DNA of 64,000 bases, from contig CP141143.1 in assembly GCA_035235625.1 (NCBI GenBank), positions 44,625,178 to 44,689,177 on the forward strand. Reading direction: 5' to 3'. The notes beneath the pieces are model-generated. The model did not search any database. It was not told the origin of the DNA and worked only from the letters and a program-made list of their open reading frames with translations. The DNA is from Saururus chinensis (lineage: Eukaryota > Streptophyta > Magnoliopsida > Piperales > Saururaceae). This document shows positions 1 to 64,000 of this stretch, in pieces. Made by a program: the position numbers and the translations under genes. Each line of letters starts with the position of its first letter. Positions within the stretch are counted from its first letter, which is position 1.

Positions 1-550
1 TATTTGATACGTCTATTGATTTATTTATTTTTTCCATAATGTTCTTGTGCTTGCTCAATGTTACTTATACGAGGGATAGCCAGAAGACTTGTTAGAAGTA
101 TGCGAGTTTAGAGAGTTCTTCTATCATTCTTTTCACTGGTCATGAATTGCAAGAATGAAGGTCTTCAATGCAAGAATTATCATTTTGAAAATATTTGAAG
201 TTGTTTGTGCGTCTGATTTTGGTTGCTACAAGGAAACAAGGGCATCAAATTTGTATGAAATCTACCCCCCTTCTCATTTGCCTATAACAACCAGCCCCCC
301 ATTGTAGAGAAAATAGGCAAATGAGAAAGGTAGGTTTCATGCATATTTGATACTCTCCATTAAATGCAGCAAAAGAAAATCAGCGGCACAACCAGCTTCA
401 AATACTCTCATGAATGATAAGTTTGGCAAAAAAGAGTTCCTTTTAAGCAATTCATGATTAATGAAGAGAAAGATATGACTTATACCCTCATGTCCAAGTC
501 CACTAACCAGACACCAATTGGCTCTTCTTAATTCTTTCGTGCATATCTTT
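1..550. repeat. Dispersed low-copy segment, paralogue of 26,710-27,390
   Basis: This stretch has no convincing gene. It is alignable by eye with 26,710-27,390 in the same orientation. Shared landmarks in the same order are GAAGACTTGTTAGAAGTATG, CATGAATTGCAAGAATGAA, GCTACAAGGAAAC, CAATTCATGATTAATGAAGA and CTTCGTGCATATC. The two copies differ by many substitutions and small indels, so the duplication is old. I infer a segmental duplication of non-coding DNA; it could also be an unrecognised transposon. Confidence 0.6.
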
Positions 551-1080
551 TCTAACTCTTAAATCAAACAAAAATCTCCTTACTTTAAACTGAATTATTA
601 CGTAGCACTTGGTTGAGCTCCCACACCCTATATCAGAGACTTCTCCAGTTCCGATTGTAGACGGTGAAGGCGCTTCTCTTGTCCTCCAAGTAAGCGGCCG
701 AGTCAGCACTGGAGTTGCAAATTGATCAATATCAACTCGTCTGGGCTCATGAATCTGTACCGAGCAAGATCGGCCTTCCACATCAAGGCTTTGGCTAAAT
801 CTCCAAAGCCATTATGTGCTAGGCCGACATTGCCCAATACGAACTCATCAGCCCGGAGGAGCTTATACCAATCAACCGCACACTAGTGGCAACTCGACTG
901 CTTTCCAAGATGGCAGGCGGAACGCCTTCACCGTGTACGATCGGAGCAGGACCTGTCTGATATAGGTGGAAGAACTCCATCACGTGCCCTGCTTCGTGAG
1001 GAAGAAAGGAGCAAACATACAACATACATAGTCCAGATTCAGGAACCAAACAGTAGATCGATAACTGCGTGTGCTTTAAT
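480..1080 (-). other. Unidentified gene-like remnant
   Basis: On the minus strand this stretch is GC-richer than its surroundings and reads as broken coding-like sequence in more than one frame, for example peptides containing LPHEAGHVMEFFHLYQTG and DLAKALMWKADLARYRF. I do not recognise the family. It lies directly downstream, on the minus strand, of the DNAJC17-like fragment at 1,090-1,332, so it may be later exon material of the same ancestral locus or a separate gene piece. No function is proposed. Confidence 0.25.
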
Positions 1081-1089
1081 GAATAACTC

Positions 1090-1332
1090 CACCTGCTTTG
1101 CAACCCGGCGATGGAAACTGGCGGAGCAACTCCACGCGCTCGCAACTCCTCCCGACTGCGCTCCCCCATCTTCTCGATCGCACGGTCATCGTCGACTTCG
1201 CTCCAGGAGGCGGCGCTCCTCGTCGTCGTCCTCCTCTTGGGACTTCTTGGCATCCTTGCGGGTGCTGCTGCGCTTCCCCTAACGATCGAGCTCTGCTCGG
1301 AGGCGGACGTCGTGATCAAAGACGAGGGATGA
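1090..1332 (-). pseudogene. DNAJC17-like gene fragment (middle part, copy A)
   Basis: Read on the minus strand, this fragment begins with a peptide RLRAELDR, matching the segment just after the J domain of copy B (7,930-8,422). It continues through an acidic and basic low-complexity part to EKMGERSREELRARG, which recurs in copies C and D. Frame changes and stops interrupt it, and no J domain is present, so it is a partial, dead copy. In the family, DNAJC17 (Cwc23-like) is an Hsp40 co-chaperone linked to the spliceosome. The assignment rests on comparison with copy B, where the J domain is visible. Confidence 0.5.
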
Positions 1333-1339
1333 AGTAATC

Positions 1340-1620
1340 AAAGGGAAACATAGCAATTAAAGCTTGCATGTGGAAAGTCGGTGGTATCAATTCAGGAAAG
1401 TTTCCTCATTCCGATTGCGGAAAGTCTACGTCCGGAAAGTCGTGGTGTTTTTAATTAAGGGAAAGTTTCCTCATTCTGATTCCGGAAGGAATCAGGAAAC
1501 TCGGTTTCTTTCGGCATTCTCGGAAGTTCATCAAAGTCGATTTCTTGGAACCCAGAAAGGATATCCTTTTCAATTTCAGAATCTGAATGTTTCAGTTTCT
1601 TGAATTCTGAATCATATTCC
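1340..1620. other. GGAAA/TTTCC-rich flank of the DNAJC17-like copy
   Basis: The palindrome GGAAAGTTTCC occurs twice here (about 1,400 and 1,470) among several related GGAAAG and GGAAAC words. The same palindrome lies upstream of copy B near 8,502, and GGGAAAGTT lies upstream of copy C near 16,376. This suggests that the 5' flank was duplicated together with the gene. It could be an old promoter region, but no TATA box or start site can be fixed. Confidence 0.3.
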
Positions 1621-1924
1621 TATTGACTTTGTAATTCACGGGGAATTGGATCATTTGTGCATTTATCAATTTTTGTGGCTTTGGTTAAGGATAAAACTGT
1701 ACCTTTGACACAAACTCTATCAATTTGGTGATTGGCAGGAATTGATTTCTTCTTAAGACAGTATTGAGTTCTTAAATTATTTTTTATATGTTTTTGTTTA
1801 TTTTCAACTTTGATTGAAAAAATGGTCAGGCCCTTCCTTTTTATGTAATAGTCTAGCTGTGTTGTTTTCTGTTTAAACGTTCCACAAATTGTACTTTGCA
1901 TTTTCCTATTCCAATTAAAAAAGT

Positions 1925-2340
1925 AGCCTGACATTTAAGAATTTTTTTGGATTTGCTACCTGATTAACATTTCTTGTTAGTTCAATTGTGTCCTCCTTTG
2001 TAATTTAACAGTTCTCAAATTTGTATACGAATGTAGCTGTTTGCACCCCAATAAACTCTTCCTTCCCTCTACTAAATATATTTTTTCTACTCCATTACCC
2101 CATCCTTTTCCTATCACTTTCCTCTACTTTCTTGTAACAATTCCAAAAGAAAGCATTTTTCTCGAATTATATAACATTGATGATTTAAGAAATTACAGCT
2201 TTTGTGATTTGGAATTCTAGATTAAAAAGTGGCTTTGAGATAAGAAATTTTTTTATTTGCTGCTCAATTATCCTTTGTCGTTAATGCTAACCAAATGTGT
2301 CTTCCTTGGTGATTTAACAGTTCTCAAATTTGTTTACAGG
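1925..2340. repeat. Imperfect direct repeat of about 120 bp
   Basis: The stretches 1,925-2,040 and 2,212-2,340 share the order AAAAAGTRGC, AAGAATTTTTTT, GTGTCYTCCTTKG and ATTTAACAGTTCTCAAATTT. The second copy ends in TTTGTTTACAG, a good splice acceptor, immediately before the UBP12-like peptide at 2,341. This looks like duplicated intron sequence. Confidence 0.5.
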
Positions 2341-2412
2341 AGAAAGTGGCGAAAGAGTTTGGCATTCCAGCCCAGTGTCAATGTTTAACTTTGTCAAAAC
2401 AGCTGCCCATTC
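2341..2412 (+). pseudogene. UBP12/13-like exon fragment
   Basis: The plus strand reads EKVAKEFGIPAQCQ straight after an acceptor-like TTTGTTTACAG. Plant ubiquitin-specific proteases UBP12 and UBP13, deubiquitinases with a MATH domain, contain a closely similar EEVAKEFGIPVQ segment preceding a WLWAKRQNHTYRPNRP stretch. Here the similarity fades after about 14 residues and the next residues do not match, so this is at best one decayed exon. The match is from memory of the family and short, so it is tentative. Confidence 0.35.
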
Positions 2413-2419
2413 TAACGTC

Positions 2420-3640
2420 ATTGCGTGCAACCACAATTAAAGCATAATTTGGATTAGGCTTTTATCATCATTTTTTCTTTGAATTTTGTTATCTAATTAG
2501 ACTATGATCTTAATTAATTAACATATTAGTTTTACTTTCTTAGATTAATCAATTTCCTACTTTTGTTACGATTAGTCTTGCTTAACTTCTTTTAGTTGGA
2601 TTATTACTTTATTTTTCTATAAATTGTATTATTTAGCCCATTCTAATACAATGAATAAAAATCATTTAGTTCTTTATTTAATTTTCTATTTAGTTCTCCA
2701 CTTCTCCCCCATATTTCCTTATTATCCCTGTGTAGACCCCCTTGTATATACCATTGGTAGTTGAGGACCTTTTTGCTCAATGTTACCCACCCTTACACCC
2801 TCCTACCAAGAGCCAACCACGCTGAAGGAGCCTGCTGCATAGACAAGGCCCAATGCCCAGCATCACACCATCTCTCATGACCGTAGTCTTCATCCATCAG
2901 TAATGTGCACCTCAGAATCCTCTCCCACCCACCTTCACACCCATGCACAACAGTTAGAAACACAAGTTAAAGCGGTGATTTTGGAACATACCGACGTGAA
3001 GACCGCAATTGATGCCACCCGAGCCACACACGAGGAATCCCACAGTTCGTTCTTTACTCAATCATTGCGCTCACCAATGTCGTTCAATCGCTCCAGATGT
3101 AGTTCCTAGATCCTCCAGTGTTATTCCCGGCCCTAGTCACTGCCCGTTCCTCTCCAACCGATCCAAATCCGGTGAATGTGCCCTTGCTTTAGCTGAATCC
3201 ACCTCATCTGCTTTAGATCCGGAGGCCATGCCACCATTCCCGGCTCGATCCGCCTTTTTCATTCTGGATCCAACCGTCGTGTAGACGTTGCCGCCTAGCA
3301 CCACCACCTTTTCCCTCCCATCTATTCTGTTGAAGTCATCTCTCATTCCAACCACCGCCAGATCATTTGTTGTGTCGTTGTTTCCGCCGTTTACGACATC
3401 TTCCACCCCGGTCGATCCCTCTGCATGGCTCTAGTTAGTGCCTTCCGCCCTGCTACTCCTCACTTCCGCTGTCATAGGACTTCACTTCCACAAAGATTTA
3501 GGACACACGCACATATGAGAAACTATGGACTCTTGTAAAGCTGATGGACAACACGAGAATAATTGTCATTATTAGAAATGACTTTCAAGAAATTCTTTAA
3601 TTAAATTTATTCATATAGAAAAATAGAATTTTATACCTAG
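2420..3640. other. No recognisable gene; GC-richer island at 2,750-3,480
   Basis: Bases 2,420-2,740 are AT-rich and featureless. From 2,750 to 3,480 the base composition shifts to C-rich with short open frames (68-91 codons) rich in Ser, Pro and His. None carries a motif I can name. It could be the relic of a retroelement leader or gag, or a gene 5' region, but nothing in the sequence decides this. Confidence 0.3.
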
Positions 3641-3644
3641 TAAC

Positions 3645-3837
3645 TACTTTCTTTATCCGGCCCATAAAAAAATAGTAATTTTTATTAAATGGTGGAAGCT
3701 ACAACTAATAAAATAAAAAATAGCTTATAAAATACATTTTTTAAGTATATTCATTTAAATTGGTCCAAATAGAATTATTAATATAGGACTTTTTTTTCAA
3801 ATAGAACTATTATATATGGGTTGGATACAATATAATA
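3645..3837. mobile_element. Stowaway-like MITE
   Basis: The left end reads TA CTTTCTTTATCCGGCCCATA. The reverse complement of the right end reads TATCCAACCCATATATAATAG, a decayed version of the Stowaway-type terminus CTCCCTCCGTCCCATAA, with flanking TA dinucleotides. Internal inverted AATAG words also fit. The element lies on the left edge of the 2-kb tandem duplication. Its right part recurs at 5,620-5,775, while the left end of that second copy is cut at the duplication junction. Confidence 0.5.
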
Positions 3838-5608
3838 AAATCAATTGTATTTATGAGAGGGATATATGGGTGAACTAAAATCCTATGCAACTAAGAATAA
3901 ACAAAGCAAAACATATGATTTTATCAACGATGAAAACGTGTAAAAGTAAATTTGGATTCTTGACAAAACAGCCTTGTAAACATTTGTTTTTACAAAAGTG
4001 GTTGCAAAGAGCCCCTTCAAAATTGCGTAAAAGTTCTTAAATACAAACAAGAGGCAACTTTGTATTCGTGTGACATCGTCTCAATGAAATTTTCACTAAG
4101 CATGGAATAGTACAACATGCAATACAGAAATAAAAAATATAAAACCTGGCCCATTGTATACAAAATCAATCAAATAACCATTAGAAAGCAAGATTTATCT
4201 TTTCAATCGCTGTATAAAAACAATTAAATGATCAAGGCCTAATTAATTTAATCGAATGCAACCATGCTGGCTGACACTAACCAAAAATTAGCATAATTTA
4301 AACACTTTCCTTAGAATATATAAATAACGGTCATGCAGAAGCAACAACAGATTAAAAGAAAAGATTTGATCAAAATAATTTGGAAATATTTGAAGAAATC
4401 TCCAAAAAATCCTCAACTCAAATAATAGACTTATTAATTAAGACTAATCCCCATGGAGTAATAAGTCTGGGCTTGCAAGTAGAGGTGAAACTTTAAAGGG
4501 TTGACTCGATGGCTCAGCCCTACTCGTTTTGTCAAAATATAAGTTAGGGCTTAATTTTTTTACTCAATTTAAATAGGCTCAATACAGGGCTAAGGGAAAA
4601 AAGCCCACAAACCTATCAAGCTTGTTCTTAAATATAAAAAAAAATACTCTCAAGCTTAGAAGAAAATAAGGAACAGTTGAAATTGTATAAGTTTTTTAGA
4701 AAATTTAAGAGATTTTAAGCTTTAAAATCATTATGGTTGATTGTGAAGGCTCCCACCTAAAAGTTAGAGGCTTGTGATCTTGTACCCTATGTTCGCACTT
4801 ATAAGTCATGGACTTCTATTAGTTTTTTAAAATATAAAAAAATGAATATAAGCTTATAGCCCAAACTTTTAGAAATCTGCCTGGGTTAGGGCCAGGCAAG
4901 GTTCCAGCTATTGCTAGTATGGCTCGGTTTTAGCCTAATTGTGAGTTGTCGGATCACAATTATTAGATGACTCACATTAATAGAGGGGTTGTGAGAGTGA
5001 ATCAAACTTATCTATGTTCTAAGTAATGTATATCATTGGATTAAAATCTAATGGCCTGAGATGCCTAGGCTCACAAGCAGGAGCTCAAGAATCAAGTAAA
5101 ATTGATAGATAAATAACAAAACAAATAATCCAAAGTTCAATGACGATTTCATCAAGCCCTGGTAGAAGATATCACGTGATTTTCCGGGTCTCCTCAATAT
5201 GATCATATATATGGAGTCAATCTCCGCCATCTTCACCTGTTGATTTTCATCATCAGCTCTCAATGCACCCTCCTGTTTGTAACTCAACTGAAATTTGCCC
5301 AGTCCATCCCAAACTAGACAGTCACGGCCAAACAAAAACCAATATGCCTAATTTAAAACACATTGGTTTTCATAAAAGCTTCGCAGTTATAGGCAATTAT
5401 ATTTGAGCTTATATCATACAAAGTTTACATAGTTCTGCATACAACTTTGTACTTCAACCAACCATCTTGTCTTTATAGTTTATACACGTAGCAACCCTAA
5501 TAATAATAAAAAAACGAAGGCATAAATTGCAATTGGCTTAATGACTCCAGTCCAGGCCCATTGGGTTCATTGGGCTGTACTCTGAATACTAAAATGTTGT
5601 TGGGCCTT
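3672..5608. repeat. Tandem segmental duplication, unit 1
   Basis: This is the first of two head-to-tail copies. It aligns with 5,621-7,929 throughout, from ATTAAATGGTGGAAGC at the left to CCCATTGGGTTCATTGGGC at the right. It contains anonymous AT-rich DNA and, on the minus strand at 5,180-5,300, an exon-like stretch also conserved at 7,500-7,640 and 14,700-14,830. That stretch reads ALRADDENQQVKMAEID here and ALRADDENKQVKMAEIE in the 14.7-kb copy. I do not recognise the peptide. Confidence 0.8.
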
Positions 5609-5945
5609 GGGCTGCCAGTTTATAATTTCTATTAAATGGTGGAAGCCACAACAAAGAAAATAAAAAATATCTAATAAAATATATTTTTTAAGTAGTCATT
5701 TAAATTGGTAAAAATAGAGCTAATAATATAGGACTTTTTTTTCAAATAGAACTATTATATATGGGATGGAGACAATATAATAAAATCAATTGTATTTAAT
5801 GAGAGGGATATATGGGTGAACTAAAATCCTATGCAACTAATTAAGAATAAACCAAACAAAACATATGCTTTTATCAACGTGGAAAACGTGTAGAAGTGAA
5901 TTTAGCTTCTCGAAAAAACAGCCTTGTAAACACTTGTTTTTAGAA

Positions 5946-6351
5946 TTAGTCTGCAAGCTGAGGCTCGTCCCTAGTGTCATACTTCAGTTTTTGAAAGAAT
6001 ATTCTAATTATTCTTTTGTAAACTAAGGCTGGTCCACCTAAGTATCATGTTTATTTTAGAAGAGTTCTTGGGTATCTTAGTGTGATATCACATTGACCTT
6101 CCATCCTATATTAATAGCTCCATTTGGTTTTTCAATTGAACTAAGTTTAGTTCATCTTCAAAAACCAGATAGAGCTATTACTTTGGGACGAAAGGAGTAT
6201 ATTAGTATTTGTGTCTCCAAAATTTTTATTTAAAAAAATATATATATCATACGTAGAAATTATATATTTATTATAATTTAATAAAAACATATATTATAAA
6301 ATAATTTATATGAGTTTGAGCTCATGCACGTCAACGTGAGCCCAGACATCA
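5946..6351. mobile_element. 406-bp insertion with 5-bp target duplication TAGAA
   Basis: The insertion is absent from unit 1, where the empty site reads TTTTTACAAAAGTGG near 3,990. In unit 2, TAGAA (5,941-5,945) precedes the insert and TAGAA (6,352-6,356) follows it. The termini (TTAGTCTGCAAGC and GAGCCCAGACATCA) share only weak inverted similarity. Inside, AAGCTGAGGCTCGTCC and AACTAAGGCTGGTCC form an internal direct repeat, and a MITE hairpin is nested at 6,093-6,199. The family is not recognised. Confidence 0.6.
6093..6199. mobile_element. Short Stowaway-like MITE (hairpin)
   Basis: The left arm runs CCTTCCATCCTATATTAATA then GCTCCATTTGGTTTTT. The right arm, reverse complemented, runs CTTTCGTCCCAAAGTAATAG then CTCTATCTGGTTTTTG. 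The two arms pair along most of about 50 bp and meet near 6,145. The terminus resembles the TACTCCCTCCGTCCC ends of Stowaway elements, and the left TA is decayed. It is a relative of the MITEs at 3,645 and 14,258, which share the AATAGTTCTATTTGG core. Confidence 0.6.
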
Positions 6352-7929
6352 TAGAAAAAGTGGTTACAAAGACCCCTTATAGCATTGCATCAAAGTTGTG
6401 AAATATAAACAAGAGGCAACTTTTATTCCTGTGAAATCGTCTCAATGAAATTTTCACTAAGCATGGAGTAGTACAACGTGCAATACAGAAAAAAAAAATG
6501 TGGCCTATTGTATACAAAATCAATCAAAATACCATTAGAATGCAAGATTTCTCTTTTCAATCACTGTATAAAAAATAATTAAATCATCAAAGCCTAATTA
6601 ATTTAATCAAATACAACCATGCTTGCTCACACTAACCAAAAATTAGTATAATTCAAACACTTTCCTTAGAATATAGAAATAGTGATGATACAAAAACAAC
6701 AAAAAATTAAAAGAAAAGATTTGATCAAAATAATTTGGAAATTTTTGAAGAAATCTCCAAAAAAGTCCTCAACTCAAATAATAGACTTATTAATTAAGAC
6801 TAATCTCCACGTAGTAATAAGTTTGGGCTCGCGAGTAGAGGTGAAACTTTAAAGGGTTGACTCAACGGCTCAGCCCTACCTGGTTTATAAAAATATAAGT
6901 TAAGGCTTAAATTTTTTAACTTATTTTAAATTAGATGAGCCCGGGGCTAGGGGCAAAATACCCACACACACGTTAAGCTTGTTCTAAAATATTAAAAAAA
7001 TTACTCTCAAGCTTAGAAGAAAATGAGGAAGGGTTGAAGTTGTATATTTTTTAAAATTTTAAGAGATTTTAAGCTTTTAAGTAATCATGGAAGTTAGAGG
7101 CTTATGATCTTGTACCCTATGTGGAGACGGCACTCATAAGTCATGGACTTTTGTATTAGTATTTTAAAATATAAAAAAATTAATATAAGCTTATAGCCCA
7201 AACATTTAGAAATCTGTTTGGGTTAGGGCCAGACATGGTTCCAGCTACAATTCTCTCTAATATGGCTCGGTTTTAGCTTAACTGCGAGTTGTTAGATCAC
7301 AATTATTAAATGACTTACAGTAATAGAAGGGGTGTGAGAGTGATTCAAACTTATCTATATTCTAAGTAATGTATATCATTGGATTGAAATCTAATGGCCC
7401 AAGATGCCTAGGCTCACAAGCATGAGCTCAAGAAGCAAGTAAAATTGATTAATAAATAACAAAACAAATAATTCAAAGTTCAATGATGATTCACAGCATC
7501 AAGCCCTGGAAGTAGATATCACATGATTTTCCAGTTCTCCTCAATTTGATCATCTGGAGTCAATCTCCGCCATCTTCACCTGTTGATTTTCATCATCAGC
7601 TCTCAATGCACCCTCCTGTTTGTAAGTCTACTGAAATTTGTCAGTCCATCCCAAACTAGACAGTCATGGCCAAACAAAAACCAATATGCCAAATTTAAAA
7701 TGAATTGGCTTTCATAAAACTTCGCAGTTATAGGCAATTATATCTGAGCTCATATCATATAAATTTTACATACAACTTAGTACTTTTACTACCCATCTCG
7801 TCTTTATACATGCACCAACCTAAAACAAAAAACAAAAAAACAAAGGCATAATTTGCAACTGGCGTAATGTCCAGTCCAGGCCCATTGGGTTCATTGGGCA
7901 GTAGTTGTATACTAAAAAATTGGGTCCTA

Positions 7930-8422
7930 CAGAGACTCTGTTTGGCATGCGTAGGCCTCCGCCGTGAACCGCCGGATGCACGAGAAGCGCACTGCTTCGG
8001 CCCTCTCTCGCGCTCTCTTCATTCGTTCATCAAATTCGCGGGGCCTCTTCATGAACTCTTCATACTTGTCGACCGGTCTGTCGAACTCCTCCTTCACGTT
8101 CGCCGTTTTCTCCCCATTCGTTTCTGCTTCGCGCATCGGCTTCTCGAACTCGTCGGAGCTTCGGTCGCTCCTCTTCCGGCGGTCGAGCTCTGCGCGGAGC
8201 CTGGTGTTGTGGGCTCGGCGCGTGGCGTCGCTCTTGAGGACCTCGAAGGCCGACTGCAGCCTCTGGAACTTGGATGTGGCATGGGGGTCGCCGGGGTTCT
8301 TGTCCGGGTGGGGCTTTCCTCCTGTAGGCCTGCTCGATCTCCCAGGCGGACGTCTTGAGGCCCTTTTCTCCGCCTCTAAGCCCGAGCACCTGGTACTGGT
8401 CTTCGAATGTCGCTGACGCCAT
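7930..8422 (-). pseudogene. DNAJC17-like J-domain gene, 5' part (copy B)
   Basis: From ATG at 8,422 the minus strand encodes FEDQYQVLGLRGGEKGLK and WEIEQAYRRKA, then, after a frame change, HPDKNPGDPHA and KFQRLQSAFEVLKSD, followed by a charged coil (DEFEKPMREAE, KYEEFMKRPREFDERM). This is a J domain with the HPD motif. Order and wording match plant DNAJC17, an Hsp40 co-chaperone with a C-terminal RRM linked to splicing. The tripeptide expected before HPDK is missing, which shifts the frame. The RRM half is absent. The GC-rich composition contrasts with the AT-rich flanks. The 5' flank carries GGAAAGTTTCC and is interrupted 160 bp upstream by the foldback element. This is a dead partial copy. 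Confidence 0.75.
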
Positions 8423-8578
8423 GGAAATTTCTTGGGCCACTTGGTAACCATCCTTCTTTATATACACTCCTCTTCCAATTCAGGAGATTACTCAGTCTTG
8501 GGAAAGTTTCCTCGATTTACATCAGAAACTTTCCTGGTTTCAAATCAGGAAATCGTTCTATCCATTATGGCGTTTCAT

Positions 8579-9773
8579 TTAGGGTCTGTTTGGATTGGTG
8601 GAAAGCGGGGGAAAGGAAATGAATCTTCTTAAAATCTCCCAGTTTCCACTGTTTGGTGCAACGGGGAAAGAGAAACTAGAGTGAAAAGTGAGAAAAAGTC
8701 GATGAAAATTTGGCCCAAAAATTTCCACCCATCAACCCATGGATTTTGAGAGAAAATCATTATACTAAACACTTATGTCTTACTGCTACTACCACCACCA
8801 CCACTGCCATCGCCGCTGCCACCACCATCACCACCAGTGCCACCGCTGCCGCCGCCGCCGCCACCACTACCTCTGCCACCGCCACCACCACCTCTGCCAC
8901 CACCACCGCCACCACTATCATCGCTACCGCCACCACCACCATCGCCACTACCGCCGCCGCCGCCGCCACCACCGCCGCCGCCGTCACCACCACCATCACC
9001 ACCACTGCCACTGCCACCACCACCGTCATTGTCACCGCCGCCACCACCACCACTGCCACCACCACCACCACTGCCGCCACCACCACCATTGCCGCCGCCG
9101 CCGCCACCGCCGCCGCCTTCACTACCACCACCACTTCCCCCACCGCCACTACCACCATCGCCACTGCCGTCGCAGTGGTGGTGGCGGCAATGGCAGTGGT
9201 GGTGGCGGCGGCGGTGGTGGTGATGGTGGTGGCGGTGGCGGCGATGGTGGTGGTGGCGGTGGTGGCAGCGGCGGCGGTGGTGGTGGTCGTGGCGGCGACA
9301 GTGACGGCGGTGGTGGCAGTGGCGGTGGTGGCATTGGTGGTGACGGCGATGGTGGTGGTGACAGTGGCCGAGGTGGTGGAAGAGATGGTGGTGGCGGTGG
9401 TGGCGGCGGTGGTGGTAGTGGCGATGGTGGTGGTAGCAGCGATGATGGTGGTGGCGGTGGCAGAGGTGGTGGTGGCAACGGTGACACTGGTGGTGACAGT
9501 GGTGGCAGCGGCACTGGTGGTGACGGTGGTGGTAGCGGCGATGGCAGTGGTGGTGGTGGTAGTAGCAATAAGACATATGTGTTTAGTACAATGATTTTCT
9601 CTCAAAATCCATGGGTTGATGGGTGGAAAATTTTGGGGCCAAATTTTTATCAACTTTCTCTCACTTTTCACTATAGTTTCTCTTTCCCCGTTGCACCAAA
9701 CAGTGGAAACTGGGAGATTTTAAGAAGATTCATTTCCTTTCCCCCGCTTTCCACCAATCCAAACAGACCCTTA
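8579..9773. mobile_element. Tourist/Harbinger-like foldback with CCN/NGG triplet arms
   Basis: The element proper is 8,582-9,770 (1,189 bp), flanked on both sides by the 3-bp duplication TTA. Terminal inverted repeats of about 195 bp begin GGGTCTGTTTGGATTGG and differ at only about ten positions. Inward of these, the left half (8,775-9,175) is an impure CCN triplet tract (ACC, GCC, ACT) and the right half (9,176-9,580) is its rough reverse complement (GGT, GGC). The whole element can therefore fold on itself with the centre near 9,175. TTA duplication and a GGG-start TIR fit PIF/Harbinger Tourist MITEs. The very long open frames through it are by-products of the triplet tract, not genes. Confidence 0.85.
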
Positions 9774-9851
9774 GTCTTTGTCTTCATTGTAATTAAAATC
9801 AGGAAATCGCTGTCTTACTCGGAGTTAGTTAGTTTTACATTGGTTGCCCAA

Positions 9852-10152
9852 TTGCCTTTGGTTTTGCTGCTGCCAAGAATCCCTGAAGTGCCATGAGCCG
9901 TGTCGCAGCCGACCGCGGGAAGAAGATGCTTTTTGGGATGATTTCATCTATGACTGTTAATGGGTAGCCATGTACCCGACTCACTAAACTGCTACATCTG
10001 AAATTCGTTGCTAAATAATTTATGGATGGGTAATGGGTAAAATATGCAAGTATTCCTTTTGCTTTTGCTGTTGCCGTTGCCGAGAATCCCAGAAGTTCCA
10101 TGAACCGTGTTGCAGCCGACGATTGGAAGAAGATGGTATTTTTTAGATGATT
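9852..10152. repeat. Local direct duplication of about 205 bp
   Basis: Bases 9,852-10,055 and 10,057-10,152 (continuing after the two inserted elements at 12,690-12,835) are copies of one segment. Shared words are GCTGTTGCCGTTGCC, GAGAATCCC, GTGTYGCAGCCGAC, GAAGAAGATG, GATGATTTCA, CTGTTAATGG and AATGGGTAAAATATG. The first copy preserves the empty target site of the insertions in the second copy. Confidence 0.75.
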
Positions 10153-11115
10153 TCAAGTAGAATGCGTCTATTCTCAACGCCCCCCCACCCCCCAAAAAAA
10201 AAAAAAAAAAACTCAATGACCCCCACACTTTGTACACTTTGATAAAAATTATAATTTTACTCAGTATATACCCCTATCCTCACCTAAAAGTGAAAATAAT
10301 CCCTTTTCTAGCGGTACTGGCTATATTAATTTTGGGCACCGGCGGACCAACTCCGGCTTTGGCCTCTGGCCGGAGGGGCCTCTGCCAGCACTGGCCCTCA
10401 TTGGCCAGAGTCCTCTGGCCAGAATCGATTTTGGCCAGTGTCAGCCTCTAGCCAAAATTCCTGTGTCCATGGATCGATCTGGCCAGAGTCCTCTGGCCAG
10501 AATAGATCTTTGGCCAGCGTCAGCCTTTGGCCAAAACTTCTGGCCAGAGGTCACGTCTCTATTAATGGCTTCCAGGTTTCTTTCTATTTCTCATTTTAAG
10601 TTTGCATCATCTCGATTTATGTTTCCATCCGATTCAACCATTGAGTGAAGAAATGAATGACACTACCTCATCAATCATCATTAGGGAATAAATACTGAGT
10701 GGAATGGGACAGAAGCAGCAGATGACATTACGGACGAGGAGGAAGACGAGTGAATAATTGTTCAATGTCAATGTATTGTAGGAGTGGTGCCTCTGGCCAA
10801 AACGCAGTCTCTGGCCAAACCGATCTAGTCGGAGCGTTGGTTGTGGATGGCCATGGCCATAGAGATCAACTTCTGGCGAGAGGTTCCTCAGAGACTCTCA
10901 TAGACACCTCTTGCCACAGCGCTATCTAGATCTAGCCAATTTTTGCGACGAAAATCATCGATACTGGTGCCACAAAAAAAAGAACTGAAATTGGTGTTGG
11001 GGTGCCCGGTAAGAAAAACAATGGGAGGTAAGCAATAAAAAAAATTTAACTGTTTTCACTTTTTGGGGGGGCATTGAGTTTTTATTGGGGGGAAATAGAC
11101 GCATTCTTTCAAGTA
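10153..11115. mobile_element. Element A: 945-bp element with 9-bp target duplication
   Basis: The element proper is 10,162-11,106. Both flanks carry TTTCAAGTA (10,153-10,161 and 11,107-11,115). The termini are inverted repeats GAATGCGTCTATT followed by C-rich tracts. The 9-bp duplication is the hallmark size of Mutator-like elements. No transposase frame is seen, so it is non-autonomous. At 10,346-10,552 there is a dense run of TGGCCA words, including a direct repeat of about 78 bp with GGCCAGAGTCCTCTGGCCAG at 10,403 and 10,481. Confidence 0.75.
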
Positions 11116-12689
11116 GGACGCGGCTATTTCGCCACCAAAATTTACTCATGGCCCCCCAAATAAGAAATACGTAGATAATTTTTTTATTACTTAACACCCC
11201 CCACACTATTCTTGCGAGGCACCCCATTCAATAAAGAAAAGGAAAAAACCCTTTTCATATCCCCTTCACTGTGCTCGACGTGTATGAAGTTCTCGTCGGC
11301 GGCAAGAAGGTTGTGAGTGTCCCTCCCATCTTCCTCCCTATCTATAATGGCCGTCCCTCCCAATTGCTTCTCCATGTATGAAAAGAAGGCAAAAGTTTCT
11401 CCTTTTCCCACATCCCTGATTAAAGAACTGTCTCCATGCACTTAAAAATCATTGCTTCCCATCCAACTCAAAAAAATTCTTCCTTTGGTTGCTTAGCAAG
11501 TCATCTTTATTGATTTTCTGGCCCTTCAACGATTAGAATTTGAGTTCAAAGTGTGACATGGCTAACTGAACTTTAATGTGCACGAAGGTGTCAAAGCGTT
11601 GTTCTGCTTTATGTGACGGGGGGTACCCACCGCTAGGAAATCTCCAGAAGGTTTCAACACCCTTGAAAATCTTCTAGAAGTTGTCTGGCAGGGGGTACCC
11701 CCTGCCACATTCAATGCATGCATACGGGGACCGTATGTCCCTATCAAATTCTTCCTACTTTGGCAGTGATTGATCCTCGCCAGAACTCGTCCAAAAGGTT
11801 TCAATGGATGCGAAAATCTTCTGGAAGTTGTCTGGCAAGGAGTACCCCCCGCCACATCAAATGAATTCATATGGGGACAGTATGTCCCCGTCAACTTCTT
11901 ACTACTTTGGCAATAATTGATCCCCGCCATAACTCGTCCAGAAGGTTTCAACACCCTTTGAAAATCTTATGGATGTTATCTAGCGGGGGGGGGGGGACCC
12001 CTCACCACATCAAATGAATTCATATAGGGACCGTATGTCCCTGTCAACTTCTTACTACTTTGGCAGTGATTGATCCCCGCTAGAACTCATTCAGAAGGTT
12101 CAAACCATAAAAGAATTCGTGAACTGCATCCTGCAAACTCTTGAAGCGCATTACCCTTCATACCCCACCCTTCTTCCCTTCATATAGTCCAAAAAAACCA
12201 CCACAAAAAAACATCAAAAGAAGAAAATTGTTGCTAGTTCATGATTCAATTAAAAAGTTGTATTATTTTCCACAAACAGCAACACTTTTACTAATCTCCT
12301 AATCTCAAAGTCGTTAACCTGTCAAAGGTGCAATACGGGAGGGGAGAGGAGGAAAGGGGAGGAGACAGGCTGGTAGGGCTGGGGAGAGGAGGAAAAGAGA
12401 CGGGAGGGCAGGGGAAGGGGAGGAGAGTAGACAGGATGGGAGGGGAGGGGACTTCACAGGAGGAGAGGGGACGGAAATGGAGAAGAAAAGACGGGAAGCT
12501 AGAGAAACGACATGAGGGGGAAATAGAACGACGGGAGGTGGGGGGCACGGTCTAGATATTCTGAGTAAAAATAATTTTTATAGTGAGAGTGGGGTGTAGG
12601 GAAGTAAATTCTATATTTTATTTGGGGTGTATAAAGTTTGGGGGGCCCTGAGTGAATTGTGGGGGGTAATAGCCGCGTTCTTTCAAGTA
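11107..12689. mobile_element. Element B: 1,565-bp relative of element A at the same site
   Basis: The element proper is 11,116-12,680, flanked by TTTCAAGTA at 11,107-11,115 (shared with element A) and 12,681-12,689. Its termini are GGACGCGGCTATT and, reverse complemented, GAACGCGGCTATT, two or three changes from element A. Both elements then run into CCCCCC and an ATTTACTC-like word. Inside are a 3-unit tandem repeat and, at 12,330-12,545, a purine tract (GGAGGGGAGAGG type). No transposase is visible. It is a Mutator-like, non-autonomous element by duplication size. Confidence 0.75.
11646..12092. repeat. Tandem repeat, three units of 147-153 bp, inside element B
   Basis: The units start at 11,646, 11,793 and 11,940, each with the core AGAAGGTTTCAACACCC, then GTTGTCTGGC, GGGGTACCCCC, a G/C-flanked TATGTCCC word, and CTACTTTGGCAGTGATTGAT. 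Unit length 147 equals 49 codons, so a 130-codon open frame crosses the first two units on the minus strand with internal repeats (GGTPCQTTSRRFS). The third unit carries a G run and breaks this frame. I regard it as a repeat, not a gene. Confidence 0.7.
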
Positions 12690-13509
12690 TGGCTGTTAAT
12701 GGATACTCATTTACCTAACTGACCCGACTGCTTAGTACCCATTTACCCTACTTGTTTAACCGCTCAATTTGAAATTCATGATCGATTAATTTATAAATTA
12801 GTAATGGGTAAAATATGCTAGTAATTTTACCTATTTATTGATTAAAAAAGTCCTTCCCAAAATTGTAACTCATTATAGTTATGTTGAGTAAGACATTGAT
12901 ATGAAGGCCTGTTTGCTAGAGTTGTAGTACAAGAAATCAGGATCTAACAATGTGAGCTATAGCTTTGGCTAGTCATTATTTGTTAAGTAAGTAGGGTATG
13001 GGTAACCCCTTGTCTATACCAGTTATTGGTCATGTAAATAGCATATTCATTACCCAACCTAACATACCTCATTTATAGTCATTTCGCTCATGTTTATACA
13101 ACTGCATATGCTGCCCTACCTTCAATGAGAATATCTTTCATAGAGAATACCTTGTTCTTTTATTGGATAAGATTTATAAGTAGTTGGTTTTGGTATAGTC
13201 GAGCAATGCTAAGTGATCATTAAACATTTGAATTGATCTTGTTATCAGAATGAGCTTATATAGATATACATTGGATAGACTTTTGAGAAGAAAAATGATA
13301 TTCATACTTGCAAAATGGAGATTCACTATTATTTATCCAATCAGAGGTAGAGTAAGTGTTTTGGTATAAAAAAATAAAGTAAAAATATTATATTCCTTTT
13401 AATAAATATATATTGTTTACAATAGTTTATTTATTTATTATTTATTTGCTTATTAGTTAGTCTGTCATTTACCCATTACTTGCCCATTTACCTGGTGGGT
13501 AATGGGTAG
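12690..13509. other. Anonymous AT-rich DNA with AATGGGTA words
   Basis: The stretch is bounded by clusters of AATGGGTA and TACCCATT (12,730-12,830; 13,470-13,510; resumed at 14,012-14,040 after the hAT-like MITE). The opposed orientation of these clusters at the two ends (CTCATTTACC at 12,707, GGTAAAGTATGAGTA at 14,022) suggests a decayed inverted-repeat element of about 1 kb, but no target duplication could be found. No gene is present. Confidence 0.3.
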
Positions 13510-14018
13510 AATATGGGTAGGGTGTTAACGAGCCGAGTTTTGTTGAGCTTGAGAGTATTCAAGCTTGAGCTTGAAACTTCAAACTCGAATCGAGTTCAAG
13601 TCAAATTTGAGCCAAGTCGAGTTGCTATACCTTATAATTATTGCTTAATTTGTAATTGGTGACCCAAAGTTATTTAGAGAAAAATCACTAAAACGAGACA
13701 TATTATATCATTTTTATAACAAAAAGCCCCATGTAATGTACATGAAAAAGTAAAAATGATATATTAAATAGAAAGAGTTTAACTTGGGAGACATAGAATA
13801 TATATATATATAATGTGTAATATATGCATGTGTATACTTGAAAAAATAATGTACTTAATGTGATTTTAAGTTTTTATTAAGCTTCGAGCCGAGCCAAACA
13901 CATGTATGTTTGAGTTTGGAATGACGAACTTTGAGTTTGAGCTCGAACGCGAGTTGAGCTGAATCGACCTTGAGCCGAGTCAAGCTTTCAAGCTTACTTT
14001 AACACCCCTAAATATGGG
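13510..14018. mobile_element. hAT-like MITE with 8-bp target duplication
   Basis: The element proper is 13,518-14,010 (493 bp), flanked by AATATGGG on both sides (13,510-13,517 and 14,011-14,018). It starts TAGGGTGTTAACGAGCCGAG and ends with TTTAACACCCCTA, giving the terminal inverted repeat TAGGGGTGTTAA. Near the ends, GAGCTTGAG and CGAGCCGAG words run in inverted order. The 8-bp duplication and TAGGG terminus fit the hAT superfamily. No transposase is present. Confidence 0.8.
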
Positions 14019-14257
14019 TAATGGGTAAAGTATGAGTACCCTACCTGCGACAACACTAATTTCAACTACTATTCACCTTCAATTAAAAGGAATTCAAGAT
14101 CTTATGGCAAAGCATATCCGTTTGACTAGGAATAAAAATAAAATTTTTAATCCTAATCAAAATGATGATATAGAATGTATGTCACAGTCAATTCCATCAT
14201 ATTTGAAAAAATATTAGATTTTAACAAATGTGTAATCAGTGGATAATAATTTTATAA

Positions 14258-14459
14258 TACTTCTTCCATATTAGACTAATAGTTCTATTTGGCAAAAAAA
14301 AATTGTTCCTTATTAATAATTTTATTTTGTTTAATTTGCATAGTTAGGTACTTAAAAAAGAGAATTATAAGCTTATTTTTCCTTCTTTTAGGTGTAAGTT
14401 TTATTATAAAAAATTATTATTTTTTTAAATATAACTACAAATATTAAAGGGAGGGAGTA
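14258..14459. mobile_element. Stowaway-like MITE
   Basis: The left end is TACTTCTTCCATATTAGAC. The right end, reverse complemented, is TACTCCCTCCCTTTAATATT. The flanking TA is duplicated. The core word AATAGTTCTATTTGG is shared with the MITEs at 3,645-3,837 and 6,093-6,199. Confidence 0.7.
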
Positions 14460-14689
14460 TAATTTAAAGTATGTTAGAAGGGGCAGCAATGCATTGCATC
14501 ATATTGTTCGTGTAGGCATTCTCCTCCTCGCTGTAGGAGAGGACTTCCCAGTTGGATTGAGATGTATTTGAACATCATCTCTCATGCTTCACCTTCATTG
14601 CATTCGGCGGCCATCACATTGTATTTTTGAAATTTCTGGTGTGAAAGGATTGACCAGGGGCTCCAAAAGTTTCAAAAGATGCAGCAATA

Positions 14690-15470
14690 GAAAATATCAC
14701 ATGATTGTCCAGTCTCCTCAATCCGATCATCTCGACTCAATCTCGGCCATCTTCACCTGCTTATTTTCATCATCTGCTCTCAATGCATCATCCTGTTGGT
14801 TGTAACTCAGCTGAAAATTTTGAGTCTGTCCCATCTAGACAATCAGACAGCCATGCCCAAACATACACCAACATGCCAAACTTAAAACCAATTAGTTTCC
14901 ATAAAAGCTTCACAATTACAGGCCTATACTTGGAGGTCCTACCATACCAAGTTTAAACAACAATGTTTTCCTCAAAATATAAACAAGATGAGGAGTCTGC
15001 CTGACTGCCACCCCTTGTTTTAGCTAGTCTACCTGACTTATACACAGTTGCTATATATCTTGCCTATGTACCCCTTATACACCCCTTGTAATTTTGGATG
15101 AAGTTGCTTTGGAGGAGGAAATAGTTTTTCATGCTCTATATTTACTATAAGCCTAGTGTAAGGAATGCTTGGAGACCATTCATATTAAAGATCAATGGCA
15201 CATCGCTAGCACACGATAGTGTCATTATCACATTGGGTGAACAAGGAGCATGAAAAAATCTTCTTTTGAAGATGAACCATACCACACCGAAAGGATCAGA
15301 TGGAACGTAGTTCTCTAACACAATAATCCAAAGAGCAATATCAAAAGACATATTTGCCCTCCCCTACATACAAATCACAACAATGTTGTTGAACTTGTGG
15401 CTGACGTAATGCCTCCTGGCCCATTGGGGACCACTCTGATAAAAAAAAAAGTTATTGGTCCATTAGGCCA
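14690..15470. repeat. Third, partial copy of the segment in the 2-kb tandem duplication
   Basis: Bases 14,690-14,930 align with 5,160-5,420 and 7,500-7,750 (ATATCACATGATT, TCGGCCATCTTCACCTG, CTCTCAATGCAYC, AAAGCTTCACAATTA). The right end at 15,405-15,425 resumes the CCTGGCCCATTGGG word that ends the other copies. As with unit 2, a DNAJC17-like copy lies immediately to the right. A piece in between (15,110-15,230) is instead similar to 27,385-27,480 (TTTTTCATGCTC, GAGCCTAGTGTAAGG), so this copy is rearranged or preserves DNA the others lost. Confidence 0.65.
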
Positions 15471-15489
15471 CCCGCACGAACTGTTGGAG

Positions 15490-16299
15490 CCACTCCAATG
15501 CTATTCTAGTGCTCACAACTCCTCCCTAGTCCTGGCTTTGCTCCTCTGCTTGGAGGTGCCACCACTATTTGGCCTTCTAGCCGTCCTGGCTCTCGAGAAA
15601 CTCGGAGGCCCACTGGTTGAACGCGAAAAATTATCAAGTGGAACTGTTCTATGAGCCACGTGGTAGATATGCCCGTTGAATTTTTAAAACAGTTCAATGG
15701 TTTCTATGTATTTGAAAGTGAGTAAATTCAAGTTTGGACTTGAGTGTACGTGTTACAACATGAATGAACCTATGCATGGCCATGTGGTAGAAAGGTTCCA
15801 CTAGATACCTTCTAGTTAAACGCCCCATGCGAGACCTGGTCTTGCTGTTGTTGCCTCTTCATTCATTCTTCAAATTCTCAGCACCACTGCCTTGCATCCT
15901 CGATGATTTGTCGACTCTTGTCAGCCTTCTGCAACAGCTCCACACAAGCACGATGGTGCTTCTCGACCCGGTAGTTGAACTCCTCCGCCTTCACAAGTTG
16001 CTTTGCATTTGTTTATGCTTCATGCTTCTATACCTCACACTCTTCGGAGCTTCACTTCCGTTGGCAGTAAAGCTCTATGCATAGGCTAGCATTGTGGGCT
16101 CGGTATCGGCCATTGTCCTTGAGAACCTCGAAGGCTAACTACAACCTTTGGAACTTTCGGTAGGGTTTTTGTCTGGGTGGAGCTTTAGGGTCTTCCTCTT
16201 CCATGCATGCTCGATCTCCTGGACAGACAACTTGAGGCCCACATCTCCGCCCCTAGGCCCAAGTACGTGGTACAAGTCTTCGATTGTCGCCAACGCCAT
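15490..16299 (-). pseudogene. DNAJC17-like J-domain gene (copy C)
   Basis: From ATG at 16,299 the minus strand reads MALATIEDLYHVLGPRGGD, QEIEHAWKRKTLKLHPDKNP, then the frame is lost. Further down come a charged coil (AEEFNYRVEKHHRACVELL) and, at about 15,520-15,590, a segment matching the SREELRARG part of copy A. The HPD motif and the KLKL-type stretch missing from copy B are intact here, while copy C lacks about eight residues after NPT that copy B keeps. The damage is therefore independent. The 5' flank to about 16,420 aligns with that of copy B. No RRM is seen. This is a dead copy of an Hsp40 co-chaperone gene. Confidence 0.7.
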
Positions 16300-16429
16300 C
16301 AATGGATAGAAATTGAATTTGACGATTTATGAATGGATGGAAACTCCATTGGGCAACTTATTTATACTTCACATTGGGAAAGTTGGTGTTTTCAAATTAG
16401 GACATCACTGTCTAGCATTTCTTTTAAGT

Positions 16430-17325
16430 TGGTCATCCAAACTCCATAGAGAGCAAAATTGCAAAGCAGAGAAGGCCATGAGAATTCATAGCTTGTGTCG
16501 GGAAGAAGAATCCTCCCTATGAATTGTTGGGAAATATTGAGTTACTATAAATGAGATGCCAAAGTTATCACTAATAAATTCAGCAAATAATTCTGAGCGT
16601 TGAATAAAGACTGAGGTGCCTCTAGAAGACTGACTTTGAAACAAAATTTGTGGCCTTAGTGCAAGGCTTCTCTAGTGACCTGCTACTAAGATACAATGGA
16701 CCTTCTCCTTAGAATCTTTGGTGCACTCTAATGATTTACAAAATGAACTCTGGTTGAAAATTGTTGCCCACACATTAAATTGCTAAAAGTTGATTCCTTT
16801 TTTGATGAAAAATTACTTCTTAGAGAAGAGAAATTAAAGAAGAATGATGAAGAAGCTCTACACTATGGAAATAGGGTTAGGGACATCGCCTTGTGCTTAG
16901 AATCCACTCATCCCACGTTTCAGTTTTAATGAGAAAATGAACATTAAACAAATTAATTTGACATGTTCTGTAACTAAACTCACGACTATCAATTGATTGC
17001 TACCACTAAGTGATCGATCGCTAACTCTTTGACTAATTTAACAAAGCTGAGAAACAGGTGCCGATCAATCCATCAATTCATCAATCAATCGCTTTATCTC
17101 TCGGTTAGAAATAACACATTTCATTAAGGTTGTTGGTTGATCGCTCTTGTCTAGTGATTGATTGATCCTTGGGTTTTAATAAATCACATTCCAAAAGGAG
17201 CAGGCACGCTGATTCTGTCGAACCAGGAGGAGCCTACAATTGGGAATCAGAGTTGGGTGGGTCCTCTCCCCCCTTGCCATAGAGGGAGTAGTTATAGCTG
17301 CAGCCACCGACGGAGGAGTGGTTGG
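16430..17325. other. No gene recognised; cluster of TCAATCAATCG words
   Basis: The stretch is anonymous. At 16,985-17,170 the words GATCGATCGCT, ATCAATCAATCG, GTTGATCGCT and GATTGATTGATC recur on both strands, a texture seen in some plant LTRs. No LTR ends, primer-binding site or target duplication could be fixed, so no element is called. Confidence 0.3.
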
Positions 17326-17330
17326 GGCTC

Positions 17331-17595
17331 TATTCGAAAGAGTGGTTGATTACAGAGGAAGAGATCATTGAGTACATGGGGAGGCAAGCAACAAGAGAGG
17401 TAAAGAGAGTGGCGTAGAAGCACATTGCCCAGAAGATTTCGGGCTACTCTAATTTGAATGATATGTTTGTATGGAGGAAGAAGATTGAGCGCGATTCAAA
17501 GCAGCACAATCTCACTCAGGATATGATTTCAGTGAAGGCACTGGAGCAAGGCTCCAAGCAAAGATGGAAGAGCTTGAGTGGCCGCCCCTTGTTTT
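17331..17595 (+). pseudogene. Cactin gene fragment (N-terminal exon)
   Basis: The frame beginning at 17,331 reads KEWLITEEEIIEYMGRQA, then TREVKRVA, a stop, then KHIAQKISGYSNLNDMFVWR followed by KKIERD and ISVKALEQGSKQR. Plant cactin, a nuclear protein involved in pre-mRNA splicing, has the corresponding order of EEDIAEYLAKKAQKK, a VSGYSN word, SNLNE-FVWRKKIERD and FSVKAEKKRQRERM. This copy lacks the residues between YSN and LNE, has one in-frame stop, and ends where the family continues for several hundred more residues. It is a decayed exon, with no other cactin sequence nearby. Confidence 0.7.
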
Positions 17596-17884
17596 CCCTT
17601 CTTTGCCTTGGTGGTTGTTCAAGAGAGGATATCTCTCTCCCTCTTTCTGTCTCTCACACACAGAGTCTACCGCTCCTGGTTGATTCGTATATATTAGTTT
17701 TTATGAAAAATTAATTCACTCTGATTTTGTTTTTTGAACCCTAGTCCAGGTCAGCTTCTAGGTCGAGGAGTTACAAAATCCCTTACACACTACTAGTATA
17801 AATATGAACATGACCATACTATCGTAGTTAATGCAGCATGCAAAGTCTGTTAATTAGATTCAATAATTGACAAGCAAACCAAGA

Positions 17885-18015
17885 ACACCACTTGCGGTGA
17901 TGGAACGGGTGGAGCCACTCTACGCGCTTCCAACTCCTCCCAACATCGCTCCTCTGCTGACCTCTCCATCACCTCGTACTCTCATTGTCGACTTCACCCT
18001 AGTGCTGACGCTTCT
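17885..18015 (-). pseudogene. DNAJC17-like gene fragment (copy D), cut by CACTA-1
   Basis: This fragment aligns with 1,110-1,240 of copy A on the same strand: GGAGCCACTCTACGCGCTTC against GGAGCAACTCCACGCGCTCG, then CAACTCCTCCC, TCTCATTGTCGACTTC against GTCATCGTCGACTTC. The match stops exactly at the TCT that precedes CACTA-1 at 18,016, so the transposon inserted in this copy. I could not find the continuation to the right of the transposon. Confidence 0.55.
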
Positions 18016-20282
18016 CACTACAATAAAATGTACTAATAGCGATGTAACAAAAAGTGTCGCTAAAAAATACTACTTGCGATGCTTAAAGAAGCATCGAAAA
18101 AAAATTAACTATTAGCGATACATAATAAAAAGCGTCGCTAATATTACAACTATTAGTGATGTTAATAGTTGCGCTATTAGCGACGCTTCATAAAAGTGTC
18201 ACTAAAAGGTATAAGTTTTAAATAAAAAAATTATAACTACTTGCGACACTTTTTCTTATGCGACGCTAATAGTTTTAACAATAGCAACATTTGATAAAAA
18301 GCATCGCTAATGGTTACGCTATTAGCGACGCTTAACAAAAAGCATCACTAATAGTTAAAAATTTAAATTTTAAATTTTAAAATAAAAAATTTAGAACTAT
18401 TAGCGATGCTTTTAGAAAAGCGTCGTTATTAATTAAATTTTTTAATAAATAAATATTAAAAAATTTAAAAATAAACTTCATAAATATATTATAATTTATT
18501 GAATATTTACTATTTGTATATATAATAAATAAATATTAAAAAATAAAATTAACTTCTAAATTATAATATATTTTATTTAATATTTAAAATTTTATATATA
18601 ATAAATATATAGTAAAAGAATAAATAAATTTATTCTACTTTATCCCCACTCCTCCTCATAACTGGGGCTCACGTCGACACACATAAGTGTGTGAGAGACA
18701 GAAAGAGAGAGTGAAGAGAGAAGAGAGAGGAGAGAGGAAGAGAGAGCATAGAGAGAGAGAGGAGAGGAGACTGAGGAGAGAGAGGAATGAGGGGAGAAAG
18801 GTTGAGGAGAGAGAGAAGAGAGATAAATAAAAGAGAGAGAAAAGAGAGGGTGAGGAGAGGGAGGGAGGGAGTATAGATAGATGTGAGAGAGAGTAGAGTG
18901 AGGAATAAGTGTATTTTTTAATTATATCTTATGTTTTAAAAATCAATAAAATAAATTTAGTAACAACACTTAGGTTAAAGCGCTGCTACTACCCTAGGTG
19001 TTAGTGACGCTTACATTTATGCGTCGCTAATACCTTGGGAAGTCATGACGCTTTCTTCTTAGCGTCACTACTAAATTTATTTTATTTGATATACTATTAT
19101 ATTTAAAATATAATATATTATTAAAAAATCCAAAAATATGAGAGAGAGGATAGATAGCGTGAGGAGAGAGAGAATGAAGAGAGAGGAGAGTGTAGAGAGA
19201 GAGAAGAGAGAGTGAGAGTGAGGAGACAGACAATGAGTAGAGAAAGTGAGGAGAGAGAGAAGGAAGTGAGAGATAGAGGAGAGAGAAGGAGAGGAGAGAG
19301 AGAGAAGAGAGAAAAAGAGGAGAGAAAGGGTAGAGAGAGGATAAAAATTTAATTAAAAATTATTTTTAAAAATTTTAAAAAATAAAAAGTTATAGTAGCG
19401 ACGCATAATTGTATGCGTCGTTACTACCTTAGGCTAGTAGCGAAGCATAGGTGCATGTGTTGCAACACATTTCTCTATGTGTCACTACTAAGTGTGGTAG
19501 CGACGTATATACTTATGCATGACTACTTGGTTTTTTAATTTTAAAAAATTAAAATAAAAGAGAGGCAGAGAGAGGGAGAGATAGAAGGGGAAGAGAGAGA
19601 GAGAGGGTAGAGAGAGAGTGAAGAGAGAGGGTAGAGAGAGGAGAGAGAGTGTAGAGAAGAGATAGAGAAATTTAATTTTATTTTTTTATTATAGTTATAT
19701 TTAAAAATTAATTAATAAATAAAGAAAATAAAATGTATTAGTGACACGTATGAACATGCATCACTAATACTATTGACACATACGAGTATGCATCACTAAT
19801 ACCCTTTGTATTAGCGACACATGTGTTTTATGCGTCACTATTACCTCATAATTTATTTATATTAATTTAAAAATATATAGAGAGAAAAATGAGAGAGGAT
19901 ATAGAGAGAGATGGGAGAGAGAAAGTAAGGAGGGAGAGAGAAGAGAGCAAGTAGCGATGAGAGAGAGTGAGGAGAGAGAAGTGAGAGTGTAGAGAGAGAG
20001 TGTGAGGAGAGAGAGTGAGGAGAGAGAAGTGAGAGTGTAGAGAGAGAGAGAGAGGGTTGAGATAGAGTGGAGAGAAATTGAGGGTAGAGAGAAAGAGAGG
20101 GTTAGAGAGATAGGAGAGAGTGGGAGGAGAGAGGGTAGAGACAGAGAGGAGAGAGAGCGGGTAGATAGATAGTGAAGAGAGAGAGAGGAGAAATAGTGAG
20201 GAGAGAGGTAGAGAGGGAAGAAAAAAAGTTTTAAAAAAGGCTCACTAGCGACACATATCTATACGCGTCGGTACTACCTTAG

Positions 20283-21449
20283 GGTAGTGATTATTTATAA
20301 TTAAACCCTTTGCAAGTGTACAAGGTAATTGTACTAGGATGAGTATTTAAGGGTTGTTGAACCTTAGGGACGGATGAATTATTATTAAATCTAAAGAGGA
20401 ATTTGCTTATTGAAAACTAAAACAACTTAAACTTTAATTAAGTAAAGGAAAGGAATCAACTAGTTTGAAAACAAGAGATTAATATGATGGAATTTACTTA
20501 GAAAATCGAATACACTATAGAACCATAACAATTCCTTAACTTTTAATCTAAATCTAGTGTAAATATGAACAAGTATTCTCAGTTACAAGCTAGAATTACT
20601 TCAGAAAGAATCATTAATTAAATTCTGTGGCATGAACTATCTTCGACAATAGCACAAATCATCTACACTAAACTAGCTATAGGCATGACTCGTCTAATCT
20701 TAGTATAACTCATCCAAGTCATTAATTATTTGAACATTAAAACTATTGTATGACCATCTCATCTAAATCACAGAAATTAGAATTAATGTAAATATCAAAA
20801 CCACATCAATCTATCATCTACAAGACAATAAATCAACATAGGTTTAAATAAACATGAAAAGCTCTTCCATTAAAAATGAAATCTTTATCATACAATTTTC
20901 ATAATTCACAACTGAGATCTAAATTAAAAAGAAAAGAAACTGAAACTTATCTATAGCTTCATCAACTCCTAAGTAAAAGAAAAGTTTAGCCTTCCATTGT
21001 ATAAGAAAGCACTTGAATCTCCATTGAAATATTTGAGTTCTTCTTCATCTTTTTCTTCCTTTTTCTCTTTATAAAATCTACTTACTAACCTTCAATTTCG
21101 AGCCAAATATGTCTTTATATAGGCATAAGAACCGTATGAAGGAGTCCAATATGAAAAAGAATCGAAATTGACTTAAACAAGGAAACTGCACGTTATCCCT
21201 TTCGAATGCCCTGCATTCCCGTTCGAATGGCTGTACTGTATTTTCTCCAAATTCACGTTTACCAGATCGAACGCTAAGTGACCCCATAAAAACTCCAATG
21301 AAGAATCTACAAAATAAGCCAATTTAATTAAAATTATCATAGAAGCGTTTTCTAACCTAATTAAATTTAATTTCTAATTATTTAACCTATATTAACTCTT
21401 AAATAAGACTACACAGTAAAATAACATATAAATTATACTTATCAGGTAG
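20283..21449. mobile_element. Solo LTR nested in CACTA-1
   Basis: The LTR proper is 20,288-21,444 (1,157 bp), starting TGATTATTTATAATTAAACC and ending ATACTTATCA, flanked by the 5-bp duplication GGTAG (20,283-20,287; 21,445-21,449). The CACTA sequence is continuous across it. No internal retroelement region is present, as expected of a solo LTR formed by recombination between LTRs. The superfamily is not certain (probably Ty3/Gypsy). Confidence 0.8.
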
Positions 21450-22133
21450 TAGCGTCACAAAGAGTTAAGAATCACTACTATTTTTTATTTTTAAAAAAAT
21501 TAAAGTAAAAGAATAGTGGGGGAGAGAGGAGAGAGAGGGAGAGGAGAGAGATAGGGGAGAGACGGAGGAAGAGGAAGAAAAGAGGAGAGAGAGGAGAGAT
21601 AGTAAAGAGAGAGTGAGGAGAGAGGGTAGAGAGAGAAAAGAGGAGAGAGGAGAGAGAGCGGGTAGAGAGAGAGTGAAGAGAGAGAATGTGAGGAAAGATA
21701 GACAATGAAAAGAGAGAGAGGAGAGAGGTAGAGAGGGAAGAAAAGAAAGTTAGAAAAAGGCTCATTAGCGATAGATATCTATATGTGTCGCTACTACCTT
21801 AGTATAGTAGCGACACATATCTATATGCATCGCTATTGCATAGTGTAGTAGCGACACATACATTTAAGCATCACTACTATTTTTTATTTTAAAAAGATTT
21901 AAAATAAAAGAGATAGTGGGGAGAGAGAGGAGGGAGAGAAAGGGAGAGGAGAGAGATAGGGGGGAGAGAGAGTGAGAGAGAGGAGAGAGAAAAGATGAGG
22001 GAGAGAGAGGGTAGAGACATAGAGAGAGGAGAGAGAGTGGAGAAGGTAGAGAGAGAGTGAGGAGAGAGAGAGCAGAGAGAGAGAGAGAGTGAAGAGAGAG
22101 GAGAGAGAGTAAGGAGAGAGGGAGGGTAGAGAG

Positions 22134-24795
22134 TGTCACGCCCCGGCACCTGCCCGAGCCGAGCCGAACCCTGTCCAAGGGCCGGTCGAAGCACACTGTG
22201 GCAACAAGCTTGTTGGTTTGACACGTTGCGGAAGTCTTAACCCCTCTAGAGGGTGATTAACAAATAAGGAGTCGTGCACCTTTAATCCTTTATAAATGAG
22301 AAATAAGGTAAAATGAAAGAGGATAACATCTCTGAAATAAATTCTCAAAACTTAACCCACATGCTTCAGATCCTGAGCCTAAACACAAGACTCGAATCAG
22401 AAAATCTTAGATAAGTCTAAAAGTATAAGATACACACGAGTCTAGAAGATAATCATCAATACAAAGTGTTCTATAATCATGATAGTAAAAATCAGAAGAC
22501 AAAATAAGGTCCAAAGGCATCCATGCCTACTCCTAAACATGTCCCGGTTGTCCCTCATATAGGGGATTCTGATTAACTGCATATTGTACCATGCAGCCCC
22601 AAAACAAAACACAGAAAAGATGGGTGAGTAAAACTCAGTAAGGTTTGAAATACGGTAATGCTAATAAAAAAACAACCACGTCACATCAACATGGTAATTC
22701 ATATCCACATTTCACATGATATCCCCATTTCTGATTACTTCCCTTACCATACCCTTATTCACCCATAAGTAATTATCCTGCATACAAGTATTTCATATAT
22801 ACTAATCATGAATAATCACATTATGACATAACATCCATCCAGCATAATAAGTGATTCTCACCCAACTACATCATGCATAATTATCACATATAACCTGCAT
22901 GAGAAGTGTCTCTACCACACATTCAGATCATGTATAAATATCACATAAATCTAAATGAGAATTGTCTCTAACAAACATTCTAATCATGTATAAACATCAC
23001 ATAAATCAACTTGCATGAGAAGTGCCTCTAACATACAATTCAAATCATACATAAACATCACAAATATCAACCTGCATGAGAAGTGTCTCTAATACACATT
23101 TCAGATCATCCATAAACATCACTTGCAACTTGCATGAGAAGTATCTCTAACACATTTTAGATCATGCATAAACATCACATACATGAACCTTTATATAAAG
23201 TGTCTCTAACACACATTTCAAATTCATGCAAGTCGATAAAAACAAACCTGCTTAATCGGCTGAAGCATAAGCAGTCCCTGCGCACTCCAAACAATCCCCA
23301 ACAGGAAGTCTGAAGGAATTCTGCAGTTTGGGTAAATTCCTTAGTGGGAAAGAATACCCCCAAGTAAGCCGGTGCACTCAGCTCCACTAGCCTAGATTCT
23401 TAGGGTCCAGATGATCTCAAACAGTTTATCTCCTTATAGCATTGCCGCTCTTCTCAACCCGGGGAGGAAAACCCATCCTCGAGGGACGCAAAACCATGTC
23501 CTTTCGAACGTAAAACCCTATCCTTTCAGATGTAAAATTGAATCGATTTAAACCTCCGATCAATTATCCTGGCAAGCAATTCTCACATGATTGCATCCAA
23601 TGACCAACATCTGCTAAACTCGGTAAAGTCTCATTCATAAATCTGTTTCATGATTCATAAAACATGATACATACATGAGCAGATGATTCCCTTCAATGGG
23701 ATCGCCATAACTGGCTTTTCTTGTTCCTCTTCCCTACTTCGAAATCAAAACCGAAACTTCACATGCACTTCATAAATTATCAAATCTCATCCCCAAACTT
23801 CATGATAATCAAATCCATGCTTAGAAAGCATCAAACCTAGCCATTAATAAACAAAAACCCCAAGAAATCTCATCAAGGATTAAACCTTTCTTAAATTTCC
23901 ATTAAACCTCATAACCATGGAACCCACTTCAAACTTCATCAAACCTCGAATATGAAATCACAGCTACGTTTAAGATGAAAACACTTACCTTCCAAAAATT
24001 TCTTGACACGAAATAGCTCCTCCAACACCTTCGAATCCCACCCAACATATGATTTTATTAATATACCTTCATAAATCCGATTTAAAACACCTCAATCTCT
24101 TGAAAAACCTTAGATCTAGGGTTCAAGAAGCTAAAAAATGAAATTCTCATCATTACGGTTTGAAATAGGAGTTCAAATAAGTAGTTTTTGAGTAGAAATC
24201 AAGATTAATTTAAAGCAAAGGAAGAGATTTGAAAGATTTAAGATAAACCCTAGAGATTAATGAAATATTAAGCAAATCTATACCTTAATCTCCATTCTCT
24301 TTTAGGAAAATGGGGATTAGGCTGTTAAGCTCCTGGTCTCAGCCCTTTCCCAATTGGGAAAATGGCTAGGCTTTTCCTTTTATAGTAAAGGGTGGGGTAA
24401 ACCTAATAGGTTTGTGGGGTATAAATAGGGTTTTACACTAAAAATGGAAAATCTTGCTTATTAAAACTCAAATTGAAGTCTGAAAATTTTAAATTAATTA
24501 CTTTATGTCTTATGTTTAGGTTAGGATCATTTAGGCTAAAAATTCAAATTCTACACATGGGGCCCATAGTGGGTCCCGCCCCCCAACTTTTCAGGAAAAA
24601 TATTAAAAATTCCAAAAAAATTGTTAATAGCTTAAATTAACTTAAAAATCATAAATGTGAAGAAAAGTTTGATTAAAACCTTTTTTAACCATTTAAAATT
24701 TGAAAATAGTCCAAAACCGATTAGAATTAACATTAAACCACACATTAAGAATTAAATAGAATAAAATAAACCAGTTTAAGTTTAGGGATCTTACA
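22134..24795. mobile_element. Long solo LTR nested in CACTA-1 (same family as 59,491-62,683)
   Basis: This 2,662-bp stretch starts TGTCACGCCCCGGCACCTGC and ends GGGATCTTACA. The flanks are GAGAG at the left and TAGAG at the right, a nearly matching 5-bp duplication in a GA tract. The start and the end motif TTACA are typical of long LTRs of Ty3/Gypsy chromoviruses. It shares its start, its CATGCAGCCCCAAAA word (22,590), its CTCAGGGTCCAGA-like word and its end with the solo LTR at 59,491-62,683. No internal region is present. Confidence 0.75.
22852..23230. repeat. Tandem repeat of about 60 bp inside the solo LTR
   Basis: Six to seven imperfect units are present, each with CCTGCATGAGAAGTGTCTCT, AACACACATTTCA and ATCATGCATAAACATCACAT. 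The homologous place in the other solo LTR (60,124-60,294) has three units of 57 bp, so copy number varies within the family. Confidence 0.75.
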
Positions 24796-25363
24796 TAGAG
24801 AAAATGAAGAGAGATAGAGGGTAAAGAGAGAGTGTGTGCAGAGAGAGAGTGAGGCGAAAGAAGAGCAAGGAGAGAGAGGAGAGGGAAAAAAGTTAAAAAA
24901 AGACTATTAGCGAGGCTAGTAGAACAATGTGGTGATGCTTATTCTTAAGTGTCGCCACTAGTAACAATTTCAGCAATACTCATTAACAATAGTCACTAAT
25001 AGATATAATTTTCTTTTAAAAATTAAGCTATTAGCGATGCTCGGCATAGAGTGTCGCTAATATTAGCGACATTTAGGATTTAGTGTCGCTAATGCGTTTG
25101 CTATTTGCGAAGCTCGTGGCCTAGCATCGCGAATAGCTTTTATTTTTTTAAAAAAAAGATAACTATTAGTGACGCTAGTTATGAACGTCGCAAAATTCAC
25201 CGCGCTGGCAAAATTACTCCCACACTGGGAAATTTCCAACCTTCGACCACTGTCATTCACCTGATCTAGTCAACGACCATCCGACCTCTCTCCAACCTTC
25301 GACCACCACTTATATTTCCGCCACCGATCTCTCCCTAGTCACTGCCTTTGACCACCGTCCTCC

Positions 25364-25495
25364 GGCCCCCACCCCCCTCCCACTCTCCCCCTCTCTCCCA
25401 AGGTCTGCCCCCCTCCTTCCCCTCCTCTGTTGGGGGAGGGGATTGGGGAGAGAGGGGGGAGTGGGAGGGAGGAGGGGGTGGGGGGCCGGAGCGGG
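25364..25495. repeat. GC-rich inverted repeat (hairpin) in CACTA-1
   Basis: The left arm CCGGCCCCCACCCCCCTCCC continues ACTCTCCCCCTCTCTCCC. The right arm, reverse complemented, repeats this order with small changes and ends in the same CCGGCCCCC word near 25,493. The loop lies near 25,420. Similar C/G-rich DNA continues to 25,740 with a G run at 25,571. Several open frames pass through it in both directions; all are low-complexity Pro/Gly/Arg and I do not consider them genes. Confidence 0.6.
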
Positions 25496-26362
25496 AATCC
25501 GAGCCCCCTATCCCCTCCTGGTCCACCCTCTCTGCCCGCCCCCCCTTCCCCCCAAAAGAGGAGGAGGAGGAGGGGGGGGGGGGGGGGGATGCTGGCTCAG
25601 AGAAGGAATCCGTCCCTCAATCTCTCTTCGGGTCCACCCTCCTTCCACACCCCCTTCCCCCAACAAAGGTGGGGAAGGAGAGGGGTTCGGATTTCGGCAC
25701 CTCTCCCCGGTCCCCGCTAGAATCAAGCCCCCTCTCCCCTCCACGGTATCCACTGAGCCCACCACTAGGGAGTTTTTTGTTAAAATTTTTAAAGTTTTTA
25801 GCGAAGCTTCTAAAAGTGTTGCTAAAGCCTTTTTTTATTTTTTGACATATTAGCAACACTTTTTAAAGCGTCGCTAATACACAAAATTCTTTTTTGGAAT
25901 ATATTTCATCATTCGCGGTGCTTTCCATAAGTGTTGCTAAAAACTAATGTTTTTATTTTTTTAAAACCTTTTTAGCTATGTTTAAATAAGCGTCACTAAT
26001 AAGTTGTTTTCTATTTTTTTTAAATGTTTCTTTATATTAGCAATGCTTAATAAAGTGTTGCTAATAACTAATTATTAGCAACGCTTATAATTATCCGTTG
26101 CTAATAAGCTATTTTTTTATATAATTTTTTATATTTGCGACACTTTATTAAGCATCGCCAATAACCGATGTTTAAAAGCATTGCTAATGTCACACTATTA
26201 GCCACACTTTGTGTTAAGAGTCGCTAATGAGCAATAGTGACTGCAATTTTATCGACGCATTTTAAGCGTCGCTCATAAGCATCAGCGACGCTTAAAAGCA
26301 TCGTTAATAAGCATTAACGATGCTTAAAAGCATCACTAATACTACTATTCGTTGTAGTGTCT

Positions 26363-28330
26363 CCATTCTTTATTCCTTTATAGAAACAAAAAAACATTCT
26401 CAACTCCAAGAAGATTTGTATTTTGCTATGACATCATGAATTGCTATTTTATCTTTATCTTCGTTGTGTAAGAAGATTTGTAATAAGCCAAAATTATATA
26501 GTAACAAAATAACAAATTTGGAATATCAGTGGTAGTTCCTTACTATTGGAGACGCCACATTCAAGCTGCCAAATTGGCACATAGACCTTCAGATGTCAAA
26601 ATGAAATCCCCTATGTGGCATCTCGGTTAGAGATGCTAGATTGCTGACAAGAACTCTTCAATGTTTGATCTCACATCACCATTAGGATCATCTTCTCACA
26701 AGTAACCAAAGATGTCTTTCGTCGAAGACTTGTTAGAAGTATGTGTGGAGTTAGGAGGACCCAATTGATATAGGATTCACTTAATTAAAGATGAAATAGA
26801 CGGTTCTTTAATGATGATATAAGAATGATCATTCACTTCATTGGTCATGAATTGCAAGAATGAAACTCTTTTATGCCAAAATTATCACTTAGAATATTTG
26901 AAGTTGCTTGTGCCTCGGATTTTGTTTGCTACAAGGAAACTAGAGCATCAAATTTGTCTAGGACAACCCAATCTTGCTATCATTTCATTCATAGAAAAGT
27001 AAACAAATTAGGTTGACTCAGTTTTGAAGTTTTTTCAAGGATGTAAGCATTTTTCAAATGCACTGACTAGTAGAGAAAATAGTTTTCCCATTGTAAAAAT
27101 TTCAGAATAAGATAATAGGCATATGAGAAAGGCAGATTTGATGAAAAAAATGTTCTCCTTTCCTTGCAGCTAAGAAAAATTAGTGACACAACCAGCTTCA
27201 AATACTCTAATAAATAATAAGTTTGGCTAAAAGTAGTTCATTTTACGCAATTCATGATTAATGAAGAGAAAAGATGACTCTTATACCATCATGGAAGAAC
27301 CATCTAATCCTTCAGGCTGCATCTTCAAGTGCGCCAATAATACACCAATTGGCCCTTCTTAATTCCTTCGTGCATATCTCTTCTAAGGAATGGATTTTTC
27401 ATGCTCCCCTCATACAATGAGCCTAGTGTAAGGTACGGATGAGAATCGTTCATCTACGAGATTAATGACACACATGTTAACGATTCACCACTTGCGGCGG
27501 TGGTGATTCATTAATTTAATGGCTGCTTTTCACTTGATAATACAGACAGCCACAACTTGCATTAGTCATAGTGACGTATGCAAATGCTTTCCACATATAC
27601 AAATAATTAAGCTGATGGCATTTACGATAAGTTTTTGAAGAGTAGCGAGCTGGATATCCATATCCCAAGGCCTAAAAAATAGATAGCAATTCATGTTTCA
27701 TTTTACCAAAGCTAGTATTCCTCTGGCATGGTTATGGACATTAACCACATACATTAACTTGAAGGGTGACTCTTTGCCCCCAACATTATGCAGCTGATAC
27801 ACTCTTTGGCCTCTATCCTCGTTCATACATAAGCGTTATAAACTGGTACTTTGAATCCATGTGCATAAAATGCACATCTTTTAAATCCAAGCATTCCAAT
27901 AATTTTTGAGAGGATTAACACGGGTGAATTTTCTAGGAAAGATTATAAAAAAATATTTCTCCATATAATCATAGAGAAATTTTCTTACCAACATGTAATT
28001 GCATCTATCGATTAAATCACATTATTTGAAAACCAAGCAATTAGCAAAAACTAACCAATAGAGATGAGGGGCATTTTGCATGAGAATTTCTCCACCAGAA
28101 ACTACCCAATAGAAGAGAACAATCCCCACCAGACAAATGATGCCATTGTATTGACAGTCTTTCATCGCTTGGCAATGCTAGCCGTACATAAAGAATCATT
28201 TAACATTTAACATTTAACATGAAAACATTTTCATATTAATGACCAACAAAAGATCAACAAATAGATGCAAAGAGACATGAAATTTATTACATTATAGAGT
28301 TGTTACCAAAAGAAGATGAAAACAAACAAG
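26363..28330. other. Anonymous DNA; 26,710-27,480 is a paralogue of 1-550 and 15,110-15,230
   Basis: No gene is recognised. Bases 26,710-27,390 repeat the left end of the window in the same orientation. Bases 27,385-27,480 repeat 15,110-15,230. The two pieces abut here, so this copy may preserve the original order of a segment that is scattered elsewhere in the window. A short TTTAACA microsatellite lies at 28,197-28,222. Confidence 0.55.
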
Positions 28331-31300
28331 CACTACAACAAAATTGGGTATTAGCGACGCTTATATAAGCGTCGCAATACTATGTGTCACTAAAAAGTGA
28401 TAATAACGACATATAATAAGCGACGCAATGGTAGTCTATTAGCGACGCTAATGGTACCAATATTAGCGACGCATAATAATAAGCGTTGCTAATGATAGTC
28501 TATTAGCGATGCAAAACTCCAAATGTCGCTAATACATAACCTTTAAGCGACGCTTTAATTTATGCATCGCTAATACTTACATTATTAGCGACGCTTTAAT
28601 AAATGTCACTAAAAGATATATATTTTATTTTTTTTACAAAAATTCAAAACTATTAACGACGTATGCTTACAAACGTCGCTACTAGTTTCAACAATAGCGA
28701 CATTTAAAAATGAGCGTGGCAAATAATTCTCAATTTTAAAAAAAACTAAAAAATAAGAACTAATAGCGACGCATACGCTATACATCTTTAATACCAAATA
28801 GTATTAGCTACGAATGGAAACATGCGTCACTACTACCTATTTTTTATTAAAATTTTATTTTAAATTTTTTTATTTTTTTAAAAAAATAATTAAAATAAAA
28901 TACTAATAGAGATGTATAGTTATATACGTCGCTATTAGTATTTTTATTTAATTAAATTTTTTATTTTTAAAATTAATTTTAAAGAATAAAAAAAATTAAA
29001 AATTTGAAATTAGAGGAGAGATAGTGTGTAGGTAGGTAGGAGAGAGAGGAGAGGGAAGAGAGAGATAGAGGGGAGGGAAGATAGAGGGGAGGGAAGAGAG
29101 AGGAGAGGGGAGGGAAGAGAGAGGAGAGAGAGAGAAGAGGGAAGAGAGAGAGAGAAAGGAGAGAGAGAGGGGAGAGAGAGAGAAGGAAGAGAGAGAGAAA
29201 GGAGAGAGAGTGAGAGGAAGAGAGAAAAGAGAGAGAGAGAGAGAGGAGAGGAGAGAGAGTGAGGTGAGAGAGAGGGGAGAGTGAGGAAAGAGGGAGTGAG
29301 GAGAGGGGGAAGAGAGAGGGAGGGGAAGGAGGGGGAGGGGAAGGAGGGGAGGGAAGAGAGAGAGAGTAGGGAGAAAGAGGAGAGGATAGGGAATAGAGAG
29401 AGAGGAGAGTGGAGGGAAGAGAGAGGGGATAGGGGAGGGAAGAGAGGGAGGTTGAGATGAATTTTATTTTGATTTTTTTAAAAAATTTATTAAAATAAAA
29501 TACTAATAGCGACGTATAAAATTATACGTCGCTATTAGTACATGTATTAGCGACGTATATATGTATACGTCACTCATAAGTGTACTAATAGCAGTATATA
29601 TATGTATACGTCGTTATTAGTATTTTTATTTAATTAAATTTTTTTATTTTTAAAATTAATTTTAAAGAATAAAAAATATTAAAAAATTGAAGTTAGAGGA
29701 GAGATAGTGTATAGGTAGATAGGAGAGAGAGGAGAGGGAAGAGAGAGATAGAGGGGAGGGAAGATAGAGGAGAGGGGAGGGAAGAGAGAGGAGAGAGAGA
29801 GAAGAGGGAAGAGAGAGAGAAAGGAGAGAGAGGGGAGAGAGAGAGAAGGAAGAGAGAGAGAAAGGAGAGAGAGGGGAGAGAGAGAGAGAGAAGAGGGAGA
29901 GAGGAGAGGGGGAAAGAGAGAGGGAGAGTGAGAGAGAAGAGAGAGAGAGAGAGGGGAGGGAAGAGAGAGAGAGTAGGGAGAGAGAGGAGAGGGGGAAAGA
30001 GAGAGGGAGAGTGAGAGAGAAGAGAGAGAGAGAGGGGAGGGAAGAGAGAGAGAGTAGGGAGAGAGAGGAGAGGATATGGAAGAGAGAGAGAGGAGAGTGG
30101 AGGGAAGAGAGAGGGGATAGGGGAGGGAAGAGAGGGAGGGTGAGATGAATTTTATTTTGATTTTTTAATTTTTTATTAATTTTTTTATTTTTAAAAATAA
30201 AAAAATTAATTAAAATAAAATACTAATAGCGACGTATAATTTTATACGTCGCTATTAGTACATGTATTAGCGACGTATATATGTATACGTCGCAATTAGT
30301 ATTTTTATTTAATTAAATTTTTTATTTTTAAACTTAATTTTAAAGAATAAAAAATATAAAAAAATTGAAATTAGAGGAGAGATAGTGTAGGTAGATAGGA
30401 GAGAGAGGAAAGGGGAGAGAGAGAGATAGAGGGGAGGGAAGAGAGAGATAGAAGGGAGAGAGAGAGGAGAGAGGGGAGAGGGAAGAGAGAAAAATTTTAT
30501 TTTAATTTATTTATTTTTAAAAAAAATAATTAAAATAAAATACTAATAGCGACGCATAGTTATATATGTCGCTATTAATATTTTTATTTATTTTTTTAAT
30601 TTTTAAAATTAATTTTAAAGAATAAAAAATATTAAAAAATTGAAATTAGTGGAGAGATGGTGTGTAGGTAGATAGGATAGAGAGGAGAGGGAAGAGAGAG
30701 ATAGAGGGGAGGGAAGAGAGAGGAGAGAGGAGAGAGGAGAGAGAGAGAAGAGGGAAGAGAGAGGAGAGAGAGAGAAGAGGGAAGAGAGAGAGAAAGGAGA
30801 GAGAGGGGAGAGAGAGAGAGGAGAGGGGGGAAGAGAGAGGGAGAGTGAGAGAGAAGAGACAGAGAGAGAGGGAGAGAGAGAGGAGAGGGAGAGGGAAGTG
30901 AGAGAGAGGGAGGGAAGAGAGAGAGAGAGGAGAGCATAGGGAAGAGAGAGAGAGAGAGAGAGGAGAGGGGAGGGAAGAGAGAGGGGATAGGGGAGGGAAG
31001 AGAGGGACGGTGAGATGAATTTTATTTTGATTTTTAAAAAAAATTTATTAATTTTTTTATTTTTAATAAAAAATTAATTAAAACAAAATACTAATAGCAA
31101 CGTATAATTTTATACGTCGCTATTAGTACATGTATTAGCGACGTATATATGTTTACTTCGCTAATAAGTGTACTAATAGCGACGTATATATGTATATGGC
31201 GCTATTAGTATTTTTATTAATTTAAATTTTTTATTTTTAAAATTAATTTTAAAGAATAAAAAATATAAGAAATTTGAAATTAGAGGAGAGATAGTGTGTA

Positions 31301-31525
31301 GGTAGATAGGAGAGAGAGGAGAGGGAAGAGAGAGATAGAGGGTGAGGGGGAGGGGGAGGGGGAGGGAAGAGAGAGAGAGGAGAGGGAGAGGGGAGAGAGG
31401 GAGGAGAGAGAGGGTGGAGAGAGAGGATAGGGAAAAGAGAGAGAGAGAGACAGAGTGGAGAGGGAAGAGAGAGAGAGGGGAAGGAAGAGAGAGAGAGTAT
31501 TTTTTATCTTTATTTTTATTTTTAA
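28331..31525. mobile_element. CACTA-2: left part of a second CACTA element of the same family
   Basis: It begins CACTACAACAAAATTGGG, followed by TATTAGCGACGCTTATATAA and many further GCGACGC and GCGTCGC words in both orientations. No matching right terminus is found; the sequence passes into an Athila-type LTR piece near 31,527. The interior has about five tandem modules (starts near 28,850, 29,460, 30,150, 30,490 and 31,015). Each has an AT-rich part with a palindromic pair such as AATAGCGACGTATA and TATACGTCGCTATT, then a GAGAGAGG purine tract of 100-450 bp. No transposase is seen. Confidence 0.8.
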
Positions 31526-31526
31526 T

Positions 31527-33840
31527 CGTCATATTTTCTGGTTAGATAGAATCTTCATTCAATTTTAACTGAGATAACATGAAACATGAAAAACATCAGT
31601 AGATGTTACAATATCCCATAATGCCTTAGTGTTTTATCGTATTATTTTCTTAACTCATTATTACCTAAAAAATCTTCTACTTTTTCTCTCTTAATCTTTC
31701 TTTACTTCTCTTATTTTGTAATCATTGTGATAGTCACACAAAGGCAATCCTTGTAGATTCGACCTTACAAGATTACATCCACTTGTGCACTTACATGTAA
31801 TATTACCCTAAGCTTTGGCTAATTTTGATGAATTAATAGTTTAGGTGTAAGAAGTTTTTGGTGTCGTTGCCAGGGATTGCAACTTGTGACAATAACACCA
31901 GTTACAAAATATTCTCCCTATTTGTTTTTCTTGTTTTTCTTTTCTTTTTGTTGAGAGTGAGAGTAGTGGGAAGAAGAATTGAAGAAACTCAACTGGAAAG
32001 ATCTCTTGGACTTGTCATTGCTAAAAGAATTAAAGAAGACCACTTGAAGCATTTCGGGTAGTTTCATTCCACTTCCTTTATTTAATTTCTTTTAGTTCTT
32101 GGATATTTTTTAGAATTATTTTCTTTAGATATAAAGTTTGAATTGCATGTTTTGCTTTGGTTAAATTTACATATATTATTTCTTTTAATTTTACTTTGTT
32201 GATTCTTTACTTTTTGTTCTTCAAAAAAAAAAAGTTTCTCATTTTTTTATGCACTCATGGCAATGTGACTAAAGTGGTCGCTTAAAAAGTGTTTATATTG
32301 CTCTTAATATTTCTCAGTTTTCTTTTTCTTTGAATACTATGGATGATGGTACAAGTAATAATGGTTTTAATGAAGTGTAAATAATCAACAGGTTAAAACA
32401 TTACGTGATTATTTGCAATGAACTAGATCAAGTTCTCCTTCTTGCATGATTTTTTTAGCTAATGAGGTGGTTTTGAACTCAAGCTGAGTGTAAATAAATT
32501 ACTACCCAAATTTCATGGCTTAGATTCAATTACTACCCAAATTTCATGCCAAACCAAAATATTAATAATGATGTTATTAGATTAAAACTCTTTTCATATT
32601 CTTTAAAGGAAAAAGTAAAAAATTGGTTGAATTCTTTGAAGCCATGATCCATTGGAACATAGCAAGAAATGCAAAGAGAATTTTTGAAAAAGTTTTTTCC
32701 CACCCATAGAACTAATACACTTAGAAAGAATATCATAAATTTTTCGCAAAAAGAAAATGAGACTTTCTTTCAATGTTGGGAAAGATTTAAAGAACTTTTG
32801 TTGTTGTGCTCACATCATGGATATGAAACATGGCGTATAATTAGTTTCTTTTATAATGATTTGACTTCTCAAATGAGGCAATTTATTGAAATGATGTGTA
32901 ATGGATAATTTTTTAGTAAAGAACCTGAGGAAGCATGTGATTATTTTGATATGTTAGCTGAAAATGCTCAATCATGGGAAGATTCTAATGAATTTGAAAG
33001 TAGTAATAAGACCAAATCTAATGTGACAACTAAGTGGGGCATGCACCTTCTTAAAGAAGAGGATGACGTAAAAGCAAAAATTTCAAGTTTAACTAGAAAA
33101 AGTTGAGGCTATGGAAATTAATAAGGAAAATATGTCTAAAGCTTCTCAAAAACCACAAGATATTTGTAGTATATGTGAGAGTGATGGACACCAAACACAG
33201 GATTGTCCAACAATCCCTGCTTTTCAAGAGGTGTTGCATACTCAAGTAAATGCTATGAATACTTACAAAAGACCTCTCTTCTCCTTATTCTGAAACTTAT
33301 ACTCCTAATTAGATAAATCATCCTAACTTTAGTAAGAGAAATGAGTCTAATGTGCAGGTACCTCCTTATTCTTCAAATTATGTTCCACCACATAAGAAGA
33401 CTCTTGAAGACACATTGCAAACATTCATGCAAAGTCAATAATCAATCAACAATTAAACAATGGAAGCCATCAATGACTTGGCGACTTTTATCACTCAGTT
33501 GACCACAACTTTGAGCACTTAAGAAAAATAGAAATTTCCTTCTTAGCCTCAATGAAATCCTAAAGGTCAATTTATAATTGAAAATTTGAATTATTCTAGT
33601 TTACAAGAAGAGCATGCTAAGTCCATCATTAACAAAGACAATCGAAGGAAGGTTGTTGAACCTAAAGAGTCTTTGAATTTTAAACATGGTGATAAACTTA
33701 ACAACTCCAATTGTGTTTCTCCTATTCCTCCTCCTTTTCTCCAAAGATTACAATCTTCTTCTAAATTGGTGCAAAATGGTGACATTCTTGAAATTTTCAA
33801 TCAAGTTAAGATTAACATTCTCTCTTAGATGCCATTAAAT
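31527..33840 (+). mobile_element. Athila-type Ty3/Gypsy fossil, partial (LTR end, primer site, gag)
   Basis: Bases 31,527-31,850 match the last third of the LTR at 34,590-36,025 (TCTGGTTAGATAGAAT, AACTGAGATAACATGA, GATGTTACAATG-like). A primer-binding region follows at 31,855-31,871 (TTTTTGGTGTCGTTGCC), the form used by Athila/Tat elements. The gag-related region covers about 32,390-33,830 and includes a CysX2Cys-type word near 33,160 (DICSICESDGHQTQDC). It is broken in several places. The body is closely related to 36,400-38,050, so the two derive from the same family. Confidence 0.75.
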
Positions 33841-33842
33841 GT

Positions 33843-34590
33843 AATGTCCGGGATTTTTCTAAATTCCCGAAGTCGATCACGTGGGCATTAGGGTGTTGAA
33901 CCCCTTGACTTTCTTATAAGAATAACTTGATCATAAGTTAGAAGTGATGGATGAAACCTAAGGTAAAGGCAGTGCTAAAGTGGGAAACCCCCAAGACTAT
34001 TACAGAGATTCACAGCTTTCTCGGCCTTGCAAGTTACTACAAAAGATTCATTGAGGGATTTTCTAGCATAGCCTTGCCTATGAGCACATTGACCAAGAAG
34101 GGAGTAAAGTTTGCATGGAATGATGCTTGTAAGAGTAGCTTCCAAGAGCTAAAGAAGAGGCTGACAACTGCACCTGTGTTGACTTCGCCTTCAGGCACTG
34201 GTGGGTTTGTCATTTATAGTGATGCTTCCAAGAGAGGGGTTGGTTGTGTTCTCATGCATCATGGACGGGTGATTGCATATGCTTCCAGACAGCTCAAGAA
34301 TCATCAACAAAATTACCCAACACATGACTTAGAGCTTACAACGGTGGTCTTCGCCCTGAAGATATGGAGAGGCTATTTATATTGTCATAGTTTTGAAGTA
34401 TTTACAAATCATAAGAATTTGAAATATATTTTCTCTAAGCCAAATCTTAATATGCGCCAGACAAGGTGGCTAGAGTACATCAAGGACTATGATTTCTCCA
34501 TCCACTATCATCATGCCAAAGCAAATGTTGTAGCTGATGCTTTGAGCAGGAAAACAGAGGCAGTTGTGGCTCACATGATGCTTCATACAC
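33843..34590 (+). mobile_element. Ty3/Gypsy chromovirus-type RT end and RNase H fragment
   Basis: The clearest part is 33,951-34,598: the end of a reverse transcriptase ([20 protein letters not shown]) followed by RNase H ([51 protein letters not shown]). These words are of the Tekay/Reina chromovirus type, not Athila, so this is a piece of another element lying between two Athila-related parts. The 100 bp before it begin TGTAATGTCCGGGATTTTTC, an LTR-like start. The element is a fragment. Confidence 0.8.
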
Positions 34591-37500
34591 TGAAATAATG
34601 TTCAATTAAATGTTTTCAAATTTCGAATTGCAATCCTATTTTGTGTTAATTCATTGTTGATTTAGGATATTTATATTTTGAATAGGTTAGTTGGACCTTA
34701 ATTGAGTTTACATGTTTAAACAGGCTTCAACATGATCCTACTAGAAGAGGAACTGAAGCCCAACTACCCAAAGCTATTTAAAAGTCAAGAATAGGCTCCT
34801 AATGGTCTAAAAATATATAGAATGGTCGAACACAAGCTTGTGGACCCGTTGAATTCGAGATTTGTATCAAGAAAACTAAATTAGGAAAGAAGCTGAGTTG
34901 GACAGATTGACACAACATTAGTATTTTGACCATATCATTCTATGTATAACTTGCATTGATATGATTCTAGTGGCATTGGAAAGAAGAAGTCCGTGGCTAC
35001 AAATGTTATTTCAGGAAGAAATTCCAAATTCAGAAGATGTATAGGTCTAATTTGGCATAAAAATGGACAGCTATTAAACTAACCCGAGGCCAGCACATGA
35101 AGAATATTTTAATTGTTTGTGATTGATACACATAAGGAAAGACAATGAGGCTGATTAGATAACTAAAGGAAGATTTAAATATACATATTTTCTAAATAAA
35201 TTATTTATTTATTTCATTGATTTAGAATCTAATCATTGCCAAAGAAGCAACCAATCAGGCAATCAATCAGGATACAATCTAGAGATATGATTTGACTTTC
35301 TCCTTTTAAGCAACCCCTTCTACTTTTATAAATAGAGAGGTGGACATGATAGAGGTATCATCCCCTCCTCTTTAGAGCTCTCTTATCCTATTTTTCTTCT
35401 CTACTTTTGTATTTTTGTTTTTAGTTTTATTGTAATGGCTTTCTAAGTTCTCAAGCTAAGGCTAGAGGTGATTTGTAACAATCTAATGGAGTTCTATTCA
35501 TGTTCCATCAATGGTTTCAAGTAAGTATTGGTTATTTGAAATGATGTTTATTTAATATTGTTCTTCTTCTTGTTTTTTTGTGATTTGGATAGATAAGATG
35601 CTTGAAAGATCTCTTTCTTGATTTTTTATGATTTGGATACATAGAACTCTTGAAGAACCAATTATTTTTGTCCTTCATCTATCCAGAGCATTTTCTATCT
35701 TTGTTTTTGCTTATAATGTTCATATCTTCTGGTTAGATAGAATATTTATTCGATTCTAACTGAGATAACATGATACATGAAGAACATCATTAGATGTTAC
35801 AATGATCCTTAATGCCTTAGTGTTTTCTCATTTTGATTTCTTGACTCTTAATTGCCTCAATACTCTTCTATTCTTTCTTTCTTAAATTTTCTTTTCTTTA
35901 TTTTTTCGTAACAATTTTCTTTGTTGCACAAGGCTTTCCCTATGGATCGACCTTGTCTACTACAATTGGCAAGTAAAATAAATCTGAATTTGACTTCTTC
36001 ATAGTCTTTGTTCAGATGTAACAACAAATTAGCGCCATTGTCGGGGATTGCAACATTCGACAAGAATCCGTTATGAAAAAAAATCTCATTTAACTTTACT
36101 AATTTTCTAAATTTTATTTTTGCACACTAACTTTTTAAATTCAGTCATTTATTTTGTGTCATTTACTTCTAGTATTTAAATTTTGTAATTTTTTTTTTAA
36201 GACTAGAGGCATTACCCATGTTACAACAGAAAATTTTTCAGGATCAAACATGTACCTTTTAATATCAACTTCTAACTCTCTACCTTTTAATATTTTGCAA
36301 TTTAAATTTTGTATATTAACTTCTAACTCTCTACCTTTTAATATTTTGTCATTTAATTTCTGCACTTTTACTTCTAACTCTTTTACCTTTTAATATTTAA
36401 ATTGTTGTTGCATGTTCACATGGGTGCGTAATTATTTTGGACGATTGAGAAGAGTAAACAAATCTTTTGAAAATTCTCTTTATTTTGATACAATAGAAGA
36501 TTTAAGAATTAATGAGGAACTAAGAAGTGATAATGGGGATAATAATGGACAAAATGTTTAAGTTAAAACCTTGCATGATTATTTGCAGCCAACTAGATCA
36601 AGTTCTCTTTCTTGCATGATTTGTCCAGCTAATGTGGGTGGTTTTGAACTCAAGCCGGGTGTAATTCAATTATTACCCAATTTTCATGGCTTATATTCTG
36701 AAAGCCCATATTTGTATTTAAAAGAGTTTGGAGAGGTTTGTACAACTTTGTCAAATGAAAATGTATTAAATGATGTTATTAGATTAAAACTCTTTCCATT
36801 TTCTTTAAATGAAAAAGCAAAAAAATGGTTGAATTCTTTGAAGCCAAGATCCATTGGAACATGGCAAGAAATGTAAAGAGAATTTTTGAAAAAGTTTTTC
36901 CCCACCTATAGAACTAATATACTTAGAAAGAATATCATGAATTTTTCATAAAAAGAAAATGAGACTTTTTTTTAATGTTGTGAAAAATTTAAAGAACTTT
37001 TGTTGTTGTGCCCACATCATGGATATGAAACATGGCGTATAATTAGTTTCTTTTATAATAGCTTGACTTCTCAAATGTGGCAATTTGTTGAAATGATGTG
37101 TAATTGAGAGTTTTTGAGTAAAGAACCTGAGGAAGCATGGGACTATTTTGATGTGTTAGTTGAAAATGCTCAATCATGGGAAGTTTCTAATGAATTTGAA
37201 AGTAGTAATAAAACCAAATCTAATGGGACAACTAAGGGGGGCATGTACTTTCTTAAAGACGACGATGATGTAAAAGCAAAAATTACAAGTTTAACTAGAA
37301 AAGTTGAGGCTATGGAAATTAATATGGAAAACATGTCTAAAGCTTTTCAGAAAGCATAAGATATTTGTAGTATACGTGAGAGTAATGGGCACCAAACACA
37401 GGATTGTCCAACAATCCCTACTTTTCAAGAGGTGTTACATACTTAAGCAAATGCTATAAATACTTACAAAAGGCCTTTTTCTTCTCCTTATTCTTAAACT

Positions 37501-40500
37501 TATACTCCTAATTGGAGAAAGTATCCTAACTTTAGTTGGAGAAATGAGTCAAATGTGCAGGGTACCTTCTTCTTCAAATTATGTTCCACCACATGAGAAG
37601 ACTCTTTAAAACACATTGTAATAATTAATGCAGAGTCAAGCAACAATCAACAACCAAACAACGGAAGCTATCAATGACTTGAAGACTTCTATCACTCAAT
37701 TGACCACATCTTTAAAGATTGAAGAAAAAGAGAAGTTTCCTTCTCAACCTCAACCAAATCCTATAGGTCAATTTGTAATTGAAAATTTAAATTCTTTAAG
37801 TTCACAAGAAGAGCATGCTAAGTCTATCATCACTTTGAGAAGTAAAAAAGTCATTAACAAAGACATTCCAATGAAGGTTATTCAACCTAAGGAGTCTTCA
37901 AATTCTAAGCATGGTGATGAACTTGACAACTTCAATTATGTTTTTCCTATTCCTCCTCATTTTCCTCAAATATTACAATCTTCTTCTAAATTGGTGCAAA
38001 ATGGTGACATTCTTAAAATTTTCAAACAAGTGAGGATTAACATTCCTCTTTTAGATACCATTAAACAAATTCCATCTTATGTAAAAAATTTTAAAGACCT
38101 TTGTACAATTAAGCATAAGCTAAATGTACAAAAGAAAGCATTTTTCACAGAACAAGTAAGTGCAATTTTACAATAAAATACCCCACCCAAATATAAAGAT
38201 CCTGGTTGTCCAACCATATCTTGTATAATTAGGAATTATAGAATTGAAAAAGTTTTACTTGATCTTGGGGTAAGTGTTAATCTCTTACCTTATTCTGTTT
38301 ATGAGCAATTAGGTTTAGCGGATTTTAAACCCACCAACATAACACTTCAACTTGCTAACCGCTTAATCAAAAGGCCAAGAGGAATAGTGGAAGATGTCCT
38401 TGTTCAAGTGGACAAATTCTATTTTCCAATGGACTTCAATGTTTTAGACACACACAACCGGTTTCAAATGCATCTTCTCAAATTCCTATGATTTTGGGTC
38501 GTCCATTCTTTTCTACATCTAATGCTCTAATAAATTGTCGGAATAGAGTGATGAGGGTTTCTTTTGGGAACTTGACATGTGAGTTAAATGTATTTGATGC
38601 CAGTAGACAACCATTAGACTTCGATGATACTTTTGAGGTTAACATGGTTGAGAGTATGCTTTTCCTTTTATTTATTTTGATGATCCATTAAATATTTGCT
38701 TAACTCACTCTGATTTGATTAAAATTGATAAAGAGAAGATAATTACTTTAAAGGACCCAAGATGAGTTTATATGGAGGTGTGTCTGGCTGAAGACAGTAA
38801 ACTTAGCGCTTCTGGGAGGCAACCCACTTTAGATTTTGATAGTAATTTATGTTTAATAGTTAGTTTGTTTTAATTAGTTTTTAGTTTTTTATCTTTGTTG
38901 ATTGCTCTAATCATTATTAGGGTGTGCTTATATGATTCATTATTGATTTACCCTTATGTGATTATGCTTGGGCTTTATTGACCTTTTCTTTTGATACATG
39001 AGCATGTAAGAGACGTACTATCTCCTCTTTCCTATTTTCTTATCTAAAGCATTACATTTGTTTTCTTTTATACATTGAGGAGAATGTTTAGTTTAGGTTT
39101 GGGGGTACAGAAAGAGATTTTTATTTTATGTTTCTTAGTTTTACTTAGAAAATGAAAATGTGAAAAAATTAATTAGACTTATTTTATTTTATGATTTTGC
39201 TTATTTACATTGATGCTTATTTTAGACATGTGACTGTATTTAATGACATCATATTGCTTAGAACATGACTTGACAGATTTAATAATTTTGAGTTCTGATT
39301 AATTCATATTGGTTTCTTGTGCTCCTATTTTGAAAAAAACTAAGAAAGACATTTGTCTAAGTGAGAATGCGAGCCCTTTATTATGGTCTTATATCTTGGT
39401 GGATATCATTGAATCTAAGTAATTATTTTCTTATGAGAGTAAAACTTTGGCATGATCTAGTAGTACTCATGTTATCATAATAGAGTTTTGGGCTTCACTA
39501 TTCTTAGTTTGTAGAACAGTCGAGGACTTTTTGTTAACACAATTGAAGTTGATTGTATAATGTGCTCAAGAAAAAAAATGTGAAAAAAAAAGAATGATAA
39601 ATTGTAATGAATTAAAGTCACCCTATTGAGTAGACTGGGACTCGGTGTGCCTCACTAAGCATAGGGTGTTCGAGTTAAAAGGTAGAGTTGACTAATTTAT
39701 GACATGCATAGCCTTGAAGCCTATTTGGTTTAAGTTATTAAGCCTAAGGGGTGTTTTAAGACCTAGTACCCTGAGCCAACTGGATTGGGAGTCACTGGCC
39801 TAACACTTGTTACATGGATCTTATAGAAAGCTTAAAAGGGTTAAGCCTTATACATGTCATGTGAGATAAGCATAAAATTCTAGTAGGACATTATGTAATT
39901 ATATCTTAAATGGGTTGTCAAGTGATCTAGGGAGTTTTACTTTCCAAGGAATGTTTTGCATGATTCTCTATTATGATATCTTGATTATGAATGGATGCCA
40001 ATGTCTATTTTTTAGTGTTAAAATTGAAATTGCTGAGTAGACATGAGACACATTGAGTTGTTCGATTCATAAGATTGAGATTGTAAAATTACTTGGCAAT
40101 GTCTATTTTCTCTAAACTATTTTGTATGTGTAAGTACTTGCCACCAATATGAAGTTGTCAGAATGAATTATTGTTTCTTAAGACAAGTTGTATTATGCAT
40201 GATTGATTTTACTAAATGAAGTTACATGTTTAAGAGGAGTTGATATGTAAATTTGAATTTTAAATTTTGTGGGTAGATTCACCACAAACCCTCATGTAAC
40301 ACAACTCGTCCACTAGTGTAAGCTAGGGGTTTAAAGGCTTGTTGTATATGCTAAATGCAATTGAGATTTCCTATGGAAGTGGAGTAGTTAGTTTTGTTTT
40401 CTATATTTTTAATTGTTGTTTTGCTCGAGGACTAGCAAAAAGTAGGTTTAGGGGTATTTGATGCACTGAAATAATGTTAAATTAAATGTTCTCACATTTT

Positions 40501-40822
40501 GAATTGCAAATCCTATTTTGTATTAATTCATTACTTATTTGGGCTATTTATATTTTGAATAAGTTAGTTGGAATGGTTGAACACAACCTTTTAGACCCGT
40601 TAGATTTAAGATTTACATTATAAGAACTAAATTAGGAAAGACGCTACTTCAGACAGATTAACACAGCCTTAGAATTTCAATCATATCTTTTTATGTATAA
40701 TTCGGATTGATACGTTTCAGGTGGAATTGGAAAGACAACTTCTGTGGCTACAATTGTTATTTTAGGACGAAATTCCAAATTCCGAAGATTTATAGGTCTA
40801 ATCTGGCATGCAAAGGGACAAC
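34590..40822 (+). mobile_element. Athila-type Ty3/Gypsy fossil with both LTRs
   Basis: Parts in order: 5' LTR about 34,590-36,025 (CACTGAAATAATGTT start); primer-binding region AGCGCCATTGTCGGGGATTG at 36,031-36,050; leader with a short tandem repeat; gag region about 36,560-38,180; protease region about 38,190-38,690 (VEDVLVQVDKFYFPMDFNVL, ILGRPFFSTSNALINCRN); a non-coding 3' region containing GGGAGGCAACCCACTTTAG at 38,815, typical of the post-pol region; polypurine stretch GTTTAGGGGTATT before 40,459; and the first 360 bp of a 3' LTR (40,459-40,822), which ends at the satellite. No RT, RNase H or integrase of this family is seen. It is an old, broken element. Confidence 0.8.
36257..36400. 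repeat. Short tandem repeat in the Athila leader
   Basis: About three units of roughly 50 bp, with the core TTCTAACTCTCTACCTTTTA followed by ATATTTTG. Confidence 0.65.
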
Positions 40823-40827
40823 TAGGT

Positions 40828-43800
40828 ATGTTCATTAAAATGAATAAAATGCACTAAATGATGAATTATTGGACCACTTTTCCTGATGTTATATCATTTT
40901 AATCAATTAAAACAGAAGTTCCCTAAGAATGTGAATGAATTGTTACATCGTTTAAAGTTTAAAGAGACCTCTCATTTATTTGTTACTTTCGCCATAAATA
41001 TGTATTTAATTATTTTAAATAAATAGCTACTCATTTACTAAGTTTGTAGGAATGAATTAAATGCATTGAACGACGAACTAGTTAGAACACATTTAGCCAA
41101 GTTACATCCTTTTAATCAATTAAAGCCAAAGTTCGTTAAGAATGTGTGCTTAAATCATTATATCATTTAAAGTTAAAGAGATCTCTCATTTATTTGTTAT
41201 GTTTGTAATGATGAATTAAATGGTCAAAGTGACACCCCAATTTGATGGTTCTTCCTTAACCTATATAATTTCATTTGCATAACTAGATTTAGAACAAAAC
41301 ACCAAGTCCCATCTCAAATGTGTATTTAATTATTTTACATAAATACGTACTCATTTCCTAAGTTCAAAAGAATGAATCAAATGCACTAAAGTACATAACA
41401 ATCAGACAAATTTAATTCAAGTTATATCTTTTTAATTAATTAAAACAAAAGTTTGTTAAGAATGTGCACAAATTATTATATCATTCGAAGTTTAAAGGGA
41501 CCTCCCATTTATTAGCACATTGTTAATAGCAAATCAAATGGACAAAGGGAAACTACAATATCTGACCATTCTTCCTTAACTTATATGATTTCATTTGCTG
41601 AACTAGATTTAGAACAAAGCACTAAAGCTCATCACGAATGTATATTTAATTATTTTAAATAACTATGTACTCATTTGCTAGGATTGTAAGAATGAATCAA
41701 ATGCAATAAACGAGAACTAATCGGACACTTTTGATCAAGTTATATATTTTTAATCGATTACAACCGAAGTTCGTTAAGAATTTGCACAATTCATTATATC
41801 ATTCAAAGTTTAAAAAGACCTCTTAGTCATTTTTCACATTCACAATAACGAATAAATTGGACAAAGTTATACTGAAATTTGACTATTCTTCCTTATATGA
41901 TTTCTTTTGCTCACCTAGATTTAGAACAATGCATCAATGCTCGTCATGAATGTGTATATAATTATTTTAAATAAATACATGTTAATTTGTTCAATTCGTA
42001 ATAATGCATAAAACATACTAAATGATGAACAAATCAAACTACTTTTGGTTAAGTTATTTCCTTTTTATTGATTAGAAAAATGGTTTGTTAACAATGAGTA
42101 CAAATTATTATATTATTTAAAGTTTAAAGAGACCACTCATTCATTTATTATTAAATGGACAAAGTGATACCACAATTTGACCGTTCTACCTTAACTTATA
42201 TGATTTTGTTTGTTTAACTACAATAAGAATACAACACCAAAGATAGTCGCATATGTGTATTTAATTAATTTAAATAAATATGTACTCATTTGCTATGTTC
42301 GTAAGAATAAATCAAACACACTAAACGATGAACCAATCACACTACTTTTGGTCAAGTTATATCCTTTTAATCGATTACAACCGAAGCTCATTAAGAATTT
42401 GTACAAATTGTTATACTATTCAAAGTTTAAAGAGACCTCACATTGATTTGTTATGTTCATAACAACGGATTAAATGGAAAAAGTGATACCACAATTTTAC
42501 CGTTCTTCCATAATTTGCATGATTTTATTCACTTTACTTGATTTAGAACAAAATACCAAAGCTTGTCACGAAAGTGTATTTAATTGTTTTAAAAAAATAC
42601 ATACTAATTTACTCAGTTCATAAGAATGAACAAAAATGCACTAAACAACGAACCAGTCGAACCAATTCAGGTCAAGTATATATCCTTTTAATTGATTAAA
42701 ACTGAAGTTTATTAAGAATGTGCAGTAATCATTATAACGTTTAAAGTTAAAATATATCTCCCATTTGTCTGTTACATTCGTAATAACGAATCAAATGGAC
42801 AAAGTGATACCACAATTTGACTGTTCTTCCTTAACTTATTTTATTTCATTATTTTAACTAGATTTCGAGCAAAACAACAAAGCTAGTCACGAAAGTGGAT
42901 TTAATTCTTTTAAATAAATATGTACTCATTTCCTAAGTTCTTAAGAATGCATGAAATGCACTAAATGACGAACTACTCGGACCATTAAAAATTTGCACAA
43001 ATTGTTATATCATTTAAAGCTTAAAGGGACCTCATATTCATTACTTACGTTTGAAATAATGAATCAAATATACAAATTGATACCAGAGTTTGTCTGTTCT
43101 TCCTTAACCTATAAGATTTCATTATTTTAAATAGATTAAAATAAAGCACCAAATCTCGCCACAAATATTAATTTAATTGTTTTAAATAAATACATACTAA
43201 TTTGCTAATTTCATAAGAATGCATCAAACACAGTAAATGAGGAACCATTCGAACCACTTGTGGCCAAGTTACATTCTTTTAATCGATTAAAACTAAAGTT
43301 CATTAAAAATGCGTACGAATAATTATATTATTTAAGGATTAAAAAGACCTTACATTCATTTCTTGTGTTCATAATAAGAATCAAATGGACAAACTGATAC
43401 CATAATTTGACCATTTTTCCTTAACTTATATGATTTCATTCGCTTAACTAGATTATGAACAAAGCACCAAAGCTTGTAACGAATGTGTATTTAATTGTTC
43501 AAAATAAATATGTACTTATTTGCTAAGTTCGTAAGAATAAATAACATGCAATAAATGATGAACCAATCTGATCATTTTTGGATAAGTTATATCATTTTAA
43601 TCAATTAAAACCGAAGTTTGTTAAGAATGTAGATAAATCGTTATATTGTTTACAGTTTAAAGAGACCTCCTATTTATTTGTTACATTCATAATTGCGAAT
43701 AAAATGTACAAAGTGATACCACAAGTTGGTCATTCTTCCTTAACTTCTATGTTTTCATTCACTTAACTAGATTGTGAATAAAGCACCAAAGCTCGTTACA

Positions 43801-46800
43801 AATGTATATTTAATAATTTTAAATGAATACGTAATCATTTGTTAAGTTGATAAGATTGATTCAAACGCACTAAATGATGAACCAATCGGTCCACTTTTGG
43901 TTAAGTTTTATCATTTTAGTCGATTAAAACCAAAGTTCGTTATGAACATACACAAATCGTTATATCATATAAAGTTAAAATAGATAAAGTGATACCACAA
44001 TTTGGCTATTCTTCCTTAACTTATATACTTTTATTCGCTTAATTAAAAAACCCCCCATTCATTTTTCAAGTTTGTAATAACGAATTAAATAGACAAACAC
44101 TAGATTGAGAATAAAACACCAAAACATGTCACGAATGTGGACTTCATTATTTTAATTAAATACATACTTATTTGCTAAGTTCATAAGAATGCATCAAATG
44201 CACTAAACGACAAACAATTTGAACCACTTTTGGTCTGATTACATCCTTTCTATTGATTAAAACCAAAGTTCGTAAAGAATGTGCACAAATCATTATGTTA
44301 TTTGAAGTTTAAAGAGATCTCCCATTCATTTGTTACATTCGTGTTAACAAATCAAATAGACAAATTGATAACAAAATTTGACTGTTCTTCCTTAACTTAT
44401 GTGATTTCATTTGTTAAGAATGTACATAAATCATTATATCATTTAAAAATTAAAGAGACCTTCTAATGATTTGTTATGTTGTAATTATAAATTAAATGAA
44501 GAAAGTGATACCGAAATTTGACCAGTCTTCCTTAACTTCTGTGATTTTATTCGCTTAACTAATTTTAGAACAAGTACTAAAGATAGTCATGAATATATAT
44601 TTAGTTATTTTTATAAAATACATACTCATTCACTATGTTCATAAGAATAAATCGAACACACTAAATGACGAACCAATTGGACCACTTTTGGTCTAGTAGT
44701 TATATCCTTTTAATCGATTAAAACCGAAGTTCGTTAATAATGTGCATAAATCGTTATATAGTTTACAATTTAAAAAGCCCTCCCAATCATTTGTTGTGTT
44801 CATAATTATAAATTGAATGGACAAAGCTATGCCACAATTTGATCGTTCTACCTTAACTTATGTGATTTTATTCGCTTAACTTGTATTAGATAAAAGGGCA
44901 TAAGCTCATCAAGAATGTATATTTAGTTATTTTATAGAACTATGTACTCATTTACTATGTTTGCAAGAATGAATCAAATGTACAGAATGATGAACTAAGC
45001 ACACCACTATTGGTCAAATTAAATTATTTTAATCGAATGTAACTGAAGTTCGTTAAAAATGTGGACAAATGGTTATATCATTTAAAATTTAAAGATACCT
45101 CTGAATTATTTGTTATGTTCATAATTACGAATCAAGTAGAGAAAGTAATACTATAATTTAACCGTTCTTCCCCAACTTATGTAATTTTATTTGCTTAACT
45201 AGTTTTAAAACAAAGGACCCCGCTCATCACGAAATTATAAAGAGTTGTTTTAAAGAAATAAGTACTTATTTACTAATTTCAAAAAATAAACCAAACGCAC
45301 TAAAGGACGAACAAATCGGACCACTTTTTGTTTAGTTATATCTTTTTAATCTATTAAAACCGAAGTTTGTTAAAAATGTGAACAAATCGTTCTATCATTA
45401 AAGTTTAAAGAGACCTCGAAATAATTTGTTATATTTGTAATTATGAATTAAGTAGAGAAAGTGATATCACAATTTGACAATTCTTCCTTAAGTTATGTGA
45501 CTTCATTTGCTTAAATAGTTTTAGAAAAAAGTAACCAAGCTTGTCACGAATGTATATATAGCTATTTTCAATAAAGAAGTACTAATTTACTCTTCGTAAG
45601 AATATATCAAATGCACTAAATGATGAACCAATTAAACCACTTTTTGTCTAGTTATATATCCTTTTAATCGATTAAAAACGATGTTCATTAAGAATGTAGA
45701 TAAATCATTATATCGTTTAAAGTTTAAAGTGACCTCCAAATTATTGTTTAAAATCGTAATTACATATCAAATTGATAAAGTTATACCGTAATTTGACCAT
45801 TATTCTTTAACTTATGCGATGTCATTTGCTTAACTAGTTTTAGAACAAAGCACCTAGCTCGCCACAAATGTATATTTAGTTATTTTAAATATATACGTAC
45901 TTATTTACTAAGTTCGTAAGAATGAATCAAACTTACTAAACGACGAACCAATTGGACCACTTTTGTTCTATTTATATCCTTTTAATCGATTAAAATTGAT
46001 GTTTGTTAAAAATGTGCATAAATCGTTATATCGTTAAAAGTTTAAAGAGACCTTCCAATCATTTATTACATTCATAATTATAAATGAAATTAAGAATGTG
46101 ATACCATAATTTAACCGTTCTTCCTTAACATTTGTGATTTTATTTGCTTATCAAGTATTAGAACAAAACACCCAAGCTCGTCACAATGTGTATTTAGTTA
46201 TTTTAAAGAAATAAGTATACATTTACTAAGTTCTTAAGAATAAATCAAACGCACTAAATGACGTACCCATTGGACCACTTTTGGTCTAGCTATATCCTTT
46301 TAATTGATTAAAACCGAACTTCGTTAATAATGTACACAAATCGTTATATTGTTTGAAGTTTAAAAAGACAACCAAATCATTTGTTACATTCATAATTACG
46401 AATCTAATAGAGAAAGTGATACCACAATTTTACCGTTCTTCTTTATGTGATTTTATTCGCATGACTAGTTTTTGAACAAAGTAACAAAGCTCGTCACGAA
46501 TTTATATTTAGTTGTTTTAAATAAATAAGTACTAATTTACTAAGTTCTTAAGAGTAAATCAAATGAAGTAAACGAAGAACTAATTAAACCACTTTTGGCC
46601 TAGTTATATCCTTTTAATCGATTGAAACTGAAATTCGTTAAGAATATGCACAAATCATTATATCATTTATAGTTTAAAGAGACCTCATAATCATTCTTCC
46701 TTAACTTATGTGACTTTATTTGCTTAACTAGTTTTAGAAAGAAGTACACAAGATCGCCATGGATGTGTATTTAGTTGTTTTAAAGAAATAAGTACACATT

Positions 46801-49800
46801 TACTAAGTTCGTAAAAATGAATGAAACACACTAAACGAGGAACAAATCGAACCACTTTTTGTCTAGTTTTATCCTTTAATCAATTAAATTGAAGTTCGTT
46901 AATCATATGCACAAATTGTTATATCGTTTAAAGTTTAAAGAGAACTCCCAATTATTTTTTACCTCCGTAAATACAAATCAAAGGGAGAAAGTGATGCCAA
47001 TATTTGACCGTTCTTCCTTAACTTATGTGATTTCATTTGCTAAACTAATTTTAGAACAAAGTACCCAAGCCCATTACGAATATATATTAAGTTTTTTTAA
47101 ATAAATAAGTACTCATTTACTATTTTTCGTGATAATGAATAAATGTATTAAACGACGACAAAATTGGACCACTTTTAGTCTAGTTATATCCTTTTAATCA
47201 ACTAAAACCAAAGTTCGTTAAAAATAAGCACAAATCGTTATATCGTTTAAAGTTTAAAAGACCTCATAATCATTTGTTACGTTGTAATTATGAATTAAAT
47301 GGAGAAAGCGATGACATAATTTAACTGTGCTTCCTTAACTTATGTGATTTTATTCGCTTAACTAGTTACTAAGTAACCAAGCTCATTACGAATGTATATT
47401 TAGTTGGTTCAAATAAATAAGTACTAATTTACTATGTTCGTAAGAATGAACCAATTAGACCACTTTTGGTCTAGTTATATCCTTTTAATCAATTAATAAC
47501 GAAGTTCGTTAAGAATGTACATAGATCATTATATCATTTAAAGTTTAAAGGGACCTCCCAATCGTTTGTTACGTTCGTAATTACGAATTAAATAAAGAAA
47601 GTGATACCAAAAATTGACTCTTCTTCCTTAACTTATGTGATTTCATTCGCTTAACTGATTTTAGAAAAAAACACTGAAGCTCTTCATCAATTTATATTTA
47701 GTTGTTTTAAAGAAATATGTAGTCATTTACTATGTTCGTAAGAATAAATCAAATGCACTAAACGACGAACCAATTGGACTACTTTTAGTCTAGTAGTTAT
47801 ATCTTATTAATCAATTAAAACCGAAGTCCGTTACTAATGTGTACAAATCATTATATCTTTTAAAGTTTAAAAAGGCCTCCTAATCATTTGTTACATTTGT
47901 AATTACGAATTAAATAGAGAAAACGATGCCAAAATTTGACTGTTCCTCCTTAACTTATGTAATTTCATTCGCTTCACTAGTTTTAGATCAAAGGACATAA
48001 GCTCTTCACAAATTTATATTTTGTTGTTTTATATAAATACGTACTCATTCACTATGTTCATAAGAGTGAATTAAACATACATAACGACAAACTAAATGGA
48101 CCACATTTGGTCAAGTTATATTCTTTTAATCGATTAAAACTAAAGTTCGTTATGAATGTGTACAAATCGTTATATCGGTAAAAATTTAAAGAGTCCTCTG
48201 AATTATTTGTTATGTTCATAATTATGAATTAAATGAAGAAAGTGATACTACAGTTTGATTGTTCTTCCTTATGTAATTTCATTCGCTTAACTTGTTTTAG
48301 AACAAAGTAACCAAACTCGTCACGAATCTATATTTAGTTGTTTTAAATATATAGTTACTAATTTACTAAGTTCTAACGTCGAACCAATTGGACCACATTT
48401 GGTCGAGTTATATCCTTTTAATCGATTAAAACAAAAGTTCGTTAAGAATGTGCACAAATCATTATATCGTTTACAATTAAAAGTGACCTCCCAATTTTTT
48501 TCTTATGTTCGTAATTGCAAATTTAATAAAGAAAAATGATACCAAAAATTGACTATTCTTCCTTAAGTGATTTCATTCGCTTAATTAATTTTAGAACAAA
48601 GCAACGAAGCTCGTCTAAAATATATATTATGTTGTTTTAAAGAAGTACATACTCATTTACTATGTTCATAAAAATGAATCAAACACATTTAACAACAAAA
48701 CAATTGGACCACTTTTTGTCTAGTAGTTATATCTTATTAATCGATTAATAACGAAGTTCGTTAATAATGTGCATAAATCATTATATCATTTAAAGTTTAG
48801 AAAGACCTCCCAATTATTTGTTAGATTCGTAATTATGAATAAAATAGAGAAAACGATGCCACAATTTGACTATTCTTCCTTAATTTATGTGATTTCATTC
48901 GCTTAACTAGTTTTAGATCACAAGACAAAAGCTCACCATGAATTTATACTTAGTTTTTTTATAGAAATACGTACTCATTTACTATGTTCGTAAGAGTGAA
49001 TCAAACATGCAAAATGATGAGCCAATTGGACCACTTTTGGTCTAGTTATATCCTTTTAATCGATTAAAACCAAAGTTCCTTAAGAATATATGTAAATTGT
49101 TATATTGTTCAAAGTTTGAAGAGATCTCCCAATCATTTATTACGTTCGTAATTATAAATCAAATGGAGAAAGCGATACCAGTTTAATTACCGTTCTTCCT
49201 TATGTGATTTCATTCGCTTAACTAGTTTTAGAACAAAGCACCAAAGCTCGTCACATATATATATTTAGTTTTTTTAAATATATACATACTCATTTACTAT
49301 GTTTGTAAGAATAAATTAAACAAACTAGTAGTTATATCCTTTTAATCAATTAAAACTAAAGTTCATTAATAATGTGTACAAATTGTTATATCAATTAAAT
49401 TTTAAAAAGACCTCCCAATCATTTGTTATGTTCGTAATTATGAATCAAATGGAGAAAGTTATACCATAATTTGACCATTCTTCCTTAACTTATGTGATTA
49501 CATTCGCTTAACTGGTTCTAGAACAAAGCACCCAAGCTCGTCACGGATGAGTATTTAGTTGTTTTAAAAAAATAAGTACACATATATTGAGTTATTAAGA
49601 ATAAATGAAATGTACTAAAGGATGAACTAATCAGACCACTTTTCATCTAGTTATATCCTTTAAATCGATTAAAAACGAAGTTTGTTAATAATGTGAGCAA
49701 ATTGTTATATCACTTAAAGTTTAAAGAGACCTCCCAGTTATTTTTTATAATCATAATTACGTATCAAATGGAGAAAGAAATAACATAATTTGACCGTTCT

Positions 49801-52800
49801 TCCTTATCTTATGTGATTTTATTTACTTAACTAGTTTTAGAACAAAGCACCAAAGCTCGTTATAATTTATTTTTTGTTGTTTTAAAGAAATAACTACTTA
49901 TTTACAAAGTTCACAAGAATAAATCAAACACGCAAAACCACGAATGAATCGGACCACTTGGTATAGTTATATCGTTTTAATTGATTAAAATCGAAGTTTG
50001 TTAAGAATGTATACAAATCATTATATCATTTAAAATTTAAAGACACCTCTAAATCCTTTGTTACGTTCGTTATTACGAATCAAATGGAGAAAGTGATATA
50101 ACAATTTAACTATTCTTCCTTAACTTATGTAATTTTATTCGCTTAACTGGTTTTAAAACAAAGCACCCGAGCTCATCACGAAAGTATATTTAGTTATTTT
50201 AAAGATATATGTACTCATTTAATAAGGTCGTAAGAATGAATCAAACATACTACACGACCAACCAATTGGACTATTTTGGTCTAGTTATATCCTTTTAATC
50301 AATTAAAACTAATATTCATTGAGAATGTGCATAAATGGTTATATCATTTAAAATTTAAAGAGACTTCCTAATCATTTGTTACATTCTTAATTACGAATCT
50401 AATGGAAAAAGTGATACCACAATTTGACTGTTCTTCCTTAACTCTTGTGATTTTATTCACTTAACAAGTTTTAGAACAAAGCACCCACACTCATCACGAA
50501 TGTATATTTAGTTCTTTAAAATAAATAAGTGCTAATTTATTATGTTCCTAAAAATAAATAAAATGCACTAACGATGAACCAATCGGACCACTTTTGGTCT
50601 AGTTATATTGTTCTAATCGATTAAAACTAAAGATTGTTAGTAATGTGTATAGATCATTATATTATTTAAAGTTAAAAATGGCCTATGTATCATTTGTTAC
50701 ATTCGTTATTACGAATTAAATAGAGAAAGTGATACCACAATTTGACCTTTTTCCTTAATTTAAGTGATTTCATCCGCTTAACTAGTTTTAGCACAAAGCA
50801 CCCAAGCTCATCACGAACGTATATTTAGATGTTTTAAAAAAATAAGTATTCATTTACTATGTTTGTAAGAATGAATTAAATACACAAAATAACGTAATAA
50901 TCGGACCACTTTTGGTCAAGTTATATGCTTTTAATCGATTAAAACCAAAGTTTATTAAGAATGTGTATAAATCATTATATCGTTTAAAGTTTAAAGAGAA
51001 CTCCGAATTATTTTTTAGAATCGTAACTACAAATCAAATGGAGAAAGTGATACCATAATTTGACCTTCCTTAAATTATGTAATTTCAATCGCTTAACTAG
51101 TTTTAAAACAAACCACCCAAGCTCATCACAAACATGTATTTTGTTGTTGTAAAGAAATAAGTAGACATTTACTATGTTCGTAAGAATGAATGAAACACAC
51201 TAAACGACAGACCAATCGGACCACTTTTAGTCTAGTTATATCCTTTTAATTGATTAAAACAGAAGTCCATTAATAATGTGCACAAATCATTATATCGCTT
51301 AAAGTTTAAAAAGGTCTCCCAATCATTTGTTACATTTGTATTTCTGAATCGAATGGAGAAAGTGATGCCTCAATTTGACCGTTCTTCCTTAACTTTTGTG
51401 ATTTCGTTTGCTTAACTAGTTTTAGAACAAAGTTCCTAAGCTTCTCACGAATGTATATTTAGTTGTTTTAAAGAAATACGCACTCATTTACAGTGGTTGT
51501 AAAAATGAATCAAACACACTAAATGACGAAATAATTGGACCACTTTTGGTCTAGTTATATCTCTTTAATTTATTAAAACCAAAGTTCGTTAAGATTGTGA
51601 ACACATCATTATATCGTTTAAAGTTTAAAGAGACCTTCTAATCATTTGTTACATTCGTAATTACGAATGAAATGGAGAAAGAGATACTATAATTTGACCA
51701 TTCTTCCTAAACTTATGTGATTTCATTCACTTAACTAGTTTTAGAACGAAGCACCCAAGCTTGTCATTAATGTACTAATTTACATATTTCGTAAGAATGA
51801 ATCAAACGCATTAAACGATGAACAAATCGGACCAATTTTGGTCTAGTTATATCCTTTTAATCGATTAAAACCGAAGATCATTAAGAATGTGTACAGATCG
51901 TTATATTATTAAAAGTTTAAAGAGACCTCCGAATGATTTGTAATGTTCATAATTATGAATCAAATGGATAAAGTGATACCACAATTTGACCATTTTTCCT
52001 TAAGTGATTTCATTCGCTTAACTAGTTTTAGCACAAAGCACCCAAGCTCATCACGAGTGTATATTTAGATGTTTTAAAAAAATAAGTACTCATTTACTAA
52101 GTATGTAAGAATAAATTAAACGCACAAAGCGATGAAATAATTAGACCACTTTTAGTCAAGTTATATGCTTTTAATTGATTAAAACCAAAGTTTGTTAAGA
52201 ATGTGTACAAATTGTTATATCATTTAAAGTTTAAAGTGACCTCCGAATTATTGTTTAAAATCGTAATTACATATCAAATTGAAAAAGTGATACCATAATT
52301 TGACCGTTCTTCCTTAACCTATACAATTTCATTCGCTTAACTAGTTTTAGAACAAAGCACTGAAGCTTGTCACGAATGTATATATTTAGTTGTTTTAAAG
52401 AAATACGTACTCATTTACTAAGTTCATAAGATTTAACCAAACGCACTTAACAACAAACCAATGGGACCTTTTTTGGTCTAGTTATATCCATTTAATTAAT
52501 TAAAACTGAAGTTCGTTAAGAATGTGCATAAATATTTATATAGTTTAAAATTTAAAGAGAACTCATAATCATTTGGTGCATTCATAATTACGAATCATAC
52601 GGAGAAAGTGATACAAAAATTTCACAATTGTTCGTTAACTTATGTGATTTTATTTGTTTAACTAAGAACAAAGCACCCATGCTCGACACGAATATCTATT
52701 TAATTGTTGTAAGGAAATAAGTACACATTTACTAAGTTTATAGGAATGAATAAATCGTACTAAATGATAAACCAATCCGACTACTTTGAAAGGCATCTTA

Positions 52801-53045
52801 ATCTTTTGTTACGTTCATAATTATGAATTAAATGGAAAAAATGATACTACAATTTGACCGTTCTTCCTTATGTGATTTTATTCACTTAACTAGTTTTAGA
52901 ACAAGGCACCCAAGTTTGTCACGAATGTATATTTTGTAGTTTTAAAGAAATAACTACTAATTTACTAACTTCATAACAATAAATTAAATGCACAAAATGA
53001 CAAACTAATTGTACAACATTTTGTCTAGTTTTATCCTTTTAATCG
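40828..53045. repeat. Satellite array: about 40 tandem monomers of about 315 bp
   Basis: One monomer reads, in order, CTCATTTACTAAGTTCGTAA, ACGACGAACCAATCGGACCA, CTTTTGGTCTAGTTATATCC, TTTTAATCGATTAAAACCGA, AGTTCGTTAAGAATGTGCAC, TTTAAAGTTTAAAGAGACCT, GTTCGTAATTACGAATCAAA, AATTTGACCGTTCTTCCTTA, TTCGCTTAACTAGTTTTAGA and CAAGCTCGTCACGAATGTAT. The landmark GGACCACTTTTGG recurs about every 300-320 bp from 40,871 to 53,015. Copies at 40.8-44.5 kb are more diverged than those in the centre; a few are shortened (42,970; 44,430; 52,780). All short open frames in the array are chance. I do not recognise the monomer as a named satellite. Confidence 0.95.
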
Positions 53046-53159
53046 ATTAATAAAAATGAGTTCCCAAATTTGGTGGTTGAAGATGCAAGCATGATGCACA
53101 GAAAATGGAATGTCATTTTTCATAATATGCTCACGGGTGGTGGCATGACTTGAACGGAT
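53046..53159. other. Junction between satellite and Copia LTR
   Basis: The last recognisable monomer word is TCCTTTTAATCGATTAATAA at 53,033-53,052. The next 110 bp are neither satellite nor certainly LTR. The Copia LTR start is most likely the TGTTGGACCACGG at 53,160, but it could begin earlier. Confidence 0.4.
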
Positions 53160-56100
53160 TGTTGGACCACGGTATGGGCTCGGGCCCGGTTTGGTCCAAT
53201 GTTGTCGTGCTCCGGGTGAACCGGTATGGGCCACAGGGTTCAAGGGTGGTGGGGGCGGTCGCGCCGACCCCACCTATGCCATCGTTACACTAATTCGATT
53301 GGGGCCGCCGACGTCACACACGCATACTAGGCATTAGACTAGGTTGTGTATTAACACATTGTGGGGCCCAGATGCACAAATTATGTGTCAAGGGTGGGAC
53401 CTATGGTTAGAGAGGGTTCGACCCTATTGCAGGCTTGGCCGTGTGCAGGGGGTCCAGGTCTCTGCGGGCTCTAAGAGACAGAGCCCACTCCCATTGTGTT
53501 TGAACCTAAAGAGAAACTGGAAGAAACAAGCAAGGAAGCCCATTTAGAATTGTCCACTTATAGGCCTGCCTAAAGGAGGAAAGGAGAGGTTATTTAAGAG
53601 AGAACAAGAGAGGAGGAAGCCCTAGTCTTGGGCCGCCCCAGTATCTTCCTCCTCTCTCCCAATTGCCGCCCCCCCCCCCCCCCCCCCTCTCTATCTTGGT
53701 TCGCTTGTACAAAGAAGGGAGAATCCCTGCTGCTGGCCGCCCCTCTTCTCCCCTCTCCTTGATCTCTTTGGCGGGCTGAAAGAAGGAGAAGACTCTCCTC
53801 CTTAGCTGGAACGTGGAGGCTGATCCAAGGGGCGATCCTTGCTGTGATTTCTTTGATCCAAGTGTTGGTTTGTGAGGGATCAACACAAGTAATCTCCTTT
53901 TGCCATTGCTTGATGATTCATGAGATTGGTGTGTGCAGGCTGATCTCTTGGAGAGTGTGCAAGGGCTGGACAGCCCAGGTCAGTATGTGTTTTATCCAAT
54001 TTGTATTTTATATTTGCATGATTCATTTATTGGATATGTATTATTGCTAATTGATTAGTGATTTATGCATGATTGTTGTAGATTCAATTAAAAGTCTGAT
54101 TTTTTATTGGTGCGCCACCCCCATCCCACTGTGCTTCAACTTGTCCGGCCACTTTTTAGTGGTATCAGAGCCTAATTGAGGGTCGTTTGTCACTGATCCA
54201 ATCAAAAATTGATTTTGATTACCCGATGTAGGTTTTACATGCTAGAATTGGGGATTTTGTGAAATTGATGACTCTACTAGATCCAATCATAGGGCTTTTA
54301 TTTTTAAGTTCAAATTGGATATATATGGGACTGTTGTGATTGATTTGCATGATGGAATTGCTGTGATTTGGAGTTTAATTGAAGATTGCATGTTTGTATG
54401 CTTACAAGGGCAAAATAGTCAATTCGGCTTTGAATTTTTTGCATAATTAATTCTCTGATAAAGTTCTAGGCACACACCCTCTTTATGGTCAGCAAGTTAA
54501 TTGATTTATTTTTTCATTAAAATAAATTAATTTTGTGAATTATAAAGGTGTGAATTGACCATTTTAGCCCTAGGGGCATTTTGGTCAATACACACTTGTT
54601 GTCTGTGTTCTGATAATTCTCTATCCAGAATTGTGGTTCACTGATTTGAATAATCTTTGATAATTTGCTGTGTAAAATAGTTGGTGTGTATTTTAGGGTG
54701 AAAAGACAAAAACAACCGTAGGGCTATTTTGGTAATTTCACACCAAAATTTTTTTGGACGGAAATATTAAATTCCAGCAGCCTCTAAATTGTTTATTTGC
54801 TGTGTTTAAGTGCTCAGTAGGGTGTTTAAGGGATTCTAAAATAATAAAACACCTAGATAACCTAATTAGGGTAACTTCCTTAAGGGGGTTAAGGGGTAGT
54901 TAGGGTTATTTTTGGAAAGTGACCTAAACCATAATTAAGGTATATCTAAACTTAGCAACTCAGCATAATATACTCAATTTTCCCTTAAGCTTATTATTAG
55001 ATTAAGAGTTCTCTAAGCAATTGTCTTATTTAGAAGTGGTTAGCCTTCCATAAATAGTATTAATTTCCTATTCTCTGCCTTTTCTTCTGTAGTTGCACAA
55101 TGGCTTCTGTCACGGGAGCGAAGCTTTGCCTAGCGTCCGCACTTGTGATGGCCTGGCTGCACCGTGCAACTAGCAGCCACTCTCTTCCCTTCCTACTCGT
55201 ATGCGCAAGGGAAAACAAACAAAACAACCACAAAGCAACACAAGTCCGACCTGGTGCAAGGGTCTCCGCCCAAGCTATGTAAATCAATCCAGCATGAAGT
55301 ACACAAGTAGGGAGATGGCTGGGCCGAACCACTAAGGCTGAGAACTCTCCCCTCTTTCTCCCTGGTTCGCTGTGCAGGAAAATCAAAGTACTTTCATGCC
55401 TTGGCCGCCCCAAACCTTCTCCTTATATAGACTCAGCCATAGGCTAGCCGTCCTAGATCAACTAGAAGTACAGAACCCACCCAATACAAGTGTTTTCACC
55501 CTCTCCAACTCTCACCCCAAAATTCCGGGATTGCATAGATTAGGAGACCTTCGCGAGTCCGTCTTCCGCTAGAAGTCCTCCTCCATCCTGCCTCCAAGAG
55601 TCAACCAATCCAAGGGAACCAACCAACCAACTCCCGTCCGTCCTAGGAGTGTAGCCAGCATGCATATACGAGTCCTGTCCTTCCTAGGAGTCTGCCGCCC
55701 AGTCTCCTACTCCAACTAGGAATGCCCCCAACCAGCATCGCTGAATCCTATCCGCCTTAGGAGTCCTCCCCTAAGTCCAAGCAGCGCCCCGCTTCGCCGC
55801 TAGAGTCCCGCCCGCGCAAGGACTCCTACCCAGCCTGCTCCGCAAGGCGAGTAGCTCGTCCGGAACATCTCCCGCGCTGTCCCAGCATCCGTCTGTGCCC
55901 AAGGGGTTGTCTAGGCTATCCGCTGCCTAGCAAAACTCAGCTGTCCGCTGCCAAGTATGGGGGTAGCCGTCCCCTTTCTGCATCTGTCAAGTTTAGGGGG
56001 TAACACCTTCCAAGATGGTCACTTCAAAAGTAAGAAAAATTGAGAAGCTGAATGCTGACAATTATCTGGTGTGGAAGAGAATGATACATCATATCCTGAC

Positions 56101-57910
56101 TCATTTTGATCTTGCTCATGTCATTGAGAAAATCATTGAGCCACTGCCAGAAGGTTCTTCAGCTGCTCAGAAGAAAGCTTATGAAAAGCTGAGGGAGGAT
56201 GACAACAAGGCTAGGTCCACTATTCTAACTCTTTGAGAAGTACAAGTCTGCCAGAGAGATGCTGGAAGCAGTTTCTGTTAGGTATGGGGAGCAGACTAAA
56301 GCTCATTAGAGGATGCTGCACTCTAAGTATTAAAACTTCAGGATGAGGGAAGGACATGATGTTAATGAGCACCTGAGTGCCATGTCCATCATTGTTGATG
56401 ACCTGGAGACACTAGAGGACCCCATCTCTAAGGGAGTCCAAATGTCTACAGTGTTGAACAACCTTCCCAAATCTTGGGAGAGTGTGGTGGTCTATCTGAA
56501 TACGAGTGACCAGAAGATTACAATGAAGGCTCTGACTGCCAAGCTAAGGCTTGATCAAGAAAGGAGGAAATATTTGAAGCTTTCTGGGGGTACTGCTACT
56601 GCCAACCTGGCACAAAACTTTGGTGAGGGCAAGAAAGGTGGAAAGGGGTCTGGTCCCTCTAACAAGAAAGCTTTCAAGAAGAAGGAAGAGAAGCCTCAGA
56701 ACGAGGGCACTGAAAAAGGGAATGACAAACCCAAAGGTGCATGTTTCAAGTGTGGCCAGGTGGGCCACTTCAAGGCTAACTAACCCTAGAAAGATGACCA
56801 TTCAAGCAACGACAACAAGGGAAAGAGCAAGCAGATTGTGTGTGTTGTCTCTGAAGTGATGATTGCTGACATTAAGGAGAAGACTTGGTGGTTGAACTCA
56901 TGAGCTACAGTGCATGTTCCGCACTCTAGGGGAGCTAGGGGTGAGATGATTAACCTGATGTCTAGCCTGAACAAAGTCTTCATGGGAAACAACACATACA
57001 GTGAGGTGGAGGCTATGGGGAACTACAGGATTCCTCTAAAGGATGGGTCTACCCTAGTCTTGACTGATGTACTCTTTGCTCCCTCCATCAGAAGGAACCT
57101 AATTTCAATTCCTGTTCTGACCAAGAAGGGGTTTGAGGTTAGGTTCAAGGGGAGTAAGGCTACTATGGGCAAGGGTTGATTTGTGTTATTTACTGCTTCT
57201 TTAGTTGATGGCTTATATTGCCTAAATGTGATGAACTCTTCTGAATCTAATGAAATAAGTGCTTCTGAGTATATTGTTATGTCTGTGGTTGATGCCCTGT
57301 TGTGGCATATGCGTTTGTGTCACATTAATGTAGATAAGCTACATAGGATGTTGAACGCTAGGTTGTTACCCAAAATATCCAAAGACCTTTATGTGTGTGT
57401 GTGGATTGCTTATCAGGAAAGATAAGTAGGCAATCCTTCCAAAAGGGACAAAGGGCAAATGAACTCTTAGGGATGGTGTATTCTGACATCTGTGGGGCCC
57501 TGGATGTTCAGACCCGCAAAGGGATGACATATTTCATTACATTTATAGATGACTATTCAAGATATAGGTACATGTATTTAATAACAGGAAGTTTGATGCC
57601 TTAGATAAATTCGAGGAATTTAAAACTGAGGTAGAGACTCGGTTAGGCAGGAAAGTAAAAATCCTAAGGACTGACAAGGGTGGCAAGTACACCTCTAACC
57701 TGTTTAAAGACTACTGTACTGATCAAGGAATAGTTCATCAGTACACCCTATCCTACACTCCACAGCAAAATGGAGTGGCAGAAAGGAGTAATAGGACGCT
57801 TATGGACATGGTTAGATCCATGCTAAATCACTATGAGTTAGGAACCAACTTCTAGGGTGAGGCTTTAGACACCGCCGTGTACATTCTAAATCGTGTACCA
57901 ACTAAGGTGT
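53160..57910 (+). mobile_element. Ty1/Copia fossil (LTR, primer site, gag, protease region, integrase)
   Basis: Parts in order: 5' LTR about 53,160-54,155; primer-binding site TGGTATCAGAGC at 54,160-54,171, complementary to initiator tRNA-Met; leader to about 55,100; gag region about 56,015-56,790 (KIEKLNADNYLVWKRMIHHI, ending in a zinc knuckle CFKCGQVGHFKAN); protease region about 56,880-57,180; GAG-pre-integrase (LLWHMRLCHINVDKLHRML) and integrase (YSDICGALDVQT, TFIDDYSRY, SYTPQQNGVAERSNRTLMDM) to 57,905. RT and RNase H are not in the window because another element begins at 57,911. A solo LTR lies at the gag start. It is broken in several places. Confidence 0.85.
55103..56010. mobile_element. 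Solo LTR nested in the Copia element
   Basis: The LTR proper is 55,108-56,005 (898 bp), starting TGTCACGGGAGCGAAGC and ending AGGGGGTAACA, with flanks GCTTC and CCTTC (one mismatch in a 5-bp duplication). It sits at the beginning of the Copia gag region. Its C-rich body (55,600-55,960, with repeated CCTAGGAGT words) has no gene. Confidence 0.7.
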
Positions 57911-58258
57911 TGTTAACGGATGTCCACAATGGCGTGGCGGCCGGCATGAAGGAAGGGACCGGCATAGGAAAGTCGGGAAAGGGGAGAGGGGACAGCATGG
58001 CCGCCGGACAGGAGGGAGAGGCAGAGAGGAGAGGGGAGGAGACAAGATAATAATTCATTCACTAATCAACTTAGGGCATAGCCCTTACACTTAAATAGGT
58101 AGTCCTAATGGGCTCACTAACAAGTGCCTAAGGCCCAATAACATAATTAAAAGAAAACCTTAACTAATAACCCTATTTACCTAAATGCCCTTATTACATA
58201 ATTACCTAATTACCCTAGCATGTGGCCCCCAGTGGTAGCCCCTAGAACGTTTACAACA
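57911..58258 (-). mobile_element. LTR of a minus-strand Ty3/Gypsy-type element
   Basis: On the minus strand the LTR starts TGTTGTAAACGTTCTAGGGG and ends GTGGACATCCGTTAACA (348 bp). Directly upstream of its start, on the minus strand, is a purine-rich GCGGAAGCGGGGTAGAA, as expected of a polypurine tract, preceded by CTCGAGGACGAGGTGA, a word common at the 3' end of plant Gypsy polyproteins. This therefore looks like the 3' LTR of an element that extends rightwards past the window. On the left it abuts the Copia integrase; the candidate 5-bp duplication there is GGTGT (57,906-57,910). Confidence 0.7.
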
Positions 58259-58419
58259 TTCTACCCCGCTTCCGCATCACCTCGTCCTCGAGGTGACCTT
58301 AAACTCCAAGCATTGGGCCCACCATATCTTTGTTCTGAACAACCGGTCCCGAAACTGTGAATGCAGCTGAGTGCTTCTGAGTAATGTGGCTGGAGTCTGG
58401 GGAGAGAGTTTCCTAGCTT

Positions 58420-58840
58420 GTATGGTGAATTCATATAGCTTGAATGATGCCTGGAGGACCTGGAGTCCTCCCAGCCAGGTGGTTGAACACAGTGCTGAGA
58501 GTGGTGAAGACGGAGAACCAGTCCATTCCAGCAACATCAAATATCTTGGACACAATGATGAACCTCAGCACAATGAACAGGCAGCTACCTCCCACTCCTG
58601 TCTCCAAAACCCTCTGGCCATCTGCTCCAACTACCTGCACTCGTCCATTTCCCCGGATAACATAAGTCACTTGGGAAGAAGAGTCACAAGAAAATCCTCG
58701 AAGCATTAATGTTCCCTCTGTTGCTTTCTGAACACCACCAGGCACCAGGGTATCCAACAATTTTAAATCCTTATGTTCTTCTTGTAACCACTGCTCTAGT
58801 TGGGCTACAATTACTGGTGAGACTGTTGACATAAGTATAA
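58420..58840 (-). pseudogene. 11S-globulin-like cupin gene fragment (C-terminal cupin domain)
   Basis: The minus strand reads [70 protein letters not shown] and, after a frame change, [11 protein letters not shown]. This is the second cupin barrel of the plant RmlC-like 11S-type proteins (Arabidopsis At2g28680 type), whose corresponding words are GFSCDSALQVTYI, GRVQVVG, LFIVPRFFVVSKIAD, WFSI and HLAG. The N-terminal cupin and the C-terminal tail are missing. Upstream residues ([19 protein letters not shown]) are unassigned. It is dead, lies 3' of the 14-3-3 fragment and shares its orientation. Confidence 0.75.
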
Positions 58841-58879
58841 TTGATGCTCCAAGTAGGAGTGCTGCTATTGATCCCTCAC

Positions 58880-59490
58880 CTAATTCATGTTTTGAAGCTT
58901 CTTTGATCTCGTCATCAGCATCCTCAGAGATGTCAGACGTCCAGAGAGTCAGGTTGTCTCTGAGGAGCTGCATGATCAACATTCTGTCCTTGTAAGATTC
59001 TTCTCCAAATGTGTCCAACTCAGAGATGGCCTCATCGAAAGCCTGTTTTGCAAGATGGCAAGCACGATCTGGAAAGTTCAGAATTTCATGTTAAAACACT
59101 GAAAAGTTGGGTTGAGTAGGAGCAAGTTCAGCAACAACGATATCCTGAGTAGACTTATAGGCCAACAATGTGCTCTCAGCAGCATCCTTCCTTCCTCTCA
59201 GCTCCTGCCTTGAATTCAGCAAGGTACCTATGATAATCACCTTTCATCTTGAGGTAAAATACCTCGGACTCTGCTGTGGTGTATGACGGAATGAGGTGAG
59301 ATTCCAAAAGCTTCAAGATCCCATCGCGGATCTTGCTATGCTCCCTTTCAATGTTACCCTTGTACTCCTTAATCATGGTCACATGATCCACATTTCCCCT
59401 GTTCTCCTCCTTCTGTTCAATGGAGGATATGATCCTCCATGACGCCCTCCTAGCTCCAATCACATTTTTGTATGCAACTGAGAGGAGATT
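58880..59490 (-). pseudogene. 14-3-3 (GF14) gene copy, main part
   Basis: The minus strand carries [80 protein letters not shown] and [20 protein letters not shown], the phosphopeptide-binding helices of a plant 14-3-3 protein. The reading passes the usual intron sites (after YKSTQ and after LAKQ) without an intron, so it is a copy of spliced RNA. The frame is lost after GAERKE, and a short stretch before NFSVF is missing. The first 45 residues are separated by the solo LTR and lie at 62,684-62,822. It is dead. In life, 14-3-3 dimers bind phosphoserine proteins in signalling. Confidence 0.9.
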
Positions 59491-62400
59491 TGTCATGCCC
59501 CGGCACTGCCCGACCTGAGCCGAACCCGGTCCAGGGGCCGGTCAAGCGCACGGGGGCGACAAGGAGAATTGAAAGATGGTTTAGCGGAAGACATGCCCTA
59601 ATCACGGGCTATCTAACAAAATTACGGAGTATACGCACCACTATGAGCAAGAGTAAATAAGCAGAAATGAAAGAGTTACTTTAACTCTAAGATAACTAAA
59701 ATCTCAAACCCACTATAGGCTCCCAAAATGAGTCTCAAATAATCCAACATAATAATGTAGCACAAACCAAAATGAGAACCACACACAAAGGTTCTAATCA
59801 TAAAAGCATAAACAAGGAAACAAGTCACATAATGGGTCTCCACAATCACTCCCAAGTCGTCTACGATCTTTTCTCATAGAGGAGATCCTGTCCATCAGTG
59901 TGTCACGCCATGCAACCCCAAAATAAAAGCATAAGAAAGAGGGGTGAGTTTAATAAACTCAGCAATGGTTTTTAATATAATTATAATCATCGGGAACATG
60001 ACGGCATAGTAACATAACCATTTAGATCAAAGATTGACAAGATGTATCATTTTCTGATCACACATACACATCACCTAAACCTGCATCATAGTGTATAATT
60101 CACATGGTGTCATTCACATCATATCAACCTGCATGAGATGTATCTCTAACATACATTTCAAATCATGCATCAACATCATATCAACCTACATGAGATGTAT
60201 CTCTAACATACATTTCATATCATGCATCAACATCATATCAACCTACATGAGATGTATCTCTAACATACATTTCATATTATGCATCAACATCATATAAAGA
60301 ATGTCTCCATCAAAGAGTAATCACAATTTAGTGTCACACAGACGGGAACACAAACAAGGCCACGAAGGTGTGTCATGGTCCAAATTCTACACAAGAATAT
60401 AAGAAGATCGGGGTTGTCGGCCCCTAAAGCTGCTCGCTTGGGCAAAACACATAGTAGAGTCCGAATCTCACACAGAGAACCTCGAGCAGGGGTGTTCGCC
60501 CTAAGACATCTCCTGCGGTGGGAGAGAGCCCGAATTCCCACACAGGGAACCCTGGAACACATGGTAGCTGGTGCACAGAGCATACCACTCTAGATTCTCA
60601 GGGTCCAGAAGACAATCATAATAATCTCAATCCGCAAGACAAGTACATAACTCGTCCCCATATATCTCAAATTTAATTAGACTCAACCCGGGGAGTGCAC
60701 ATGTTCCACATAGGAACTCAAATCAAAACATGTCCTTTCAGACCAATCAAGTTTGGATTAAGCCACGGCCGATTAATCTGGCAAGCAATTTCACCACATT
60801 GCATCCAATCGATCAAGTTCGATTAATCTCGATAAAGCCTCAATTGGAAATCCATTTCATGATGCATGCAACATGGTACATACGTGGGCAAGGCATACAT
60901 GAATCCTAATTCATGATAAGTGCTCTCATTAGCCCCTCATGCATCATTCATAATCATAATATCAATCCTCATCATCATCATTAAACCCCACATGTGTGTG
61001 TGCGTACATAGTAGAAGCACTTCACTCAATGTTTATCAACATGCTTGTAATTAACTCACCATCACACTACACATGTGCATTACCATTTAATCATGAATTC
61101 TAGTGGAAATCATAGGAGAAGAACCATTAAAATCATATCCTAACCACAAGCTAAACCTATATAAGATCATTTACTTCATACTTGAGTCAAGACATAACAC
61201 TAACATTCACACATCATTTAACCACATCTTATCATGATATCAGTCCATTAGTATGTTGTAGCTCTACTGAAAATATACTCAACCGTAGAGAATCAACCGC
61301 TCATAACTTCAAGATGGCAATTCCAACATCATATATCCAACCACAAGCCATTCCACATAATTCTAAATATATACCACAACTTCAAAACATCAATGGTATA
61401 CCCTTCCAAGTAGCTTACTATAGCTCAAAACACTCCACAGAAACATAAAAATAATATTTTGGAGTAGATATGTCGAAATAAGCAACATACAAAAAATGGT
61501 CAAATTCTGCAATGTAGCCGTTCGAACGCCCTGTAGGGCCGTTTGATTGGCTAAATAGGAAAAATGCCAAAATTATAGTGTTGCCATTCAAACGCCCTGT
61601 TCTAATGCCAACAAAGCAATTTTGGTGATCTTCTTCATTTCAATTTTTCAAACCGAAACTCCATTGATGAAACTTAAAATCTCCATCTAACAACTCAAAT
61701 GCCATTAAAATTTCACCATACCTTCCAGAAAGCTAATCTACATCATAACAAGATAAAACCCTAAGAAATCGGGATAAAAGATTACCATTTACTAATCTCA
61801 CCATTAAAGCACTAAATCAAGTAAATCCACTCCAAATAAACCACAAAATCGAGATTTTTACCATAGGAAGACTGAAATTTCGAAAGTCCATTACCTTATC
61901 CCTTGATTAGGCTTGGATTTGACGGTCACCCTTCTTGAAAACCTTTCAAAAACATAGAGTTTAAATTAAACTCCATTAAAATCGATTTAACATAGAAAAC
62001 CTTAATGAAAAGCTTAGATCTAGGGCTTGTTAAACATAAAAAATGGATTTTTAGATCTAGGGTTTGAAGTAAAGATACAAATCAATAGTTTTGATGTTTA
62101 AAAACGAATCAAAACAAAGGGCAAATGATGGATTTAGAACGGATTAGGAGAAAATCTAGGTTTTAAGGCTTAATTAGAGGATACATACCTTAAACTCCTT
62201 CTAATCCGGGCCTAATTGGGGAATTAGGCCTAACCTCCCTCTCCTAGCTTATTCCCAAAATGAAAATGGCTCAGGTCTTTCTATTTATAGTAGGGTTTGG
62301 GGTGTACATACGTAATTAGTGGGGTATGAATAGAAAAATAGGCTAAAAATAGGTATTTTAACTATTTGAGCACTAATTAAATCTGGGAAAATTATGAAAT

Positions 62401-62688
62401 TTTTTATAAAGTCTTGTGTTGATGGTGGGGCCCACAAGGAGTCCCACCAAACCCTAATTTTTGGAAAATTAGTGAAAAATAAAAAAAATCCCAAAAATTT
62501 AAATTTGACCCAAAATCACTTAAAACCAATAATTATAAAGTTGATTTTGATTAAAACCATAAGAAACACCCTTTATTTTTGAAACCACCGAATTAATAAG
62601 AAAATGAGTTAAGCACGCAATAACCGATAATTAAATTGAAACGAAAACCAGTTTAGAAATGAGAGTCCTTACAAGATTCCTTGCTTCT
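59486..62688. mobile_element. Long solo LTR (3,193 bp) inserted in the 14-3-3 copy
   Basis: The LTR proper is 59,491-62,683, starting TGTCATGCCCCGGCACTGCC and ending GTCCTTACA, flanked by a perfect 5-bp duplication AGATT (59,486-59,490; 62,684-62,688). It belongs to the same family as 22,134-24,795 and carries a 3-unit tandem repeat at 60,124-60,294. No internal region is present. The duplication falls inside the 14-3-3 coding sequence between its EARN and LLSVAY residues, so it struck an exon sequence. Confidence 0.9.
60124..60294. repeat. Three 57-bp tandem repeats inside the solo LTR
   Basis: Each unit carries TCAACCTRCATGAGATGTAT, CTCTAACATACATTTCA and CATGCATCAACATCATA, with very few differences among the three. 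Confidence 0.85.
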
Positions 62689-62822
62689 ATTGTATTTTCC
62701 TTGCCATCCATAGCCTTGATGACTTTCTCCATGAACTCCCCCATTTCCTCATACCGCTCAACCTGCTCAGCCAGCTTGGCCATGTAGACTTTCTCCACCC
62801 TCGATGATTCAAATGAAGACAT
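62684..62822 (-). pseudogene. 14-3-3 copy, N-terminal part
   Basis: From ATG at 62,822 the minus strand reads [20 protein letters not shown], then [17 protein letters not shown] and ENTIEARN. This is the N-terminal dimerisation region of a plant 14-3-3 (usual [17 protein letters not shown]). The fragment ends at the AGATT duplication of the solo LTR, and the next residues continue at 59,490. Only about 60 bp separate this ATG from the importin-5 fragment, so the native 14-3-3 leader is absent. Confidence 0.9.
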
Positions 62823-62884
62823 GATTACCTAACTTTGGTTTTCGAAGTCAAAATTAAGCGTGATCACAAATTCAGTAGCTAATA

Positions 62885-63172
62885 GGAAAGTCTTTTACTC
62901 CCATTCATCCGCCTCATCGATCTGCAGTCCCAAACCACCACGAGCTGTCGTTGTAGGAATTTTGGCTTGGTTCCAGCCAGCTCAATGAGCAATTCGAGCG
63001 CCGCCTGCACAGTGCCCTCTTGCCCAGAGTGGAGTGCTTGGATCAGGGTCTGTATCATCACAGAAAGGAGGTCTTGTAACCATTCTGATTGGACGCCGAC
63101 GAAAGGCATTGGGTGAAGTTGATAGCAGCACTGAGAACGACAATCCTCACATCAAGATAGCATGGGAGAGGC
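62885..63172 (-). pseudogene. Importin-5 (importin beta-3) gene fragment
   Basis: The minus strand reads LDVRIVVLSAAINFTQCL and then, one frame over, VQSEWLQDLLSVMIQTLIQA, LHSGQEGTVQAALELLIELA and GTKPKFLQRQLV. Plant importin-5, a nuclear import receptor built of HEAT repeats, has matching VRLAALSAAINFIQCL, FQDLLPAMMQTL, ALELLIELAGTEPKFLRRQL segments. About 90 of roughly 1,100 residues are present. It is a dead internal fragment between the fructokinase and 14-3-3 fragments, in the same orientation. Confidence 0.85.
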
Positions 63173-63497
63173 GAAATCCCTGAATGGGCGATCTGTATAG
63201 AGACAGAGAAAGATAGCGACGATCCCAGAGCCATCCAACCAATACCCGGAGCCGCATATCTTTCACAACTGAGATTTTCTGTTCCAAACATCACTCCCCC
63301 AGAGTGCAAGCCGAAATCTAGGCTGAGGAAGAACCAATTTTCCACCGATTCTTCTCCGGCAAAATTCCTGCTATTGAAGATTTCACCTAATCGTAGAGGT
63401 ATTTCATTCAGGTAAATCGTAACCAGAGGGCTAAGAAAATCCCTTAAGATCAGGATCACCTCCCGGGAGAGAATCTCATCCACTCCCCGTTCTGAAG
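63173..63497 (-). other. Unassigned stretch between fructokinase and importin-5 fragments
   Basis: A 203-codon open frame crosses this interval on the minus strand, but its upstream part is an out-of-frame reading of the fructokinase fragment and its downstream part enters the importin-5 fragment. The middle (for example NWFFLSLDFGLHSGGVMFG) matches nothing I recognise. It could be decayed fructokinase or a further captured piece. Confidence 0.35.
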
Positions 63498-63940
63498 AAA
63501 GAAAAATTCCAGATCTGTCGCTGCATAGATTTGGCTCCCTATGTTCATAATCTACTCCTTTGCCATCTCCAAAGATGGGCATTGTGTCAGCCACAGGTTC
63601 GGATCCTACGGCAGCAGTGCCCTGCTCTCCTTGGCCACCTTCATCACCTCTAGATACACGGATCTGCATGGCTCTGGGAGCAAGCTGAGGAACCCGTAAT
63701 GAAAGATCTTGGCCGATTTGATGAGGGAAAGGTTGAACCTGACATGGGTGAGGGGCATGTCGGCACTGGGGTGGCGGTAGAAGATGAACGTGTGTTCGCC
63801 ATCGGTGTGGCAGGTGAGGAAGGCAAGGGTTGTGTAGGTGCTCTAGTCGAAGAGGATGCCCTCACCCACCACCCCATTTCCTCCCAGGACCCCTGGTAGT
63901 ATGAGCCCAAACTTGCCTTTCTGCACCGGCAGAGATGAAT
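63498..63940 (-). pseudogene. Fructokinase (pfkB family) gene fragment
   Basis: The minus strand carries KGKFGLILPGVLGGNGVVGE, TTLAFLTCHTDGEHTFIFYR, HPSADMPLTHVRFNLSLIKS, AKIFHYGFLSLLPEPCRSVY, LEVMKVAKESRALL and DPNLWLTQCPS. Plant fructokinases show [68 protein letters not shown] in the same order. This is the central part of the enzyme that phosphorylates fructose with ATP. The N-terminal substrate region and the C-terminal GAGD catalytic motif are not present, and the frame contains stops. It may continue beyond the right edge of the window. Confidence 0.85.
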
Positions 63941-64000
63941 GTCTTGAACACATTTTGCTTCTTCTCTGTTTCCAGAATTGGTGAAGGGACAGCCCAACAC

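Follow-up and report, generated by a model that had tools for sequence, protein, structure and literature searches.

Fragments of five unrelated host genes in what is probably a non-autonomous LTR retrotransposon nested in a Copia element

The right-hand end of the window, by which we mean the whole 64,000-nucleotide stretch of DNA analysed here, holds what is probably (at about 70%) the 3′ half of a non-autonomous LTR retrotransposon carrying template-switched host transcripts. The putative element, perhaps Ty3/Gypsy-like, lies on the minus strand inside a dead Copia element, and its right half, with a second LTR, would extend beyond position 64000. Family matches identify fragments of five unrelated host genes, namely fructokinase, importin-5, 14-3-3, a beta-hydroxyacid dehydrogenase and an 11S-like cupin, all on the minus strand and in one orientation. 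Read leftwards from position 64000, the minus strand presents 80 bases without an identified source, fructokinase, a block that we call X, importin-5, 14-3-3, dehydrogenase and cupin, and at its 3′ end this block runs into a purine tract and an LTR of the same orientation as the gene fragments. An earlier, sequence-only reading had listed fructokinase, importin-5, 14-3-3 and cupin in this order and on this strand, and matches in Pfam, NCBIfam and PDB bear out all four; its count of at least four host genes is exceeded, the dehydrogenase fragment (NAD_binding_2) being a fifth that it had overlooked. The features are as follows.

56334 to 57910, plus strand: decayed Copia element, gag to integrase, interrupted by the gene-bearing element (Pfam matches, reading frame)
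57906 to 57910, no strand: GGTGT, candidate left copy of a target-site duplication, from the sequence; its partner would lie to the right of 64000
57911 to 58258, minus strand: 348-bp LTR with ends TGTT...AACA, taken to be the 3′ LTR of the element
58259 to 58275, minus strand: purine-rich tract directly before the LTR, 14 of 17 purines, imperfect
58278 to 58295, minus strand: possible pol remnant reading HLEDEV (reading frame)
58441 to 58697, minus strand: 11S-like cupin fragment with one frameshift (PDB match; outer limits by eye)
58698 to 58880, minus strand: beta-hydroxyacid dehydrogenase (NAD_binding_2) fragment, the fifth gene, about 60 codons (Pfam, NCBIfam, PDB)
58881 to 59490, minus strand: second part of the 14-3-3, to near the C-terminus, with one frameshift, one stop and one 7-codon deletion
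59491 to 62673, no strand: 3183-bp TG...CA repeat, a later insertion inside the 14-3-3 fragment, read as a solo LTR (termini, AGATT duplication, relative in the window)
62679 to 62822, minus strand: first part of the 14-3-3, from the start codon at 62822 (Pfam, frame)
62860 to 63159, minus strand: internal fragment of importin-5 with two frame changes and one stop (outer limits by eye)
63165 to 63487, minus strand: block X, with one minus-strand frame open over its whole length
63488 to 63920, minus strand: internal fragment of fructokinase with three stops (Pfam, NCBIfam, PDB)
63921 to 64000, minus strand: stretch of 80 bases upstream of fructokinase that runs off the window

The 14-3-3 fragment, the longest of the five, bears most directly on whether the host sequence was acquired as RNA. 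Its single pieces match Pfam at 1e-5, 3e-38 and 1.1e-18, and the joined pieces match GF14-C in PDB at 9.2e-112. Against rice GF14-C, residues 2–144 align without a gap at 80% identity and residues 142–235 align with one 7-residue gap at 74% identity, with one frameshift between the two aligned segments plus one stop. Removal of the 3183-bp insert by script leaves a single open 14-3-3 frame across the insertion site. With the insert set aside, the coding region is free of introns from the start codon to near the C-terminus, in agreement with the earlier claim that introns standard in plant 14-3-3 genes are missing. Of the 11 14-3-3 genes of grape, 9 are split into at least four exons, and within groups the introns keep their positions (PMC6090852; this and the other papers cited here are represented by excerpts, and statements about them hold for those excerpts). 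Because the fragment is intron-free over this length, in contrast to the multi-exon genes of grape, it most likely derives from a spliced RNA.

The insert starts TGTCATGCCC, ends CCTTACA, and is flanked by a perfect AGATT duplication (59486–59490 and 62674–62678), a pattern that arose by chance in 18 of 20,000 shuffles of the two flanks. A relative at 22134–24795, in the same orientation, shares both ends, each copy being about 3 kb long; its end scores 122 against the last 220 bases of the insert, compared with a maximum of 80 in 30 shuffles, and its flanks, GAGAG and TAGAG, agree at 4 of 5 bases. Consistent with a solo LTR, Pfam at 0.01 gave no match in the 10 frames scanned among the 20 of at least 45 codons that lie wholly inside the insert. 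We read 59491–62673 and 22134–24795 as solo LTRs of one diverged family, and the TG...CA ends, the perfect AGATT duplication and the relative in the window together rule out that the 3.2-kb gap in the 14-3-3 is an intron. The gene fragments had earlier been described as lying end to end: their order and orientation stand, but the 14-3-3 is split by this insert, which had gone unmentioned.

The window as a whole, which its gene content suggests to be plant nuclear DNA, is rich in repeats, with nested and decayed elements. A long tandem array occupies 40827–52790 (unit of about 318 bases, copies roughly 70–80% alike) and is possibly a satellite. Two pairs of direct repeats, 3994–5594 with 6356–7917 and 32392–33839 with 36562–38065, each of about 1.5 kb and about 85% alike, are possible LTR pairs; between the members of the second pair, a frame at 33948–34595 resembles by eye the end of a Gypsy reverse transcriptase. 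Many GA-rich microsatellite blocks lie in 18690–31500, some of them within repeated units of about 1 kb.

Each of the four shorter gene fragments could be a single exon and is too short to show intron loss. Read through its three stops, the fructokinase fragment matches Pfam PfkB at 3.6e-7, above the cut-off, and its longest single open piece does so at 1.3e-5, just below it (25.1 against 25.8 bits); NCBIfam fructokinase (6.4e-8) and the PDB fructokinase 3ljs (1.2e-7) agree. Plant fructokinase genes have 2 to 9 exons (PMC5319016) and those of cassava 4 to 7 (PMC5713366), and since exon numbers vary from 2 to 9 this fragment decides nothing on introns. The importin-5 fragment matches Pfam TPR_IPO5 above the cut-off both as one open piece (5.4e-6) and with its frames joined (1.3e-6). 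PDB yielded no usable match for it; one at 1.3e-6 was discarded because it added up the repeats of a designed-type repeat protein, none of which was significant by itself. Block X, for which Pfam and PDB gave no convincing match (best PDB E value 0.87), is possibly a sixth captured transcript. Pfam found no match in two frames of the 80-base stretch at 63921–64000. No source is matched for about 320 bp in block X, for these 80 bp at the right-hand edge and for the 145 bp that precede the pol-like motif.

The dehydrogenase fragment matches Pfam NAD_binding_2 at 2.9e-4 and 1.0e-4, the latter with 22.8 bits against a cut-off of 21, and the NCBIfam 2-hydroxy-3-oxopropionate reductase model at 5.8e-6, far below the whole-protein cut-off; the PDB matches are 1vpd (0.058) and 1yb4 (0.27). 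NCBIfam cut-offs are set for whole proteins, and none of the gene fragments reaches them, the fructokinase match also staying far below, as would be the case for fragments. The cupin fragment matches the 11S globulin 3qac in PDB at 2.6e-8, with other 11S globulins also matched, and Pfam at 0.0092, below the cut-off (16.0 against 22 bits); NCBIfam gave no match for it. The nearest plant relatives of the dehydrogenase piece would presumably be fused dehydrogenase-aldolase proteins, and those of the cupin piece, we assume, 11S-like proteins outside the storage globulins. The 14-3-3, dehydrogenase and cupin are joined without a spacer in one open frame of 219 residues. Because every gene piece but the dehydrogenase has stops or frameshifts, and the dehydrogenase runs to only about 60 codons, this frame is the sole candidate for a product.

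At its 3′ end, the gene block meets the LTR. The earlier claim of a 348-bp TG...CA LTR is confirmed, with ends at 57911 and 58258; the termini mirror each other over four bases only, and TATTTAA occurs at position 162 of the LTR sense strand. The polypurine stretch reported beside it is likewise present, in moderate form at 14 of 17 purines. No second full copy of the LTR occurs in the 64-kb window. On its other side lies the Copia element, in which the Retrotran_gag_2 match is strong (2.2e-14) and integrase gives weak matches that miss their cut-offs (rve_3 6e-5, rve 8.1e-4) and that both stop short of 57910/57911. The Copia frame that begins at 57856, after a TAG at 57853–57855, is open to 57909, and the LTR abuts at 57910/57911. 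Of the proposal that the LTR interrupts a Copia integrase, it therefore holds that the Copia frame reaches the LTR, with the integrase matches below cut-off and the exact break placed by eye.

The base sequence following 58258 is TTCTA, not GGTGT, and Pfam at 0.01 gave no match in the 23 frames scanned among the 32 listed plus-strand open frames from 58258 to 64000. A solo LTR at 57911–58258 was rejected on these grounds, TTCTA being followed by no Copia sequence in those 23 of 32 frames. The LTR, not being solo in Copia, is therefore one end of something that has the gene block as its internal part. A plus-strand reading of the LTR was also rejected: a primer-binding site would begin with TGG, and the plus strand after 58258 does not. 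The direct abutment of the block on the purine tract and LTR, together with TTCTA in place of GGTGT or Copia after 58258, thus supports placing the block inside an LTR element, whose second LTR would lie outside the window. The HLEDEV remnant at 58278–58295, which we take to resemble the C-terminal end of chromodomain Ty3/Gypsy polyproteins, is the only trace of Gypsy pol domains, and Pfam gave no match for its frame; a Gypsy affiliation of the element may be suggested by it. No gag, reverse transcriptase or primer-binding site of the gene-bearing element itself is seen within the window, which ends at 64000. The element would accordingly depend on helpers, since its own gag and reverse transcriptase are not seen, unless these lie beyond 64000. 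It is now decayed.

Other origins of the block are less well matched by this arrangement. It is improbable that several mRNAs were joined by a LINE into a chimeric processed retrocopy, with the LTR as an unrelated neighbour or a later insertion. LINE-mediated retrocopies are known in dicots (PMC4838847), and a fungal tripartite chimeric pseudogene has been ascribed to LINE template jumps (PMC2104539). However, the 2554 bases of the gene block contain no A-run of six or more, and the LTR is no later insertion into the block, because what lies beyond it is Copia and not more of the gene block. Gathering of the block at the DNA level by a Helitron or Pack-MULE, with later joining to or insertion beside an LTR, is very improbable, although multi-gene capture is typical of Helitrons and Pack-MULEs; the absence of introns from the 14-3-3 coding region and the abutment of the block on the LTR through the purine tract argue against it. 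Among maize gene-fragment captures, Helitrons account for 1194 and other DNA transposons for 462, against at least 189 for LTR elements (PMC2774510). Helitron or Mutator termini around the block had been named in advance as evidence that would count against an LTR element. A simple scan of both strands from 58259 to 64000, which would miss imperfect hairpins, found no CTRRT end of the Helitron type preceded by a perfect hairpin, and none of the four inverted repeat pairs in 50000–64000 bounds the gene block, the far end of which lies outside the window; this outcome holds up to position 64000. That truncated host genes piled up by chance next to a broken LTR, or that the assembly is at fault, might be entertained in a window so rich in nested and decayed elements and with the far end of the block outside it, but is hardly credible when five unrelated fragments share one orientation, the last three of them in a 219-residue open frame without a spacer, and when the clean nested insertion shows the assembly to be sound there.

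The LTR-element reading fits template switching by the element's reverse transcriptase between packaged RNAs, a fit judged from the block itself: shared orientation, a spliced 14-3-3, the lack of any A-run of at least six bases, and an LTR with a purine tract at the 3′ end are all consistent with it. Chimeras of this kind are usually put down to template switching. During reverse transcription in a virus-like particle, the enzyme would leave the element RNA for packaged cellular mRNAs and return to it, whether in a single cycle or in several, so that fragments of fructokinase, importin-5, 14-3-3, dehydrogenase and cupin would be joined in the sense direction. The LTRs would enable the chimera to integrate, after which it would decay and another repeat, read as a solo LTR, would arrive in the 14-3-3 piece. 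Template switching has been reviewed as a mechanism for plant LTR elements (PMC13317346), and transduced genes lie mostly in the sense of gag and pol (PMC7264820). The 9 disabling changes in 651 codons, counted by eye with the in-frame deletion and the nested insertion excluded, show the spread expected of a single age (Monte Carlo p 0.47), and because this test is weak, it does not separate one-step from stepwise capture. Were one or a few cycles to have run across five or more spliced mRNAs, which is possible but rather doubtful, the element would be a concatemer of one particle's transcripts, and the 219 residues that link 14-3-3, dehydrogenase and cupin in frame could be made as a single protein. 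The sequence-only reading had proposed an LTR element with spliced fragments, formed at the RNA level by template switching. The intron-free 14-3-3, the adjoining purine tract and LTR, and the five fragments in the orientation of the element favour this proposal, and the spliced state that it assumed is borne out for the 14-3-3; an RNA origin of the other four fragments would follow from the reading as a whole.

Elements of this general kind are already known, and include the LTR elements with captured genes of maize, rice and sorghum (PMC2774510, PMC3726574). Among the closest known systems is Bs1 of maize, an LTR element of a plant that likewise combines segments from several unrelated host genes, pieces of three in that case (PMC13317346). 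In contrast to Bs1, the present element has at least five genes, different ones, with one LTR in the window, and it is known solely through its sequence. In pepper, retroduplicated NLR sequences that have lost their introns lie inside LTR elements, about 72% of which are without gag or pol coding potential (PMC5664825); host sequence that has lost its introns, here the 14-3-3, is common to both cases, whereas the pepper elements hold NLR genes, some single elements having two or three, and here the five fragments come from unrelated genes and all but one of them contain stops or frameshifts. A maize survey found more than one standard nuclear gene in none of 425 LTR elements with gene fragments, under the conditions used (PMC2774510), compared with five here. 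Among the matches listed in literature on retroelement gene capture and Bs1, largely outside subscription papers and represented by excerpts, there is no LTR element that carries five host genes. A set of five unrelated fragments in one element is thus unusual, and the earlier description of an unusually rich case is favoured by five fragments as against three in Bs1, to the extent that the second LTR is present.

If it is, the element would hold more host genes than Bs1, the most-cited example in the literature covered, as far as the excerpts of that literature extend. Plant LTR elements would then be able to gather many unrelated transcripts, which would provide a route to exon shuffling, and the junctions, read against the donor genes, would record the template changes of a reverse transcriptase on cellular RNA.
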